From contig NZ_JQKD01000017.1 of NCBI RefSeq assembly GCF_000745855.1, forward strand, positions 1-64,000: DNA of 64,000 bases. Direction: 5' to 3'. The DNA is from Xenophilus azovorans DSM 13620. GTDB taxonomy: Bacteria > Pseudomonadota > Gammaproteobacteria > Burkholderiales > Burkholderiaceae_C. Positions 1-64,000 of the stretch are shown one piece after another; position 1 is the first letter of the stretch, and the number at the start of each line of letters is the position of its first letter. The notes under the pieces were generated by a model. That model did no database searches. It saw nothing but the letters and a program-made list of their open reading frames with translations, and was not told the DNA's origin. Both the position numbers and the translations under genes were made by a program.

Positions 1-269
1 TGGACCGGCACAAAGGCTGGTGCAGCGCCCTCGGGCTCGACGGCTGCCGGCGCGGCCAGCACTACCGTCTTGCGTTCGTGCTTGCGCACCCAGGTGTTCA
101 GCAGGTTGGCGTTGATGCCGCAGTCGCGCGCCAGCTTGGCCATCGAGATGCCTGGCCGACCGCAGGCCTCGATCAGTTCCTGCTTGGCCTGCGCGTCATA
201 GACACACCGGCCATCGCGCTTGCGGCCAACGATCAGCCGCCCGGCCAACTCCGAAACCCACTCTGACAT
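1..269 (-). CDS. tnpA: IS66-family TnpA (HTH accessory protein), 3'-partial
   Basis: The minus-strand frame opens with ATG at 269-267 and stays open to the window edge (89 codons seen). The N-terminal part reads like the homeodomain/HTH accessory protein of IS66 elements: a lead with GRKRDGRCVYD, then KQELIEACGRPG, then the recognition-helix segment NANLLNTWVRKH near residues 53-64, followed by an alanine/proline-rich linker. TnpA of IS66 elements acts with TnpB and the DDE protein TnpC in transposition; those would lie beyond base 1. Homology is judged by eye, but the motif order is typical. Confidence 0.75.
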   Translation of the reverse strand, partial: MSEWVSELAGRLIVGRKRDGRCVYDAQAKQELIEACGRPGISMAKLARDCGINANLLNTWVRKHERKTVVLAAPAAVEPEGAAPAFVPV

Positions 270-353
270 TACGTTCCCATCTACATGTACGTGGGCACGT
301 AGGCTCTCAGGTCAGCGGGCTGGCGAGAAGGACGTGGTTAATTGCCCGCTTAC
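1..353 (-). mobile_element. IS66-family insertion sequence, left end only
   Basis: The element runs off the window start. Reading the minus strand, the sequence at 353-344 is GTAAGCGGGC, which fits the GTAAGC-type terminus of IS66-family elements. It lies 84 bases ahead of a TnpA start codon, a normal leader length for the family. The junction sits inside the 3' end of the ccdB-like gene. The other end, and the expected 8-bp target duplication, are outside the window. The terminus is inferred from motif and spacing. Confidence 0.6.
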
Positions 354-663
354 GTTCATCCATCGCGTCGGCGATCTGCTGGCCTGACTCGGCCAGGGAG
401 CCCACGCGGTCGCCCAGTTGATCCAGCGCCACCGACACCACATCCAGAGGGTGCAGCACCAGCGCCTCGCCCTCGATGGTGAAGACGGGATTCATGCGCG
501 TGCCCGCCAGCGCCGCCGTGGCGCCGGGCATGGCCGCGCGGCGCACCAGCGGCACCACCACGCGGCGCCGATAACGGTCGAACTGGGCCGACTGGACGCT
601 CACCACGAAGGGAATGGCCTCGCGCTGTGCGCCCTTGTTGCGATGCACGTCGAACTGGGCCAT
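307..663 (-). CDS. ccdB: CcdB-like gyrase toxin with IS-derived C-terminus
   Basis: The frame encodes 118 aa and starts at ATG 663, two bases after the antitoxin stop. Its N-terminus (MAQFDVHRN), RRRVVVPLVRR near 32-42 and the VFTIEGE segment match the CcdB fold, which poisons DNA gyrase. F-plasmid CcdB is 101 aa and ends in Trp-Gly-Ile, residues needed for gyrase poisoning. Here native-looking sequence stops at about residue 104 (IADAMDER). The last 14 residues are encoded by the IS66 terminus (353-307), so the Trp-Gly-Ile tail is missing. The toxin is therefore probably weak or inactive, which is an inference. Confidence 0.7.
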   Translation of the reverse strand: MAQFDVHRNKGAQREAIPFVVSVQSAQFDRYRRRVVVPLVRRAAMPGATAALAGTRMNPVFTIEGEALVLHPLDVVSVALDQLGDRVGSLAESGQQIADAMDERKRAINHVLLASPLT

Positions 664-665
664 GC

Positions 666-935
666 CTACAGTGTCGAGTGCTCGTCGGCGAAAGAGCCCA
701 GCTCCGCATGCACCGCATTCCAGCCTTCCGCGCAGGCCTGGGCCCATTGCCGATGCTGCCGCTCCAGGGCGCCGCCCTGCGCGCTGCGCGCACGCTGCAG
801 TTCGGCCATCTCCTGCGGGGAAATGACATAGGCGACCGTGCGCCCCCGCCGCGTGACCGACACCGATTCGCGCTGCACGGTATCCAGCAACTGGCCGAAG
901 CGGTTCTGCGCTTCGACGGACGTCATGCTCAGCAT
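666..935 (-). CDS. phd: Phd/YefM-family antitoxin
   Basis: This 89-aa protein starts at ATG 935 behind a strong ribosome site (GGAAGGAAGG, 3 bases before ATG). Residues 1-45 (MLSMTSVEAQNRFGQLLD, SVTRRGRTVAYVISPQE) are the DNA-binding Phd/YefM fold; the rest is a basic, helix-prone tail that would wrap the toxin. It sits 2 bases upstream of the ccdB-like gene, so the two form one operon. The pairing is mixed: CcdB is normally paired with CcdA, while Phd/YefM usually partners Doc or YoeB. Autoregulation is likely through the TGTACA dyad at 967-980. Confidence 0.85.
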   Translation of the reverse strand: MLSMTSVEAQNRFGQLLDTVQRESVSVTRRGRTVAYVISPQEMAELQRARSAQGGALERQHRQWAQACAEGWNAVHAELGSFADEHSTL

Positions 936-966
936 GGGCCTTCCTTCCAGGATTTCTGAATTGGCT

Positions 967-980
967 AAATTGTACAGTTT
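967..980 (-). promoter_or_regulatory. YefM-type operator overlapping the phd-ccdB -10 box
   Basis: AAATTGTACAGTTT is a 14-bp dyad with one mismatched pair and a TGTACA core. TGTACA is the known core of the YefM operator in E. coli. On the minus strand the same bases give a -10-like TACAAT (plus coordinates 969-974), 34 bases ahead of the antitoxin ATG, so binding would block the promoter. No good -35 box is seen. Confidence 0.6.
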
Positions 981-1059
981 GAAGGGGCACCGTCGGCGGT
1001 GCTTCCGCCCCAGCGGATTCCTCGACACAGCCGGCACGGGTTCTGGGGGCAGGCCGCTC

Positions 1060-1182
1060 TTCCACGAACGGGAAGGCTGCCGCCAGCATGCCGTCGAGGA
1101 TCCGCGCCGTCGGCGCATCGGCCTGGGCGGTCAGCAGGCCGGCCACGACGACGTCGGTATCGATGATGGCTGGCGCCTTCAT
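1060..1182 (-). pseudogene. PIN-domain toxin, 3'-truncated relic
   Basis: The relic starts at ATG 1182, overlapping the stop of the antitoxin-like remnant (ATGA). The first 40 residues (IIDTDVVVAGLLT, then ARILDGMLAAAFPFV) are the N-terminus of a COG1569-type PIN ribonuclease, including the first acidic metal-binding Asp. After about base 1063 recognisable PIN sequence stops, and the frame runs on without homology towards the phd promoter. About two thirds of a normal PIN domain, with the remaining acidic residues, is gone, so no nuclease can be made. Confidence 0.6.
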
Positions 1183-1307
1183 CCGAGATGCGCCCGCACT
1201 TCCTTCTGCGCCAGTTCCACCGCGCCGGCTTCGCCCAGGCTGCTGCGCTTGCGCGCGCGCCGCACCAGGTCGCGCGGTTCGCTCAGGGTGATGGTCAGCC
1301 GGCTCAT
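1179..1307 (-). pseudogene. RHH antitoxin remnant with internal deletion
   Basis: Only 42 codons remain, starting at ATG 1307. The first ten residues (MSRLTITLSE) are the beta strand of a ribbon-helix-helix antitoxin. They join directly to a C-terminal part (DLVRRARKRSSLGEAGAVELA) that normally follows about 30-40 residues later. The DNA-binding helices appear to have been lost by an in-frame deletion. The stop overlaps the start of the PIN relic by 4 bases, the normal arrangement for an antitoxin-toxin pair. A short functional peptide cannot be excluded. Confidence 0.5.
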
Positions 1308-1353
1308 GATGGCGGGGGCAGGATGCGCCTTGATGCTTTGACGCCATAGCCAT

Positions 1354-1737
1354 GTGATTGACCATCGCATGCTGGCCGACTCCCCGGACGCGGACATCGT
1401 CTTCGTCGAGAGCGGCGGCGACAACCTGGCCGCCACCTTCAGCCCCGAGCTCTCGGACCTGACCATCTACGTGATCGACGTCGCCGCCGGCGAGAAGATC
1501 CCGCGCAAGGGCGGCCCCGGCATCACCAAGAGCGACCTGTTCGTCATCAACAAGACCGACCTGGCCCCGCACGTGGGCGCCAGCCTGGAGGTGATGCGCG
1601 CCGACACCGAGCGCATGCGGCGCGGCAAGCCCTTCGTGATGACCAACCTCAAGACGCTGGCGGGGTTGGATGAGGTGGTGGCGCTGATCGAGCGGCAGGG
1701 GTTGCTGCGGGCGGATCAAAAGGCAGTCACCGCTTGA
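1354..1737 (+). pseudogene. ureG: ureG fragment (urease accessory GTPase, 5'-truncated)
   Basis: The fragment encodes about 125 residues matching the C-terminal part of UreG, the GTPase that loads nickel into urease: [18 protein letters not shown], the switch/NKTD region ([18 protein letters not shown]) and FVMTNLKT near the end. A complete UreG is about 205 aa. The N-terminal P-loop and the metal-binding CPH motif are absent, and upstream sequence from 1308 shows no homology. No other urease gene is in the window, so this is a leftover of a lost or broken operon. Its last 11 bases overlap the end of the opposite-strand methyltransferase. Confidence 0.8.
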
Positions 1738-2458
1738 CCGCGCGGGCGACATTGCCATCGCCCCAATCCACCCCATAGAACCAGCGTCGCACTACACAGA
1801 ACGGGCGAAACAGCCGCTCATCGACCCAGGACAGCATGCGTGCAATGCCCGAGTTTGGCCTGAGCGTTGCGGATGCTACGCTCCTTAGCGCTCATGCTGT
1901 CGTAACTCTTGTCCTTGGCCACGATTCGATTCGAAACGCGACGTGTCAGTTCTGTGAGGGGAAAGCCATAGCTGATGATCCAAATCTCGCCGAAACCCGC
2001 CCGCTCCAGCAGTTCGTGCAGTTCTTTCTTCTCGTACCGACGCACATGCCCCACCAGTTCATCGGATCGCCCGAATTTGCGCTGATGCGCGGGCACTGAA
2101 AAGACAGCACGCCCTCCAGGACGCAAATAGGCCGCCCATTCGGTCAAGACAGCCAGGTCCGGTTCGATGTGTTCGAGCACTTCGAATGCGGCGAGATAGT
2201 CGAAGGATGCCGGCAGCAGTTCCGCCACCGAATCGAAAACCCGAACTCGATCACCGGCGAATGCCAGGTTGCGGCGCATCATGGCACGGCTGTCCTCACC
2301 CAGGTCCGATGCGGCACCTGTGTGCCCTCGCTCGAGCAGGAAGCGTGTCATGTAGCCGGTGCCCGCCCCATTTCCAGGAAGCGGCCGGGCAGCCAGTCGC
2401 CGATGAGGTCGTCAATGGCGCTTTCGCGAAGAATCAGTTTGGGTTGTTTGCCTGGCAT
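1727..2458 (-). pseudogene. SAM-dependent methyltransferase of the glycan cluster, two frameshifts
   Basis: From ATG 2458 the frame reads MPGKQPKLIL through to LPGRFLEMG and then breaks in the run of four C (plus strand) at 2366-2369. Adding one base restores motif I (GAGTG). The central part, about 1850-2365, is a clear class I methyltransferase (FEVLEHIEPDLAVL, then LRPGGRAVFSVPAH). It breaks again in the CCC at 1848-1850; removing one base restores a natural tail (LSWVDERLFRPF) to a stop at 1727. N- and C-terminal parts share one frame, so the restored protein would be 243 aa. Either both homopolymer errors are in the assembly, or the gene is dead. It overlaps the GT4 gene by 25 bases. Confidence 0.75.
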
Positions 2459-3573
2459 CGTTCAGCGGCAGCGGGATCAGGTAGATGGCGCGCCATGTCT
2501 TCAACCAGCGCACGCCAGTCGCGAATGGGCAACGCCGGTTGCTCTGCACGATCGAGTTGGGCAAGCACTGCCTTCGCCAGCGCATCGGCATCGCCCGGTT
2601 TGAACAGCAGATTCGGATAGCCGGCAAACAGTTCGCCCGTCGCACCCACATTCGCCGCAATGAGGGGAAGCCGGCAGGCCAGCATTTCATACGCCTTCTG
2701 GGGAAAGCAGTACCGGCCGAACGGCGTGTCGAGCACAGAGATCACCCCCACGTCCAGTGCACAGAACAGTCGAGCCACTTGGTCGTGAGGCAGCATGCCC
2801 AAGTGATGCACACGATCTCCGACGGGCGGCTGACACTGCGGCTCCGTGGGGCCGGCCAAGACCAGATGCGCGTCGGGCCGCGCCGCCGCGATCTGCGGCC
2901 ACGCGGCGTAAAGCGGCTCGATGCCCTTCTCCCGGTACAAGCCACCGGCCGTGCCGATCAGCCGGGCATCGGCCGGCAGCCCCAACGCAGCCCGACATGC
3001 CTGCCTGTCGCGCGGCTTGAAGACCGAAAGATCCACGCTGCTGGGCATGGCCAACACTGCGCCGCGCGGCCGGCATACGGCCTGTACGTGCTCACGCAGC
3101 AATGCGCTCGTGGTCGTCACCAGGTCGGCTCGCCGCACGCCCCAGCGCAACGCCGGCACGAAACCCGGGATGCGCGCCTGCCCGAAGCCTTCGAAGTTGT
3201 CGTAGAGGTCGGCGGCGTAAAAGCAACCCAGCCTGTGCGCCAGCCAGGCGCCTAGCGCCACATGCGGAATGTCGGACGCACCGATCAGCACGTCCGGTTT
3301 GAAAGCACGTAGCGCTGTCAATGCCTCCCAGCCATAGGCCGCCCTCGGCAGGCGCCCACGAGGCCGCAGGGCATGCGATTGCCAGCGTAGGCGACCGGGC
3401 ATGGCCTCATGCGTCCACGCGCCATCTTCACGGCCCTGATAGTCCAAACACAGGCCCAGCACATCGTGCCCCAGCAAGGCCAGTTGATGAGGAATCTCGT
3501 ACAGGCGTGCATAGCGATCAAGGACCACATCCTTGCTCATGTACCGGCGCTTGCACAGAAAGGCGATTCGCAT
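2434..3573 (-). CDS. GT4-family glycosyltransferase
   Basis: This 379-aa GT-B transferase has an N-terminal Rossmann half (MRIAFLCKRRY), a central acceptor-side segment with GASDIPHVALGAWLAHRLG, and a C-terminal donor half with GTAGGLYREKG near 210 and a final PFGRYCFPQKAYEMLACRLP block holding the usual glutamate pair region. It would add a sugar from a nucleotide donor to a lipid-linked glycan at the inner membrane. It lies 9 bases after glf on the same strand and overlaps the start of the methyltransferase. Donor and acceptor cannot be told from sequence. Confidence 0.85.
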   Translation of the reverse strand: MRIAFLCKRRYMSKDVVLDRYARLYEIPHQLALLGHDVLGLCLDYQGREDGAWTHEAMPGRLRWQSHALRPRGRLPRAAYGWEALTALRAFKPDVLIGASDIPHVALGAWLAHRLGCFYAADLYDNFEGFGQARIPGFVPALRWGVRRADLVTTTSALLREHVQAVCRPRGAVLAMPSSVDLSVFKPRDRQACRAALGLPADARLIGTAGGLYREKGIEPLYAAWPQIAAARPDAHLVLAGPTEPQCQPPVGDRVHHLGMLPHDQVARLFCALDVGVISVLDTPFGRYCFPQKAYEMLACRLPLIAANVGATGELFAGYPNLLFKPGDADALAKAVLAQLDRAEQPALPIRDWRALVEDMARHLPDPAAAERCQANNPN

Positions 3574-3582
3574 CGGACCCGC

Positions 3583-4683
3583 TCAACGCCACGCCTCGAT
3601 CAGCCGCCGCGCCGCCGCCAGCGATGCGGCCACCACCTGGTCCATGTTGTAGTAGCGGTACTCCGCCAGCCGCCCCACGAAGGTCACGCCCGGCTCCGCC
3701 TCTGCAAGCGCCTGATAGCGCTTGAACAGCGCCTCGTTCTCGTCGCTGGGAATGGGGTAATACGGATCACCCTCGGCCTGCGGGTACTCGCGCACGATGG
3801 ACGTACCCGGATGCGGCTGGCCGGTCAGGTGCTTGAACTCCGTGATGCGCGTGTAGGCGTGGTCGTTGGGATAGTTGACGGTGCCCACGGGCTGGTACTG
3901 CTGCACGCCCGCCAGGTGCTCGTGCTCGAAGCGCAGCGAGCGGTAAGGCAGAGGGCCGTAGCAGTGGTTGAAGTAGGCGTCGATGGGCCCCGTGTAGACC
4001 ACGTGGTCGAAACCGCCGCGCCCGCGTACGTCAGCGAAATCCACGCCCAGTTCGACCGTGATGTTGGGGTGATCGAGCATGCGCTCGAACATCTTCGTGT
4101 AGCCATGCAGCGGCATGGCCTGGAAGGTGTCGGTGAAATAGCGGTCATCGGTGTTGGTGCGCACCGGAATGCGCGCCGCCACGCCCGCTTTCAGCTGCGA
4201 GGGCTCCATGCCCCATTGCTTGCGCGTGTAGTTGAGGAAGAACTTCTCGTATAGATCGCGGCCCACGCTGTTGAGCACCACGTCTTCGCTCGTTCTCACC
4301 GGATCGCGCGGCTCGCGCACGCGCTCGAAGAAGGCCGCCGCACCAGCCTCGTCAAGTTGCAGGCCGTACAGTTGGTTGAGCGTGTCGCGGTTGATGGGAA
4401 AGGGATGGGGCTTGCCGTCCACCACGCCCAGCACGCGATGCTCATAGGGGCGCCATTCAGTGAAACGCGAAAGAAACGCCCACACCTTCTCGCTATTGGT
4501 GTGGAAGATGTGCGGCCCATAACGGTGCACCAGCACGGCGTGCGTGTCCGCTTCGTCGAAGGCATTGCCGGCGATGTGCGGGCGGCGGTCGATGATGTGG
4601 ACCTTGCTGCCCGCGTCGGCCAGTTCGCGGGCGACCACGGAACCGGCGAAACCGGCGCCGACAATGAAGGTGCTTGAACTCAC
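3583..4683 (-). CDS. glf: UDP-galactopyranose mutase
   Basis: Glf converts UDP-galactopyranose to UDP-galactofuranose, using reduced FAD. The 366-aa length equals the family norm (E. coli Glf 367). The FAD-binding GAGFAGSVVARELA is at residues 9-22, followed by GNAFDEAD, YGPHIFHT and the late conserved GRLAEYRYYNMDQ. The start is taken as GTG 4683, which overlaps the previous stop as GTGA; the frame remains open upstream, but that part lies inside the preceding gene. It sits beside a galactofuranosyltransferase-like gene, so the glycan very likely contains galactofuranose. Confidence 0.95.
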   Translation of the reverse strand: MSSSTFIVGAGFAGSVVARELADAGSKVHIIDRRPHIAGNAFDEADTHAVLVHRYGPHIFHTNSEKVWAFLSRFTEWRPYEHRVLGVVDGKPHPFPINRDTLNQLYGLQLDEAGAAAFFERVREPRDPVRTSEDVVLNSVGRDLYEKFFLNYTRKQWGMEPSQLKAGVAARIPVRTNTDDRYFTDTFQAMPLHGYTKMFERMLDHPNITVELGVDFADVRGRGGFDHVVYTGPIDAYFNHCYGPLPYRSLRFEHEHLAGVQQYQPVGTVNYPNDHAYTRITEFKHLTGQPHPGTSIVREYPQAEGDPYYPIPSDENEALFKRYQALAEAEPGVTFVGRLAEYRYYNMDQVVAASLAAARRLIEAWR

Positions 4684-5624
4684 TGGATTCTCCAGAACGT
4701 GTGCCTCTTGCCACTGATGCCTAGCAGGCCGTCGATGAAGCCGGCGGTGAAGGCGTGCAGTTGGGCCAGCTTGCGCGGTTCCTTGAACAAAGCCGCAGCA
4801 AGGCGCACCAGCGAGCCTGGGATGGTTTGTGTAAACAGCCGCAGGCCGTAGTGCCTGCGGGCGATCAGCAGCCGATTGCGCGTGTCGTAATAGCGCTTCC
4901 ACGGCGGCAGGGCTAGGCAGGTCAGGGTGCGGCCCAGCACCCGCATCTTGTACGGACGGGACTTGGGGTGCTCGATGCGGCTCCTGCCGGCGATCATCAC
5001 TTTCGCGCCAGCATATTGCGCACGCACGCAATATTCCACGTCATCGGCGGCGATGAAGTAGCCGGCATCGGGCAAGCCGATACGCACCACCAGATCGCGG
5101 TGGATAAGAAAGCCCAGGAAAGGCAGGGATTGCACCTGGGCGCAGGCCGGCACATCATCCGGCCGACTCACTTCTCCCACCGGTGGATCGAGCACCGTGG
5201 TCAGCCACGAGGTTTCATCCCCGCACACCGCCAGCGAGCCATAGACCTGCATCGGATCGACCGCCACGCGGATCAGCTCTTTCAGCGCATCCGGGTGCGG
5301 TTCGGCGTCGTCGTCCATCATCCACACCCATTCGGCGCCGCTGTCGATGGCGTGCTTCAGGCCCGCGGCAAAGCCGCCCGCGCCACCTGTGTTCTCCGGC
5401 AGAACGAGCAGCTCCGCGCCAAGCTGATCCAGCCAGCCCTCGGCAGCCAGCATCTCGCGCGTGCCGTCGGTAGAGGCGTTATCCACGATAAGCAGTCGCG
5501 AAGGCTGCAAGGTCTGCGCGGCATGCGCCACCAGGGCCTTGCGCAGTAAATGCTGGCGGTTGTAGGTGACGATGATGGCGGTGACCATGCTGCTTCGGGC
5601 CTGGTTTCTATTCATGACGTTCAC
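4680..5624 (-). CDS. GT2 galactofuranosyltransferase-like protein
   Basis: This 314-aa GT-A protein has AIIVTYNRQHLLRKAL near the N-terminus, DNASTDGT, ENTGGAGGFAAGL, and the metal-binding MMDDDAEP near 109. The GGAGGF and DDDAEP signatures and the late W-KRYYDTRN segment are typical of galactofuranosyltransferases of the GlfT/WbbL type. The coupled start is GTG 5624 (GTGA with the previous stop); ATG 5615 is the alternative. Its stop overlaps the glf start. Function is inferred from these motifs plus the glf neighbour. Confidence 0.85.
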   Translation of the reverse strand: MNVMNRNQARSSMVTAIIVTYNRQHLLRKALVAHAAQTLQPSRLLIVDNASTDGTREMLAAEGWLDQLGAELLVLPENTGGAGGFAAGLKHAIDSGAEWVWMMDDDAEPHPDALKELIRVAVDPMQVYGSLAVCGDETSWLTTVLDPPVGEVSRPDDVPACAQVQSLPFLGFLIHRDLVVRIGLPDAGYFIAADDVEYCVRAQYAGAKVMIAGRSRIEHPKSRPYKMRVLGRTLTCLALPPWKRYYDTRNRLLIARRHYGLRLFTQTIPGSLVRLAAALFKEPRKLAQLHAFTAGFIDGLLGISGKRHTFWRIQ

Positions 5625-6628
5625 AATGCACGCCGATAATCGTATCCAGCAATCAGACTCTTAGCGCCACCCCAGCCAAGCGAAAGCCAGCGCTTAGGAA
5701 GCAGCAACCACAATAACAATCGTGGGTCGATATGATGAAAGCCGGGGTAGGTATACACCGGCTGCGGTGGGCGAACGCGCCGATTTATCTGTAATGCGCG
5801 ATTGGCTATACCAGTCCAACGTAAGGGGCGAAAAGGGAAAGCTCGATGGACCAAATCCATCAGCGCTTCAGCAGTCAGGTCGGCCAAATGTTCATCCCAG
5901 CGCCCTTGCTGCTGCAATGTATTTTTTGCTTCAAGCAAGGCTTGGGCGGTGGCTTCGTGTATGAAGCCTGACGGTCGATTCAATGACTGGCGCTCGCCGG
6001 CATGCTGATACCACACGCCTACTACATGATTGAAACGCTTCCAATGACGATGTGCCGCAGTAACGTAGCGGATCAGCCAGACAATATCCTCGGATTGGCG
6101 TAGACCTACTGGCCATTGCAGGCCATGTAATGTTGCTGTCCTATATACCGGAGCAAAGGTAAGCTGAACCCGTTTTCGAGTTAGTGTGGCCTCGCAGGCC
6201 GTTTGCTCGTCGGGCTGAGAAAGTATGTCGAGCAACTCATTATTTTGATCACGAATTTCAGCATTGCCAGAGCAGAAATCCAGATTTTCATGCAGCACGA
6301 ATTGGTACTGCGCCTTGGCCGCCTCCGGTATCAGGTAATCATCGTCATCCAGAAAGCGAAGCAATTGCCCGGTGGCATGCTCGATGCCAAGATTTCGAGC
6401 GTGATTGGCGTCTGCTTGTTCAGTTTGCAATACATGAATGGCTGCATTGCTAGGCAAGGGAATACTATTTGGCAAGACAAAGGAGCCTGCTTCAGATCCA
6501 TTGACGACCACGATGATTTCCGTGAACAGCGATTCGTCATCGACAAAGGTGCTGACAATGGCGCGTCGCAACAGTTCCTGGCGCTTACCTGTGGCTGGGA
6601 TGATGATGGAAATTTTTTGTCTTATCAT
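5621..6628 (-). CDS. GT2-family glycosyltransferase
   Basis: The 335-aa protein opens with ISIIIPATGKRQELLRRA and carries ANHARNLGIEHATG and LRFLDDDDYLIPEA near 95, the nucleotide-sugar and metal site of GT2 enzymes. About 130 residues later comes VGLRQSEDIVWLIRYV, the usual acceptor-side ED motif. ATG 6628 follows directly after the previous stop (TGAATG). Base composition is clearly more AT-rich than neighbouring core genes. It is a close structural sibling of the next gene (both about 330 aa with the same motif layout), which suggests an old duplication. Confidence 0.85.
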   Translation of the reverse strand: MIRQKISIIIPATGKRQELLRRAIVSTFVDDESLFTEIIVVVNGSEAGSFVLPNSIPLPSNAAIHVLQTEQADANHARNLGIEHATGQLLRFLDDDDYLIPEAAKAQYQFVLHENLDFCSGNAEIRDQNNELLDILSQPDEQTACEATLTRKRVQLTFAPVYRTATLHGLQWPVGLRQSEDIVWLIRYVTAAHRHWKRFNHVVGVWYQHAGERQSLNRPSGFIHEATAQALLEAKNTLQQQGRWDEHLADLTAEALMDLVHRAFPFRPLRWTGIANRALQINRRVRPPQPVYTYPGFHHIDPRLLLWLLLPKRWLSLGWGGAKSLIAGYDYRRAL

Positions 6629-7621
6629 TCAAAATTCCCACGCGTTCTTTATCCCTCGATTTACCAGACGCTGACGCTTCAAGTGATTCATCCAGCGTTT
6701 GGGAAGCATGAGGGATTCCATTGCCAGAGGAGGAAGGCATCTCCCCAATGGCTTGTTGTAGATGGCTATATCGGGGTAAGTGCCCGGAAAGCGTCCTTGA
6801 ACCTTTTTTATAACGGGATACCAGTATCCTGGACTCATGAAGAACCCTGCGTGAATCAAGGACCACATCCCTTGCGCTGCAAACTGGGCTCTGTCGTCAG
6901 CGAGCCGATGGTTATGAGTTAAGTGCTCAATCGTTTCCCACAGAAGCCGTTCTTGGAGCTTTAGATGTTCACTCGGCCCAAATGCTGCCGAAATTTGAGA
7001 GGAAGAATGTTGTCTCCATGCGTATCCGCTTGCATCAATTTTCCCCCATCGCCAATCTCTTAGCTGACAGAGGTGATGCACCCAATGCGTATCTTGTCCA
7101 ACATTAATTCCTTCATCAAACCAAAAATCACATATCGGTGGGCGAAGATATATGTGAAATGAAAATCCAGTTTGTCGTTGAGAGGAAAGCACGGCTGAAA
7201 CGAAGTCGTCTGTAGATGCAAGATTCAACCTTTTGATGAGACGCCCATCATGCGCAACTAGATCTACCGGTGCCGAAGCGATTTCAAGCGATTCTTTCTC
7301 AGCAAGCTCTATTAGCTGAGTGGCACCTGCAAGCAGGTAATCGTCATCATCAAGGAACCATAGATACTTGCCTACGGCAAGTCGCTTCCCTTCATTTCTG
7401 GCGGCGTTGGCATGGGCCTTGGCTATCGGATGCCATTGCACGAGCTGGTCATGCTTGAACAACTCGGCCACCGCCTTCCACGACTCATCCGGCCCGTTCG
7501 GTACCACGATCACTTCCACATCTTCATCCGGCGTAGCCTGCAGGGCGCTTTTGATGGCGCGGGGCAGGAACTGGGGGCGGTTGTGGGTGGGGATGATGAC
7601 GGAGAGCAGTGGGCTAGCCAT
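6629..7621 (-). CDS. GT2-family glycosyltransferase
   Basis: The start ATG 7621 is chosen because AGGA lies 5 bases upstream; a longer reading would begin at TTG 7636 inside the previous gene. The 330-aa protein shows LLSVIIPTHNRPQFLPRAI, AKAHANAARNEGKRLA and LWFLDDDDYLLAGA, the GT2 fold with its DxD-type acidic cluster, then NVGQDTHWVHHL as the acceptor-side acidic motif. It lies between a methyltransferase and a related GT2 gene in an AT-richer block. Sugar specificity is unknown. Confidence 0.85.
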   Translation of the reverse strand: MASPLLSVIIPTHNRPQFLPRAIKSALQATPDEDVEVIVVPNGPDESWKAVAELFKHDQLVQWHPIAKAHANAARNEGKRLAVGKYLWFLDDDDYLLAGATQLIELAEKESLEIASAPVDLVAHDGRLIKRLNLASTDDFVSAVLSSQRQTGFSFHIYLRPPICDFWFDEGINVGQDTHWVHHLCQLRDWRWGKIDASGYAWRQHSSSQISAAFGPSEHLKLQERLLWETIEHLTHNHRLADDRAQFAAQGMWSLIHAGFFMSPGYWYPVIKKVQGRFPGTYPDIAIYNKPLGRCLPPLAMESLMLPKRWMNHLKRQRLVNRGIKNAWEF

Positions 7622-7626
7622 GTTTC

Positions 7627-8259
7627 CTAACTGCAAAGATCCAATATGAAGAAGCGGTGATAAGGGTTTTCATGAACCCGATAGGTTGATATTTTGCAAT
7701 TTTTCTGCGCATGGGATTTGATGGCATCCATGACGCGCGGAAGATCATATCCTTGCTTGCCTATCTCCCAATAGTGTTCCCCATCGAATACATGTTTTTG
7801 GGGCTTTTTGAAAGGATTTTTTATTATAAATTGGACCTTTCGTATGTAAGGCAGAGAGATGGTGTTGGGCCAGCAATATCCAGCTTCGGGAAGGCTGATA
7901 ATGGCGATTTTTTTGGCCACCCGGCACATTTCCTGTAATGCCTTCATGCTGGTATCAAACGGCATGTGCTCAAGCACTTGAAAGGCACAAACGGCGTCAA
8001 ATGAGTTGTCGGGCAAGGGGAGCGCGTCAGCGCTCCCGATGTAGTCTGGATTTAGCTCTGGGTCAAGGTCGAGTGTTTTAAAATTGAGACCGATATTGAC
8101 CGCTATGTTTTTGAATATTCCGGGGCCGGGTCCAATTTCCAACACGGATTTTGGATTCTGCTTTAGCACTTCATCAAGTTGATGCCAGACGCTTGCCCAG
8201 CGGGCTTTCGTCATATATCGACTGAACTCGTAATGAGATCTTTCTACTTGTTTTTCCAT
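7627..8259 (-). CDS. Class I SAM-dependent methyltransferase
   Basis: This 210-aa protein carries motif I as VLEIGPGPGIFKN, an acidic motif II region (LDLDPE), and FDAVCAFQVLEHM, the Methyltransf_11 layout. ATG 8259 lies 11 bases past the ABC transporter stop; an in-frame start at 8307 would overlap that gene by 37 bases and is less likely. It may methylate a sugar or cap the glycan chain, which is inferred from cluster context alone. Codon use is AT-rich compared with the flanking ABC gene. Confidence 0.8.
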   Translation of the reverse strand: MEKQVERSHYEFSRYMTKARWASVWHQLDEVLKQNPKSVLEIGPGPGIFKNIAVNIGLNFKTLDLDPELNPDYIGSADALPLPDNSFDAVCAFQVLEHMPFDTSMKALQEMCRVAKKIAIISLPEAGYCWPNTISLPYIRKVQFIIKNPFKKPQKHVFDGEHYWEIGKQGYDLPRVMDAIKSHAQKNCKISTYRVHENPYHRFFILDLCS

Positions 8260-8270
8260 ACTTGGTGCTG

Positions 8271-9989
8271 TCAGCTTGTTTTGGCGATTGCCAGAATCCG
8301 GCTGCAAGCCTGAAGGCTTGCCTCCCGGTGCGCAATGACCACGATGGTCTTGCTGCCGGAAAGCGCCCGTATCGCCTCATTGACAGCCGACTCCGTCGCG
8401 CCATCCAACGCGCTCGTCGCCTCGTCCATGAACAACACGGGCGGATCGCGGTACAGCGCGCGGGCAATGCCGATGCGCTGGCGCTGCCCGCCGGAAAGGC
8501 GAATGCCGCGGTCGCCTACCGGGGTGCCGTAGCCCTGGGGCAGTTCGTTCATCACGAAATCGTGGATTTGCGCGGCGCGGGCGGCGCGTTGCACGGCCTG
8601 CATGTCGATCTGGTCCGGAGGGACGCCGAAGGCGATGTTGGCGGCCGCGCTGGCGTCGGCAATGTAAATGTGCTGCGGCACGTAGCCAATGGCGGCCCGC
8701 CAGGCTGGCAGGTTCTGCGCGGTGATGGTCTGGCCGTCCACGCTCAGGGTACCGGCCTGGGGCACTAGCAGGCCGAGCAGGATGTCCATCACCGTGCTTT
8801 TGCCGGCGCCGCTGGGGCCTTTGATGCCCACGCTGGTATTGACCGGGATGAGCAGGTTGAAGCCGTCGAGCACGGCTTTGCCGGGCGTGGAGGGGTAGGC
8901 GTAGCGGATGCCGCTCAGGCGGATTTCCTGCCGCGGCAGGATGGTCGGCTGTTTGGCAGGCGCGGCGACGGGCAGCGGCAGCGACATGTCACGGTGCAGG
9001 CTGTCCAGCGTGGCGCTGGCGAACTTGAGGCGGGCAAAACCCCGGTACATGATCTGTGCGGCGGGCAAGAGCCGATAGGCAGCAAAGCCGTAAAGGCCCA
9101 GCGCCGGCAGCACGTGGGCCACGTCGCCACTTTTGAGCAGCAGCGCCAGCGCAATGAGGATGAGGCCGGTGTAGCCGGTAGCTTCCACCAGGTAGAGGGG
9201 GGTCTGGCTCAGGGTTTCGCTGGCGGCCATGTGGCGCGCCTGCGTGCGCGAGGCCTGCTGGTAGCGCTGCTGGTACGCCGCTTCGGCGTGGGAGATCTTG
9301 ATATCGCGGATGCCTTGGAGGGCTTCGTTGCAGGTCTGGTAGCGCTGGCGGTTGGCTTCCACCATTTCGGTGCCGATGCGCTTAAGGCGACGGCGCACCA
9401 GCAGGTAGATGAGGCCATACAGGCTGCCCACCACGGCCACGATGGCCAGCGCGGTTAACGGGTTGTAGGCGAACACCAGCGCCAGCATGGCCAGCACCAT
9501 GATGCCCTGAACGATGACCTGTGACATGGGTTGGATCAGGTTGCCCATGACCATGTCCACTTCGGCCAGGATGGTTTTGGAAAGCTCCGCCGTGTTGCGG
9601 TGGATGAAGAATTCGTAAGGCTGGGCCAGATAGCGCGCCATTAGCCGGCTGCTGATGGAATGGCGCAGCAAATGCACGAAGCGGTTGAGCAGGTGCTGGG
9701 TGACGGTCTTGAAGGCGGAGGAGGCCAGCACCAGCACGATGGACGCAATGCCAAGCGCGATGATGAAGCTGCGCGTATCGGCAAAGCCCAGGCCGGTGTA
9801 GGCTGCCTGCAGCCAGGGGTTTTCCTGCACCACACCGGGCCGCGCCAGCACCGAGAGAAACGGCATGATGGAAACGACCCCCAGCGTTTCGGCCAGTGCC
9901 ATCAGCAGCGCCAGCGCCAGCATGCCCGCCGCCTTGCGCTGCTCGGCGGGGGCGAAGAGTTGCCAGACTTTGCGGAGGGTGGAACGCAT
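8271..9989 (-). CDS. ABC half-transporter, MsbA/PglK-like glycolipid flippase
   Basis: This 572-aa protein fuses an exporter membrane domain (six predicted helices in the first 320 residues) to an ATPase domain: Walker A GPSGAGKST near 387, signature LSGGQRQRIGIARAL near 487 and Walker B VLFMDEATSALD near 508, with H-loop VIAHRE. Such half-transporters flip lipid-linked oligosaccharides across the inner membrane. No wzx/wzy pair and no wzm/wzt pair is visible, so this protein is the likely flippase. It follows the dehydrogenase gene by 12 bases. Confidence 0.85.
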   Translation of the reverse strand: MRSTLRKVWQLFAPAEQRKAAGMLALALLMALAETLGVVSIMPFLSVLARPGVVQENPWLQAAYTGLGFADTRSFIIALGIASIVLVLASSAFKTVTQHLLNRFVHLLRHSISSRLMARYLAQPYEFFIHRNTAELSKTILAEVDMVMGNLIQPMSQVIVQGIMVLAMLALVFAYNPLTALAIVAVVGSLYGLIYLLVRRRLKRIGTEMVEANRQRYQTCNEALQGIRDIKISHAEAAYQQRYQQASRTQARHMAASETLSQTPLYLVEATGYTGLILIALALLLKSGDVAHVLPALGLYGFAAYRLLPAAQIMYRGFARLKFASATLDSLHRDMSLPLPVAAPAKQPTILPRQEIRLSGIRYAYPSTPGKAVLDGFNLLIPVNTSVGIKGPSGAGKSTVMDILLGLLVPQAGTLSVDGQTITAQNLPAWRAAIGYVPQHIYIADASAAANIAFGVPPDQIDMQAVQRAARAAQIHDFVMNELPQGYGTPVGDRGIRLSGGQRQRIGIARALYRDPPVLFMDEATSALDGATESAVNEAIRALSGSKTIVVIAHREASLQACSRILAIAKTS

Positions 9990-10001
9990 CGGGCGGGAGC
10001 T

Positions 10002-11315
10002 TTAGGCGGCGACCGTGTTGCCAGCCGCTGGCAGTCGCCCGCGCGTGTCCACAATCACCCGCGCATGCCGTTGCAGCAGCGCGTAGTCAAAGGCGTCGTG
10101 GTCCGTGGCCAGCACCAGGCAGTCGAAACCGGTCATGTTCTCGGGGGTGATAGGCTCGGAGCGCAGGTCGAACTCGTAGTCGCGCTTGCGCGGAAAGACG
10201 GGCACATGCGGATCGCTGTACGCCACATCGGCTCCCTTGGCGCGCAGCACATCCATGATCTCGACGGCGGGCGATTCGCGCGTGTCGTCGATGTTCTTTT
10301 TGTAGGCCAGCCCCAGCACCAGGATGCGGCTGCCCTTGATGGCCTTGCCGCGTTCGTTCAATGCATCAGCCACTTTACCCACGACCCACTGCGGCATGTG
10401 GTGGTTAATCTCGCCCGCAAGTTCGATGAATCGGGTGTTGACGCCGTACTCGCGCGCCTTCCAGGTCAGGTAGAACGGGTCGATGGGAATGCAGTGGCCA
10501 CCTAACCCGGGACCGGGTTTGTACGGCACAAAGCCGAAGGGCTTGGTGGCGGCCGCACTGATGACTTCGTGAATGTCGATACCCATCCTGTCAGCCACGA
10601 TCTTCATCTCGTTGACCAGGCCGATGTTCACCGCGCGGTGGATGTTTTCCAGCAACTTGGTCATCTCGGCCGCGCGGGTGGAACTGACAGGCACCAGTGT
10701 CTGGATGGCGTGGGCGTACAGCGCCTGGCCCAATTGCAGGCAAACGGGCGTGGTGCCGCCGATGACCTTGGGGATGTCCTTGGTGCCGTAGTCGGGGTTG
10801 CCGGGGTCTTCGCGCTCGGGCGAGAAGACCAGCGCGCAGTCGCGCCCCGGCTCCAGGCCACGTGCCCGCAGACGCGGCGCGATCACTTCATCGGTGGTGC
10901 CGGGCCAAGTGGTACTTTCCAGGCTCAGCAGCTGGCCCGGGCGCATGTGCGGCAGCAGCGCCTCGACCGTGTCGACGATGAAACTCAGGTCGGGCTGGCG
11001 ATGCGCATCGAGCGGGGTGGGGACGCAGATGATGAGCGCATCGGCCTCCGCGGTGCGGGCGAAGTCCGCGGTCGCCTCGAAGCCCGCCGCTCGTACCCGG
11101 GCGATCTGCTGCGGCGTGATGCGCTCGATGTAGCTGCCGCCCTGGTTGAGCCGCTCGACCTTGGCACGGTCGATGTCGAAGCCGATCACCTTCAGGCCGA
11201 CTTCGGCAAAGCGCAGAGCCAGGGGCAGGCCGACGTAGCCCAGACCATAGATGGCAACGACAGCCGCACGGCTTTCAAAGCGCGCGGCGAGTTGGTCAAG
11301 CGAAGACATGGACAT
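10002..11315 (-). CDS. wbpA: UDP-N-acetylhexosamine 6-dehydrogenase (WbpA/WbpO type)
   Basis: This 437-aa enzyme belongs to the UDP-glucose/GDP-mannose dehydrogenase family: NAD site [12 protein letters not shown] near residue 23, CVPTPLD near 95, catalytic [18 protein letters not shown] (Cys near 270), and a C-terminal domain with [16 protein letters not shown]. This pattern is that of the UDP-GlcNAc/GalNAc branch, which makes HexNAc uronic acids with NAD+. It supplies an acidic sugar to the glycan made by the neighbouring transferases. The exact epimer cannot be decided here, so the symbol is provisional. Confidence 0.85.
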
Positions 11316-11384
11316 TGAGCGTTACAAGATGTAGGCAGCCATGATGCCAGAGGGCGTGCAAGCGCCCAAGGGCTTTGTTGGCGT

Positions 11385-12647
11385 TCACTTGCCGGTAGGG
11401 CGGCGTATTTCCGCCTCTGCGCCGCAGGCTGTGCGCAACAGGTCGGCATAGCGCTCGGCGACTCTGTTCCAGTCGAGCAGATCGAGCGCCCGCAAGCGCA
11501 CGCGCTCGGCAGCGGCATGCGCCGCCTGCGGGTCTGCCAAGCTGGCCAATATCCGCTGGGCCAGCGCATCGGTATCTCGGGGGTCGATCGTCAAGGCCTT
11601 CGTATCTGCGCCCAGCATGTCCTCCAAGCCGGCCACGTACCCGGCCACCACGGGGCAACCGCACGCCACGGCTTCCATCAACGCGACGGGCAAACCCTCC
11701 TGGTCACCGGAATCGGCACGCACGAATGGCGCCACGAAGAGGGCCGCACGCCGATAGAGCGCAGGTAGATCGGCCTGTGGCACGGCACCCAGGAATCTCA
11801 CGGCATGGGCAATGCCCAGTCGCCGCGCCTGCTCCTCCAACGCCTGCGCCTCGGGGCCGAAGCCAGCCACTGTAAGAACCGTACCGGGCCGGTGCAGCAA
11901 GACCCGCGGCAAGGCCTCAGTGAGATGGCGCAAGCCCTTTTTCTCTACCAGCCGCCCCACGAACAGCAGTTCATCGGGTTGGCGCGCCACGGTCGCATCG
12001 GGTACGAATCGACCGACGACGTCCACGCCCATGGGCAACACGCGCACGCGAGAATGGTCAACGCCGAGCGCATCGACTTCCTTCAGCATGGCGGCGCTGA
12101 CCACGCTCGCACCTGCGGACTGACGCAATACGCCGCGCTTCAGGGCGTCCAGCGCGGCGCCGCGAAGGGCATACAGATCCGCGCCGTGAGACGTCACCAC
12201 GTAGGGCAAGCAGCGCCCTCGCAACCCGCGCAGGCCCGCAGCGATCAGCCCTTGCGGAATCAGCCAATGCGCATGCACTACATCGACATGGCGCCGGCGC
12301 ACGATGCGCCATGCAGCCCAAGCCTGCATGAGTACGAAGCCGGGGACTAACGCCAACATCCAGGGGTGGCGCCGCAGGTTGCCCACGATGCCGCCGTCAT
12401 TCACCAGGCGCTCCCAGCGCTCAGGGGCATATCGGTAGCGCACTACTTCCACACCGTCCATCACTTCGCGCGGGCGGGCACCAGCCGCATGGGGGCACAC
12501 GACCGTCACGTCGAACCGCAGTGCCAATCGCTTGGTCAGTTCATGCACGAAACCCGGCTCTGGGTCACCTTGCCAGCGAGGGTAGGTGGACGCCAGAACC
12601 AGCAGTTTCGGGCGATGTCTCGGCACGGATGGCGCTTGAGTTTTCAC
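11385..12647 (-). CDS. GT4-family glycosyltransferase
   Basis: The coupled start is GTG 12647 (GTGA with the acyltransferase stop), giving 420 aa. The N-terminal half has LLVLASTYPRWQGDPEPGFV, typical of GT4 enzymes, and VVHAHWLIPQG. The C-terminal donor half has LLFVGRLVEKKGLRHL near 230 and EGLPVALMEAVACGCPVVA, including the E-x7-E-type donor motif. It would work on the cytosolic face of the inner membrane. A 69-bp gap without visible signals separates it from the dehydrogenase gene. Confidence 0.9.
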   Translation of the reverse strand: MKTQAPSVPRHRPKLLVLASTYPRWQGDPEPGFVHELTKRLALRFDVTVVCPHAAGARPREVMDGVEVVRYRYAPERWERLVNDGGIVGNLRRHPWMLALVPGFVLMQAWAAWRIVRRRHVDVVHAHWLIPQGLIAAGLRGLRGRCLPYVVTSHGADLYALRGAALDALKRGVLRQSAGASVVSAAMLKEVDALGVDHSRVRVLPMGVDVVGRFVPDATVARQPDELLFVGRLVEKKGLRHLTEALPRVLLHRPGTVLTVAGFGPEAQALEEQARRLGIAHAVRFLGAVPQADLPALYRRAALFVAPFVRADSGDQEGLPVALMEAVACGCPVVAGYVAGLEDMLGADTKALTIDPRDTDALAQRILASLADPQAAHAAAERVRLRALDLLDWNRVAERYADLLRTACGAEAEIRRPTGK

Positions 12648-14596
12648 TGTTCACGCTTCGGCGCCAGCGCGGGCGCCAAGTCCGCCTGCAGCCTCTCGGT
12701 CAGCGTGTCGACGAAAGCGCCATCCAGGTGCTGTTGATCCCGATAGACCAATCGGCCGCCCATTACCGACCTGCACAACCCTTGTGGGCACACAGCGTCG
12801 CCCATGTCCAGCACCTGAACATTTGGATAGGCAGAAGCCGCCTGCAGAATCCATGCGGCAACCTTTTCTCTCCGCTCATCGGTTATCGACGCGACACAGT
12901 GCCGGGCTTCATCGAACCGACGCATGGATTGGCTCTTGCCTCCCGCGCAGATCGCGCCATTGAATGGCAGCACGGGGGTGGATTGCAAAACGAAGACATG
13001 TTTGGCCGCCGGCGCTACCTGCCGAAGCAAGTTGCGCGTGCCGTCGATCCACCCTTCCTGCTGCAAGGGCGCGTTGTGACTGGAGCCCAATATGACGACG
13101 TCCGGCCGGTCATGCACGACCTGTTTCAGCGCGCGCCGCCGCCAGACATCGCATTCATCGAATGTGCGGCCCAACCGAGGGTAGTAGAAAGAGCTCTCCG
13201 CCATAGGGCACGAGGACTTCGTCAGCACAACGAGCCTCCACTCCGGATCGGCGAATATCCTCTGCATAGCAGGAAACCACTGCACGCCAATGCTGTCGCC
13301 AAGCAGATAAGCAGTTTGCTTGGCATGTGGATTGCCATAAATGCATGGCTGCAGCGTATCGCTGTGATACCAATCATCGCAGCCTTGGGCATACAGCCCT
13401 GGAAACTTGGTTCTGTATGGACTCTCCACGGTCGCAGACCTCTTTGCCGCATGCTCGCCCCACAGGAACATGGATGTGGCTGCGATGCACATTAGCGTCA
13501 TGGCCACGACATTCATCGCACGCGGCCAACGTAGCATGAAATTCCGACGACGCAACGGTCGCTCGATCCAAAGATATGACAGCACAGCCAGGCCCAGAGA
13601 TATGGCAACGGCTGCAGTCTTCCCCAACGCTCCATGGAAGGGCAGCACCAGCGGCGCCAGCGTCAAAAGCGGCCAATGCCACAGGTACCAGCCGTAAGAA
13701 ACGCGGCCCACAGCCAGCATGGCCCTGTGGCGCAACACCCGCTTCACACCCTGGCCTTCGGTGCATGCGTGCTCACCACCCCAAAGCAGCAGCGCCGTAC
13801 CCAGCGTAGGAAGCAGGGCCCAGAAGCTGGGATATGGCCTGTTCTTGTCCAGGATCCACACGCTGACCAGCAAAAGTCCAGCCCCCAAGCGAATCGCCCA
13901 TGCACGAAACGAGGTTCTTGCTCCGTCGAGCAGTCCGTTGCCGTTACCCAGCAGGTAGGACATTCCGCCCACTGCAAACTGCCAAGCGCGGCTTGGCATC
14001 ATGTAGAAGGACAGGCGTGCATTCAGGTACGTCACAAGCACTGTCGCAACCAGCCCAAGCCCCGCTATCAGAGCCAGCGACAGCAACACACGTCGAGTCC
14101 ACCGTCGCTGAGGCAGCGTTCCCCAGAGCACGAGCGTCAGAAGCAGAGGCCATACCAAATAGAACTGCTCCTCCACGCCGAGCGACCATGTATGCAGAAA
14201 GACGCTTGGCTCCGCGTCAGCGCCGAAATAGTTGACACCAGCACTCACGAAATGGAAGTTGGCGAGCCAGAGCGCAGCTGATGCACCCGCTACTGCTTCC
14301 AGCATCTGCGCGTAGGGTGGCAAAACCCACCAGCAAAGCAGGCCCGTGCCCAGCAGCATCGCGAGCAACGCGGGCAACAGCCGACGAAACCTGCGGGCGT
14401 AGAAAGTTGCCAAGTCGATGTGCCCGGACACCTTCCACGTCTGTAACAGGAGTCCTGTCACCAAATATTCGGAGATGACAAAGAAGACGTCTACGCCGAT
14501 AAAGCCACTCGAAAACCCGGGCACATCAGCATGAGCGGCCACCACCAAACCAACGGCAACCGCACGCAACCCTTCCACATCTGGGCGATACCTCAT
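12644..14596 (-). CDS. OafA/YrhL-type acyltransferase with C-terminal SGNH domain
   Basis: The 650-aa protein has an acyltransferase-3 membrane domain (about ten helices, residues 1-370; opening YRPDVEGLRAVAV) and a periplasmic SGNH/GDSL-like domain from about 400 (LLGDSIGVQWFPAM as block I, ILGSSHN later). It O-acetylates surface polysaccharide. The usual FFVISGF motif reads FFVISEY here, a Gly-to-Glu change worth noting. It overlaps the next gene by 4 bases. The substrate is presumably the glycan of this cluster. Confidence 0.9.
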   Translation of the reverse strand: MRYRPDVEGLRAVAVGLVVAAHADVPGFSSGFIGVDVFFVISEYLVTGLLLQTWKVSGHIDLATFYARRFRRLLPALLAMLLGTGLLCWWVLPPYAQMLEAVAGASAALWLANFHFVSAGVNYFGADAEPSVFLHTWSLGVEEQFYLVWPLLLTLVLWGTLPQRRWTRRVLLSLALIAGLGLVATVLVTYLNARLSFYMMPSRAWQFAVGGMSYLLGNGNGLLDGARTSFRAWAIRLGAGLLLVSVWILDKNRPYPSFWALLPTLGTALLLWGGEHACTEGQGVKRVLRHRAMLAVGRVSYGWYLWHWPLLTLAPLVLPFHGALGKTAAVAISLGLAVLSYLWIERPLRRRNFMLRWPRAMNVVAMTLMCIAATSMFLWGEHAAKRSATVESPYRTKFPGLYAQGCDDWYHSDTLQPCIYGNPHAKQTAYLLGDSIGVQWFPAMQRIFADPEWRLVVLTKSSCPMAESSFYYPRLGRTFDECDVWRRRALKQVVHDRPDVVILGSSHNAPLQQEGWIDGTRNLLRQVAPAAKHVFVLQSTPVLPFNGAICAGGKSQSMRRFDEARHCVASITDERREKVAAWILQAASAYPNVQVLDMGDAVCPQGLCRSVMGGRLVYRDQQHLDGAFVDTLTERLQADLAPALAPKREQ

Positions 14597-14611
14597 TGCC
14601 TGCCGCCCGAT

Positions 14612-15487
14612 TCAACGCTCTTCAGAATCCTTGTACATCAACGCTGTAATCTGCTCGGAGATCAAACCGATCAGGAAGATGATGACCGCAGCGCTGAACA
14701 TCAGCACGCTCATGTTGGTAAAGCGGCCGTAGGAAAAGTAGGTGTACGCATAGTTCAGCAAACCGGCCAAGAAAAACAACAGGCTGACGGGTGCAAAGAG
14801 TTTGACCGGCGAGAACAGCGTGCCGATCTTGAAGATGATCAGCAGAAACCGTGCGCCGTCGCGCCACAGACGGATATGACTGGTCGAACCTTGCGCACGC
14901 GGCAAGACTCGAATGGGCACATAGGCCACCGAGTAACCGGCCCGAAAGAAAGCCATCGTCGACGTGGTGGGATACGAGAACCCATTGGGCAGCAGATACA
15001 GGAACGCGCGGAACCGGTCTGCGCGCACGGCCCTGAAGCCGGAAGTGAGATCTTCCACCGTCTGCCCCACCATCCATGAGGCAAGACGGTTGTAGAAGCC
15101 ATTGGCCAATCCGCGATGGAAACTGGCTTGCCCCGTCTTGCTGCGCGCACCCACGGCCATGTCATAGCCCTGTTCGATGCGCTCCAGCAATTCCAAGGCC
15201 TCCTGGGGCTGGTGCTGGCCATCGGCATCCATGAACACGAGCACCTTCCCCTTCGCTGCACGCGCTCCGGTTTTGATGGCAGCCCCATTGCCCTTCGAAT
15301 AGGGATGCGACACCACCGTCGCGCCGGCGTCTCGCGCAGCCTCGGCAGTCGCGTCAGTGGAACCGTCGTCCACCACGATGATTTCCGAACCGGGAAACTG
15401 CGCGCGGATACCGCCCACAGTCTGCCCCACGGCAGCTTCTTCATTCTTGGCTGGCAGCACAAACGATATCTCGTCCGGCAGAATCAT
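14612..15487 (-). CDS. GT2 polyprenyl-phosphate glycosyltransferase (DPM1/GtrB-like)
   Basis: In this 291-aa protein the GT-A domain has FVLPAKNEEAAVG, VVDDGSTDAT, KGNGAAIKTGARAAKG and the metal site MDADGQHQP near 91. Two hydrophobic segments near 215-275 anchor it in the membrane. Such enzymes make undecaprenyl-phosphate-sugar, the donor used by periplasmic GT-C transferases. The start ATG 15487 overlaps the stop of the upstream polytopic protein, a natural partner if that protein is a GT-C enzyme. Confidence 0.85.
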   Translation of the reverse strand: MILPDEISFVLPAKNEEAAVGQTVGGIRAQFPGSEIIVVDDGSTDATAEAARDAGATVVSHPYSKGNGAAIKTGARAAKGKVLVFMDADGQHQPQEALELLERIEQGYDMAVGARSKTGQASFHRGLANGFYNRLASWMVGQTVEDLTSGFRAVRADRFRAFLYLLPNGFSYPTTSTMAFFRAGYSVAYVPIRVLPRAQGSTSHIRLWRDGARFLLIIFKIGTLFSPVKLFAPVSLLFFLAGLLNYAYTYFSYGRFTNMSVLMFSAAVIIFLIGLISEQITALMYKDSEER

Positions 15488-17499
15488 CTAGCACCCTCCT
15501 TTTCAGCCTCTTCAACTTCCATAGAGGCATGATCCAACTGCCGCTGGATATCCAGCATCGCACTACGCAGGCCACCCAATTGTTCTGTCCAGGCTTTTCG
15601 GACTATCTTGTTCGGCGCCTTGGCCAAGACCATATTCACCCACTCCAATGCCCGCTCCAACTCGCCATGCGAGAACAAGTTCAACGCGACGGCTTGGGCA
15701 ATAGACAGTGACGGGAAATCAAGGAAGGCACGCTGTGCATAGGCTGCATACTGCTTCACATCTCCCTCTTCCATCTGCGTCAATGCCATTTCGTAATTCA
15801 GGTGATGGCGGACCGCCGGATTCCAGCGGATAGAAGCGTTGTCGAGCATGCGGCCCAGCAAGCCGATGTAGTCTAGCCGGCTGATGCCCGCGCACTCACC
15901 TTTTCTTATTGCATTGCCCATGGCAGCAATTCCGGTGGGGATGCCTCCTGGCCTCTTCGTCACAGGAATCATCGCTTGGATGGCTGCAAACCTTGTCTGC
16001 AGTTCGTGTGCGTCGGCCGAGGAACAGTGCTTTGGAAAGAACTGGATCGCCACGTCAATGGCATTATTGGTCTGGGCGAATTCGTCGCTGACTCTCAGCG
16101 CGGCTGCTCTGAATCCGAGACGGAGGTAGTCGTTGGCGAGGGCCTGCGTTGCGCGCGTGGACCCTGGGTTGTGAATGACCCACATTTCATTGGCCAGCAT
16201 CGGTTGTCCCCAGAGGGATGTGATCTGTTGCAGAGCAAAGATCTGCACAGCCAGCACGGCACCTGACACGAGCAAGACCAACTTGCGTTTCTGCGCAAGA
16301 GCCCACAATGCCCCCCCGGCCGAAACGAGAAAGAAACACGGTCCCAGCGCTGCGAGATAGTTTCGGTGCTCGAAATACAGTTCGAGCGGGATCACGGTGG
16401 ATTCGATCTGGTGGCAGGCGAAGAACCAGACGATGGCGAAGAGCAGGAACTTGCCCAGTCGCCGAATCGCGGCGTCATGGCCGTGGCGTATCAATGCCAG
16501 CCCCACAACAAGTAGAGCCAGCCAAGCGATCAGCGCGGCGTAGGGTTGCCACATGGTCCACCCATAGACCGCGTGGCCGTCGTGATACGGCCCCAGCAGT
16601 GCTGCGCGAGGCAGCAGGATTTGCCGCACGTATTCCCACGAGATCACAGCCTGCGTCGCCACATGCTCCACCATGCTGTAGCCGCGATAGTGGATGAAGC
16701 GGCCCTGAATGCCATCCCACACGGTGACCAAGTGGTAGGCCAATGCCACCGGCACCAGGAGCAAGGCCCCGAAGATCCACAGGCGCCATACGCGGTGCAC
16801 GATGGACTTGCTGGGGGATCGCTCAAAGAAGAACAGCTCAATCAGGGCGACTAGGGCAGCCGTGATCGCTCCGTTCTCCTTGCCCAGTACGCTCAACAGC
16901 GTGCCGATGCCCACGCACAGACTGAGCCAGAAGATACCGGCGACTGAAGGCGTGCCGGTATATCTCGCGCGCAGCGCCACATAGGCGTACAGCGTGAATA
17001 GAGTGAAGAAGGCGGACACCTGCGTCATGCGCTGCACAGGCATCAGGATGCTGCTGGCATGAATGGGGAGCAGCATCCAGAGCGCCGCGGCCGCGGTAGC
17101 GAGCCAGACGCTTATGCTGGCTTGGCTAGGTACGCGCACGAAGAGTCGCCGCATCAATAGGAAGACCAGCATCCCATTGAAGCCATGCAGCAGCAGGTTC
17201 AGGCGCGAAACACCCCAGGGGTTGCCCGTCCAGTCGTCATAGTTCGCAACGAAGGTCAGCAGGGATAGGGGACGCCCGGACGGGCCTGCCACGCCGCCGA
17301 AGACGAAGTCCACTAGCCCGGCATGGGTGCTGACGCCCGCGAGGGTGCGTAGGTTGATGAGGTCATCGAACTGCCAAGTCATGCCGCGCGCTTGCGCGTA
17401 GAGTAGCCACGCCAAAGCGGCACAGGCAGTCAGTGGCATCAAACCTGCGAAAAGCAGAAGATTCGATCTCGTTTGCAAGCACTTACCCATCAAACTCAT
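15484..17499 (-). CDS. Polytopic GT-C-like membrane protein downstream of pilA
   Basis: The protein is about 671 aa from ATG 17499 (or 668 from 17490). It has roughly ten membrane helices in the first 420 residues and a soluble C-terminal region with helical, TPR-like texture. Early on it shows FDDLINLRTL followed by GRPLSLLTFVANYDDW and RLNLLLHGFNGML, the layout of GT-C enzymes that use lipid-phosphate sugars (first-loop acidic pair). It begins just after the pilA terminator and is coupled to a DPM1-like gene, so a pilin or polysaccharide glycosyltransferase is plausible. No O-antigen ligase motif was recognised. Function is inference. Confidence 0.65.
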   Translation of the reverse strand: MSLMGKCLQTRSNLLLFAGLMPLTACAALAWLLYAQARGMTWQFDDLINLRTLAGVSTHAGLVDFVFGGVAGPSGRPLSLLTFVANYDDWTGNPWGVSRLNLLLHGFNGMLVFLLMRRLFVRVPSQASISVWLATAAAALWMLLPIHASSILMPVQRMTQVSAFFTLFTLYAYVALRARYTGTPSVAGIFWLSLCVGIGTLLSVLGKENGAITAALVALIELFFFERSPSKSIVHRVWRLWIFGALLLVPVALAYHLVTVWDGIQGRFIHYRGYSMVEHVATQAVISWEYVRQILLPRAALLGPYHDGHAVYGWTMWQPYAALIAWLALLVVGLALIRHGHDAAIRRLGKFLLFAIVWFFACHQIESTVIPLELYFEHRNYLAALGPCFFLVSAGGALWALAQKRKLVLLVSGAVLAVQIFALQQITSLWGQPMLANEMWVIHNPGSTRATQALANDYLRLGFRAAALRVSDEFAQTNNAIDVAIQFFPKHCSSADAHELQTRFAAIQAMIPVTKRPGGIPTGIAAMGNAIRKGECAGISRLDYIGLLGRMLDNASIRWNPAVRHHLNYEMALTQMEEGDVKQYAAYAQRAFLDFPSLSIAQAVALNLFSHGELERALEWVNMVLAKAPNKIVRKAWTEQLGGLRSAMLDIQRQLDHASMEVEEAEKEGAR

Positions 17500-17505
17500 A
17501 CAGGC

Positions 17506-17532
17506 AAAAAAAAGCCCGATTGCTCGGGCTTT
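17506..17532 (-). terminator. Rho-independent terminator of pilA
   Basis: A 9-bp perfect stem (17511-17519 with 17524-17532, arms AAAGCCCGA/TCGGGCTTT) with a 4-base loop is followed on the minus strand by an unbroken T run at 17510-17506. It lies 25 bases after the pilA stop and only 7-16 bases before the next start codon, so downstream genes depend on read-through or an internal promoter. Confidence 0.9.
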
Positions 17533-17557
17533 CTCCACTGCTGTGCAGTTTTGGTGG

Positions 17558-18007
17558 TTAGCTACGGAAGGCCGACGGACGCCACTTGTTGTCGAAGGTG
17601 CAAGCACCAGTCCAGGTCACACTACCGCCAGCGTCGTGCGGCGTCAGAGAACACGATTGCCCGCTGATCTTCTGGTTTACCTTCTTGCCGTACGTAGCGG
17701 TGATAACACCGTCAGCACCAACCGCCACCGAGGTCACATAGGAACCGGTAATGGAGGCCGGGATAGCATGGACACCCGCGGAAGCGTTGCTGGTCGGGAA
17801 ACGACCCTTGTCTGCCCAGAAATCGGTCACACCATTCTTTGCCCCGGACATGAGCGATTGGCCTTCCGAGACTTGAGTGCGGATCGTGTAATCCTGATAA
17901 GCAGGCAGCGCGATCGCCGCCAGAATACCGATGATCGCCACGACGATCATCAGTTCGATCAGGGTGAAGCCCTTTTGCACTTGACGTGCGATGGAACGAC
18001 GGTTCAT
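17558..18007 (-). CDS. pilA: Type IV major pilin PilA
   Basis: This 149-aa prepilin has a short basic leader ending in QVQKG, the prepilin peptidase site G/F, then [17 protein letters not shown] with the essential Glu5, and [11 protein letters not shown]-terminal disulfide loop runs from the Cys of GQSCSLTP to that of [11 protein letters not shown] 18007 is chosen because GGAG lies upstream; a longer frame from 18037 would place this site inside the gene. The protein ends in Ser, a feature seen in some glycosylated pilins. It is transcribed from a sigma-54 promoter at 18071-18086. Confidence 0.95.
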
Positions 18008-18070
18008 GAGGAAGTTACTCCAGGTTGGTTTGAACAAGCCCGGGAACTCCTCCCCGGTGCGCTTCTTCTC

Positions 18071-18086
18071 TGCAGTCGCCGTGCCA
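18071..18086 (-). promoter_or_regulatory. Sigma-54 promoter of pilA
   Basis: On the minus strand, TGGCACGGCGACTGCA matches the -24/-12 consensus (TGGCACG, 4 bases, TTGCA) with one mismatch. The start of transcription would be near 18060, giving a leader of about 53 bases before the ATG at 18007. In Pseudomonas pilA is sigma-54 dependent and activated by PilR. Confidence 0.85.
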
Positions 18087-18130
18087 GTCCGTACCAGGCC
18101 CGTTTCGGGCCAAAAAGTTCACGTATCGGT

Positions 18131-18187
18131 TACACGTTGTGACACGACGTGTACGCCCCTGGAAAAAAGTCGCTGACAAATTTGTCA
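18131..18187 (-). promoter_or_regulatory. Upstream dyads, likely PilR-type activator sites
   Basis: Two inverted repeats lie about 45-115 bases upstream of the -24 element: TACACGT (18131-18137) with ACGTGTA (18147-18153), spaced 9 bases, and the perfect palindrome TGACAAATTTGTCA (18174-18187). Both contain TGTC/TGTA-type half sites like those described for PilR. Position and symmetry fit an enhancer; which protein binds is inferred. The same interval must also serve the divergent vapBC promoter. Confidence 0.5.
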
Positions 18188-18283
18188 AAGCAAGCGGCAA
18201 CGATGCCGGGAGTGTCATCCGCAGCACAGATGCCCGGTGGTGCGGAACGGCACGGTTCCACCGAAGTGCGTTCCGACACTTCG

Positions 18284-18314
18284 TTGACATCAAGATGAGA
18301 GCGCATCATGATGC
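18284..18314 (+). promoter_or_regulatory. vapBC promoter with operator palindrome
   Basis: TTGACA (18284-18289) is a perfect -35 box. After 17 bases comes a -10-like CATGAT (18307-18312) embedded in the perfect palindrome GCATCATGATGC (18303-18314). The start site would fall at about 18319, the A of the vapB ATG, so the mRNA may be leaderless. The palindrome is the obvious site for autorepression by VapB. Confidence 0.65.
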
Positions 18315-18318
18315 AATC

Positions 18319-18570
18319 ATGCGAACCACCATCGATCTGCCTGCGGACCTGCACCAGGTCGCCACCAGCCTCGCGCGCCACAACAGGCGCAGCCTGGGCC
18401 AAGTCGTGGCCGACCTGATGCGGCGCGGCCTGGAGGCGTCGGCCCCTCGCGGCGCGCAGGATCCGGCGGCGGCGTTCCGGATGGACGAGGACACGGGCCT
18501 GCCCGTCATCCTCGGCGCGAGCCGGCCCATGACGGATGACGACGTGCGCGCGCTGGAAGACGAGGCATGA
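18319..18570 (+). CDS. vapB: VapB-like ribbon-helix-helix antitoxin
   Basis: This 83-aa protein opens MRTTIDLPADLHQVATSLA with a beta strand, then helices over RRSLGQVVADLMRRGLEA (about 26-43), a ribbon-helix-helix fold. A flexible acidic tail (MTDDDVRALEDEA) would embrace the toxin. An in-frame region upstream is open but has no ribosome site, and ATG 18319 fits both the fold and the promoter. The stop overlaps the vapC start as ATGA. Confidence 0.85.
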   Translation: MRTTIDLPADLHQVATSLARHNRRSLGQVVADLMRRGLEASAPRGAQDPAAAFRMDEDTGLPVILGASRPMTDDDVRALEDEA

Positions 18571-18986
18571 CGCGCCCGCAGCGCGAAGCCGCCGTGCTGC
18601 TGGACGGCAACGTCCTCGTCGCGCTGACCTATCCGCCCCACGTGCACCATCCGGCGGCAAGGCAGTGGTTTCTGCGGCAGGTGGGCGCGTTCGCCTCGTG
18701 CCCCATCACGCAGGGCACGCTGGTGCGGATGCTGCTGCACTTTCAGGCCGTGCCCGGCATCGAGGACGCCATGGGCGTGCTGCGCGGCCTGACGGGCCAT
18801 CCACGCCACCGCTTCTGGCCGGATGCGCTGGATTACCTGCGGGTGGACATGAAGGGCGTGATGGGCCACAGGCAGGTGACCGACGCTTATCTGGTGGCGC
18901 TGGCGAAGAAGAACGATGGCAGGCTGGCGACCTTCGACCAGGGGATGGCGGCGCTGCATCCGGAGACGGTCGAGCTGATCGCGTGA
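18567..18986 (+). CDS. vapC: VapC-like PIN-domain ribonuclease toxin
   Basis: This 139-aa PIN protein has first acidic motif LLDGNVLVALTYPP (Asp near 13), central Thr/Glu-region CPITQGTLVRML, and late acidic motif VTDAYLVALAKKNDGRLATFDQGMA with Asp near 105 and 123. These carboxylates bind Mg2+ for RNA cleavage. The usual central Glu appears as Gln/Thr context (ITQGTL), so activity should be checked. It is translationally coupled to vapB and followed by a large hairpin repeat. Confidence 0.85.
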   Translation: MTRPQREAAVLLDGNVLVALTYPPHVHHPAARQWFLRQVGAFASCPITQGTLVRMLLHFQAVPGIEDAMGVLRGLTGHPRHRFWPDALDYLRVDMKGVMGHRQVTDAYLVALAKKNDGRLATFDQGMAALHPETVELIA

Positions 18987-19040
18987 GCGGTGCCAGGGCC
19001 GGCGTGCCCGCTGCTGCGGGAATGCGTTCAACGATATCAA

Positions 19041-19100
19041 CCGTTCACGCTGAACCTGTCGAAGCGCCGCGCGTGGCTTCGACAGACTCAGCCCGAACGG
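19041..19100. repeat. REP-like inverted repeat between convergent genes
   Basis: Two 25-base arms (19041-19065 and 19076-19100) pair over most of their length around a 10-base loop. The core is the CTGTCGAAGC / GCTTCGACAG type seen dispersed between genes in many Proteobacteria. It lies between the ends of vapC (+) and hipA (-) and could terminate transcription from both sides. Confidence 0.75.
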
Positions 19101-19131
19101 TCCTTGTCAATCGAACGCCCATCCGCATGAG

Positions 19132-20361
19132 TCAGGCGCGGCGCATCCAGGCCAGGGATTCGCGCCACGCATCTTCCATCTGCCGCAGCAACGCTGGCGC
19201 GATGGCGGCGTGCGGCTCGGCCAGGGCGCGCGCCATGGCTTCGGCGGTGCGGTCGATCACCCGGCCGGGATGATGCAGGCCGCAGACCTGGCGCCCGAAG
19301 GCTTCCAGTTCGGCGCGGGCGGGATAGCTGCGCGCAGGCGAGCGCTCGCCGCTGCGGCCGCCGCGCCAGAGCTTGAGCGCCATGGTGCGGTCCACGGTCT
19401 CGACGCCGCCGGGGCGCTCGTAGGGGTAGATGACGGTGGTCACCTGGTCGTAGACGGGGCTGGGCCAGACGCGCTCGTCGTCGTAGAGCACGGCGAAGTT
19501 CTTCAGGTGGGCGTCGCCGTTGCGCAGCAGCACGGCCAGCACGAGCTGCTCGTAGAACTGCCTCAGCGCTGCGGCAGGCTCGGTGCACACGAGGCGATAG
19601 GCGTGGGCCACGTCTTCGTAGCTGCCGATGTATTTGCGGCTGGAAAGGCGCTCGCGCACGCGCAGTTGCATGACGGCGGCGATGTCCTCGAAGCCGAGGC
19701 GGCTGCCGTCGGGGCGGATGTCGAACCGGTCGATCACGAGGAGCCGGCCGTCGGCTGAGAGATCGGCCGGCGGCACGGGTAGGCCGGCATGGCGGGCGGC
19801 GGAAAGGCAGAGCCATTCGTTGGCGCTCAGCCCGAGATAGCGCGGACCTTCGGCCTTGACGATGACGCTGGGGCCCGGCACGGCGGCCTTGTCGGCCACG
19901 GGCACCATGATCTTGGGCTGCATGCCGGCCAGGCCGGAGCCGGTGCCGAGGTAGTCGCCGACGAGCTGCTCGAACAGGGCCTCGCTGCGGCGGCCGGCCA
20001 GCAGGTCGGCGCGGGCGATGCCGGCGGGCACGGGCGGCAGGGGCTGGCCGGGCACCTGGCAGGCCACGCGGCCGATGGCACCATCGCCCATGAGGGCGAG
20101 GAGGTGCATCTTGGTGACGGGAAACTTGCCGAAGTGCGCGAGGATGCGTTCGAACAGGTAGCCCTCGGGCAGGTTCATGTCGAGCGCGGCGAAGAGGTCG
20201 CCGTCCTGGAAGGCGCGCTCGCTCACGGGCAGGCCCAGGCCGACGATGTGGCGTGCGCCGGCTTCGTAGACGAGGGTGTAGACGGAGCGTTTGCTCAGTT
20301 CGGCCTGACGCTCGCCGCCCACGAGCAGGTGCAGGTCGCGCAGTTTCTCCGGCAGGGTCAT
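19132..20361 (-). CDS. hipA: HipA-family serine/threonine kinase toxin (module 1)
   Basis: The 409-aa protein has the HipA fold: an N-terminal domain (LRDLHLLVGGERQAEL), the ATP-loop region SGLAGMQPKIMVP near 150, catalytic loop LLRNGDAHLKNFAVLYD near 290 with its Asp and Asn, and metal-binding YDQVTTVIYPY. HipA kinases phosphorylate aminoacyl-tRNA synthetases or similar targets and cause growth arrest. It starts at ATG 20361 within the stop of the antitoxin gene (ATGA), so the pair is an operon. Confidence 0.9.
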   Translation of the reverse strand: MTLPEKLRDLHLLVGGERQAELSKRSVYTLVYEAGARHIVGLGLPVSERAFQDGDLFAALDMNLPEGYLFERILAHFGKFPVTKMHLLALMGDGAIGRVACQVPGQPLPPVPAGIARADLLAGRRSEALFEQLVGDYLGTGSGLAGMQPKIMVPVADKAAVPGPSVIVKAEGPRYLGLSANEWLCLSAARHAGLPVPPADLSADGRLLVIDRFDIRPDGSRLGFEDIAAVMQLRVRERLSSRKYIGSYEDVAHAYRLVCTEPAAALRQFYEQLVLAVLLRNGDAHLKNFAVLYDDERVWPSPVYDQVTTVIYPYERPGGVETVDRTMALKLWRGGRSGERSPARSYPARAELEAFGRQVCGLHHPGRVIDRTAEAMARALAEPHAAIAPALLRQMEDAWRESLAWMRRA

Positions 20362-20663
20362 GGGTTGCCGTCGCCGGGGTCGTCGTCCTCGGAAGCGTGC
20401 AGGTGGGCGAAGGTCTGCGCGAGGTCGCTGGCACGCAGGGGGCCGGTGGGGGCGGCATCCAGCCTCAAGGCGAGCCCCAAGGGAGGCAGGATGGCCAGCA
20501 GGGAGCGCAGCGAGACGTCCTGCCCCGCCTCCAGCCGGTAGACGGGCATGCGCGACAGCCCGGCACGCTTGCCGAGTTCGGCCTGCGAGAGCTTTCTATC
20601 CCGTCGGGCCTGGCGCACGCGTTGGGCGATGTCTGCCAGCGCCAGCGGCGAATTGCTATTCAT
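20358..20663 (-). CDS. hipB: HipB-like XRE-family antitoxin (module 1)
   Basis: From ATG 20663 the protein is 101 aa with a Cro/C1 HTH at about 10-62 (ADIAQRVRQARRDRKLSQAE, then GKRAGLSRMPVYRLEAGQ) and an acidic proline-rich tail. A longer frame to 20735 exists, but the operator repeats at 20671-20692 lie in it, which argues for the shorter start (ATG 20672 is an alternative). It is coupled to hipA by a 4-base overlap. Confidence 0.85.
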   Translation of the reverse strand: MNSNSPLALADIAQRVRQARRDRKLSQAELGKRAGLSRMPVYRLEAGQDVSLRSLLAILPPLGLALRLDAAPTGPLRASDLAQTFAHLHASEDDDPGDGNP

Positions 20664-20670
20664 CCATAGC

Positions 20671-20692
20671 ATTCTGCTTTCATTCTGCAGAA
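20671..20692 (-). promoter_or_regulatory. Probable HipB operator (module 1)
   Basis: ATTCTGC occurs twice (20671-20677 and 20682-20688), and the second copy is part of the perfect palindrome TTCTGCAGAA (20683-20692). The block lies 8-29 bases ahead of the chosen hipB ATG. This is a typical place for an autorepression site; binding is inferred. Confidence 0.5.
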
Positions 20693-20754
20693 ATGCAATG
20701 TTTTCGTAGCAATCGCGTCCACTTCGGTTTTTCATTCATATGGGCGCAGGCTGC

Positions 20755-22050
20755 TCACCGCCCCAGCAGCGCAGCGGCCGCCTTCATCTGGTCATGCTCG
20801 AAGGCGGGTGCGAATTCGCTCAACTCGGCCGGCGACAGGCCAACCTCGGAATCGAGTGCCGCGCGCCGCCAGTCCGCCACCGCGGCATGCACCTCACCCA
20901 GAACGGCCAGGGCCTGCTTCGGGCTCAGCGAGAAATAGGCTGCGCGGGCCAGCAGCATCTGCACGTCGGTGATCGGACCGTCCTGCTCGGACAGCCAGGT
21001 TTTCGATTCCCGCTCCTTGTCTGGAAAGGGGTTGATGTCGAAGGCCGGGGCCAGCCGCCACAACCCGTGCCTGACATGCAGAAAGCCGTGGTTCTGCAGG
21101 TGGTCGTCCACGTTGGTGATCAGGAGGTTGAACACCAGGCGGCGCCAGAGTTGGCGTACGTCGCGGGTGGGCGATTCGCCGTGGGCGCGGATGGCGTCGG
21201 CGATCTCCGTGTAGCTGCGGTCTTCCTCGCGGGAAGCCTGCAGCAGGGATGCGGCCGACTGGTAGGGAATGCGGCCCTCGGCGCCATCGCGGTCGAAGCG
21301 GCGAATGACGGCCACCGGCGTGCCCGCCAGGGACACGGCTCGCGCAGTCGCGGCGTCGATGCCCGCCCGGGCGGCCAGCTTCAGCGCAAGGACTTCACCG
21401 CGGGTGACGCTGCGCGTGTCGCCGACACTTGGAAACTTGCCGATGGCGAGCCAGCCGTCTTCATCTACCACGGTGCACTTGGGCCGCATGCCGCCGAGCG
21501 AAGTGCCCTTGCCTTGCAGGTAGCGCAAGTCTTCGGCCGTCTCCTGTCCGCGCTCGACGGCGCGGCTGGCCTGGTAGATGCGCTCCAGCTCGATCAGCGG
21601 GGGCGTGCTGCGCCGGCCCTCGAACGTCGTGCGGTGCCATGGTCCGTCCGGGTCCCGCAAGCGCAACGCGCCAACGCGGCTGAAATCGTCGACCGCAAGC
21701 AGGTAGTCCAGTTCGCAGAGGGCGGGCAGCCGTGGATCCGCCTTGCGCAGTCTGGCGTGGTCGCGCGCGATGACGCGCCGACCCCAGGCGTCCGGCGCTG
21801 TATCGGCGATGGCGCCGTGAAACACCGAGTCGTGCGGCGATGCCGCCTTGTGCGGCTGATGGCCCGGCAGCAGTCGCAGATCGGCAGAGACATTGAAGCG
21901 TGCCTGCTGGGCCAGCCAGTCCGCGTCGTAGGCGAAGGCGCAGTGCTCGCGGCGGCCTTGCCGGGCATAGGCAAGCGAGCCGACCAGCATCCCTGCCTTG
22001 CCGATGCAGACCTGGACCTGGCGGCGAACCACTGGCGCAGCGCCGGCCAT
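20755..22050 (-). CDS. hipA: HipA-family kinase toxin (module 2)
   Basis: This 431-aa HipA protein differs from module 1. It has HipA_N with QVCIGKAGMLVGSLAYAR, glycine loop GTSLGGMRPKCTVVDE near 188, ATP-lysine region WLAIGKFP, catalytic loop LLITNVDDHLQNHGFLH near 310 and metal site LAPAFDINPFP. The start is taken as ATG 22050, overlapping the antitoxin stop as TGATG; GTG 22053 is also possible. Both kinases keep the catalytic residues, so both could be active. Confidence 0.9.
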   Translation of the reverse strand: MAGAAPVVRRQVQVCIGKAGMLVGSLAYARQGRREHCAFAYDADWLAQQARFNVSADLRLLPGHQPHKAASPHDSVFHGAIADTAPDAWGRRVIARDHARLRKADPRLPALCELDYLLAVDDFSRVGALRLRDPDGPWHRTTFEGRRSTPPLIELERIYQASRAVERGQETAEDLRYLQGKGTSLGGMRPKCTVVDEDGWLAIGKFPSVGDTRSVTRGEVLALKLAARAGIDAATARAVSLAGTPVAVIRRFDRDGAEGRIPYQSAASLLQASREEDRSYTEIADAIRAHGESPTRDVRQLWRRLVFNLLITNVDDHLQNHGFLHVRHGLWRLAPAFDINPFPDKERESKTWLSEQDGPITDVQMLLARAAYFSLSPKQALAVLGEVHAAVADWRRAALDSEVGLSPAELSEFAPAFEHDQMKAAAALLGR

Positions 22051-22394
22051 CACAGCGCCCCCGAACGGCCATCGCGCTTGCTGCTGCGCACGCGCTTGGG
22101 CACCTGCTCATCCATCAGCATCAGGCCAATGTCGTCCTGGGGCGTGTCCAGCAGCTTCTCCAGGGCCTGGATTTCGCCGAAGACGTGCAGGGCGCGGGCA
22201 TAGAAGTGGATGGGCACCCGCATGTCGCCTTTTTCCATGCGGCGCACGGTGGACACGGATGCACCCATGCGTTCGGCCAGCGAGGCCTGGGAGATATGGC
22301 GGCGCCGACGCGCCAGGGAGATGTCGCCGCCGAGCTTGCGGACGGCTCGCTCCACCGGCAGGGGGACGAGGGTATTCACATTGAAGTCTCCCAT
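22050..22394 (-). CDS. hipB: HipB-like XRE-family antitoxin (module 2)
   Basis: This 114-aa protein starts at ATG 22394. The HTH spans about 18-70 (AVRKLGGDISLARRRRHISQ, then LAERMGASVSTVRRMEKGD). After it come PIHFYARALHVFGEIQALEKLL, a HipB-like dimer helix region, and a basic tail. A -10 box TATAAT lies 39 bases upstream. It is only distantly similar to the first HipB, so the two modules were probably acquired separately. Confidence 0.85.
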   Translation of the reverse strand: MGDFNVNTLVPLPVERAVRKLGGDISLARRRRHISQASLAERMGASVSTVRRMEKGDMRVPIHFYARALHVFGEIQALEKLLDTPQDDIGLMLMDEQVPKRVRSSKRDGRSGAL

Positions 22395-22406
22395 CAGGGC
22401 GACAAC

Positions 22407-22438
22407 ACCCGTTAAAAACTCCGTTGAGAGTGATTATA
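22407..22438 (-). promoter_or_regulatory. Promoter of hipBA module 2
   Basis: A perfect TATAAT lies on the minus strand at plus coordinates 22438-22433. Between it and the hipB ATG, the minus strand carries two AACGG units (within 22407-22427), about 13 bases apart, possible operator half-sites. The -35 box is weak. Confidence 0.45.
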
Positions 22439-22482
22439 GGGTGCTGCGTCGGGGCTGCCCCTCCGCGCCGCCTCGAGGGCAA

Positions 22483-23298
22483 TCAGAGCGTCAGCACCTC
22501 ATCCGCCCGCAGCCACTGGATGACCCGGTCATCCTTGTGGGCCGGCCGCCGCAGCGTGGCGGTGCCGGCCAGGCGGTTGATCTGGCTCATGATCTCCTCC
22601 GTCTCGGCCGGCTTGGTGTGGGTGATGTAGATGGGGTAGTCGCTGTGGGGGGAGATGTGCGCCAGCTCGGCCGCCAGCGACGAGGGCGACAGGTGCAGGC
22701 TGCGCTGGGCCAGGGCCATTTCGCGGTCGCTGAAGGCGGTCTCGATGACGAGGGCGGCGACGTCCAGGGCGTTCACGCGCTCCCAGAAGGGAGCGTTGCG
22801 CTCGGTGTCGCCGCTGTAGACCCAGTGCCGGCCGCCGGCGGCGGGGCGCACGGCGAAGCCGCAGGCGGGCACGGTGTGCACGGCGGGCAGGACCTCGATG
22901 TCCTTCAGGCTGCGGCTGCCCAGGCGCAGGGTCTGGCCGACGGCGAAGTCGTGAAAGCTGACGAAAGGCGCTTCCTGGCTGGGGATGCGGCCGAAATCGG
23001 GCCAGATGACGTTGTTGAAGACATGGGCGCGCAGGGCCTCGATGGTGGCGCGCAGGGCGTGCACGCGCAACGGGCCGCGGCGGCGGCTGGCCACGGCGTC
23101 GATCATCAGCGGCAGGGCGGCGACGTGGTCGAGGTGCGAATGGGTGAGCACGACGTCGTCGATGCCGGCCATTTCGTCCAGGGTGAGGTCGCCCACGCCG
23201 GTGCCGGCATCGACGAGCAGGTCGCCGTCGACCAGGAAGGAGGTGGTGCGGCACCCCTTGGCAATGGCGCCGGAGCACCCCAGTACGCGGACCTGCAT
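22483..23298 (-). CDS. Class II 3',5'-cyclic-nucleotide phosphodiesterase (CpdP-like)
   Basis: This 271-aa metallo-beta-lactamase-fold protein starts at ATG 23298. It has GCSGAIAKGCRTTSFLVDG, the zinc motif LTHSHLDHVAALPLM near 52, VYSGDTERN near 167, ETAFSDRE, and a late ITHTKPAE. This layout is that of class II phosphodiesterases (yeast PDE1, Vibrio CpdP), which hydrolyse cAMP or cGMP. It lies 40 bases after a nucleotidyl cyclase gene on the same strand, so synthesis and breakdown of one second messenger may be made together. Confidence 0.85.
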   Translation of the reverse strand: MQVRVLGCSGAIAKGCRTTSFLVDGDLLVDAGTGVGDLTLDEMAGIDDVVLTHSHLDHVAALPLMIDAVASRRRGPLRVHALRATIEALRAHVFNNVIWPDFGRIPSQEAPFVSFHDFAVGQTLRLGSRSLKDIEVLPAVHTVPACGFAVRPAAGGRHWVYSGDTERNAPFWERVNALDVAALVIETAFSDREMALAQRSLHLSPSSLAAELAHISPHSDYPIYITHTKPAETEEIMSQINRLAGTATLRRPAHKDDRVIQWLRADEVLTL

Positions 23299-23338
23299 GA
23301 AAGTGTGTGGACGGGTGTGGCGGGGGCGGGAAGGGGCT

Positions 23339-25603
23339 TCACTTGCGCTCGAAGCGGGTGGCCCCGTCCCAGTCGGTGTCGGGAGGCTGCAAGCGGATGG
23401 AGGCTAAGCGGTCAGCATAAGCCCGGTAAAGGACTTTTTTCTCATGCGCCGCGCGCAGGGGGCGCAGCAGTTCCTCGGCCTCGCTCCAGCGGCGCGCCTC
23501 GTAGGCGTGCAGCACGGCCTGCCACTGGCGCAGTTCGTCGGCCAGGGCGGGAGCAGCAGCGGCAGCGCCCGGGGCCAGGGGGGTGAAGATGCCGACGCCG
23601 CGCTCCTTGCCCTTGACCTTGACGCGGTCGAGCTCCTGCCACAAGTAAGCGCCAGCCAGTTCACGGGTGCGCTCGCCGGCCACGATCTCGACGCCGTAGT
23701 GCTCGCCCAGACCTTCCAGGCGCGCGGCGAGGTTGACCGCGTCGCCGATGACGGTGTAGCTGCGGCGCCGGGCGGAGCCCATGTCGCCCACGCTCATGAC
23801 GCCGGTGTTCAGGCCGATGCCGACGCTGATGCCGGGCAGGCCGGCGGCACGGTGCTCGGCGTCGAGGGCCTGCACGGCGGCGGCCATCTCCAGCGCCGCG
23901 GCCACGGCCAGGGCAGCGTGGTCGGGCTGCTCGACGGGGGCGCCCCAGAAGGCCATGACGCAGTCGCCCATGTACTTGTCGACGGTGCCGTCATGGCGGC
24001 CGATGACTTCGGTGAGCCGGCTGAAGACGCGGTTGAGCAGGGCCTGCAACTCGGCCGGCGCCATGTGCTCGGCCATGGAGGTGAAGCCGCGCATGTCGCA
24101 GAAGAGCACGGTGAGTTCCTTGCTCTCGGCGTGCATGCCGTAGCGGCCCGGGTTGCTCAGCATGCGGGTGACGAGCTGGGGCGGCACGTAGGTGCCGAAC
24201 AGCCGGGCCAGGCCGCGCCGGGCGCGCGCCTCGACGAAGTAGCCCCAGGCCATGTTGAGGGTGAAGGCCAGGGCGATCATGGCCAGCGCCGCGGCCTGCG
24301 GCATCACCAGCCCGTGGCGCAGGTGCAGCAGGTGGCTGGCGCCGAGCACGGCGGCGGCGGCCAGCGCAGCCAGGCCGGCGGCGGGCAGCGCGGGCAGCAG
24401 GGTCAGGCCCACGGCCAGGCCGGCGCCCAGCAGCAGGACGAGCGCGGCCTCGTAGCCGTGCACATCGGCCGGCACGGAAAGGAAGCGCCGGTCCAGCAGG
24501 CCGGAGACGACGCTGGCGTGGATCTCGACGCCGGGGTAGCCGGCGCCGACCGGCGTGGTGCGCAGGTCCTGCAGGCCGGGGGCGGAGGCGCCGACGAGCG
24601 CGATGCGGCCGGCCAGTTCGCCCGGCGCCAGCCGACCGTCCAGCACGTCGGCGGCAGAGACGTAGCGGAAGGCGCCGCCGCGCGGGCCGGCCGCGCCGCG
24701 GTAGGGCACGAGCATGCTGGCGCTCGGGTCGACGGGCAACGCGAGGGCGTCGCCCGCCGCCGGGGCGAGCACGAGCGATGCGAGCCGCGCGCCGGAAGCG
24801 CCGGCCGAGAAGCGCAGCACCGGCGCCGGCGCCTGCACGGCGCGCCGGTAGACGGCCAGGGCGAGCGATTCGTAGTAGCCGGCTGCGCCGCCGGCGCCGG
24901 CGTAGCGCGCCAGCATCGGCACGGCGCGCACGACGCCGTCGTCGTCTTCGTCGACGAAGAAGTTGAGAAAACCGGCCGGCGCCGCCTCGGCCAGCACGGG
25001 GATGCTGGCGCCGAAGCTGTGCCAGCGGGCGATGCCGGCCGCTTCCTGTGCATCGGCCTGCGGAGGCAGCACGGGCACGGGCAGCCGCCCGGCCGACGGT
25101 GCGGCGCCGGCGGGCGTGAAATAGAAGCCCAGCACCGCGGGCGGGCCGGCCAGCGCGCGGGCGAAGGCAGCGTCGTGGTCCTGCGCGGCGGCCAGGCGGT
25201 CGATCTCGGTGCGCAGGCCGGCATCGGCTGCGGCGGCCGGCAGCGTGCGCAGTTCGCGCAGCAGTTCCTCGCCGGCCTTGCGGTCGGGCTCGGTGAACAT
25301 GATGTCGAAGCCGAGGGCGGCCACGCGCTGGCGGCCGGTGAGTTCGGTGGCCAGGCGGGCCAGCAGGTCGCGGCGCCAGGGCCACTGGCCGACGCGCTGG
25401 AGGCTGGCGTCGTCGATGTCGACGATGACGATGCGCGGGTCGGGCGTGCCGGGCATGGTGGCGCGCACGCGCGCGTCGTAAATCCAGGCGTCGAGCCGGT
25501 CCAGCAGGGGCAGGCGCCACACGCCGGCCACGTGCAGCAGCGCCAGCAGGACGGGGACCAGGGTGGCCGCCACGCGCGGCCCGTGGCCGGCCAGCAGCCT
25601 CAT
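23339..25603 (-). CDS. CHASE2-domain class III adenylate/guanylate cyclase
   Basis: This 754-aa protein has an N-terminal helix, then a periplasmic CHASE2 sensor (about 40-350, with IVIVDIDDASLQRVGQWPW and FDIMFTEPD), three membrane helices (about 360-450) and a cyclase domain from about 490. Metal Asp residues lie in LFCDMRGFTS and DKYMGDCVMAFW; the Lys of DKYMGD and the Asp of SYTVIGDAVNLAARLE favour ATP as substrate. The C-terminal tail is helical. It is transcribed after the FHA gene with a 9-base gap. Confidence 0.9.
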   Translation of the reverse strand: MRLLAGHGPRVAATLVPVLLALLHVAGVWRLPLLDRLDAWIYDARVRATMPGTPDPRIVIVDIDDASLQRVGQWPWRRDLLARLATELTGRQRVAALGFDIMFTEPDRKAGEELLRELRTLPAAAADAGLRTEIDRLAAAQDHDAAFARALAGPPAVLGFYFTPAGAAPSAGRLPVPVLPPQADAQEAAGIARWHSFGASIPVLAEAAPAGFLNFFVDEDDDGVVRAVPMLARYAGAGGAAGYYESLALAVYRRAVQAPAPVLRFSAGASGARLASLVLAPAAGDALALPVDPSASMLVPYRGAAGPRGGAFRYVSAADVLDGRLAPGELAGRIALVGASAPGLQDLRTTPVGAGYPGVEIHASVVSGLLDRRFLSVPADVHGYEAALVLLLGAGLAVGLTLLPALPAAGLAALAAAAVLGASHLLHLRHGLVMPQAAALAMIALAFTLNMAWGYFVEARARRGLARLFGTYVPPQLVTRMLSNPGRYGMHAESKELTVLFCDMRGFTSMAEHMAPAELQALLNRVFSRLTEVIGRHDGTVDKYMGDCVMAFWGAPVEQPDHAALAVAAALEMAAAVQALDAEHRAAGLPGISVGIGLNTGVMSVGDMGSARRRSYTVIGDAVNLAARLEGLGEHYGVEIVAGERTRELAGAYLWQELDRVKVKGKERGVGIFTPLAPGAAAAAPALADELRQWQAVLHAYEARRWSEAEELLRPLRAAHEKKVLYRAYADRLASIRLQPPDTDWDGATRFERK

Positions 25604-25612
25604 CGGCAGGCG

Positions 25613-26272
25613 TCAGCCGTGGACGAACTGCATGCGCGTGCCGCCCAGTTCGAGCACGTCGCCGTCCTGCAGGGCGACGGCTTCGGTGCCGAGCGCCTCG
25701 CCGTTGAGCGTGGTGCCGCCGTCGACGGGCGCGACGACGTAGCCGTGCAGGCGCCGGGTGATGGCGGCCACCGCCACGCCGGGCTTGCCGATGGTGGTGA
25801 CGACCTTCTGCAGCGAGACCTCGCGCCCGGCGCCGGAGCCGCTGAGCACGCGGATGACGGCCTGGGCGCCGAGGCCGCCCAGCGGCATGGGCGCGGTGAC
25901 GCCGACCGACAGCGGGACGGGCGCGGTGGCCGGCACCAGGCCGGCGGCTGCCGGCCGGGGCGGCTCGGCGCCGGCCGGGCCGCCGTTGACGGCCAGGTAG
26001 CGGATCTTGTACTTGCCGACCTCGATGACGTCGTTGTGCTCCAGGGCCTGCCTGCGGATGGCGCGCGCGTTGACGTAGGTGCCGTTGGTGCTGTTGAGGT
26101 CTTCGAGGTAGACATCGTTGCCGATCATGTGCAGCACGGCGTGCTCGCCGCTGACGGCGAGATTGTCGATGACGATGTCGTTGTACGGCCGACGGCCGAG
26201 CGTGGTGCGCTCCTTGGCGAGCGACACCTCCTTGAGGACGACTCCGTCAATGGCAACCACCAGTTTCGGCAT
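25613..26272 (-). CDS. Double FHA-domain protein
   Basis: ATG 26272 is preceded by AGGAG at 8 bases, which decides the start (an in-frame ATG at 26311 exists). The 219-aa protein has one canonical FHA domain (about 20-95: TLGRRPYNDIVIDN, SGEHAVL, LNSTNGTYVN) that binds phosphothreonine. After a proline/alanine linker comes a second, diverged FHA-like domain (TTIGKPGVAVAAITRRLHG, then TLNGEAL). It sits between a PP2C phosphatase and a cyclase, so phosphothreonine signalling probably feeds cyclic nucleotide synthesis. No Ser/Thr kinase gene is in the window. Confidence 0.9.
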   Translation of the reverse strand: MPKLVVAIDGVVLKEVSLAKERTTLGRRPYNDIVIDNLAVSGEHAVLHMIGNDVYLEDLNSTNGTYVNARAIRRQALEHNDVIEVGKYKIRYLAVNGGPAGAEPPRPAAAGLVPATAPVPLSVGVTAPMPLGGLGAQAVIRVLSGSGAGREVSLQKVVTTIGKPGVAVAAITRRLHGYVVAPVDGGTTLNGEALGTEAVALQDGDVLELGGTRMQFVHG

Positions 26273-26346
26273 GGCCGATCTCCTGAACGCGAGATTGTTG
26301 TTCTGCGCCACCCCGGCGTGGGGGGAGTCCGTCCACTCACGGCGCG

Positions 26347-27144
26347 CTACGCTGCCAATGCCACCGGGTTGGCGCGGGCCAGCACGACGGAGACGTTGTC
26401 CCGGCCTCCATTTTCATTGGCTATTGAAACCAAAAGTGTTGCTTTCTGGGCCAACGCGATATCTTGTAACAAAAGTGTGAAAAGCTGCGCGTCCGGAACC
26501 ATCTCGCTCAGGCCGTCGGAGCACAGCAGGAAAAGGTCGTCGGGCTCGGCCGGGTGCTCGTTCATCTCCAGCTCGACCTGCGGCTCGATGCCGAGGGCGC
26601 GGGTGACGAGGTTGCGGTGCGGCGACACGGCGGCCTGCTCGGGGGTGATGGCGCCCGCGTCGAGTTGCGCCTGCAGCAGCGAGTGGTCGCGGGTGAGCAG
26701 CTGGAGCTGCCCGCGCCGCAGCCGGTAGCAGCGCGAGTCGCCGATGTGGCCGACCAGCACCCGCCCCGGGCCGAAGGCGGCGACCACCAGGGTGGTGCCC
26801 ATGCCGCGCAGCTGCTCGTTGCCGGCGCTGGCCTCGTAGATCGCGCGGTTGGCCTCGTCGGTGCTGGCCTGCAGGGCGCGCCGCATGGTGCGCACCGGCG
26901 CCGCGTGGCCGGCATGCGCCAGCCAGCGGCCGAAGCTGGCCTGCAGCAGCGCGATGGCCATGCCGCTGGCCACCTCGCCGCCGTTGTAGCCGCCCATGCC
27001 GTCGGCCAGCACGGCCAGGCCGAGGGCCGGGTCGAAGGCGATGGCGTCTTCGTTGTTGGCCCTCACTTTCCCCGCATCCGTCAGCGCCGCGAATTCCCAG
27101 GCGAGGGGCACAGGGCGGGCGGGCGCATCGGCGGCAGGGGGCAT
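26347..27144 (-). CDS. PP2C-family serine/threonine protein phosphatase
   Basis: This 265-aa protein has all PP2C metal motifs: TDAGKVRANNEDA near 22-34, LADGMGGYNGG near 51, VGHIGDSRCYR near 131, LCSDGLSEMV near 208 and GGRDNVSVVLA near 246. It would remove phosphate from Thr/Ser, opposing a kinase that feeds the neighbouring FHA protein. It is first in the minus-strand run PP2C-FHA-cyclase-phosphodiesterase, which reads as one signalling unit. Confidence 0.9.
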   Translation of the reverse strand: MPPAADAPARPVPLAWEFAALTDAGKVRANNEDAIAFDPALGLAVLADGMGGYNGGEVASGMAIALLQASFGRWLAHAGHAAPVRTMRRALQASTDEANRAIYEASAGNEQLRGMGTTLVVAAFGPGRVLVGHIGDSRCYRLRRGQLQLLTRDHSLLQAQLDAGAITPEQAAVSPHRNLVTRALGIEPQVELEMNEHPAEPDDLFLLCSDGLSEMVPDAQLFTLLLQDIALAQKATLLVSIANENGGRDNVSVVLARANPVALAA

Positions 27145-27167
27145 GGAGCGGACAGGGTATCAGGCGC

Positions 27168-27851
27168 TCAGGCAGGAGACGCGGATGATCGCCGATTCAT
27201 CCACTTGCCGACCAGCACCACGAGCACGGCGCCGGCGGCGGCGGCGGCATGCAGCAGCCAGGGCTGGGCCGCGACCACCTCGTGCAGCGAGACGTCGCTG
27301 GCGATGGTCTCGCCGCCCACCCAGCCGATGAGGGCGGCGCCGAGCATGACGATGATGGGGAAGCGCTCCATCAGCTTGATCATGAGCGTGCTGCCGAAGA
27401 CCACCAGCGGGATGCTGATGGCCAGGCCCAGCACCAGCAGCACCATGCTGCCCTGCGCGGCAGCGGCGACGGCGATGACGTTGTCCAGGCTCATGACCAG
27501 GTCGGCAATCAGGATGGTGCGCACGGCCGCCATCATGCCGCCGACTTCCTTGCCCTCGCCGCCTTCCTCGTCCTCGTCGCCCAGCAGCTGCACGCCGATC
27601 CACAGCAGCAGCAGGCCGCCGACGATCTCCAGGTAGGGCAGCGCGAGCAGCTTGGCCGCGACGATGGTGAGCACCACCCGCAGCACCACGGCCGCGCCGG
27701 AGCCGAACAGGATGGCCTTCTTCTGCTGCTCGGGCGGCAGGGCGCGGGCGGCCAGGGCGATGACGACGGCGTTGTCGCCGGACAGGATGATGTTGATCCA
27801 GACGATCTTGACCAGACCGATCCAGAAGTCGGCGCTTTGCAGCAATTCCAT
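27168..27851 (-). CDS. TerC-family integral membrane protein
   Basis: This 227-aa protein has about seven helices and the two TerC signatures: LSGDNAVVIALAAR near 24 and VMSLDNVIAVAAAAQG near 122, whose acidic/Asn residues are thought to bind metal. A charged cytosolic loop (GDEDEEGGEGKE) lies between. Members export manganese or act in metal insertion into secreted proteins. ATG 27851 has GGAG 8 bases upstream. It follows sucCD across a hairpin. Confidence 0.9.
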   Translation of the reverse strand: MELLQSADFWIGLVKIVWINIILSGDNAVVIALAARALPPEQQKKAILFGSGAAVVLRVVLTIVAAKLLALPYLEIVGGLLLLWIGVQLLGDEDEEGGEGKEVGGMMAAVRTILIADLVMSLDNVIAVAAAAQGSMVLLVLGLAISIPLVVFGSTLMIKLMERFPIIVMLGAALIGWVGGETIASDVSLHEVVAAQPWLLHAAAAAGAVLVVLVGKWMNRRSSASPA

Positions 27852-27879
27852 GTTGATATCTCCACGTTGTTATGAATGG

Positions 27880-27915
27880 AAAGGGCGCCCGCAACGGTCA
27901 TCGCGGGCGCCCTTT
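27880..27915 (-). terminator. Terminator-like hairpin after sucD
   Basis: A 13-bp perfect stem (27880-27892 with 27903-27915) and 10-base loop lie between the sucD stop and the terC start. The arms carry AAA/TTT edges on both strands, but the T tract is short. It likely ends most sucCD transcripts. Confidence 0.75.
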
Positions 27916-27958
27916 CGTTTATGTGGCTTGAGGTGTTTCGCGTCGTGTGCGACGCGGA

Positions 27959-28852
27959 TCAGATCAGCGACTTGAGCAGCTTGCCCATCTCCGACGGGTT
28001 GCGCGTGACCTTGAAGCCGCACTCTTCCATGATGGCGAGCTTGGCATCGGCCGTGTCGGCGCCGCCGCTGATGAGCGCGCCGGCGTGGCCCATGCGCTTG
28101 CCCGGAGGCGCGGTGACGCCGGCGATGAAGCCGACCACGGGCTTCTTCATGTTGTCCTTGCACCAGCGGGCGGCGTCGGCCTCGTCGGGGCCGCCGATCT
28201 CGCCGATCATGATGACGGCGTCGGTCTCGGGGTCGTCGTTGAAGGCCTGCATCACGTCGATGTGCTTCAGGCCGTTGATCGGGTCGCCGCCGATGCCCAC
28301 GGCGCTCGACTGGCCGATGCCCAGCTCGGTGAGCTGCGCCACGGCTTCATAGGTCAGCGTGCCGGAGCGGCTGACCACGCCGACGCGGCCCTTCTTGTGG
28401 ATGTGGCCGGGCATGATGCCGATCTTGATCTCGTCGGGCGTGATCAGGCCGGGGCAGTTGGGGCCGAGCAGCAGCGTCTTCTTGCCGCCCTTGGCTTCCT
28501 TGGCCTTCATCCGGTTGCGCACTTCGAGCATGTCCTTGACCGGGATGCCTTCGGTGATGCAGATGGCCAGGTCCAGGTCGGCTTCCACCGCTTCCCAGAT
28601 GGCGGCGGCGGCGCCGGCCGGCGGCACGTAGATCACGCTCACGGTGGCGCCCGTCTGCTGGGCGGCTTCCTTCACCGACGCGTAGATCGGGATGTTGAAG
28701 ATCGACTCGCCGGCCTTCTTCGGGTTCACGCCGGCCACGAAGCAGTTCTTGCCGTTGGCGTATTCCTGGCACTTCTCGGTGTGGAACTGGCCGGTCTTGC
28801 CCGTGATGCCCTGGGTGATGACCTTGGTGTCCTTGTTGATGTAGATCGACAT
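27959..28852 (-). CDS. sucD: Succinyl-CoA synthetase alpha subunit
   Basis: SucD with SucC interconverts succinyl-CoA and succinate while making ATP or GTP in the TCA cycle. The 297-aa protein starts at ATG 28852 ([19 protein letters not shown]), contains the CoA-binding domain in the first 120 residues, [10 protein letters not shown] near 125, and the phospho-histidine loop [14 protein letters not shown] near 245. It lies 13 bases after sucC; the open frame upstream of the ATG is inside sucC. Confidence 0.97.
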
Positions 28853-28865
28853 GGCTTGCGGTTCC

Positions 28866-30026
<1,161 letters not shown>

Positions 30027-30221
30027 GGAAGGAGTCTCTCGAAACGGAGTTGGAAGTGCTGTTGTCCGCGGGCGACGGCAGCCTGCCGGCTGGGGCGGCG
30101 GAGCAATCATCGACTGTATCATGGGGAGCCGCGCGCCCTCTGGGCCGCCCATGTGGTCAATACGTAGTTTCCGCGTGTCGCGCGGACACCGCACCCTTCC
30201 CCGAGTCAGAGGCTTCGCACC

Positions 30222-31145
30222 ATGCCCAAGGTCTTCATCGACGGCGAGGCCGGCACCACCGGCCTGCAGATCCGCGAGCGGCTCGCGCTGATGCCGCAGA
30301 TCGAACTCGTGAGCATCGCGCCCGAGTTGCGCAAGGACGCCTCCGCCAAGCGCGACCTGATGGCCGGCGTCGATCTGGTCATCCTGTGCCTGCACGACGA
30401 CGCGGCGCGCGAGTCGGTGGCGCTGATCGACGGGCTGGGTGAGCGCAGGCCGCGCATCATCGATGCCTCCACCGCGCACCGCGTGGCGCCGGGCTGGGTC
30501 TACGGCTTTCCCGAACTGGCGGCCGGCCAGGCCGAGGCGGTGCAGGCCGCCGACCGGGTGGCCAACCCCGGCTGCTACGCCACCGGCGCCATCGCCATCG
30601 TGCGGCCGCTGGTCGACGCCGGGCTGCTGCCGGCGGACCTGCCCATCGCGCTGCCCTCGGTGAGCGGCTACTCGGGCGGCGGGCGCACCATGATCGAGGC
30701 CTACGAGGCCGGCGCCGCGCCGCCGTTCGAGACCTACGCGCTGGGGCTGAAGCACAAGCACATCCCCGAGATCATGAACTACACCGGCCTGGCGACGCGG
30801 CCGGTGTTCATTCCCTCGGTGGGCAATTTCCGGCAGGGCATGCTGGTCAACCTGCCGCTGCATCTCGATGCGCTGCCCGGCAAACCGCAGGCGGCCGACC
30901 TGCACGACGCGCTGGCCGCGCACTACGCGAAGAGCAACACCCCGGCGCAGTACGTGAAGGTGCTGCCGCCCACGGAGGACGGCAAGCTCGACCCGCTGGC
31001 GCTGAACGACACCAACACGCTGGAGATCCGCGTCTTTCCGAACGAGGACCACCGGCATGCCGTGGTGATCGCCCGCCTGGACAACCTGGGCAAGGGCGCG
31101 AGCGGCGCGGCGGTGCAGAACCTGGAACTGATGCTGGGCCTCTGA
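30222..31145 (+). CDS. argC: N-acetyl-gamma-glutamyl-phosphate reductase, type 2
   Basis: ArgC reduces N-acetylglutamyl phosphate to the semialdehyde with NADPH in arginine synthesis. The 307-aa length and the opening [20 protein letters not shown] mark the shorter type 2 form. The catalytic Cys is in [10 protein letters not shown] near residue 117, and the catalytic His is in [11 protein letters not shown]. It stands alone, divergent from sucCD, away from other arg genes as is common in this group. Confidence 0.95.
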
Positions 31146-31173
31146 GGCCCGCCGCGCCGCGGCGGCCGTTCGG

Positions 31174-31488
31174 TCAGTACGCCATGCTGCGCGCCAGCGC
31201 CAGCATGGCGATCGACGTCAGGGCCGTCCCGCCGATCTGCAGCAGCCGGCCGAGCAGCCGCCGCGGCCTCTCTGCCGCCAGGGGGCCTGTACGGCCGGCG
31301 CGCCCCAGGACAGCCAGGGCCCATGGATCGCGCGCCGTCAGCCGCAGGCCCCAGCGGTTCATCAGCCAGCCCGCCGCCACCGTCAGCGCACAGCCGGCCG
31401 CCCCGAGATCCCGCATCAGGCCATAGAACCCGTCGAGGCGGCGCCAGGCCGACAGGGACAAGAGCAGCAGGCAGTCCCAGGCTTCCAT
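31174..31488 (-). CDS. Small hydrophobic hypothetical protein
   Basis: This frame encodes 104 aa with hydrophobic stretches near 5-14, 30-42 and 88-100 separated by an Arg-rich middle, possibly a two- or three-helix membrane protein. It starts at ATG 31488 without a good ribosome site. Its stop lies 28 bases from the end of argC (convergent). I do not recognise it. High GC keeps other frames open here too, so it may be a chance frame. Confidence 0.35.
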
Positions 31489-31652
31489 GGGCGGATCGCT
31501 GGCGGGACAGGTCAGCCGCGGCGCCTCGCCGGCACAGCGCCTGCGGCAGCCGGCGCGCCATGTCCCGGCAGGCGTTCACTCCACCCTGAACCCATGCTCC
31601 CTTTCTCTGCCTTCCCTGGCTGGCGCCCGAGGCGCGCGCAGATTCTGGGAGT

Positions 31653-31693
31653 CACTGAACCGAAAGTCAATTTTTGACGACTGACTTTCAGTG
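31653..31693 (+). promoter_or_regulatory. Nested dyads upstream of the HTH regulator
   Basis: Three nested inverted repeats share an AT-rich island in GC-rich DNA: CACTGAA/TTCAGTG (31653-31659, 31687-31693), GAAAGTCA/TGACTTTC (31662-31669, 31682-31689) and GTCAA/TTGAC (31666-31670, 31674-31678). They end 24 bases before the ATG at 31717. They look like an operator with repeated TGAC/GTCA half-sites for the adjacent regulator. Confidence 0.6.
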
Positions 31694-31716
31694 GCAATAC
31701 CGGAACCATCGCCGGG

Positions 31717-32154
31717 ATGACTGCCGCCCAGGAACGCGATGCCTTCAGCCGGCGCCTGCGCGCCTCGCTGGACCGCGCGGGCTGGAGGATGCTGGGCGCC
31801 ACCGCGCTGGCGCGCGAGTTCAACCGGCGCAGCGCAGGCCAGCCGGTGACGGCGCACGCGACCCGCAAGTGGCTGCAGGGCGAGGCGATCCCGGCGCAGG
31901 ACAACCTGCAGGCCCTGGCGCACTGGCTCGAAGTGTCGGCGCAATGGCTGCGCTTCGGCGAGCCGCAGCCGCTCGCGCCCAGCGGCGCCGCACCGCCACC
32001 CACGGCCTCGGAAGCGCTGCCGGTGCCTTATGGACCGGAGCGCGCGGCCCGGCTGGCGGCCGACTTCGCGCGGCTGAGCGCCGAGCAGCAGCGCGTCATC
32101 GAGGAGCTGATCGGCGTCCTGCTGAAGAAGCACGCAGCGCCGGAAGGCGGCTAG
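31717..32154 (+). CDS. Lambda-repressor-like HTH regulator
   Basis: In this 145-aa protein the N-terminal 80 residues form a Cro/C1-like HTH variant: ALAREFNRRSAGQPVTAHAT then RKWLQGEAIPAQDNLQALAHWL. A proline/alanine linker follows, then a helix over RLAADFARLSAEQQRVIEEL that may mediate dimer formation. It probably controls itself through the dyads at 31653-31693. No toxin gene follows; a membrane protein on the opposite strand is the next gene. Confidence 0.75.
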   Translation: MTAAQERDAFSRRLRASLDRAGWRMLGATALAREFNRRSAGQPVTAHATRKWLQGEAIPAQDNLQALAHWLEVSAQWLRFGEPQPLAPSGAAPPPTASEALPVPYGPERAARLAADFARLSAEQQRVIEELIGVLLKKHAAPEGG

Positions 32155-32172
32155 CGCCTTTCAGCGGCCGGT

Positions 32173-32898
32173 TCAGGCGGTCAGCCACAGGCCCACGGCC
32201 AGCAGCACCGCATGCGCCGCCAGGGCGAGCAGCAGCGGTCGGCGCGACGGCTCGGCCATGTCGTGCAGGGCCTCGCCCACGCGGCGCCCGATCAGGGCCC
32301 GCAGCGCCGGGTCCTGCCCCGCCTCGGCGGCCGATGTATCCGCTGCGGCGCGCCCGGCCTGCCAATCGGCCAGCAGGTCCGACAGCGGCAGCCGCGCGAT
32401 GAGGAAGCCGGCCAGCATGCGCGGCATCCGGCCCTGGCCGAGCACTGGTGCCAATTGCTGGCTCAGGGCGTCCACCGACAGCCAGTCGGCCGTGCGCTGC
32501 AGGGCGCCGTGCGTGCGCGGCATGGCCTCGATGCGGCCGGCGATGGCGTCTGCGGCCCGCGCGGCCACCGCGTCGCCGTGCGCCGACACCACCCGCTGCA
32601 GCGCGCGGCCCCGTGCGTAGGCGATGCCGATGTGTGCGTACACCCCGATGAACAGAACCAGCAGCAGCGCCACCAGCGTCGGCGGCGAGAACAGCAGCGC
32701 CACCACCGCGCCCGCACCGCCGGCCCGGGCCGCCGGCATGCCGGGGCCGCTCAGCCGGGTGAGATAGAAGAAGAACGCCCCGCCGCCCAGGAGGAAGGCG
32801 AGGGCCAGGCCCTGGACGGTGTGCCAGACGAAGGTGGCACCCGCCCGGGCGCCGGTGCGCCATGCCGATGCGGGCGCGGCGGTCGTGTCGCGGGCCAT
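32173..32898 (-). CDS. Hypothetical inner-membrane protein
   Basis: The 241-aa protein has predicted helices near 25-48 ([17 protein letters not shown]), 62-88 ([20 protein letters not shown]) and at the C-terminus ([18 protein letters not shown]). Between the second and last helix is a soluble helical region of about 120 residues. I do not recognise a family. It is the last gene of the minus-strand run recA, recX, small Arg-rich ORF, and starts 6 bases after the latter. Confidence 0.7.
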
Positions 32899-32904
32899 GC
32901 GCCG

Positions 32905-32991
32905 TCAGCCGTGGCGGCGTTGCGCGGCGCGGATGCGCCGGGCCGACGAGCCGGGCGCCGCGCCCGCCCGCTTCCTGCAGAACTTGTCCAT
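32905..32991 (-). CDS. Short Arg-rich ORF (28 aa)
   Basis: The ORF runs from ATG 32991 to TGA 32905. A strong ribosome site (GGAGGA, 4 bases before ATG) and a -10 box TATACT about 37 bases upstream support real expression. The peptide begins [10 protein letters not shown] and contains [14 protein letters not shown]: one Cys and ten basic residues out of 28. It may be a nucleic-acid-binding micro-protein or a leader peptide for the next gene, which starts 6 bases later. Confidence 0.55.
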
Positions 32992-33027
32992 GTCGTCCTC
33001 CCTGCCCGCTTGTTGAAAACGGCCGGG

Positions 33028-33033
33028 AGTATA
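33028..33033 (-). promoter_or_regulatory. -10 box ahead of the short Arg-rich ORF
   Basis: TATACT on the minus strand, between the recX stop and the short ORF, would give a leader of about 30 bases. The -35 region is poor. It suggests that the ORF and the membrane protein can be transcribed apart from recA-recX. Confidence 0.4.
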
Positions 33034-33062
33034 GGAAGCAGGGCACGGCCTGCCGCCGGAGT

Positions 33063-33521
33063 TCAGGCCACGTCGTCCGGATCGTGCCGCAGCACCCGCG
33101 CCACCACGGCGCCGGCGAAGCCCCGCCCCATCAGGAAGCGGGCCTGGCGCGCGCGCTCGGCCGCGTCGCGCGGCAGCACGCCGCCGAAGCGCCGCTGCCA
33201 GACCTGCCGGGCACGCTCGAACTCCGTGGCCTGGAGTCCGTCCACCGCCTCGGCGACGGCCTGGGTACCGATGCCCTTGGCCTGCAGTTCCTGCCGCACC
33301 CGGGCCGCGCCCAGGCGGGCGGCGCGCTGGTGCAGCACCGACTGCACGACGCGCCCCTCGTCGATGAAGCCGCGCGCCTGCAGCTCGTCGAGCGCCTGGG
33401 CCAGCGTGCCGGGCTCGTCCTCGTGCACCGCGAGCTTGCGCTCCAGCTCGGCGCGCGAGTGCTCGCGCTGGCTCAGCAGGCGCAGCGCGCGGCCCTTGAG
33501 CGACGGTGCCTGGAAGCCCAT
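33063..33521 (-). CDS. recX: RecA modulator RecX
   Basis: From ATG 33521 the protein is 152 aa, the usual RecX size. It shows three tandem three-helix repeats: [19 protein letters not shown], then [20 protein letters not shown], then [17 protein letters not shown], and a late [21 protein letters not shown]. RecX binds RecA filaments and inhibits strand exchange. It follows recA by 16 bases on the same strand, the common arrangement, so SOS induction should raise both. Confidence 0.92.
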
Positions 33522-33537
33522 CGGCCCGCAGCGGGAC

Positions 33538-34605
<1,068 letters not shown>

Positions 34606-34668
34606 GAACATCTCCTTGAAGAACAACGGGTTGAAACTCGGACTGCACCCGCTGTGGTTGATGACAGG

Positions 34669-34713
34669 CTGGATGCTTGACCAGTAGTGTAGGGGTCGAT
34701 ACTTTTTCGTAAA
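34669..34713 (-). promoter_or_regulatory. recA promoter with LexA (SOS) box
   Basis: Minus strand: -35-like TTTACG (plus 34713-34708), 16-base spacer, -10 TACACT (34691-34686), directly followed by CTGGTCAAGCATCCAG (34684-34669), a CTG-N10-CAG LexA box that covers the start point. LexA bound here would block initiation. The leader to the ATG is about 75 bases. Confidence 0.8.
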
Positions 34714-34724
34714 GCCTGTTTTTG

Positions 34725-34742
34725 GTCAGTCTGACTTACTAT
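34725..34742 (+). promoter_or_regulatory. Palindrome and -10 box ahead of the MarR gene
   Basis: The palindrome GTCAGTCTGAC (34725-34735, five-base arms around one base) lies directly before a -10-like TACTAT (34737-34742), only 6 bases from the ATG at 34749. The mRNA would be leaderless or nearly so. The palindrome could be the regulator's own site. Confidence 0.4.
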
Positions 34743-34748
34743 CGAGAC

Positions 34749-35219
34749 ATGCAGGACGATCAGGACGCCTGGCGCCAGACCCACCTGGGCCGGCTGCTGG
34801 GCGAGGCGATGCGGCGCTTCGACGCGCGCGTGCTCGAGCTGATGGCGCACGACGCGGAGGTGCCGCTGGCGCTGTCGAACCTGGCGGCGCGCCAGCAGGT
34901 GAGCGCGGCGCACATCCACATCACCCGGCACCTGGCGCGCGGCGGCTCGCGCCTGACGGAACTGGCCGAGGCGGCGGGCATGAGCAAGCAGGCGATGGGC
35001 GCGCTGGTGGACCAGTGCGAGGCCTGGGGCCTGGTCACGCGCGGACCCGACCCGCTGGACGCGCGGGCGCGGCGCGTGGTCTTCACCGCCGACGGACTGG
35101 CCTGGCTGGAGGCCTTCCGCCGCTCGGTGGCGCAGGCCGAGGCGGAGTTCCGCGCCGGCGTGGGCGAGGAGGTCGCCACCGTGGTTGCCCTCGGACTGGA
35201 AGCGTATTGCGGCTCCTAG
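34749..35219 (+). CDS. MarR-family transcriptional regulator
   Basis: This 156-aa protein starts at ATG 34749. The winged-helix region has AHIHITRHLARGGSRLTELAEAAGMSKQAMGALVDQCEAWGL (about 52-95), then the wing with RGPDPLDARARRVVFTADG (about 97-115); flanking helices form the dimer. It is divergent from recA, and its stop lies 34 bases before the response regulator gene. Ligand and targets are unknown. Confidence 0.88.
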   Translation: MQDDQDAWRQTHLGRLLGEAMRRFDARVLELMAHDAEVPLALSNLAARQQVSAAHIHITRHLARGGSRLTELAEAAGMSKQAMGALVDQCEAWGLVTRGPDPLDARARRVVFTADGLAWLEAFRRSVAQAEAEFRAGVGEEVATVVALGLEAYCGS

Positions 35220-35253
35220 AATTTTCGGCATCCTCACCGCCAGCGAGCCTTCC

Positions 35254-35934
35254 ATGCGCATCCTCATCGCCGAAGACGATCACGTGCTGGCCGATGGCCT
35301 GCTGCGCACGCTGCGCAGCTCCGGCGCGGCGGTGGACCACGTGGCCAGCGGCGCCGAGGCCGACGCCGCCCTGCTGGCCACCGACGAGTTCGACCTGCTG
35401 ATCCTCGACCTGGGCCTGCCGCGCCTGCACGGGCTGGAGGTGCTCAAGCGCCTGCGCGGGCGCGGCTCGGCGCTGCCGGTGCTGATCCTCACCGCCGCCG
35501 ACAGCGTGGAGGAGCGGGTGCAGGGCCTGGACTTCGGCGCCGACGACTACATGGCCAAGCCCTTCTCGCTGCAGGAGCTGGAGGCGCGGGTGCGCGCCCT
35601 CACCCGCCGCGGCATGGGCGCCACCAGCAGCACCATCAAGCACGGCCCGCTGGTGTACGACCAGGCCGGGCGCGTGGCCAGCATCGACGGGCGCATGGTG
35701 GAGTTGTCGGCGCGCGAGCTGGGCCTGCTCGAGGTGCTGCTGCAGCGCGCCGGGCGCCTGGTCAGCAAGGACCAGTTGGTCGAGCGCCTGTGCGAGTGGG
35801 GCGAGGAAGTGAGCCTGAACGCCATCGAGGTCTACATCCACCGCCTGCGCAAGAAGATCGAGAAGGGCCCCATCCGCATCGCCACGGTGCGCGGGCTGGG
35901 CTACTGCCTCGAAAAGATCCCCGCCTCGCCTTGA
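35254..35934 (+). CDS. tctD: OmpR-family response regulator (TctD/QseB-like)
   Basis: This 226-aa protein starts at ATG 35254. The receiver domain has acidic pocket EDD at 7-9, phospho-acceptor Asp in LLILDLGLPRLHG near 51, Thr in LILTAAD and Lys in YMAKPFS near 102. The winged helix follows (about 130-222) with LSARELGLLEVLL and VEVYIHRLRKKIEKGPIRI-like core ending GLGYCLEK. It is cotranscribed with the histidine kinase 46 bases downstream. The symbol rests on overall resemblance to TctD. Confidence 0.85.
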   Translation: MRILIAEDDHVLADGLLRTLRSSGAAVDHVASGAEADAALLATDEFDLLILDLGLPRLHGLEVLKRLRGRGSALPVLILTAADSVEERVQGLDFGADDYMAKPFSLQELEARVRALTRRGMGATSSTIKHGPLVYDQAGRVASIDGRMVELSARELGLLEVLLQRAGRLVSKDQLVERLCEWGEEVSLNAIEVYIHRLRKKIEKGPIRIATVRGLGYCLEKIPASP

Positions 35935-35980
35935 ACCCCGACACGGCCGCCCACCCCGCCCCCCGGGCCGGGGCCCGCCC

Positions 35981-37543
35981 ATGAAGCTCTTCCAGCGCGC
36001 GCAGAACTCGCTGTTCGGCGAGATCCTCGACTCCCTGCTGGCGCCGGCGCTGCTGATCGTGCTGCTGTCCATCGGCGTGACCTGGCTGGTGGCCCGCGGC
36101 ATCGCCAACGCGCCCTACGACCGGGCGCTGGCGCACGGCGTGCGCGTGCTGGCGCAGGAGGCGGTGACGGCGCAGCAGCAGGAGCGCGCCTTCGCGCCCA
36201 CGCCGGCGCTGATGGCGCTGCTGCGCGGCAGCGAGCACGACCAGGCCTGGTACCAGGTGGTCGACGAGGCCGGCCGCCACGTCGCCGGCCATGCCGACCT
36301 GCCGCCGCCGCTGAGCGACGCCGCGGCGCCCGGCACCGTCTACATCACCGACGGCCTGCTGGGCGGCCAGGAGGTGCGCATCGCCCAGCTGCGGGTGCCC
36401 CTGGGCCGCCCCGGGCAGCCGGCCTTCAACGGGCCGCCGCGCATCGTGCTGGGCGAGGGCAACGCGCCGGAGCCGCTGCCCGCCACCGAGCCGCCGCGCC
36501 CCGACGACGGCGCCGGCCCCGCCGCCGGCAAGGGCCGCGCGCTGGTGGTGCAGCTGGCCGAGACGCGCCGCCGCCAGGCCGTGCATGCGGGCGAGATCAC
36601 CACCGGCGTGCTGCTGCCGCAGTTCGCGCTGCTGCCGCTGGCGGTGATGCTGCTGTGGATCGCGCTGGCGCGCGGCATCAAGCCGCTGTCGGTGGTGGAG
36701 GAGCGCATCCGCGAGCGCCGCCCCGACGACCTGAGCCCCATCGACGAGACCACCGTGCCGCTGGAGGTGGCGCCGCTGGTGTCGGCGCTGAACGTGCTGC
36801 TGGGCAAGCTGGCCGACTCCATCAACACGCAGAAGCGCTTCCTGGCCGATGCCGCGCACCAGCTCAAGACGCCGCTGGCCGGGCTGCGCATGCAGGCCGA
36901 CCTGGCGCTGCGTGAGGCGGCCGACGCGCAGGCGCTCAAGCAGTCGCTCAAGCAGATCGGGCGCTCCAGCATCCGCGCCACCCACACCGTCAACCAGCTG
37001 CTGGCGCTGGCGCGTGCCGAGGGCGGCAGCGGCGCGCTGGCGCGCCAGCCCTGCGACATGGCGCGCCTGACCATGGAGGTGGTGCGCGAGGCGGTCCCCC
37101 GCGCCATGGACCGCGCGCTGGACCTGGGCTACGACGGCGCCGAGCCCGGCACCCGCGGCGTGGAGGTGCTGGGCAACGCCACGCTGCTGCGCGAGCTGAT
37201 CCGCAACCTGCTGGACAACGCCATCAACTACACGCCCTCCAGCCCCGAGCGGCAGGGCGTGATCACCGCGCGCGTGCTGGCCGACCCCTTCGGCCACGTG
37301 CTGCTGCTGCAGGTGGAGGACACCGGCCCGGGCATCGCGGAGGCCGAGCGCGACCTGGTGTTCGAGCCCTTCTACCGCGTGCTGGGCAACGAGGCCGACG
37401 GCTCCGGCCTGGGCCTGCCGATCGTGCGCGAGATCGCCGGCCAGCACCGCGCCACCATCACGCTGGAGGACGCGCATCCGGGCATGCAGCCGCCGGGCAC
37501 GCGGGTGACGGTGCGCTTCGATACCTCGCAGGAAACGGCGTAG
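35981..37543 (+). CDS. tctE: Sensor histidine kinase (TctE-like)
   Basis: This 520-aa protein has an N-terminal helix (about 18-40), a periplasmic 2CSK_N-type sensor (about 42-205) with a Pro/Gly-rich insert, and a second helix near 215. The H-box is ADAAHQLKTPLAGLRMQ near 294, the N-box LIRNLLDNAINYTP near 408, G1 VEDTGPGI, F-box FEPFYRV and G2 GSGLGLPIVREIAG. TctE normally senses tricarboxylates, but no tctCBA transporter genes are in the window, so the signal is open. Confidence 0.88.
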   Translation: MKLFQRAQNSLFGEILDSLLAPALLIVLLSIGVTWLVARGIANAPYDRALAHGVRVLAQEAVTAQQQERAFAPTPALMALLRGSEHDQAWYQVVDEAGRHVAGHADLPPPLSDAAAPGTVYITDGLLGGQEVRIAQLRVPLGRPGQPAFNGPPRIVLGEGNAPEPLPATEPPRPDDGAGPAAGKGRALVVQLAETRRRQAVHAGEITTGVLLPQFALLPLAVMLLWIALARGIKPLSVVEERIRERRPDDLSPIDETTVPLEVAPLVSALNVLLGKLADSINTQKRFLADAAHQLKTPLAGLRMQADLALREAADAQALKQSLKQIGRSSIRATHTVNQLLALARAEGGSGALARQPCDMARLTMEVVREAVPRAMDRALDLGYDGAEPGTRGVEVLGNATLLRELIRNLLDNAINYTPSSPERQGVITARVLADPFGHVLLLQVEDTGPGIAEAERDLVFEPFYRVLGNEADGSGLGLPIVREIAGQHRATITLEDAHPGMQPPGTRVTVRFDTSQETA

Positions 37544-37563
37544 GGCGCCGAGGCGCCGCCCGG

Positions 37564-37800
37564 CTACTGCGGCGCGACGGGCGCGGGCGGTGCCGGGGCG
37601 GCCTCGGGCGCGGCGACAGGCGCAGGCGGGGCCGGCACGTCCGGCGCGCCCGGGCGGCCGAGCTGCAGCACCTCCGGCCGCACCTGCTGCTGCAGGCGAT
37701 GCGGCTCGCGCTCCTGCGCCGCCGGGTCGTCGCCGCGCGACCACCACCAGTAGCCCAGGTTGGCGAGGACCAGCACGGCGAGCAGCAGGCGCAGCAGCAT
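37564..37800 (-). CDS. Small membrane-anchored Pro/Ala-rich protein
   Basis: This 78-aa protein has one N-terminal helix (MLLRLLLAVLVLANLGYWWW), a charged stretch (EREPHRLQQQVRPEVLQL) and a tail of Ala/Pro repeats. The first 45 residues resemble the N-terminus of SPOR-type proteins that often sit downstream of birA in related bacteria, but the SPOR domain is missing. It may be a shortened version. It ends 12 bases before the fic gene region on the same strand (fic lies upstream). Confidence 0.6.
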   Translation of the reverse strand: MLLRLLLAVLVLANLGYWWWSRGDDPAAQEREPHRLQQQVRPEVLQLGRPGAPDVPAPPAPVAAPEAAPAPPAPVAPQ

Positions 37801-37812
37801 GGGGGCGGATTG

Positions 37813-38415
37813 TCACTCCGACAGAGGGGCGCCGATGCAGCGGTCGAAGACGGCTTCCATGCGCTCGTAGTCGCACACCACGGCGTCCACGTTGGCCTGC
37901 AGCCAAGCTTCGGGCCTCACCTGCCACCAGTCGATCGCATGACCCGCATTGATCACGATCTGCTCGAACAGCAGGCGCAGGGCGCGCCCGTTGCCTTCCC
38001 GGAAAGGATGGACCATGTTCAGATCGCCATAGGCGACGGCACATTCCCGGACCAGCGCCGGCCGCGCCAGACCTTCCAGCCAGTTCTTGCCGGCCAATGC
38101 GCCGAATATCTTGGCGGCCTCCACCGCGATGCGGGATACATGGCAGAACCGCGTTCCCGATTTGGAGATATCCACCGTCCGCAATTCGCCCGCCCAGTCG
38201 TAGACGTCCCCGAACAGCTGGCGATGCAAGGCCTGGAGGGCGTGCAGATCATAGGGTGGCGGTGCGAACTCGATCCTGCTTGCAGCAATGGAAGACAACG
38301 CCCGTTCGGCCGCCGCCAACGCGGCTTCGTCCTGCAGGCCCAGGCGGTTGCGCAGCACGCCGGACTGCGGATCGCAGTAGGGATCGGGGCCCGTACCGTA
38401 CTTGTCCAGGATCAA
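37813..38415 (-). CDS. fic: Fic-domain AMP/nucleotidyl-transferase toxin
   Basis: This 200-aa class I Fic protein carries HPFREGNGRALR near 137, the full HxFx(D/E)GNGRxxR active site that transfers AMP (or another nucleotide part) to a Tyr/Ser/Thr of a target. GDVYDWAGELRTVDISK near 70 is the flap region. The start is TTG 38415, which overlaps the stop of the small antitoxin gene (TTGA). The catalytic His and both glycines are present, so activity must be held off by its partner. Confidence 0.9.
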   Translation of the reverse strand: MILDKYGTGPDPYCDPQSGVLRNRLGLQDEAALAAAERALSSIAASRIEFAPPPYDLHALQALHRQLFGDVYDWAGELRTVDISKSGTRFCHVSRIAVEAAKIFGALAGKNWLEGLARPALVRECAVAYGDLNMVHPFREGNGRALRLLFEQIVINAGHAIDWWQVRPEAWLQANVDAVVCDYERMEAVFDRCIGAPLSE

Positions 38416-38597
38416 TCCTTGGCGCGCCGCCGAACGCCCGCCTGCTTCAGCACCGCCTCGCGCGTGGGAAGCGGACGCTGACCATCGGCAGGCGTTGTGT
38501 CAAAGCCCTCCAGTCGCAGGCTGGCCGCGTAGTTGGACCGCCTCATTCGGGCGAAATGCGCCTTCTTGGATTGCAGGTCGAGAGAAGCTTTCATCAT
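38412..38597 (-). CDS. YhfG-type Fic antitoxin
   Basis: This 61-aa protein starts at ATG 38597 (or 38594). Residues 10-31 (SKKAHFARMRRSNYAASLRL) lead into SLRLEG, which fits the class I antitoxin inhibitory motif (S/T)xxxE(G/N): Ser and Glu contact the Fic active site and block ATP binding. The following PLPTREAVL is typical of YhfG proteins. It lies directly upstream of, and is coupled to, fic. Confidence 0.85.
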   Translation of the reverse strand: MMKASLDLQSKKAHFARMRRSNYAASLRLEGFDTTPADGQRPLPTREAVLKQAGVRRRAKD

Positions 38598-38626
38598 TCG
38601 GCACCCGATGACGAGGATGGTCCATT

Positions 38627-39436
38627 CTAGGAAGTCGGGCCGCCTGCCGGCGGCATGCCGCGCGGCCGGGCGCTCACCTCGGCGCTGGTCACGGCCTGCA
38701 CGCCGGCGGCCGTGCGCACGAGCAGCTCGCCGCCCGCGCCCACGCCTTCGCACAGGCCGGCGGTGCCGTCGCTGAGCACCACCTCGCGCCCGCGCAGCGC
38801 GTCGCGGACCGCGAAGCGGGGCGCCACCGGCGCGAAGCCCGCGCGCTCGAAGCGCAGCACCTCGGCCACCAGCACGGGCGCGATGCGCGCCAGCACGGCG
38901 TCCGGCCCGGCACCCGGCCACCACTCGCGCACGGCGGCCGGCGCCGTGCGCAGGCCCTCGGCCGGCCGCCCGGCCAGGTTCAGGCCGATGCCGATGACGA
39001 CCTGCCGCGCGGTACCGGCGGGGGCGCCCCCCGGCGCGCCGGCCGTCTCGATGAGGATGCCGCCGAGCTTGCGGTCCTGGCGCCACAGGTCGTTGGGCCA
39101 CTTCAGCTGCACGCGGGCGGCGCCGTCGGCGTCCAGCGACTCGGCCACGCTCACGCCCACGGCCAGCGACAGGCCGGACCAGTCGGCCGGCGCCAGCGGC
39201 AGGGACAGCGAGAAGGTGAGCGAATCGCCGGGGGCGCTGTCCCAGCCGCGCCCGACGCGGCCGCGGCCGGCCGTCTGGCGCGCGGCGACCAGCAGCACCG
39301 GCGAGGTGTCGCCGGCGCGCGCGCGGCCCATGAGTTCGGTGTTGGTGGAGGCGATCTCGTCCACCCGCTCCACCGCCAGGCCGGGCAGCAGCGCCGCCAG
39401 TTGCGCGGACAGCGAGGACAGGGCCGCCGCGCTCAC
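38627..39436 (-). CDS. birA: Biotin--[acetyl-CoA-carboxylase] ligase
   Basis: This 269-aa protein starts at GTG 39436 (GTGA overlap with the SET gene stop). It is the short form without an HTH domain. ASTNTELMGRA near 31, ARQTAGRGRVGRGWDS near 51 (biotinyl-AMP loop), LKWPNDLWRQDRKLGGILIE near 109 and GIGLNL near 150 are diagnostic. It attaches biotin to the carboxyl carrier protein. In related genomes coaX usually follows birA; here a Fic module does. Confidence 0.95.
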   Translation of the reverse strand: MSAAALSSLSAQLAALLPGLAVERVDEIASTNTELMGRARAGDTSPVLLVAARQTAGRGRVGRGWDSAPGDSLTFSLSLPLAPADWSGLSLAVGVSVAESLDADGAARVQLKWPNDLWRQDRKLGGILIETAGAPGGAPAGTARQVVIGIGLNLAGRPAEGLRTAPAAVREWWPGAGPDAVLARIAPVLVAEVLRFERAGFAPVAPRFAVRDALRGREVVLSDGTAGLCEGVGAGGELLVRTAAGVQAVTSAEVSARPRGMPPAGGPTS

Positions 39437-40050
39437 CCGGCAGCCTCTGCCTTGCGGGCCTTCTTCCCGTCCTTCTTCCCGTCCTTCTTCCCGGCCTTTT
39501 TCTTCTTGTCCTTGGCCTTGGCCTTCTTCTTTTTCTTCTTCTTCTTCTTTTTCGCGCCGTCCTCGTCGTCGTCCTTCGGCGCGAGCAGCGTGCCGCGGCA
39601 GGCGGCAGCGCCGCACCAGCAGGGGAACTCGGCCAGCAGCTTGGGCGTGTAGGGCTCGTCGATGATCAGGCCGTAGTCGTAGCTCAGCTCCTCGCCGGCC
39701 TCGATGTTGCGCAGCGCCTTGATGAACACGCGCCCGCCGTCCTCGTCGGCGATGCAGTTCGGGTCGCAGGAGTGGTTGATCCAGCGCGCCGCGTTGCCCT
39801 TGACGCCGCCGTCGATCACACGCTCGTCGTCGATGTGGAAGTAGAAGGTGTGGTTGGGCTGCGCCGGGTCGTGCGGGTGGCGGCGCAGGGCTTCCTTCCA
39901 GGAGATCACCTCGCCCTTGTATTCGATGACGCGCTCGCCCTCGGCGATGGGCTGCACGGCGAACACGCCGTTGCCGTGCACGGCCGAGCGCCGCGTCTGG
40001 ATGCGCCGGGCGGGCGAAGCCGACGGCGAGGTGGGGGATTTGCTGGGCAT
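39433..40050 (-). CDS. SET-domain protein lysine methyltransferase
   Basis: This 205-aa protein starts at ATG 40050. The SET domain (about 18-155) has GNGVFAVQPIAEGERVIEYKG, the cofactor-site RWINHSCDPNC near 86 and the catalytic Tyr region GEELSYDYG near 116. A post-SET zinc motif follows as FPCWCGAAACRGTLL. The last 45 residues are almost all Lys with KKDG repeats, histone H1-like and probably DNA-binding. Substrates of bacterial SET proteins include histone-like proteins. It is divergent from topB-SWIB and translationally coupled to birA. Confidence 0.9.
   Translation of the reverse strand: MPSKSPTSPSASPARRIQTRRSAVHGNGVFAVQPIAEGERVIEYKGEVISWKEALRRHPHDPAQPNHTFYFHIDDERVIDGGVKGNAARWINHSCDPNCIADEDGGRVFIKALRNIEAGEELSYDYGLIIDEPYTPKLLAEFPCWCGAAACRGTLLAPKDDDEDGAKKKKKKKKKKAKAKDKKKKAGKKDGKKDGKKARKAEAAG
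39461..39553 (-). repeat. Tandem and polypyrimidine repeats in the SET gene tail
   Basis: Three 12-base units of TTCTTCCCGTCC type (39461-39472, 39473-39484, 39485-39496, the last with one change) encode KKDG. A pure pyrimidine tract of 32 bases (39522-39553, mostly CTT triplets) encodes ten lysines. Unit sizes are multiples of three, so slippage would change tail length without breaking the frame. Confidence 0.8.
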
Positions 40051-40082
40051 CGCCGAGTTCTGATAGCTTGAATACAGGCACC

Positions 40083-40126
40083 TGCGCGCACGCACGTGCG
40101 TATGTGTGTGCGCGTGCATGCGCGCG
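40083..40126. other. 44-bp alternating purine-pyrimidine tract (Z-DNA type)
   Basis: From 40083 to 40126 every odd position is a pyrimidine and every even one a purine, mostly CG and TG/CA steps with only one TA step. Such tracts switch to Z-DNA under negative supercoiling. The tract occupies the centre of the 103-bp gap between the divergent SET and topB genes and ends 27 bases before the topB ATG. Confidence 0.9.
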
Positions 40127-40153
40127 AGAGGCGCGAGTATAGAGAGACCCCTG

Positions 40154-43102
<2,949 letters not shown>

Positions 43103-43157
43103 GGCCGCCCCGCGGCCGGTACGTCTCTTTACAGCGCCGCCCTGCGATCCCCGCATC

Positions 43158-44231
43158 ATGGGCGGCATGGATCTGGCGACGGCAAGGGCCTTGAAGGAAC
43201 AGGTGGCGCGGGAGATCGTGCGCCCGCGCCTGGCCGAGCTGTGGCTGGCGACGCGCGCGGTGCGCGCCGTCGGCGTGCGGCGGCTGACGCAGGCGCGGCC
43301 CGGCGTGGCGCTGGGCCTGGCCCGCGGCCCCGAGCCCGGCACCTACGTGCTGGCGGTGCGTCTGCAGCGGCGCACGGCCGCGCTGGACGAGACATTGCAG
43401 GCCGGCATCCAGCGCGTCGCCGGCCCGGCCGTGCAGATCGACTACATCGGCACCGTGTTCAAGGGCGCCCGCGCGGCACGGCGGGCGCCGCCCGGCGCGG
43501 CCGCGGCGACGCGGCCGTGGTACCAGCAGCGCCAGCGGCCGCTGCGCATCGGCTGCTCCTGCGGCCACGTCAACGTCACGGCCGGCACGCTGGGCGCCTT
43601 CGGCACGCACGGCGCGAGCGGGCAGGCGGTGATCCTGAGCAACAACCACGTGCTGGCCAACGAGAACAAGGCCCGCCAGGGCGACCCGATCCTGCAGCCC
43701 GGCGCCTACGACGGCGGCAGGCGGGGCAGCGACGCGGTGGCGCATCTGCTGGACCACGTGGCCCTGCTGCCGGGCATGAACAACGAGGTCGATGCGGCGA
43801 TCGCCGCCCTGCAGCCCGACGTGCCCTTCGAGCCCACGCTGCTGACCGACGCGCCGGCCGCCTGGGCCGGCCTGCGCGAGACGCCGGTCGAGCCGGGCGA
43901 GCCCGTGTTCAAGCTCGGGCGCACCACCGGCCTGACGCGCGGCGTGGTCAGCGCCATCGAGGTGGACGACGTGGTGGTGAGCTACGAGCGCGGCGAACTG
44001 GGCTTCGACCGCCAGACGGAGATCAGCAGCGCCGAGCAAGGGCGTCCCTTCAGCTCGGGCGGCGACAGCGGCTCGGTGATATTCGACATGCAGGGGCGGG
44101 CGTTCGGGCTGCTGTTTGCAGGCAGCGACCAGGGGGGCCACAATGATTTGGGCGTCACCTACGCCAACGACCTGCGGCGCGTGGCCGAACTGCTCGGCGT
44201 GAAGCTGAGCGGCCCGGCCGGCGCGCACTGA
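43158..44231 (+). CDS. Trypsin-like serine protease with N-terminal companion domain
   Basis: This 357-aa protein starts at ATG 43158 (43167 possible) and has no signal peptide. The N-terminal 100 residues hold a small domain (GTYVLAVRLQRRT, then AGPAVQIDYIGTVFKG). The protease part has His in ILSNNHVLANENK near 166, Asp in NNEVDAAIAAL near 215 and nucleophile Ser in SSGGDSGSVIFD near 306, the trypsin triad. The next small gene encodes a protein similar to the N-terminal domain alone. Being cytosolic, it may act in a conflict or quality-control system; this is inference. Confidence 0.8.
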   Translation: MGGMDLATARALKEQVAREIVRPRLAELWLATRAVRAVGVRRLTQARPGVALGLARGPEPGTYVLAVRLQRRTAALDETLQAGIQRVAGPAVQIDYIGTVFKGARAARRAPPGAAAATRPWYQQRQRPLRIGCSCGHVNVTAGTLGAFGTHGASGQAVILSNNHVLANENKARQGDPILQPGAYDGGRRGSDAVAHLLDHVALLPGMNNEVDAAIAALQPDVPFEPTLLTDAPAAWAGLRETPVEPGEPVFKLGRTTGLTRGVVSAIEVDDVVVSYERGELGFDRQTEISSAEQGRPFSSGGDSGSVIFDMQGRAFGLLFAGSDQGGHNDLGVTYANDLRRVAELLGVKLSGPAGAH

Positions 44232-44286
44232 AGACCGCAGCGCACCGCTGCCGGCGCATCTTCTTTTCTTTCCCCGAGGACGGAGC

Positions 44287-44523
44287 ATGCAGACCACCAT
44301 GGAACAAGCGCGCAAGGCCAAGCCCAAGGCCGTGGCCGCGGCGTCGGCATGCTCGCCCGTGGTCGGCGCCGGGCTGTGCAAGATCGGCGGCTCCTACGCC
44401 GTGAAGGTCAACCTGCGCGAGCCGTCGGCGTCGGTCGCCGGCCTGCCGGCCCGCATCGACGGCGTGCAGGTGATCTACGAGGTGGTCGGCCCCGTGCTGC
44501 TGCGGTCCGCCGCCTCCTCCTGA
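44287..44523 (+). CDS. Small protein resembling the protease N-terminal domain
   Basis: This 78-aa protein starts at ATG 44287 after GGAG. Residues 34-70 (CKIGGSYAVKVNLREPSAS, then IDGVQVIYEVVGPV) follow the same pattern as the domain ahead of the neighbouring protease: Gly, Tyr-x-V-x-V, a loop, Gly-V-x-V-x-Y and VG-V. It lies 55 bases downstream of the protease gene on the same strand. It may be a free-standing inhibitor, pro-domain or substrate-recognition subunit. No known family name is assigned. Confidence 0.65.
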   Translation: MQTTMEQARKAKPKAVAAASACSPVVGAGLCKIGGSYAVKVNLREPSASVAGLPARIDGVQVIYEVVGPVLLRSAASS

Positions 44524-44574
44524 GCGGCCCGCGGCCGTGCGCTACCCTTGATGCCCACCGGAGAAATGCAGACC

Positions 44575-45078
44575 ATGAGCAGCTTCACCCTTCACAGCCC
44601 CGACATCGCCGCCGACGGCACCATCGACAAGCGCTTCGAGTTCGACGGCTTCGGCTGCAGCGGCGAGAACAAGTCGCCCGCGCTGCAGTGGAGCGGCGCG
44701 CCGGCGGGCACGAAGAGCTTCGCCGTCAGCGTGTACGACCCGGACGCGCCCACCGGCTCCGGCTTCTGGCACTGGATGGTGGTGGACATCCCCGCATCGG
44801 TGACGGAACTGAAGGCCGATGCCGGCGCCGCCGGCGGCGCCAGGCTGCCGGCCGGCGCCTCGCACATCCGCATCGATTACGGCGTGTCGGCCTTCGGCGG
44901 CATGTGCCCGCCGCCGGGCGACAAGCCGCACCGCTACGTCTTCACCGTGTACGCGCTGGGCGTCGAGAAGCTGGAGCTGCCGCCCGACCCGACGGCCGCG
45001 CTGGCCGGCTTCATGATCAACGCCAACCTGCTGGGCAAGGCCGGCTTCACGGCGCACTACGGGCGGCCGGCGGCATGA
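44575..45078 (+). CDS. YbhB/YbcL-family PEBP-like protein
   Basis: This 167-aa protein starts at ATG 44575 (GGAG about 11 bases upstream; an ATG at 44566 is too close). It has the phosphatidylethanolamine-binding protein fold: ENKSPALQWSGAPAGTKSFAVSVYDPDAPTGSG (about 33-65; DPDAP is the ligand pocket), FWHWMVVDIP and DKPHRYVFTVYAL near 121. There is no signal peptide. Bacterial members are of unclear role. It is coupled to the lipoprotein gene by ATGA. Confidence 0.9.
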   Translation: MSSFTLHSPDIAADGTIDKRFEFDGFGCSGENKSPALQWSGAPAGTKSFAVSVYDPDAPTGSGFWHWMVVDIPASVTELKADAGAAGGARLPAGASHIRIDYGVSAFGGMCPPPGDKPHRYVFTVYALGVEKLELPPDPTAALAGFMINANLLGKAGFTAHYGRPAA

Positions 45079-45257
45079 GCGGGCTTTTGCAGCGGATCTG
45101 CGCGGCCCTGTGCGTGCTGGGCCTGGCAGCCCTCGCCTCGGGATGCGCCAGCCCGGCCGGCGGCGACGGCGCGCCGGCCGCCACGCGCAGCGGCGTGGAA
45201 GTCTTCGGCACCATCGACGCCGGCGTCAGCAGCGTGAAGAACAAGTCGGGCCGATAG
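45075..45257 (+). CDS. Small outer-membrane-type lipoprotein
   Basis: This 60-aa precursor starts at ATG 45075 overlapping the PEBP stop. A basic start and hydrophobic core (ALCVLGLAALA) end in the lipobox LASGC, cut before Cys 24. The mature part is about 37 residues: Gly/Ala-rich, then VEVFGTIDAGVSSVKNKSGR, which resembles the first strand of Burkholderiales porins. Function unknown. Confidence 0.7.
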   Translation: MSGLLQRICAALCVLGLAALASGCASPAGGDGAPAATRSGVEVFGTIDAGVSSVKNKSGR

Positions 45258-45282
45258 GCGCGACGCAACACCGGCCGTGCCG

Positions 45283-46173
45283 TCAGGCGCGCGCGCGGCC
45301 CTTGCGCTTCTGGATGTCGGGCTCGAGCGTGTCGAAGAAGGCCCGCACCATGCGCATCTCGCGTCGCTCGGCCAGGCACAGCACATGCGTGTAGGTGCGG
45401 ATCTGCGCGTCGCGGATGCGCACCATGTGCAGGCCGGGGCCCGGCACGTACTCGACCAGTGACACCGCGGCGATGCCCAGGCCCTGGGCGACCGCCTCGC
45501 GGATGATCTCCCGGCTGCTGATCTCCATCACGACCTCGGTCTTCACGCGGGCCTTGGCCAGTGCGGATTCGAGCGCCTTGCGCGTGGTGGAGCCCTGCTC
45601 GCGCAGGATCATCCGCTCACCCTCCAGTTCCGCGATGCCGATGTCCCGCCGCTGCGCGAAGCGGTGCGTGCCGGCGGTGAAGATCACCACGGGGTGCTCG
45701 CTGAAGGGCACGGAGACGAAGCGGTCGTCGCGCACGAACTGCGCGAGGACGCCCACGTCGGCGCGGTAGTCCAGCAGCCGGTCGAGCACGTCCTGCGAGT
45801 TCCCCGTGCTCACCGACACCTTGACCCCCGGGTATTGGCGGCTGAAGCCGCCGAGCATCCGCGTGACGTGATGCGGCCCCACGGCGGCCACGCGCAGGTG
45901 GCCGCTGCGCAGCTCGCCCGCGTTGCCCAGCAGCTGCACGGCATCGGCCTCCAGGCTGAACATCTGCTGCGACAGCTGCATGAGCTGCTCGCCCAGCTCG
46001 GTGAGCTGCACGGAGCGCCCCCGCCGGTGGAAGAGCTCGATGTTGTACGTCTCCTCCAGCAGGCGGACCTGCGTCGTGATGGTGGGCTGGCTCACGTGGA
46101 GGAGTTCGGCCGCGGAGGTGAAGCCTCCGGTGCGCGCGACGGCGTGGAACGAGCGCAGTTGGGTGAGCCGCAT
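45283..46173 (-). CDS. LysR-family regulator of the phosphonate locus
   Basis: This 296-aa LysR protein has an N-terminal HTH (about 1-60: LRSFHAVARTGGFTSAAELL, then HVSQPTITTQVRLLEE) and a periplasmic-binding-type effector domain. The HTH resembles the LysR group linked to 2-aminoethylphosphonate breakdown genes. It is divergent from the ABC importer across a 198-bp gap with a 13-bp palindrome. It most likely activates the operon when a phosphonate is present. Confidence 0.85.
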   Translation of the reverse strand: MRLTQLRSFHAVARTGGFTSAAELLHVSQPTITTQVRLLEETYNIELFHRRGRSVQLTELGEQLMQLSQQMFSLEADAVQLLGNAGELRSGHLRVAAVGPHHVTRMLGGFSRQYPGVKVSVSTGNSQDVLDRLLDYRADVGVLAQFVRDDRFVSVPFSEHPVVIFTAGTHRFAQRRDIGIAELEGERMILREQGSTTRKALESALAKARVKTEVVMEISSREIIREAVAQGLGIAAVSLVEYVPGPGLHMVRIRDAQIRTYTHVLCLAERREMRMVRAFFDTLEPDIQKRKGRARA

Positions 46174-46235
46174 ATGGGATTTGCCTTGCGTAGTATCCCG
46201 GACAAACTATTCATTCAGTATATGTGAAGGCATCA

Positions 46236-46248
46236 CAAATTCAATTTG
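46236..46248. promoter_or_regulatory. Palindrome in the lysR/importer gap, likely LysR site
   Basis: CAAATTCAATTTG is a perfect inverted repeat (six-base arms, one-base centre) in AT-rich DNA between the divergent genes. A 10-of-13 match lies ahead of phnA at 55244-55256. Repetition at two promoters of one locus supports a regulator site. Confidence 0.55.
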
Positions 46249-46371
46249 CTCAATGGATACCGCCCTCCAATAATTTGCTCGCATACAAGGCATGGAAAGC
46301 CCTCGGGAGGGCGTTTCGCGCGATCTGCAGGACGCCCGGACATGTGCTGACATATCTAACAGGAGACCACG

Positions 46372-47940
46372 ATGAGGCAGAACCAGAGCATGCCGATGGA
46401 CGCCATGCGCCGCAGGCTGCTGATGGGCGCGGGCGCCACCACCGCGCTGACGCTGGGCGATCTTCTGGGCCCCGCGGCGGCCCAGACCGCAGCGCCCAGG
46501 CGTGGCGGCAAGTTCGTCTACACCAACACCTACCCCAACAACCGGATGGGCGATGCGCGCAACGGCCGCCATCCGCAGCACTGGCTGGACCTGAACAACC
46601 GCAGCGCCTACAACGCGCTCACCTGGGTGGACGAAAACCTCGAGGTGCAGCCCGAGCTGGCCACCGCGTGGGAGCCGAGCGACGACCTCAAGGTGTGGGA
46701 CATCACGCTGCGCGAAGGCGTGACCTTCCACGACGGCCGCGAGATGACGGCCGACGACGTCGTGTCCTCGTACAGGTTCCACCAGGCCTCGACGGGCTAC
46801 GCCAAGCAGATCGTGGGCGTGGAGAAGGTCGGCCGCAAGGTGCGCATGACGCTGGACGCACCGAACAGCGAGTTCCCGTACATCCTGGCCGAGTACCACC
46901 TGATGATCATGCCGGCCGCCGAGAAGGAGACGATCGGCCTCGCCGGCATCGGCACCGGGCCGTTCAAGATCGTGAGCCTGGACCCCAAGCGCCGCATCAT
47001 CCTGGAACGCCACGAGACGTACTGGCGCCAGGGCTTCCCTTACCTCGACCGGCTCGAGGTGGTGAGCTCGCCGGGCCGCATGGAAGGCGCGCTCAACGGC
47101 TTCCGCGGCGGCCTGTTCGACGCGGTGATCGGCGTCGACCCCGGCCTGCTGCCCGACCTGGAGCGCACGCCCGACCTCAAGTACAACCTGTCGAGCAGCG
47201 GCGACCAGGCGATCATGATCATCCCCAAGCACGAGGGCACGCCGCTCAACGACAAGCGCGTGCGGCAGGCCCTCGCGCTGGCGATCGACCGCGAGAAGAT
47301 CGTGCGCATCGTCTACGGCAAGAACGCCGGCTGGGTGGGCAACGATTCGCACCTGACCCCCGCGAACGCCTCGTTCACGCCGCTGCCGCGCATCCACGAC
47401 GTGGCGCGGGCGCGGGCGCTGCTGGCCGAGGCCGGCCATCCCAACGGCATCACGCTGCCCACCTTCTACTTCGCCGCCACCTGGCCCGAGGTGCCGCGCA
47501 TCTTCCAGGTGCTGGCCGAATCGGTGAAGGAGGCGGGCATCACGCTGCCGATCGAGCAACGCCCCAGCGACGGCTACCGCAAGTGGCGCGTGGAGGACGT
47601 CGAGAAGACGCGCAAGCACCGCTTCGCCTACACGCCCGCAGGCCCGCGCAACCCGGGCGTGAGCCTGTACCGCATGCGGCCGGACAACAACGAGAGCGGC
47701 TACTGGAGCGGCCCGGGCTGCGACGAGTACATGGCGCTCTACCAGAAGTCGCTCGCCGAGTCCTCCGGCGACAAGCGCCGCGCGATCTACGTGCGCATGC
47801 AGGAGATCCTGCGCGACGAGGTGCCGGCCATCAGCCCGGCGGGGCGGCGCAACCTCGTGATCCACAAGCCCAACGTGCACGGCCTGCGCAACCACTCGCA
47901 GTTCTGGTCGATGCGCTTCGACGAAGTCTGGAAGTCGTGA
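46372..47940 (+). CDS. ABC importer substrate-binding protein (SBP_bac_5 family)
   Basis: This 522-aa protein starts at ATG 46372, with AGGAG 7 bases upstream. A Tat-type leader (MRRRLLMGAGATTALT) ends near AAAQT. The body is of the peptide/nickel family: ELATAWEPSDDLKVWDITLREGV near 90, FHDGREMTADDVVSSYRF, and LNDKRVRQALALAIDREKIV near 290. It catches the substrate in the periplasm for the two permeases that follow. Family members bind peptides, opines, sugars or metals, so the phosphonate role comes from context. Confidence 0.88.
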   Translation: MRQNQSMPMDAMRRRLLMGAGATTALTLGDLLGPAAAQTAAPRRGGKFVYTNTYPNNRMGDARNGRHPQHWLDLNNRSAYNALTWVDENLEVQPELATAWEPSDDLKVWDITLREGVTFHDGREMTADDVVSSYRFHQASTGYAKQIVGVEKVGRKVRMTLDAPNSEFPYILAEYHLMIMPAAEKETIGLAGIGTGPFKIVSLDPKRRIILERHETYWRQGFPYLDRLEVVSSPGRMEGALNGFRGGLFDAVIGVDPGLLPDLERTPDLKYNLSSSGDQAIMIIPKHEGTPLNDKRVRQALALAIDREKIVRIVYGKNAGWVGNDSHLTPANASFTPLPRIHDVARARALLAEAGHPNGITLPTFYFAATWPEVPRIFQVLAESVKEAGITLPIEQRPSDGYRKWRVEDVEKTRKHRFAYTPAGPRNPGVSLYRMRPDNNESGYWSGPGCDEYMALYQKSLAESSGDKRRAIYVRMQEILRDEVPAISPAGRRNLVIHKPNVHGLRNHSQFWSMRFDEVWKS

Positions 47941-47950
47941 GCGGCCGGAC

Positions 47951-48907
47951 ATGCTCCTGACCCTGCTGCGGCGCGCGGGCCTGTACGCGCTGACCCTGCT
48001 GCTGGCCTCGATGCTGGTCTTCGTGGCCACCGAGGTGCTGCCCGGCGATGCGCTGGAGGTCAGCCTCACGGCCGACGAGATCGCGCTCATGAACCCGGAG
48101 GACCTCGAGCGCAAGCGGCGCGACCTGGGCCTGGACCGGCCGGCGCCGGTGCGCTACCTCGAATGGCTCGGCGGCGCCCTGCGCGGCGACTTCGGCAAGA
48201 CCATCCTCGGGGACACGCCCGTCATCGACATCATCCGCGAGCCGCTGAAGAACTCGCTGCTGCTCGGCGCCGTCACCGCGCTGGTGGCGATACCGCTGTC
48301 GCTGCTGCTGGGTATCGTCGCCGCGTACTGGCGCGGGCGGCTGCCCGACACGCTGGCCTCGATGGGCGCGGTCATCGGCTACTCCATCCCCGAGTTCGCG
48401 TCGGGCAACCTGCTGGTGCTGCTGTTCGCGATCTGGGTGCCGCTGTTCCCCGCGGTGATCCTGGCCTTCGCCGACGCGCCGCCCGCCACCCTGCTGGCGG
48501 TGTCGGTGCTGCCCGTGGCGACCATCGTGTTCGGCTCGATCGCGCACCTCGTGCAACTCATCCGCACCGGCCTCATCGAGGCGCTGTCGAGCGACTATGT
48601 CGAACGCGCCCGCTTCACGGGCCTGGGCGAGCTGCGCCTGATCCTGCGCCATGCGCTGCCCGCCTCGGTGATCCCGGCGCTGAACTCGGCCGCGCTCTAC
48701 GTGGCCGGGCTGCTCAGCGGCATGGTGGTGGTGGAGAAGGTCTTCGCCTATCCCGGCCTCGGCATGATCCTGCTGCAGGCCGTGGACAAGCGCGAGGTGC
48801 CCACGGTGCAGGCCGTCAGCCTGCTGGCCGCGCTGGCCGTCGTCACGATGAACCTGCTGGCCGACCTCGCCGTGGTGGCCCTCGACCCCCGTGCAAGGAG
48901 CCGCTGA
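47951..48907 (+). CDS. ABC importer permease (DppB-like)
   Basis: This 318-aa protein has six helices. It opens RRAGLYALTLLLASMLVF and has LGLDRPAPVRYLEWLGGALRGDFGKTI near 57-84, both typical of DppB/OppB permeases. The cytosolic coupling loop has RTGLIEALSSDYVERARFTGLGE (EAA motif). ATG 47951 lies 10 bases after the binding protein gene. It forms the channel with the next gene product. Confidence 0.9.
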   Translation: MLLTLLRRAGLYALTLLLASMLVFVATEVLPGDALEVSLTADEIALMNPEDLERKRRDLGLDRPAPVRYLEWLGGALRGDFGKTILGDTPVIDIIREPLKNSLLLGAVTALVAIPLSLLLGIVAAYWRGRLPDTLASMGAVIGYSIPEFASGNLLVLLFAIWVPLFPAVILAFADAPPATLLAVSVLPVATIVFGSIAHLVQLIRTGLIEALSSDYVERARFTGLGELRLILRHALPASVIPALNSAALYVAGLLSGMVVVEKVFAYPGLGMILLQAVDKREVPTVQAVSLLAALAVVTMNLLADLAVVALDPRARSR

Positions 48908-48910
48908 ACC

Positions 48911-49752
48911 ATGATGATCAAGCTGGACCGCCATGCGCTGCTGCGTCCCGTCGCCGTCGTCGGCATCGGGCTCGTCGTGGTGCACCTGGCGCTCGCGCTG
49001 GCCGCGCCCTGGCTCGCGCCGTACGACCCGATGGCGCTCAACGGCGGCCGCGCCGAGCCGCCGAGCGCGGAGTTCTGGCTCGGCACCGACGTGCTCGGCC
49101 GCGACTATCTTTCGCGCCTGCTGTGGGGCGGCCGCACCGCGCTGCTCGCCACCTTCACGGGCGTGGTCGCGGCCGTCGCCTTCGGCAGCATCGCCGGGGT
49201 GACCGCCGCCTACGTGGGCGGCCTGTTCGACGACATCGTGATGCGCATCGTCGACCTCAAGCTCGCCCTGCCGGGCATCCTGTTCGTGGCGCTGTTCGCG
49301 GTGGGCTTCGGCGAGTCGCTGCCGGTGCTGATCGTGCTCATCGGCATGGTGTACTTCCCCGGCGTGATCCGCATCGTCCGCGCGCAGGCGCTCACGCAGG
49401 TGAACCTCGGCTACGTGAAGGCGGCGCAGCTGCGCGGCGAGAGCACGCTGTCGATCATCCTGCGCGAGCTCTACCCCAACACGCTGGACGTGGTCTACGT
49501 CGAGTTCGCGATCCGCATGTCGCACGCCATCCTGCTGCTGAGCTCGCTGTCGTTCCTCGGCATGGGCATCTCGCCGCCCACGCCCGACTGGGGCCTGATG
49601 GTGGCCGAGGGCGTCAGCCAGCTCGCCTACGCGCCGTGGCTCGTGCTGGCGCCGGCCGTCTTCATCGCGACGCTGGTCATCGGCCTGAACTTCGGCGCCG
49701 AGGCGCTGGCCCGGGCGCTCGGACTGGACGCCACGCGCGGGCAGGACGCGGC

Positions 49753-49756
<4 letters not shown>
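48911..49756 (+). CDS. ABC importer permease (DppC-like)
   Basis: This 281-aa protein starts at ATG 48911 (48914 also possible), three bases after the DppB-like stop. FWLGTDVLGRDYLSRLLWGGR near 54-75 is the DppC/OppC signature. The coupling loop reads RIVRAQALTQVNLGYVKAAQLRGE near 155. Six helices are predicted. Its stop overlaps the ATPase gene start as ATGA. Confidence 0.9.
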
Positions 49757-51500
<1,744 letters not shown>

Positions 51501-51504
<4 letters not shown>

Positions 51505-52304
51505 TCAAGCTGATCCACATCACCGACCCGCACCTCGTCGCGCCCGGCGAGATCCTGCACGGCCTGGACCCGCACGCCCGGCTCGTCGCCTGCATCGGCG
51601 ACGTCCTCGCGCACCATGCCGACGCGGCCTGCGCCGTGATCACGGGCGACCTCGCGCACCGCGGCGAGGCGCCGGCCTACGCGGCCCTGCGCGCGCAGGT
51701 CGACCGGCTGCCCTTCCCCTGCTTCCCGCTGCTCGGCAACCATGACCTGCGCGCGCCGTACGCCGCGGCGTTTCCCGATGCGCCGGACGACGGCGGCGGC
51801 TTCGTGCAAGGCCGCCTGGACGTGGGGGACGCGTCCCTGCTCATGCTCGACACGCTCGACGAGGGACGCAACGGCGGCCTGTACTGCGAGCGGCGCCGCG
51901 CCTGGCTGGAGCGGCAGCTGGAGCAGACGTCGCAGCGCGCCGTCTACCTGTTCATGCACCACCCGCCGTTCGACATCGGCATACCGTGCCTGGACCGCAT
52001 CGGCCTGTCCGACCCCGAAGCCTTCGCGCGGCTGACCGCCGGCCGCCCGAACCTGCGCCACCTGTTCTTCGGCCACGTCCACCGGCCCGTGTGCGGAAGC
52101 TGGCGGGGCATTCCCTTCTCGACCATGCGCGGGCTGAACCACCAGGTGCCCTTCGACCTGCACACGGTCTCGCCGGTGCCCAAGAGCCACGAGCCGCCCG
52201 CCTATGCCGTCGTCTTTCTCGAGGCGGACCAGGTCACGGTGCACTTCCACGACTACCTCGACCGCTCGACGCTGCCCGAACGCGCGGGCAAGGCGATGCC
52301 ATGA
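51501..52304 (+). CDS. GpdQ/CpdA-like metallophosphodiesterase
   Basis: This 267-aa calcineurin-type enzyme is coupled to the ATPase by ATGA. Metal motifs are HITDPHLV near 6-13, ITGDLAHRG near 46, LLGNHDLR near 76, LFMHHPPFD near 153 and FFGHVHRPV near 188. This is the class III cyclic-nucleotide/glycerophosphodiesterase group; GpdQ-type members also cut phosphonate esters. Encoded inside an importer-phosphonate operon, it probably frees a phosphonate from a diester in the cytosol. Confidence 0.88.
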
Positions 52305-53560
52305 CGCCGGGCCGCCGCGCGGTCGTCGTGGTCTGCGACAGCCTGGCCGCGGACCTGGTGCGGCCCGAGACGGCGCCGGCCCTGTCGGCGCTGCGCGCCG
52401 CGGGTGCGGACTTCGCGCAGGCGCGCAGCGTGTTCCCCTCCACCACCCGGACCAGCTCCGCATCGATGGCCACCGGCTGCCTGCCCGCCGCGCACGGGCT
52501 GCTGGGCAACACCATGGTGATCGACGAGGGCCTCGGGCTGGTGCGGCTGTCGGTGGGCAAGCCGGACTTCCTGGACAGGCTGCGCCGCGCGACCGGCCGC
52601 ACGCTCGCCCGGCCCACCTGGGCGCAGCGGCTGGCGGGCCGCGGCGGATCGATCGTGATGTCCAACGTGTCGCCGGGCGCGGCCTACCTGCAGGACCCGG
52701 AGGGCTTCGGCCACGTCTACCACCGCAGCGGCTCCTTCGGCCCCGGGCGCAGGCCGCTGGACGACGGCCTGGCGATCGAGGTCGGCGCGGCGGGCGACGC
52801 GGCGATGACCGACCGCTTCTGCCGCGAGGTGCTGCGCGCGCGTGCGCCGGCGCTGGCCGTGCTGTGGCTGTCCGAGCCGGACCACACCGCGCACCGCACG
52901 GCGCTGGGCTCGCCCGCGCACCGGGCCATGATCGCGCACGCCGACGCCTGCGTGGAGCAGGTGCGGCGCACGGTCGACGCGCTGGACCCGCGCGGTGAGG
53001 ACATCCTGCTGGTCGCCTGTTCCGACCACGGCATGGAGACCGTGGCACGGCAGATCGACCTCGACGCGCTGCTGGCGGACGCGGGCTGGAAGGACGCACC
53101 CGATTCGCCGGACGTGGTCGTGGCGCCCAACGGCACCGCGGCGCTGCTGTACTTCGCCGCCGCCGCGCGCCCGCGCATCCCCCGGCTCGCGCGATGGCTG
53201 CAGGCGCAGGACTTCGCTGGCCGCGTGTTCTGGGGCGACGCGCTGGCCGAGGTCGGCCTGCCCGCAGGCGGCCCGCTCGGCATCGCGCTGGCGCTGCGCG
53301 CGGACGACGCCGCCAACGCGCACGGCGTGCCGGGGCGCAGCGTCTCGGTCAGCAGCCCGTTCAGCGACACCTCGGCGCCCGGCTGCGCCCAGCACGGCGG
53401 CCTCGGGCCCAACGAGCAGCATCCCTTCCTCTGCCTGCGGGGCGGCGGGTTCCGCCCCGGCAGACGCCACCAGCGCGTGTCGCTCATCGACATCGCGCCG
53501 ACCGTGCTGCGCCATCTCGGCGCCGCCGCCGACGGCATGCAGGGGCGCGGGCTGCAGTAG
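52301..53560 (+). CDS. Alkaline-phosphatase-superfamily hydrolase (nucleotide pyrophosphatase type)
   Basis: This 419-aa protein overlaps the previous stop (ATGA). Metal Asp in VVVVCDSLAADL near 13, nucleophile Thr in PSTTRTSSASMATG near 48, WLSEPDHTAH near 187, ACSDHGME near 238 and AQHGGLGPNEQHPF near 365 give the type I phosphodiesterase/NPP metal site. It shares this fold with PhnA, encoded 1.8 kb downstream, but lacks the PhnA FTNPNN motif. It could split a phosphonate or phosphate monoester; no signal peptide is seen. Confidence 0.82.
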   Translation: MTPGRRAVVVVCDSLAADLVRPETAPALSALRAAGADFAQARSVFPSTTRTSSASMATGCLPAAHGLLGNTMVIDEGLGLVRLSVGKPDFLDRLRRATGRTLARPTWAQRLAGRGGSIVMSNVSPGAAYLQDPEGFGHVYHRSGSFGPGRRPLDDGLAIEVGAAGDAAMTDRFCREVLRARAPALAVLWLSEPDHTAHRTALGSPAHRAMIAHADACVEQVRRTVDALDPRGEDILLVACSDHGMETVARQIDLDALLADAGWKDAPDSPDVVVAPNGTAALLYFAAAARPRIPRLARWLQAQDFAGRVFWGDALAEVGLPAGGPLGIALALRADDAANAHGVPGRSVSVSSPFSDTSAPGCAQHGGLGPNEQHPFLCLRGGGFRPGRRHQRVSLIDIAPTVLRHLGAAADGMQGRGLQ

Positions 53561-53611
53561 GCGCGCCGCGCGGGCGCGCCCTGCCTTCCATCCGCTTCGA
53601 GGAGCCGACCC

Positions 53612-55219
53612 ATGCACCGCCGTGACCTCGCCCGCCTCGTCACCGCCGCCGCGGCCGCCACCGCGCTGCCGCGCTGGAGCTGGTCCGCCACGCTGCGCCA
53701 GCGCGACCTGTTCGCCCTGGGCGTCGCCAGCGGCGCCCCCCGGCCCGACGGCTTCGTGCTCTGGACGCGGCTGATCGACGGCCCGGTGCCCGGCACGGTG
53801 CCGGCCGACGCGCCGCGCGGCCGGCTGCCCGAGGCGTTGACCGTGCGATGGGAAGTGGCCGAGGACGACGGCTTCCGCCGGATCGTGCGGACAGGCCAGG
53901 CCCCCGCGCTCGCGGCGCTCGGCCACGCGGTGCACGTGGAGGTGGCGGGGCTGATGCCCGGCCGGTGGTACTTCTACCGCTTCATGCACGGCGATGCGGC
54001 CACGCCGCCTGCGAGAACCCGCACGGCGCCCGCCGCGGGCGCGATGCCCGACCGCCTGCGCTTCGCCTTCGCATCCTGCCAGCGCTGGGAGCAGGGCCTC
54101 TACGCGGGCTATCGCCACATGTCCGGCGAGGACCTCGACCTCGTGCTGTTCCTGGGCGACTACATCTACGAGTACGCGATGCCGGCCAAACCGCCGAAGC
54201 ATGCGCTGGCGCGCACGCACAGCCTGCCCGCCGCGCAGACGCTGGCCGACTACCGCGACCGCTACGCGCTGTACCGGACCGACCCGCACCTGCAGGCCGC
54301 ACACCGCGCCTGTCCCTGGATCGTCACCTGGGACGACCACGAGGTGCAGAACGACTATGCGGGCCTGTCCGGCAGCGGCGCGGCGGATGCCTTCCTCGCG
54401 CGCCGCGCCGCCGGCTACCAGGCCTTCTACGAGAACATGCCGCTGCGCTCGTCGGTGCTCGCGCACGGCCTGGCCGGCCTGGGCACGCACGACGCGCTTC
54501 GCATCCACGGCGGCCACGCCTGGGGCCGCCTGCTGCGCCTGCACCTGCTCGACACGCGGCAGTACCGCGACCGGCAGGCCTGCCGCACGCCGGGCGGCAA
54601 GCTGCAGGGCGCGCTGTCGCCGCGGGACTGCCCCGAACTGGCCGACCCCGCGCGCTCGATGCTCGGCATGGCGCAGGAGCGCTGGCTGGGCCAGGGACTG
54701 GCGCAGGACGCGGCGCCGCAAGGCGTGCAGTGGAGCGTGCTGGCGCAGCAGACCATCTTCGCGCAGCGCAACTACAGGCCGTCGCCCGAGGAGAGCTACC
54801 ACGCCAGCACCTGGGACGGCTACCCCGCCGCGCGCCAGCGGCTGCTCGACGCCGTGCGCGACACCGCGCCGCGCAACACCGTGCTGCTCGGCGGCGACAT
54901 CCACCAGAACTACGTGTGCCGCGTCCTGGCGGACTTCTCGAAGCCGCGCTCCGCCGTCATCGGCAGCGAGTTCTGCGGCACCTCGATCAGCTCGGCCAGC
55001 AACGTCCCGCAGGCCCGGGTCGAAGAGATCGCGCGGCTCAACCCGCACGTGCTGCTCGCCCGCTCCGACCGGCGCGGCTACGCGGTCGCCGAGGTCACGC
55101 CCGCGCGCTGGACCACCACGCTGCGCGTGCTCGACGACGTCATGCGCGAGGACAGCGGCATCTCGACGTTGGCCCGCTTCGTGGTCGAGGACGGCCGGGC
55201 GGGACCGCAGCCGGCGTGA
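53612..55219 (+). CDS. phoD: PhoD-family alkaline phosphatase/phosphodiesterase
   Basis: This 535-aa protein has a Tat leader (HRRDLARLVTAAAAATAL). It has the PhoD N-terminal Ig-like domain (FALGVASGAPRPDGFVLWTR) and catalytic domain with FASCQRWEQG near 151, LFLGDYIYEY near 181, VTWDDHEVQNDY near 234 and LLGGDIHQNY near 430, which bind Ca2+ and Fe3+. GAGGAG before the ATG is a strong ribosome site. Exported PhoD would release phosphate or trim esters outside the membrane. It is 51 bases after the NPP-type gene. Confidence 0.92.
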   Translation: MHRRDLARLVTAAAAATALPRWSWSATLRQRDLFALGVASGAPRPDGFVLWTRLIDGPVPGTVPADAPRGRLPEALTVRWEVAEDDGFRRIVRTGQAPALAALGHAVHVEVAGLMPGRWYFYRFMHGDAATPPARTRTAPAAGAMPDRLRFAFASCQRWEQGLYAGYRHMSGEDLDLVLFLGDYIYEYAMPAKPPKHALARTHSLPAAQTLADYRDRYALYRTDPHLQAAHRACPWIVTWDDHEVQNDYAGLSGSGAADAFLARRAAGYQAFYENMPLRSSVLAHGLAGLGTHDALRIHGGHAWGRLLRLHLLDTRQYRDRQACRTPGGKLQGALSPRDCPELADPARSMLGMAQERWLGQGLAQDAAPQGVQWSVLAQQTIFAQRNYRPSPEESYHASTWDGYPAARQRLLDAVRDTAPRNTVLLGGDIHQNYVCRVLADFSKPRSAVIGSEFCGTSISSASNVPQARVEEIARLNPHVLLARSDRRGYAVAEVTPARWTTTLRVLDDVMREDSGISTLARFVVEDGRAGPQPA

Positions 55220-55243
55220 GCCGCGCCGCCCCGTTCATATAGA

Positions 55244-55256
55244 TAAATTGAATGCG
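55244..55256. promoter_or_regulatory. Second putative LysR site, ahead of phnA
   Basis: TAAATTGAATGCG matches the palindrome at 46236-46248 in 10 of 13 positions. It lies in a short AT-rich island (about 55238-55290) between phoD and phnA, which also holds TTGATCAA at 55276-55283. This suggests a second promoter under the same regulator. Confidence 0.4.
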
Positions 55257-55279
55257 AAGCTGATTTAGAAAGTATTTGA

Positions 55280-56596
<1,317 letters not shown>

Positions 56597-56612
56597 AGAA
56601 GAAAACCGAGCG

Positions 56613-57719
56613 ATGACGACGACCCACTACTTCAACCCCGTGCACATCGTCCACGGCGCGGGCGCGCTGTCCGCGCTGCCCGGCCTGCTCGAAGGGCGCC
56701 GCGCGGCGCTCGTGATCTTTCCCGAGGCGCGCGGCATCGGGCTGACCGCGCGGATGGAGCGCGCGCTCGGGGACGCGCTGGCATGCGTGATCGAGGACGT
56801 GCGCCCCAACCCCGACGTGGCGGAGCTGCGCCCGCTGTACGAGCGCTTCTGGCGCGAGCAGGCCGACACGGAAGTCATCGTCGCCGTCGGCGGCGGCAGC
56901 GCGATCGACACGGCCAAGGCGCTGATGACCGGCACGGCCGGCGGCGGATTCGATGCCCTGGTGGCCGGCCTCGCGGGCGACGCGCCCTTCGCGCCGACAC
57001 ATTTCAAGTCGCTCGTCGCCATTCCCACCACGGCCGGCACCGGCAGCGAGGTCACGCCGTGGGCGACGGTGTGGGACCGCGAGCGCCAGCGCAAGTACTC
57101 GCTGCACCTGCCGCAGACCTGGCCCAGCCATGCCGTCATCGACCCCGAGCTCATGCTGTCGCTGCCGCCCGCGGTGACGCTGCAAAGCGGCCTCGACGCG
57201 CTGTCGCACGCGCTGGAGGCCATCTGGAACGTCCACGCCAACCCGATCTCGGACACCTTCGCCGTGTCCGCGGTGCACGACATCGTGGCGGTGCTGCCGC
57301 AGCTCATGGCGCAGCCCGCCAGCCTCGAACTGCGGGGCCGCATGGCGCTTGCCGCGCTGAAGGCGGGCATGGCCTTCTCGAACACGAAGACGGCGCTCGC
57401 GCATTCGATCTCCTACGAGATGACGCTGCGCCACGGCCTGCCGCACGGCATCGCCTGCTCGTTCATGCTCGACGACGTGCTGTCCCGCGCCCTGGGCCAG
57501 CGCCCCGACCGCGACCGCGTGCTGGCCGAGGCGCTCGGCGCACCGCTGGAGGACGCCCCGCGGCGGCTGGCCGCCTTCATCGAGGGCCTGGGCGTGAAGA
57601 CGCGCTTCGCCGACTACGGCGTCGACGAACAGGAGGCCCGCGACATGGTCCTGCACGCGCTGTCGGGCGTGCGCGGGCGCAACTTCATCGGCGCGCAGCC
57701 GGCGGGAGAGCAGCCATGA
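56613..57719 (+). CDS. Fe-dependent (group III) alcohol dehydrogenase, phosphonoacetaldehyde-linked
   Basis: This 368-aa protein starts at ATG 56613. It has NAD site VAVGGGSAIDTAKAL near 90, IPTTAGTGSEVTPWA near 135, and metal ligands in LQSGLDALSHALEAIW (Asp, His), ALAHSISYEM (His) and HGLPHGIAC (His). Related enzymes in phosphonate synthesis interconvert phosphonoacetaldehyde and 2-hydroxyethylphosphonate. Here, between phnA and phnY, oxidation of 2-hydroxyethylphosphonate to the aldehyde is the likely direction. Substrate is inference from context. Confidence 0.82.
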   Translation: MTTTHYFNPVHIVHGAGALSALPGLLEGRRAALVIFPEARGIGLTARMERALGDALACVIEDVRPNPDVAELRPLYERFWREQADTEVIVAVGGGSAIDTAKALMTGTAGGGFDALVAGLAGDAPFAPTHFKSLVAIPTTAGTGSEVTPWATVWDRERQRKYSLHLPQTWPSHAVIDPELMLSLPPAVTLQSGLDALSHALEAIWNVHANPISDTFAVSAVHDIVAVLPQLMAQPASLELRGRMALAALKAGMAFSNTKTALAHSISYEMTLRHGLPHGIACSFMLDDVLSRALGQRPDRDRVLAEALGAPLEDAPRRLAAFIEGLGVKTRFADYGVDEQEARDMVLHALSGVRGRNFIGAQPAGEQP

Positions 57720-59170
57720 GCGCCGCACGCCCGAGGGACAGCGAACACTTCCGCGCGGAGGGCCTGCGCATCGACGGGCAGCGCGTGATGCGCCCGCGCA
57801 CCTCCGACGTGCTGGACCCGTACAGCGGCGAGCGCGTGGGCACCGTGGCCCGGGCCACGCTGGAGGACGTGCGCGAGGCGATGCGCGTGGCCCATGCCTG
57901 CCGCCCCCGGCTGACGCGCCACGAGCGCGCGGCCATCCTGCAGCGGGCCGCGGCGCTGCTGCGCGAGCGGGCCGACGAGGCGTCGGCGCTGATCACGCGC
58001 GAGTCCGGCCTGTGCCGCAAGGACTCACTCTACGAGGTCGGCCGCGTGGCCGACGTGCTGGTGTTCGGTGCGGGAGAGGCGCTGCGCGACGACGGCCAGG
58101 TCTTCTCGTGCGACCTGACGCCCCACGGCAAGCGGCGCAAGGTGGTCACGATGCGCGAGCCGCTGCTGGGCGTCATCACCGCGATCACGCCCTTCAACCA
58201 CCCGATGAACCAGGTCGCGCACAAGGTGGTTCCCAGTATCGCCACCAACAACCGCATGGTGCTCAAGCCGTCGGAGAAGGTGCCGCTGTCGGCGCTGTAC
58301 CTGACCGACCTGCTCTACGAGGCGGGGCTGCCCACCGGGATGCTGCAGGTCGTCACGGGCGACCCGCGCGAGATCGCCGACGAGCTGCTGACCCACCCGC
58401 ACGTGGAGATGATCACCTTCACCGGCGGCGTGGCCATCGGCAAGTACATCGCGTCCAAGGCGGGCTACCGCCGCATCGTGCTCGAGCTGGGCGGCAACGA
58501 CCCGCTGATCGTGATGGAGGACGCCGACCTCGACCGCGCCAGCGAGCTGGCGGTGCAGGGCTCGTACAAGAATTCCGGCCAGCGCTGCACGGCAGTCAAG
58601 CGCATGCTGGTGCACCGCGCGGTGGCCGGCGAGTTCACCGAGCGCGTGGTCGAGAAGACCCGCCACTGGCGCTTCGGCGACCCGGCGGACACCCGGGTCG
58701 ACATGGGCACGGTGATCGACGAGCCCGCGGCCCGGCTGTTCGAGCAGCGCGTGGACGAGGCCGTGGCCCAGGGGGCGCGGCTGCTGTGCGGCAACCAGCG
58801 CGCCGGCGCCCTCTACGCGCCCACCGTGGTCGACCGCGTCGACCCCGCCATGGCCCTGGTGCGGGAGGAGACCTTCGGCCCGGTGTCGCCCATCATCACC
58901 TTCGGCGACATCGACGAGGCGATCCGCATCTCCAACGGCACCGCCTTCGGGCTGTCCTCGGGCGTGTGCACGAACCGCATGGACTACTTCACGCGCCTGG
59001 CCAACGAGCTGCAGGTGGGCACCGTGAACCTGTGGGAGGTGCCGGGCTACCGCATCGAGCTGACGCCCTTCGGCGGCATCAAGGACTCGGGCCTGGGCTA
59101 CAAGGAGGGCGTGCAGGAGGCGATGAAGTCCTTCACCACCTGCAAGACCTTCACCCTGCCCTGGCAGTGA
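57716..59170 (+). CDS. phnY: Phosphonoacetaldehyde dehydrogenase
   Basis: This 484-aa NAD-dependent aldehyde dehydrogenase overlaps the previous stop (ATGA). ITPFNHPMNQVAHKV near 160, KPSEKVPLSA near 183, the Glu region VLELGGNDPL near 258, and catalytic Cys 291 in SGQRCTAVKR match PhnY of Sinorhizobium in length and Cys position. It oxidises phosphonoacetaldehyde to phosphonoacetate, the substrate of PhnA. Generic succinate-semialdehyde-type activity is the alternative, but phnA in the same operon argues for PhnY. Confidence 0.9.
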   Translation: MSAARPRDSEHFRAEGLRIDGQRVMRPRTSDVLDPYSGERVGTVARATLEDVREAMRVAHACRPRLTRHERAAILQRAAALLRERADEASALITRESGLCRKDSLYEVGRVADVLVFGAGEALRDDGQVFSCDLTPHGKRRKVVTMREPLLGVITAITPFNHPMNQVAHKVVPSIATNNRMVLKPSEKVPLSALYLTDLLYEAGLPTGMLQVVTGDPREIADELLTHPHVEMITFTGGVAIGKYIASKAGYRRIVLELGGNDPLIVMEDADLDRASELAVQGSYKNSGQRCTAVKRMLVHRAVAGEFTERVVEKTRHWRFGDPADTRVDMGTVIDEPAARLFEQRVDEAVAQGARLLCGNQRAGALYAPTVVDRVDPAMALVREETFGPVSPIITFGDIDEAIRISNGTAFGLSSGVCTNRMDYFTRLANELQVGTVNLWEVPGYRIELTPFGGIKDSGLGYKEGVQEAMKSFTTCKTFTLPWQ

Positions 59171-59171
59171 C

Positions 59172-60500
59172 GTGCCCGGCCCGTCGATCCAGATGGCGCA
59201 GGGCGCCGAGTGGCCCTACCTCGAGATCCTGCTGCGGCTGGCGCTGAGCCTGTCGCTGGGCCTGCTCATCGGCCTGGAGCGCGAGCGGCGCGGCAAGGAA
59301 GCGGGGCTTCGCACCTTCGGCTTCATCTGCCTGCTGGGTGCGCTCGGCGGCCTGCTGGGCGTGCGCTTCGCGCTGCTGGTGCTGGCGCTGGTCGGCGTGC
59401 TCGCGGTGCTGCTCAACGTACAGACGCTGCGCGCCGGCCAGGGCGCCGAGCTGACCACCTCGGCGGCGATGCTCGTGACCTGCCTGGCCGGCGTGCTCTG
59501 CGGCCAGGGCCACACCGTCTCGCCGGCCGCCGTGATGGTGCTGGCCACGGCCCTGCTGGCCTGGAAGGAGCGGCTGGCCGGCTTCTCGGCGGGCCTGAGC
59601 GAGAGCGAGATGCGCTCCGCGCTGCTGCTGGCGATCCTCGCCATCGTGATCTACCCGGCGCTGCCTGCGGGCACGGTGGGCCCGTGGAACCTGGTGGAGC
59701 CGCGCGCGGCGTGGGTCACCGTCATCCTCATCGCCGGCATCGGCTTCGCCAACTACATCCTCTGGAAGCTCTACGGCGCGCGCGGCACGGAACTGTCGGG
59801 CTTCCTCGGCGGCCTGGTCAACAGCAACTTCACCGTGATCGAGCTGTCCTCGCGCGTGGTCGCCACGGGCGGCCGCTTCATCGGCCCGGCCTACCGCGGC
59901 ATCCTGCTGGCGACCACCGCGATGGTGGTGCGCAACGCCGGGCTGCTGCTCATCCTGGCGCCGCTCGCGCTGCTCGGCGCCTCGGCGTCCTTCGGGCTCA
60001 TGCTGCTGGCGAGCGGCGCGCTGGCGCTGCTCAGCTATCGACGCGGCGCGCCGCAGGCGGCCGAGGCGCAGGCGGTGGACATCCAGCTCGACCTGCCGTT
60101 CTCCCTGCCCCTGGCGCTGAAGTACGGCGTGGTGTTCCTGATCCTGCACATCGTGGGCGGACTCACGCAGCAGCACTTCGGCGATGCGGGTTTCTACGTC
60201 GTGAGCATCGTCGGCGGCCTGATGTCCAGCGCCAGCGCCATCGCCGCGGCGGCCACTCTCGCCTCGCAGGGCAGCCTGTCGCCCGGGACCGCCGGCATCG
60301 GCGCGGTGCTCGCGTCGCTCACCAGCCTGGGGTTCAGCATGTCCTTCGTGCTGCGCACGCGGACGCCGGCGCTGATCGGGCGGGTGAGCACGGCGATGCT
60401 GTGCATCGCGGCCGCGGGCGTCGTCGGTCTCGTTGCCTGGCATGTCGGCCAGCCGCTGGCGGCGCGCCTGGTGCCGGCGCTGGCCGGCCTGCAGGGCTAG
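59172..60500 (+). CDS. MgtC/DUF4010-type integral membrane protein
   Basis: This 442-aa protein starts at GTG 59172, one base after phnY (ATG 59193 is the alternative). An N-terminal MgtC-like block (LSLSLGLLIGLERERRGKEAGLRTFGF near 27-54) is followed by a long DUF4010 part; about 12 helices in all, with VNSNFTVIELSSR near 217. MgtC proteins modulate membrane ATPase and Mg2+ response. Location at the end of the phosphonate operon may be chance or a phosphate/Mg link. Confidence 0.8.
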   Translation: MPGPSIQMAQGAEWPYLEILLRLALSLSLGLLIGLERERRGKEAGLRTFGFICLLGALGGLLGVRFALLVLALVGVLAVLLNVQTLRAGQGAELTTSAAMLVTCLAGVLCGQGHTVSPAAVMVLATALLAWKERLAGFSAGLSESEMRSALLLAILAIVIYPALPAGTVGPWNLVEPRAAWVTVILIAGIGFANYILWKLYGARGTELSGFLGGLVNSNFTVIELSSRVVATGGRFIGPAYRGILLATTAMVVRNAGLLLILAPLALLGASASFGLMLLASGALALLSYRRGAPQAAEAQAVDIQLDLPFSLPLALKYGVVFLILHIVGGLTQQHFGDAGFYVVSIVGGLMSSASAIAAAATLASQGSLSPGTAGIGAVLASLTSLGFSMSFVLRTRTPALIGRVSTAMLCIAAAGVVGLVAWHVGQPLAARLVPALAGLQG

Positions 60501-60513
60501 CCTGCGCCGGTCC

Positions 60514-61329
60514 TCAGGCCGGATCGGCGAAGCGCGCCGCACGCTTGTCCATTCCCGCGCGCACCGCCTCGGCCTGGTTGGGGCTGCCGATCAGCGCCTG
60601 CTGCTCGCGCGCCTCGGCCAGCAGCACCTCGGCCGGCGAGGCGGTTTCCGCCAGCGCCATCAGCCGCTTGGCGGCGCGGACCGCGTGCGGGCTGCTTGCG
60701 GCGATCTGCCGCGCCAGCGCGCGTGCATCCTCCAGCGGCGCGGCGCTGGTGCGGGTGACCAGGCCGAGCGCCGCCGCCTCGGTGCCTTCGACGATCCGCC
60801 CGGTGTAGACCAGCTCGCGCAGCACGTCGCCGCGCACGAGCGGCGCCAGCAGCGCGCAGCCGGCCATGTCGGGCACCAGGCCCCACTTGATCTCCATCAC
60901 GCTGAGTCTCGCGTCGGGCGCGGCGATGCGAACGTCCGCGCCCAGCGCGATCTGCAGACCGCCGCCGAAGGCCGCGCCGTGCACGGCGGCGATGACAGGC
61001 ACCGGAAGCTCGCGCCAGCCCCAGGCCACGTGCTGGAAGCGGTTGGCCAGGCCGTGCGTGCGCTCCTCCAGCGTGCCCATGCCCTGCCCCTGCGCGGCGC
61101 CGGCCATGCTGGCCATGTCCAGCCCGGCGCAGAAGGCGCGGCCCTCGCCGTGCAGCACCACGGCGCGCAGGCCGCGCGCCTCGCGCAGCCGGGCGATGAT
61201 GTCGTTGATGGCGTCGAACATCGCCGGATCGAGCGCGTTCATCTTGTCGGGGCGGGCCAGCATCACGTCTGCGACGCCGGCGTCGTCGATGTGCAGGCGC
61301 ACGCGGTCGGGATCGGGAGAAGCGGTCAT
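60514..61329 (-). CDS. Enoyl-CoA hydratase/isomerase family protein
   Basis: This 271-aa crotonase starts at ATG 61329. HGEGRAFCAGLDMASM near 60 is the first oxyanion-hole segment, and VHGAAFGGGLQIALGADVRI near 115 the second; the catalytic segment includes SVMEIKWGLVPDM near 142. It hydrates or isomerises enoyl-CoA in beta-oxidation. It lies 74 bases after the acyl-CoA dehydrogenase gene and ends 13 bases from the convergent membrane protein gene. Confidence 0.88.
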   Translation of the reverse strand: MTASPDPDRVRLHIDDAGVADVMLARPDKMNALDPAMFDAINDIIARLREARGLRAVVLHGEGRAFCAGLDMASMAGAAQGQGMGTLEERTHGLANRFQHVAWGWRELPVPVIAAVHGAAFGGGLQIALGADVRIAAPDARLSVMEIKWGLVPDMAGCALLAPLVRGDVLRELVYTGRIVEGTEAAALGLVTRTSAAPLEDARALARQIAASSPHAVRAAKRLMALAETASPAEVLLAEAREQQALIGSPNQAEAVRAGMDKRAARFADPA

Positions 61330-61403
61330 GCGGCGTTCCGGCAAGGAAAGCGGCCTTTGTAGCCATCGGCCGGCGTTCGGACAAGCGCGGGCTGTCGCCG
61401 ACC

Positions 61404-62552
61404 TCACAGCGCCCGCGCGATCACCTCCTTCATGATCTCGCTGGTGCCGCCGTAGATGCGCTGCACGCGTGCGTCGGCATACATGCGCGTGACCATGTAC
61501 TCGTTCATGAAGCCGTAGCCGCCGTGCAGCTGCACCAACTCGTCGAGCACGCGGCCCTGCGCCTCGGAGCCCCACAGCTTGGCCATGGAGGCGGTGGCGG
61601 TGTCGAGCGTGCCGGCCACGATCTGCTCCACGCAGCGGTCGATGAAGGCGCGGCCGACCATGATCTGCGTCGCCACCTCGGCCAGCTTGAACTTTGTGTT
61701 CTGCATCTCGGCGATGGGCTGGCCAAAGGCCTTGCGTTCGCGCACGTAGGCCAGCGTGGCCTCGTAGGCGCCCTCCATGCAGGCGACGGCCGCCAGGCCG
61801 ATGATCAGCCGCTCGTAGGGCAGGTCGCTCATGAGCTGGAAGAAGCCCTGCCCTTCCCGGCCGCCCAGCAGGTTCTCCGCCGGCACGCGCACGCCGTCGA
61901 AGAACAGTTCGGAGGTGTCCTGCGCCTTCATGCCCATCTTGTCGAGCACGCGGCCGACCTTGAAGCCCTCGCGGTCCTTCGTCTCGACGATGAGGATGGA
62001 GGTGCCGCGCGCACCCTGCGACGGGTCGGTCTTGCACACCACCAGGATCACACCGGCGAGGTAGCCGTTGGTGATGAAGGTCTTGCTGCCGTCGATGACG
62101 TAGCCGTCGCCCTCGCGCACGGCCCGCGTGCGGATGCCCTGCAGGTCGGAGCCGGCGCCGGGTTCGGTCATCGCGATGGCGCCGACCAGTTCGCCGCGCG
62201 CCATCGCCGGCAGGTAGCGGCGCTTCTGCTCCTCGGTGCCGTGGTTGAGGAAGTAATGCGCGACGATGGAATGCACCGAGTTGCTCATGCCGGTGAGGCC
62301 GCGGCGCGCCATCTCCTCGTGGATCACGGCCTCGTGGCGGAAGTCGCCCCCGCCGCCGCCGTATTCCTCGGGGATGTCGGTGCACAGCAGGCCCAGCTCG
62401 CCGGCGCGGCGCCACAGGGCGTGGCCCACGTGGCCGCGCTTTCGGGCCGCCTCGTCCTGCGGCTGCATCTCGGACTCGATGAAGCGCACGGCGGTGTCGC
62501 GCAGCGCGTCCAGCTCCTCGTTGCGCCAGGAACGCTCGAACTGCAATGGCAT
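61404..62552 (-). CDS. Acyl-CoA dehydrogenase
   Basis: This 382-aa flavoenzyme starts at ATG 62552. FAD and substrate segments: IAMTEPGAGSDLQGIRT near 126, the FITNGYLAG segment near 158, ERKAFGQPIAEMQ near 271, LHGGYGFMNEY near 344 and the C-terminal IYGGTSEIMKEVIAR. It makes the alpha-beta double bond for the hydratase encoded downstream. With the synthetase upstream it forms a three-gene fatty or branched acyl degradation set. Confidence 0.92.
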   Translation of the reverse strand: MPLQFERSWRNEELDALRDTAVRFIESEMQPQDEAARKRGHVGHALWRRAGELGLLCTDIPEEYGGGGGDFRHEAVIHEEMARRGLTGMSNSVHSIVAHYFLNHGTEEQKRRYLPAMARGELVGAIAMTEPGAGSDLQGIRTRAVREGDGYVIDGSKTFITNGYLAGVILVVCKTDPSQGARGTSILIVETKDREGFKVGRVLDKMGMKAQDTSELFFDGVRVPAENLLGGREGQGFFQLMSDLPYERLIIGLAAVACMEGAYEATLAYVRERKAFGQPIAEMQNTKFKLAEVATQIMVGRAFIDRCVEQIVAGTLDTATASMAKLWGSEAQGRVLDELVQLHGGYGFMNEYMVTRMYADARVQRIYGGTSEIMKEVIARAL

Positions 62553-62602
62553 GGTGGTCCTTGTCGTGAAGTTCAGGCGCCGGGCCGGCGGGGCGGACGT
62601 CC

Positions 62603-64000
<1,398 letters not shown>

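Follow-up and report, generated by a model that had tools for sequence, protein, structure and literature searches.

A putative operon in Xenophilus azovorans joining a Dpp-type importer and three esterases to PsrA, PhnY and PhnA: candidate genes for the use of bound 2-hydroxyethylphosphonate

What compound would be handled by a locus in which a Dpp-type importer and three esterases accompany the phosphonate enzymes PhnA and PhnY? Such a locus lies in the window, the 64,000-nucleotide stretch of Xenophilus azovorans DSM 13620 analysed here. We consider it fairly probable that the gene run is an inducible operon for an ester of 2-hydroxyethylphosphonate (HEP; for example glycerol-, sugar- or oligosaccharide-bound), serving its uptake, its cytosolic cleavage and its conversion by PsrA, PhnY and PhnA to acetate and phosphate.

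Layout of the gene run and its phosphonate enzymes

Profile searches and ORF coordinates located all genes named in the preliminary description at 45283-59170; apart from the divergently oriented LysR gene, they form a single run on the plus strand. The importer consists of an SBP_bac_5 protein, a pair of permeases and a single ATPase of the fused double type. The features are as follows.

45283..46173, minus strand: LysR-type regulator, divergent (TIGR03339 phn_lysR, 317 bits, just below the cut-off of 341)
46174..46371, no strand: LysR-importer spacer, with a T-N11-A palindrome TGTGAAGGCATCACA at 46223-46237
46372..47940, plus strand: solute-binding protein, SBP_bac_5, Dpp/Opp/Acc type (PF00496, 219 bits)
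47951..48907, plus strand: ABC permease 1 (Opp/Nik/Dpp permease models, all below cut-off)
48911..49756, plus strand: ABC permease 2 (Opp/Nik/Dpp permease models, all below cut-off)
49753..51504, plus strand: importer ATPase, a fused double protein (ABC_tran twice, plus oligo_HPY; NF008453, 469 bits, above the cut-off of 408)
51501..52304, plus strand: MPE, calcineurin-like phosphodiesterase, GpdQ-like (PF00149)
52301..53560, plus strand: NPP-like esterase of the alkaline-phosphatase superfamily (PF01663, 104 bits)
53612..55219, plus strand: PhoD-family phosphatase/phosphodiesterase (PF09423, 345 bits; PF16655)
55220..55351, no strand: AT-rich spacer 5' of phnA (ATG start at 55352; GTG start at 55295 also possible)
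55352..56596, plus strand: PhnA, phosphonoacetate hydrolase (TIGR02335, 624 bits, cut-off 408)
56613..57719, plus strand: Fe-alcohol dehydrogenase PsrA, putative HEP dehydrogenase (TIGR03405, 516 bits, cut-off 424)
57716..59170, plus strand: PhnY, phosphonoacetaldehyde dehydrogenase (TIGR03250, 870 bits, cut-off 636)
59172..60500, plus strand: DUF4010/MgtC membrane protein (PF13194, PF02308)

The DUF4010/MgtC gene, absent from the earlier gene list, directly follows the run; a role in anion or phosphate balance may be suggested with a question mark. The AT-rich spacer between PhoD and PhnA measures 75 nt from the GTG start or 132 nt from the ATG start, and its plus strand holds no sigma-70-like match. 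Because of this spacer the run is treated as a putative operon, with a single transcript only assumed. No Pho box match was found upstream of it, and the palindrome in the LysR-importer spacer is a possible LysR site, judging from its pattern. The regulator is a close relative, but not a member, of the aminoethylphosphonate-associated family TIGR03339. It has orthologues adjoining a PhnCDE-type importer-phnA-psrA-phnY set in one other locus (L035, 77% identity) and adjoining psrA in the congeners G022 and G250 (61-62%), and it probably controls the gene run.

PhnY and PhnA both exceed the curated cut-offs of their families. PhnY aligns with 4i3t (E 1.2e-166) and conserves NSGQRCTAVKR, which we take to be the segment of the catalytic Cys. 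PhnA aligns with 1ei6 (E 2.5e-183), and PSFTNPNN and TAKDK, presumably its nucleophile and lysine segments, are conserved in the alignment. For PhnA, the residue roles are also drawn from passages of a review (PMC10574752). The Fe-alcohol dehydrogenase of the earlier description is present and is no generic enzyme; it belongs to a phosphonate-associated family, which NCBIfam names PsrA. Its gene neighbourhoods suggest that it converts HEP to phosphonoacetaldehyde.

The reported absence of PhnW and PhnX was confirmed by profile search and extends to the whole draft genome (99.6% complete), in which neither scores above cut-off (best 46.7 against 400.8 bits for PhnW and 49.8 against 220 bits for PhnX) and PhnJ of C-P lyase was not found. 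PhnS2 likewise gave nothing above cut-off (best 221 of 393 bits). Four PhnD-type binding proteins above cut-off are encoded elsewhere, so PhnCDE-type import may also occur in this genome.

Importer and esterases

The binding protein scores far above the SBP_bac_5 gathering threshold (219 against 32 bits), and its N-terminus appears twin-arginine-like by eye. Assignment as the dipeptide-importer protein DppA (NF043070) was rejected at 71 of 1005 bits, and the protein falls far below the DppA, OppA and GsiB equivalog cut-offs. AccA, whose type binds a pyranose-2-phosphate, and its relatives are among its solved kin, at a distant sequence kinship. Its orthologues share 88% and 71% identity, with 45% in Ensifer and Agrobacterium. 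Permease 1 is 91% identical to its counterpart in Variovorax and 69% in G250; the values for permease 2 are 90% and 76%.

No signal peptide was seen by eye in the MPE or the NPP-like protein. The best solved relatives of the MPE are 2dxl (E 1.4e-31) and 3d03, which we take to be GpdQ entries. The motifs DxH, GD, GNHD, HH and GHxH, presumably of the metal site, are present in the 2dxl alignment and in invariant columns. As a cyclic nucleotide phosphodiesterase of the SpdA type (NF050112) the MPE was rejected at 250 of 400 bits. In the NPP-like protein, D13, T49, D194, H198, D242, H243 and H365 are invariant among three sequences and align with solved NPPs; taking these as metal ligands and Thr nucleophile, the protein has the two-metal ligand set and nucleophile of the NPP branch. 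A PhnA-type C-P hydrolase was considered and rejected for it (TIGR02335, 27 of 408 bits), as it lacks the lysine pair and reads SNVSPGAAY in that region, matched by eye. Structure models of the NPP-like and binding proteins reached pLDDT values of 38 and 35, with no pocket readable. The PhoD protein carries RR at its N-terminus by eye and is probably Tat-exported. It lies below the cut-off for PhoD alkaline phosphatase (NF058638, 478 of 1000 bits) and within the broader PF09423.

Recurrence of the linkage and the nature of the substrate

A lack of linkage of the importer to phnA/phnY elsewhere was one observation that would have refuted the preliminary description, and it was not what we observed. 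In the loci seen, five have a binding protein that is 45% identical or more, and three of these were retrieved by searching with the binding protein itself; phnA/phnY occur in four of the five and phnX in the fifth. psrA is adjacent or within the island in all five, and this importer clade spans five arrangements and two classes. The full set is present in Variovorax paradoxus VAI-C in a changed gene order, with an acetate-CoA ligase gene downstream and an amidase gene upstream of phnA; a DUF4010/MgtC orthologue (82%) adjoins PhoD at 16.1-17.4 kb of a Variovorax locus (L082). G250 also has the full set, and blastn against G022 revealed an 8.49-kb insertion, missing in G022, in which a PhoD-like protein, NPP, MPE, ATPase, two permeases and the binding protein were recognised. 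In all three full sets, the importer-esterase module lies inside or adjoins the PsrA-PhnA-PhnY genes. In Ensifer and Agrobacterium, the importer orthologue adjoins psrA, together with phnA/phnY in the former and phnX in the latter. Here the importer is followed by a PHP-domain hydrolase, while MPE, NPP and PhoD are absent.

Importer type and esterase go together. The 22 psrA loci surveyed include five with the window-type (Dpp-type) importer and ten with a PhnCDE-type importer; a cytosolic esterase candidate accompanies 5/5 of the former and 0/10 of the latter (Fisher p 3.3e-4, the loci being related). The PHP protein was entered as a candidate post hoc, and without it the counts are 3/5 and 0/10 (p 0.022, by hand). 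This association favours an ester substrate and, together with the importer linkage, supports the earlier proposal that an esterified phosphonate would be imported, cut, oxidised and hydrolysed. The phosphonate is most likely HEP, since six loci (L113, L119-L122, L126) have psrA next to phnX and lack phnW in the stretch. Moreover, in G388 a TIGR03405 member lies in a phosphonate biosynthesis cluster with PEP mutase, phosphonopyruvate decarboxylase and a CDP-glycerol-type transferase, and both settings point to the phosphonoacetaldehyde/HEP couple.

It is rather unlikely, although the strongest of the alternatives, that importer, MPE, NPP and PhoD form a module for glycerophosphodiesters, agrocinopine-like sugar phosphodiesters or nucleotides that merely neighbours co-regulated PhnA-PsrA-PhnY genes. 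Such a module would suit the AccA kinship of the binding protein and the AT-rich gap between PhoD and PhnA, whereas the constancy of psrA in the importer clade, even without MPE, NPP and PhoD, the regulator close to the phosphonate type and the position of the module in the three full sets argue against it. Homologues in other settings also fit it: MPE homologues adjoin Ugp-type importers with no phn gene in the stretch (Delftia, Tistrella), and an Allorhizobium locus (L086) combines an NPP homologue, a Dpp-type importer, GDPD and a metallophosphoesterase without PhnA, PsrA or PhnY. Occurrence of the MPE and NPP families without phosphonate genes counts against the ester reading.

PhnA is found in 8/10 genomes with NPP versus 29/389 others, which favours the ester reading. 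Against it, the two share a stretch in only 3/10 NPP genomes (order sample), in 10/19 NPP loci PhnA is not in the fetched stretch, and a psrA locus without the window-type importer (L036, in G314) has a PhoD homologue (34%) about 5 kb beyond phnA. A further point against it is that rhizobial PhnA-NPP loci (Phyllobacterium, Rhizobium) contain an amidase gene but lack PhnY and PsrA in the stretch; NPP therefore does not go with HEP exclusively.

These amidase genes, like the one upstream of phnA in Variovorax and the naming of the importer family for peptides, would fit an importer that takes up either free HEP or a peptide or amide carrying a phosphonate, with the esterases as accessories. This is improbable given the wide margin below the peptide-importer cut-offs, the lack of any peptidase or amidase gene in the window run, and the ten psrA loci in which a PhnCDE-type importer, suited to free HEP, has no esterase homologue. 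Least likely of all is that an ester or amide of phosphonoacetate enters the cell, from which NPP would free phosphonoacetate directly for PhnA with PsrA and PhnY as a second entry: phnA-NPP-importer loci without phnY/psrA in the stretch (amidase in 2/3) agree with it, but psrA is constant in the window's importer clade and in one locus phnA is replaced by phnX, whose substrate is phosphonoacetaldehyde, not phosphonoacetate. G022 and G250, compared with each other, and the relatives with a PhnCDE-type importer can serve as natural controls.

Proposed route for bound HEP and comparison with known systems

For bound HEP, exported PhoD may act first, in the periplasm, by trimming small ester fragments or setting them free. 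The SBP_bac_5 protein and the Dpp-type importer would then carry the still-esterified phosphonate into the cytosol, by analogy with agrocinopine uptake by the Acc system. There the two cytosolic esterases, MPE and the NPP-like enzyme, would cleave the P-O-C ester to free HEP. An ester is proposed because these esterase families are known for phosphodiesters, which a P-O-C ester of HEP would chemically resemble. Oxidation of HEP to phosphonoacetaldehyde by PsrA, suggested by comparison of loci, is the best-supported of these predicted steps. Judging from their tested family membership and known chemistry, PhnY would form phosphonoacetate and PhnA would split the C-P bond, giving acetate and phosphate; the reactions downstream of phosphonoacetaldehyde are ordinary.

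A broader picture, which we offer tentatively at slightly less than even chances, is a complete C-P-lyase-free route in which a mobile import-and-de-esterify cassette joins PsrA-PhnY-PhnA or PsrA-PhnX and feeds on HEP-bearing polymers of neighbours. The producers would carry clusters such as that of G388, a genome of the same order, with cytidylyltransferase-PepM, phosphonopyruvate decarboxylase, HEP-forming reductase and transferase, and producer and consumer would run one alcohol dehydrogenase family in opposite directions.

The run and its relatives offer candidates for the genes that take up bound HEP, cut the ester and degrade HEP hydrolytically, to acetate and phosphate with no ethylene. 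They make the use of bound phosphonates by bacteria testable, and the import-and-cut part recurs in a few other bacteria. These loci also suggest a function for PsrA: in the open-licence literature no paper was found linking this name with phosphonates, and none on HEP degradation that describes PsrA in its title or the passages available. HEP esters have been reported within phosphonate bound to marine polysaccharides (PMC5649143, in the passages available).

The PhnW-PhnY-PhnA pathway of Sinorhizobium meliloti, as outlined in review passages (PMC10574752), shares with the window run a LysR-type regulator and the formation of acetate and phosphate through PhnY and PhnA. It enters by transamination of aminoethylphosphonate, whereas the window run, in a genome with no PhnW above cut-off and with importer and esterases added, would enter from the alcohol by PsrA. 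Loci of the types psrA-phnDCE-phnX and psrA-phnDCE-phnA-phnY, seen in Comamonas antarctica and Leisingera thetidis, likewise pair PsrA with a phosphonoacetaldehyde-using route and a divergent LysR; they have a PhnCDE importer and no esterase within the operon, in contrast to the Dpp-type importer and three esterases here.

Glycerophosphodiesters are used through UgpBAEC/UgpQ and GpdQ by an importer and a cytosolic phosphodiesterase. The window run resembles this arrangement, its MPE being a relative of 2dxl, but has another importer family, and C-P bond cleavage would follow. Phosphonate monoester hydrolase (PEH/PMH) acts on phosphonate monoesters and belongs, like the window NPP, to the alkaline-phosphatase superfamily; it is of the formylglycine type, whereas the window NPP has Thr49 at the nucleophile position.

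The esterase family of the agrocinopine acc operon presumably differs from those in the window. According to the passages available (PMC4526662), that operon (AccA, AccBCDE, AccF, AccG) imports an intact phosphodiester, which is cut by a cytosolic phosphodiesterase. The window run resembles it in having an SBP_bac_5 importer and a predicted cytosolic phosphodiesterase; the acc operon serves a sugar phosphodiester, has no C-P chemistry and is under another regulator. In marine polysaccharides, HEP and methylphosphonate esters are used via C-P lyase, with PhoD or PEH only postulated for the preceding ester cleavage in the passages available (PMC5649143). Esterified HEP, the natural substrate there, would also be that of the window run; the marine route yields ethylene, whereas the window genome, without PhnJ, is expected to yield acetate.

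Gene run and predicted enzymes

The window is a contig stretch within a 6.5-Mb draft genome. The locus outlined in the preliminary description, with an importer, esterases, PhoD, PhnA, an iron alcohol dehydrogenase, PhnY and a divergent LysR, is confirmed and is followed by one further gene:

45283-46173, divergent to the run: LysR gene
46372-59170, plus strand: ten-gene run encoding the binding protein (SBP) and two permeases (P1 and P2) of a Dpp-type importer, a fused double ATPase, a GpdQ-like phosphodiesterase (MPE), an NPP-like enzyme (NPP), PhoD, PhnA, the TIGR03405 iron alcohol dehydrogenase (PsrA) and PhnY
59172-60500, after PhnY: DUF4010/MgtC gene

With the chosen starts, the pairs permease 2/ATPase, ATPase/MPE, MPE/NPP and PsrA/PhnY overlap by 4 bases and are therefore very likely co-transcribed. 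An AT-rich gap separates PhoD from PhnA, 75 nt long if PhnA starts at GTG and 132 nt if it starts at ATG, so that a second promoter before PhnA is possible. A promoter scan of 45000-60800 gave a single match, on the minus strand before LysR (46244-46217), with 0.7 expected. Pho-box control of the operon is not supported, as the window holds 4 matches with up to 3 mismatches versus 3.0 expected, and none upstream of the operon. Elsewhere in the window, a glycan/cell-surface gene cluster (2434-17607, minus strand; G+C falls to 49% at 6-8 kb) and small toxin-antitoxin-like genes (18139-22394; PIN-type at 18567-18986 and two HTH-HipA-like pairs) were recognized by eye.

PhnA, PsrA and PhnY of the window exceed their curated NCBIfam cut-off scores. 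Residues 8-408 of PhnA align with 1ei6, a phosphonoacetate hydrolase of solved structure, and residues 13-483 of PhnY with 4i3t; both proteins keep the catalytic segments. The lack of PhnW and PhnX noticed earlier holds genome-wide: the whole draft genome contains neither over cut-off, and no PhnJ. Thus, the PhnW-aminoethylphosphonate, phosphonatase and C-P lyase routes are unavailable, barring a non-homologous enzyme.

MPE aligns with 2dxl across 216 profile positions, metal motifs included, and NPP keeps D13, T49, D194, H198, D242, H243 and H365 when aligned with solved NPPs. Both families usually act on phosphodiesters, which a phosphonate monoester resembles. The predicted structures of NPP (mean pLDDT 37.7, 2-row alignment) and SBP (34.8, single sequence) score too low to use. 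NPP was rejected as a second C-P hydrolase, reaching 27 of 408 bits to PhnA with no lysine pair seen.

PsrA neighbourhoods and the predicted substrate

TIGR03405 exceeds its cut-off in 14 of 399 sampled Burkholderiales genomes, and PhnA does so in 8 of these 14 versus 29 of the 385 others (p = 5e-6). The two genes lie within 15 kb in 7 of the 8 genomes with both, the exception being G007. We compared 22 psrA neighbourhoods of unequal length (L120 spans 9.8 kb, L121 13.3 kb), which comprise all 14 genomes over cut-off and 8 of 9 plasmid records; a second Vibrio plasmid is the missing record, and genome G240 (343 bits) was left out. Among the plasmid loci, L112, L113 and L128 pass the cut-off, L129 from Vibrio pelagius (398 bits) falls below it, and L082, L125, L126 and L127 were counted without a profile scan.

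The psrA gene stands with phnX in 6 of the 22 loci (L113, L119-L122 and L126). Since PhnX acts on phosphonoacetaldehyde and neighbours psrA, the product of PsrA would most simply be phosphonoacetaldehyde, and its parent alcohol 2-hydroxyethylphosphonate (HEP). A PhnW homology query on the 22 stretches matched solely an additional PhnSTUV-PhnW operon in genome G250; the whole-genome search covered the genome of the window.

In L118 (G388:C1:3050000-3069900), a cluster at 7.1-11.9 kb encodes, in order, a cytidylyltransferase-PEP mutase fusion, a phosphonopyruvate decarboxylase, a TIGR03405 protein of 531 bits and a CDP-glycerol-type transferase. By its gene content this cluster looks like a maker of an HEP-bearing polymer, and the comparison suggests that its TIGR03405 member works in the making direction, beside enzymes whose families would tie HEP to the polymer. 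The Vibrio locus L129 carries LysR, the psrA-like gene and phnDCE at 10.0-14.6 kb, and no annotated C-P bond cleaving gene in its stretch.

Importer type and candidate esterases

The SBP query matched 3848 plasmid records. An identity of at least 45% is seen in three of the 25 that were listed, from Variovorax (87.5%), Ensifer PDNC004 (45.5%) and Agrobacterium But001 (45.5%), and the next in the list has 30.7%. All three matches of at least 45% are accompanied by psrA. Together with the window and G250, which came without the SBP query, psrA occurs with this importer in 5 of 5 loci. In Ensifer, phnY-phnA-psrA faces LysR-SBP-P-P-ATPase-PHP protein, and in Agrobacterium, phnX, LysR and psrA-SBP-P-P-ATPase are followed by a PHP protein 75% identical to that of Ensifer. 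Homologues of MPE, NPP and PhoD were not found in these two rhizobial loci; the PHP-domain protein at the end of each importer operon (31 bits versus a 26-bit gathering score) may be the esterase. Besides the Dpp importer, G250 carries TRAP-like and PhnSTUV importers.

With the PHP protein counted, a cytosolic esterase candidate is present in all 5 psrA loci with the Dpp-type importer, whereas MPE, NPP, PhoD and PHP homologues (E <= 1e-5 and 45 bits) occur in 0 of 10 psrA stretches with a PhnCDE-type importer (p = 3.3e-4, only a guide since the loci share ancestry). The latter group becomes 0 of 9 without L129, which is below the PsrA cut-off, and leaving the PHP protein uncounted gives 3 of 5 versus 0 of 10 (p = 0.022, by hand). 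Seven psrA loci belong to neither group (L059, TRAP-like; L110 and L125, MFS; L117, L123 and L127, no importer recognized; L118, biosynthetic). Other esterases may serve two of the psrA loci that lack the Dpp-type importer of the window: upstream of LysR, Comamonas antarctica (L126) has both a PF01663 gene and a phospholipase C gene, and a PhoD homologue lies ~5 kb past phnA in G314 (L036). Phospholipase C homologues are found near psrA in L126 (2.7-7.3 kb, with the PF01663 gene) and in Variovorax PDNC026 (L125, 19.0-21.1 kb; 80% between the two), and these genes could possibly release HEP from lipids outside the cell.

The simplest reading is that free HEP would be taken up by PhnCDE and still-bound HEP by the Dpp-type importer. 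We regard the mechanism as a whole, in which bound HEP would be imported, cut and degraded, as moderately probable. The earlier proposal of an imported, esterified phosphonate is supported and sharpened by these comparative data.

In the order sample, PhnA is over cut-off in 8 of 10 NPP genomes versus 29 of 389 others (p = 1e-7), NPP being counted at E <= 1e-60, a limit set after the search that drops G046, G100, G140, G263 and a second G005 row; at the looser limit of 1e-20, PhnA is over cut-off in 9 of 14 NPP genomes. Five of the 10 genomes belong to one genus, where 4 have PhnA on a contig separate from NPP, as G005 does, so that both genes share one stretch in only 3 of 10 (the window genome, G250 and G066). 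Counted by genus and by hand, PhnA is present in 6 of 6 NPP genera versus 18 of 153 (p = 7e-6), with NPP and PhnA from different genomes in one genus. Over all searches, PhnA is in the fetched stretch of 9 of 19 NPP loci, with Dpp, PhnCDE, TRAP or Ugp importers; the scan of genome contigs gave two loci, L033 (34% over 67 residues) being dropped, and plasmid rows H6-H9 (~30%) were dropped as weak. Three changes of the PhnA label are needed on the NPP tree, where the window sequence groups with those of Variovorax and G250 in a clade with full support.

Loci from Microvirga, Phyllobacterium and Rhizobium (L083, L084 and L085) have LysR facing phnA-NPP and then a Dpp-type or PhnCDE importer, with an amidase in two and without phnY or psrA in the stretches; they perhaps use a phosphonoacetate ester or amide. 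L067 (G005) and L072 (G169) pair a distant PhnA (45%) with a Dpp-type importer of another kind (SBP 24-26%) and an aldehyde dehydrogenase that differs from PhnY (32% to it).

MPE homologues of Delftia and Tistrella stand beside Ugp-type importers with no phn genes in the stretch (three loci opened among 30 listed of 461 plasmid records). Moreover, Allorhizobium pseudoryzae (L086, 4.8-13.3 kb) joins a Dpp-type importer to GDPD, a metallophosphoesterase and NPP; across 25 kb it lacks homologues of PhnA, PsrA and PhnY, and it is likely a phosphodiester-use module. The MPE and NPP families are therefore general phosphodiester tools, and it is only their gene company that makes the phosphonate case here.

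The module in other genomes and known systems

The linkage of importer and phn genes, proposed earlier for a co-occurrence check, recurs as full sets in Variovorax paradoxus VAI-C and G250. The Variovorax order is amidase, phnA, psrA-type dehydrogenase, phnY, SBP-P1-P2-ATPase-MPE-NPP, porin, PhoD, DUF4010 and acetate-CoA ligase, with 69-91% identity to the window proteins. In G250, SBP-P1-P2-ATPase-MPE-NPP (59-76% to the window) and a PhoD-family gene on the opposite strand are flanked on one side by the TRAP-like importer with psrA, and on the other by PhnA and PhnY together with two genes classed by eye as GntR-type and Na/Pi-cotransporter-like. The congener G022, collinear with G250 at 78-82%, has 129 bp opposite 8.49 kb of G250, in which the seven module genes are recognized. 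From these comparisons, PsrA/PhnY/PhnA loci seem to receive the module as one block, at three different positions. In G323 (L035), a family member of the window genome, a PhnCDE-type importer lies between LysR (77%) and PhnA-PsrA-PhnY, the same place that the module occupies in the window; its assignment as PhnSTU was rejected because the genes match PhnC/D/E references, and it is counted as PhnCDE.

Among 349 genomes of the family, NPP is limited to the window genome and absent from four congeners, so that the module looks acquired in this lineage. In the phylum sample of 398, NPP occurs in the window genome, G870, G928 and G943, with PhnA in the NPP stretch of G928 and not of G870 or G943. 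A Na/Pi-cotransporter-type gene lies near PhnY or PhnA in L059, L061, L068, L110 and L128 (annotated in L128, the others by eye and homology), perhaps for phosphate export when the phosphonate is the carbon source; the window has DUF4010/MgtC at this place.

Among the open-licence titles listed and the passages covered, none describes a Dpp-type importer in phosphonate use, PsrA or an HEP dehydrogenase in degradation, which is weak as evidence of absence. The available text describes PhnW, PbfA, PbfC, PbfD and PbfF as other entries to phosphonoacetaldehyde (PMC12366243, PMC10590968, PMC8154272, PMC9381506, PMC10574752), and for PbfF, HEP oxidation is named there as a less likely possibility (PMC12366243). 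For ester cleavage of HEP/methylphosphonate before C-P lyase, PhoD or PEH has been postulated (PMC5649143).
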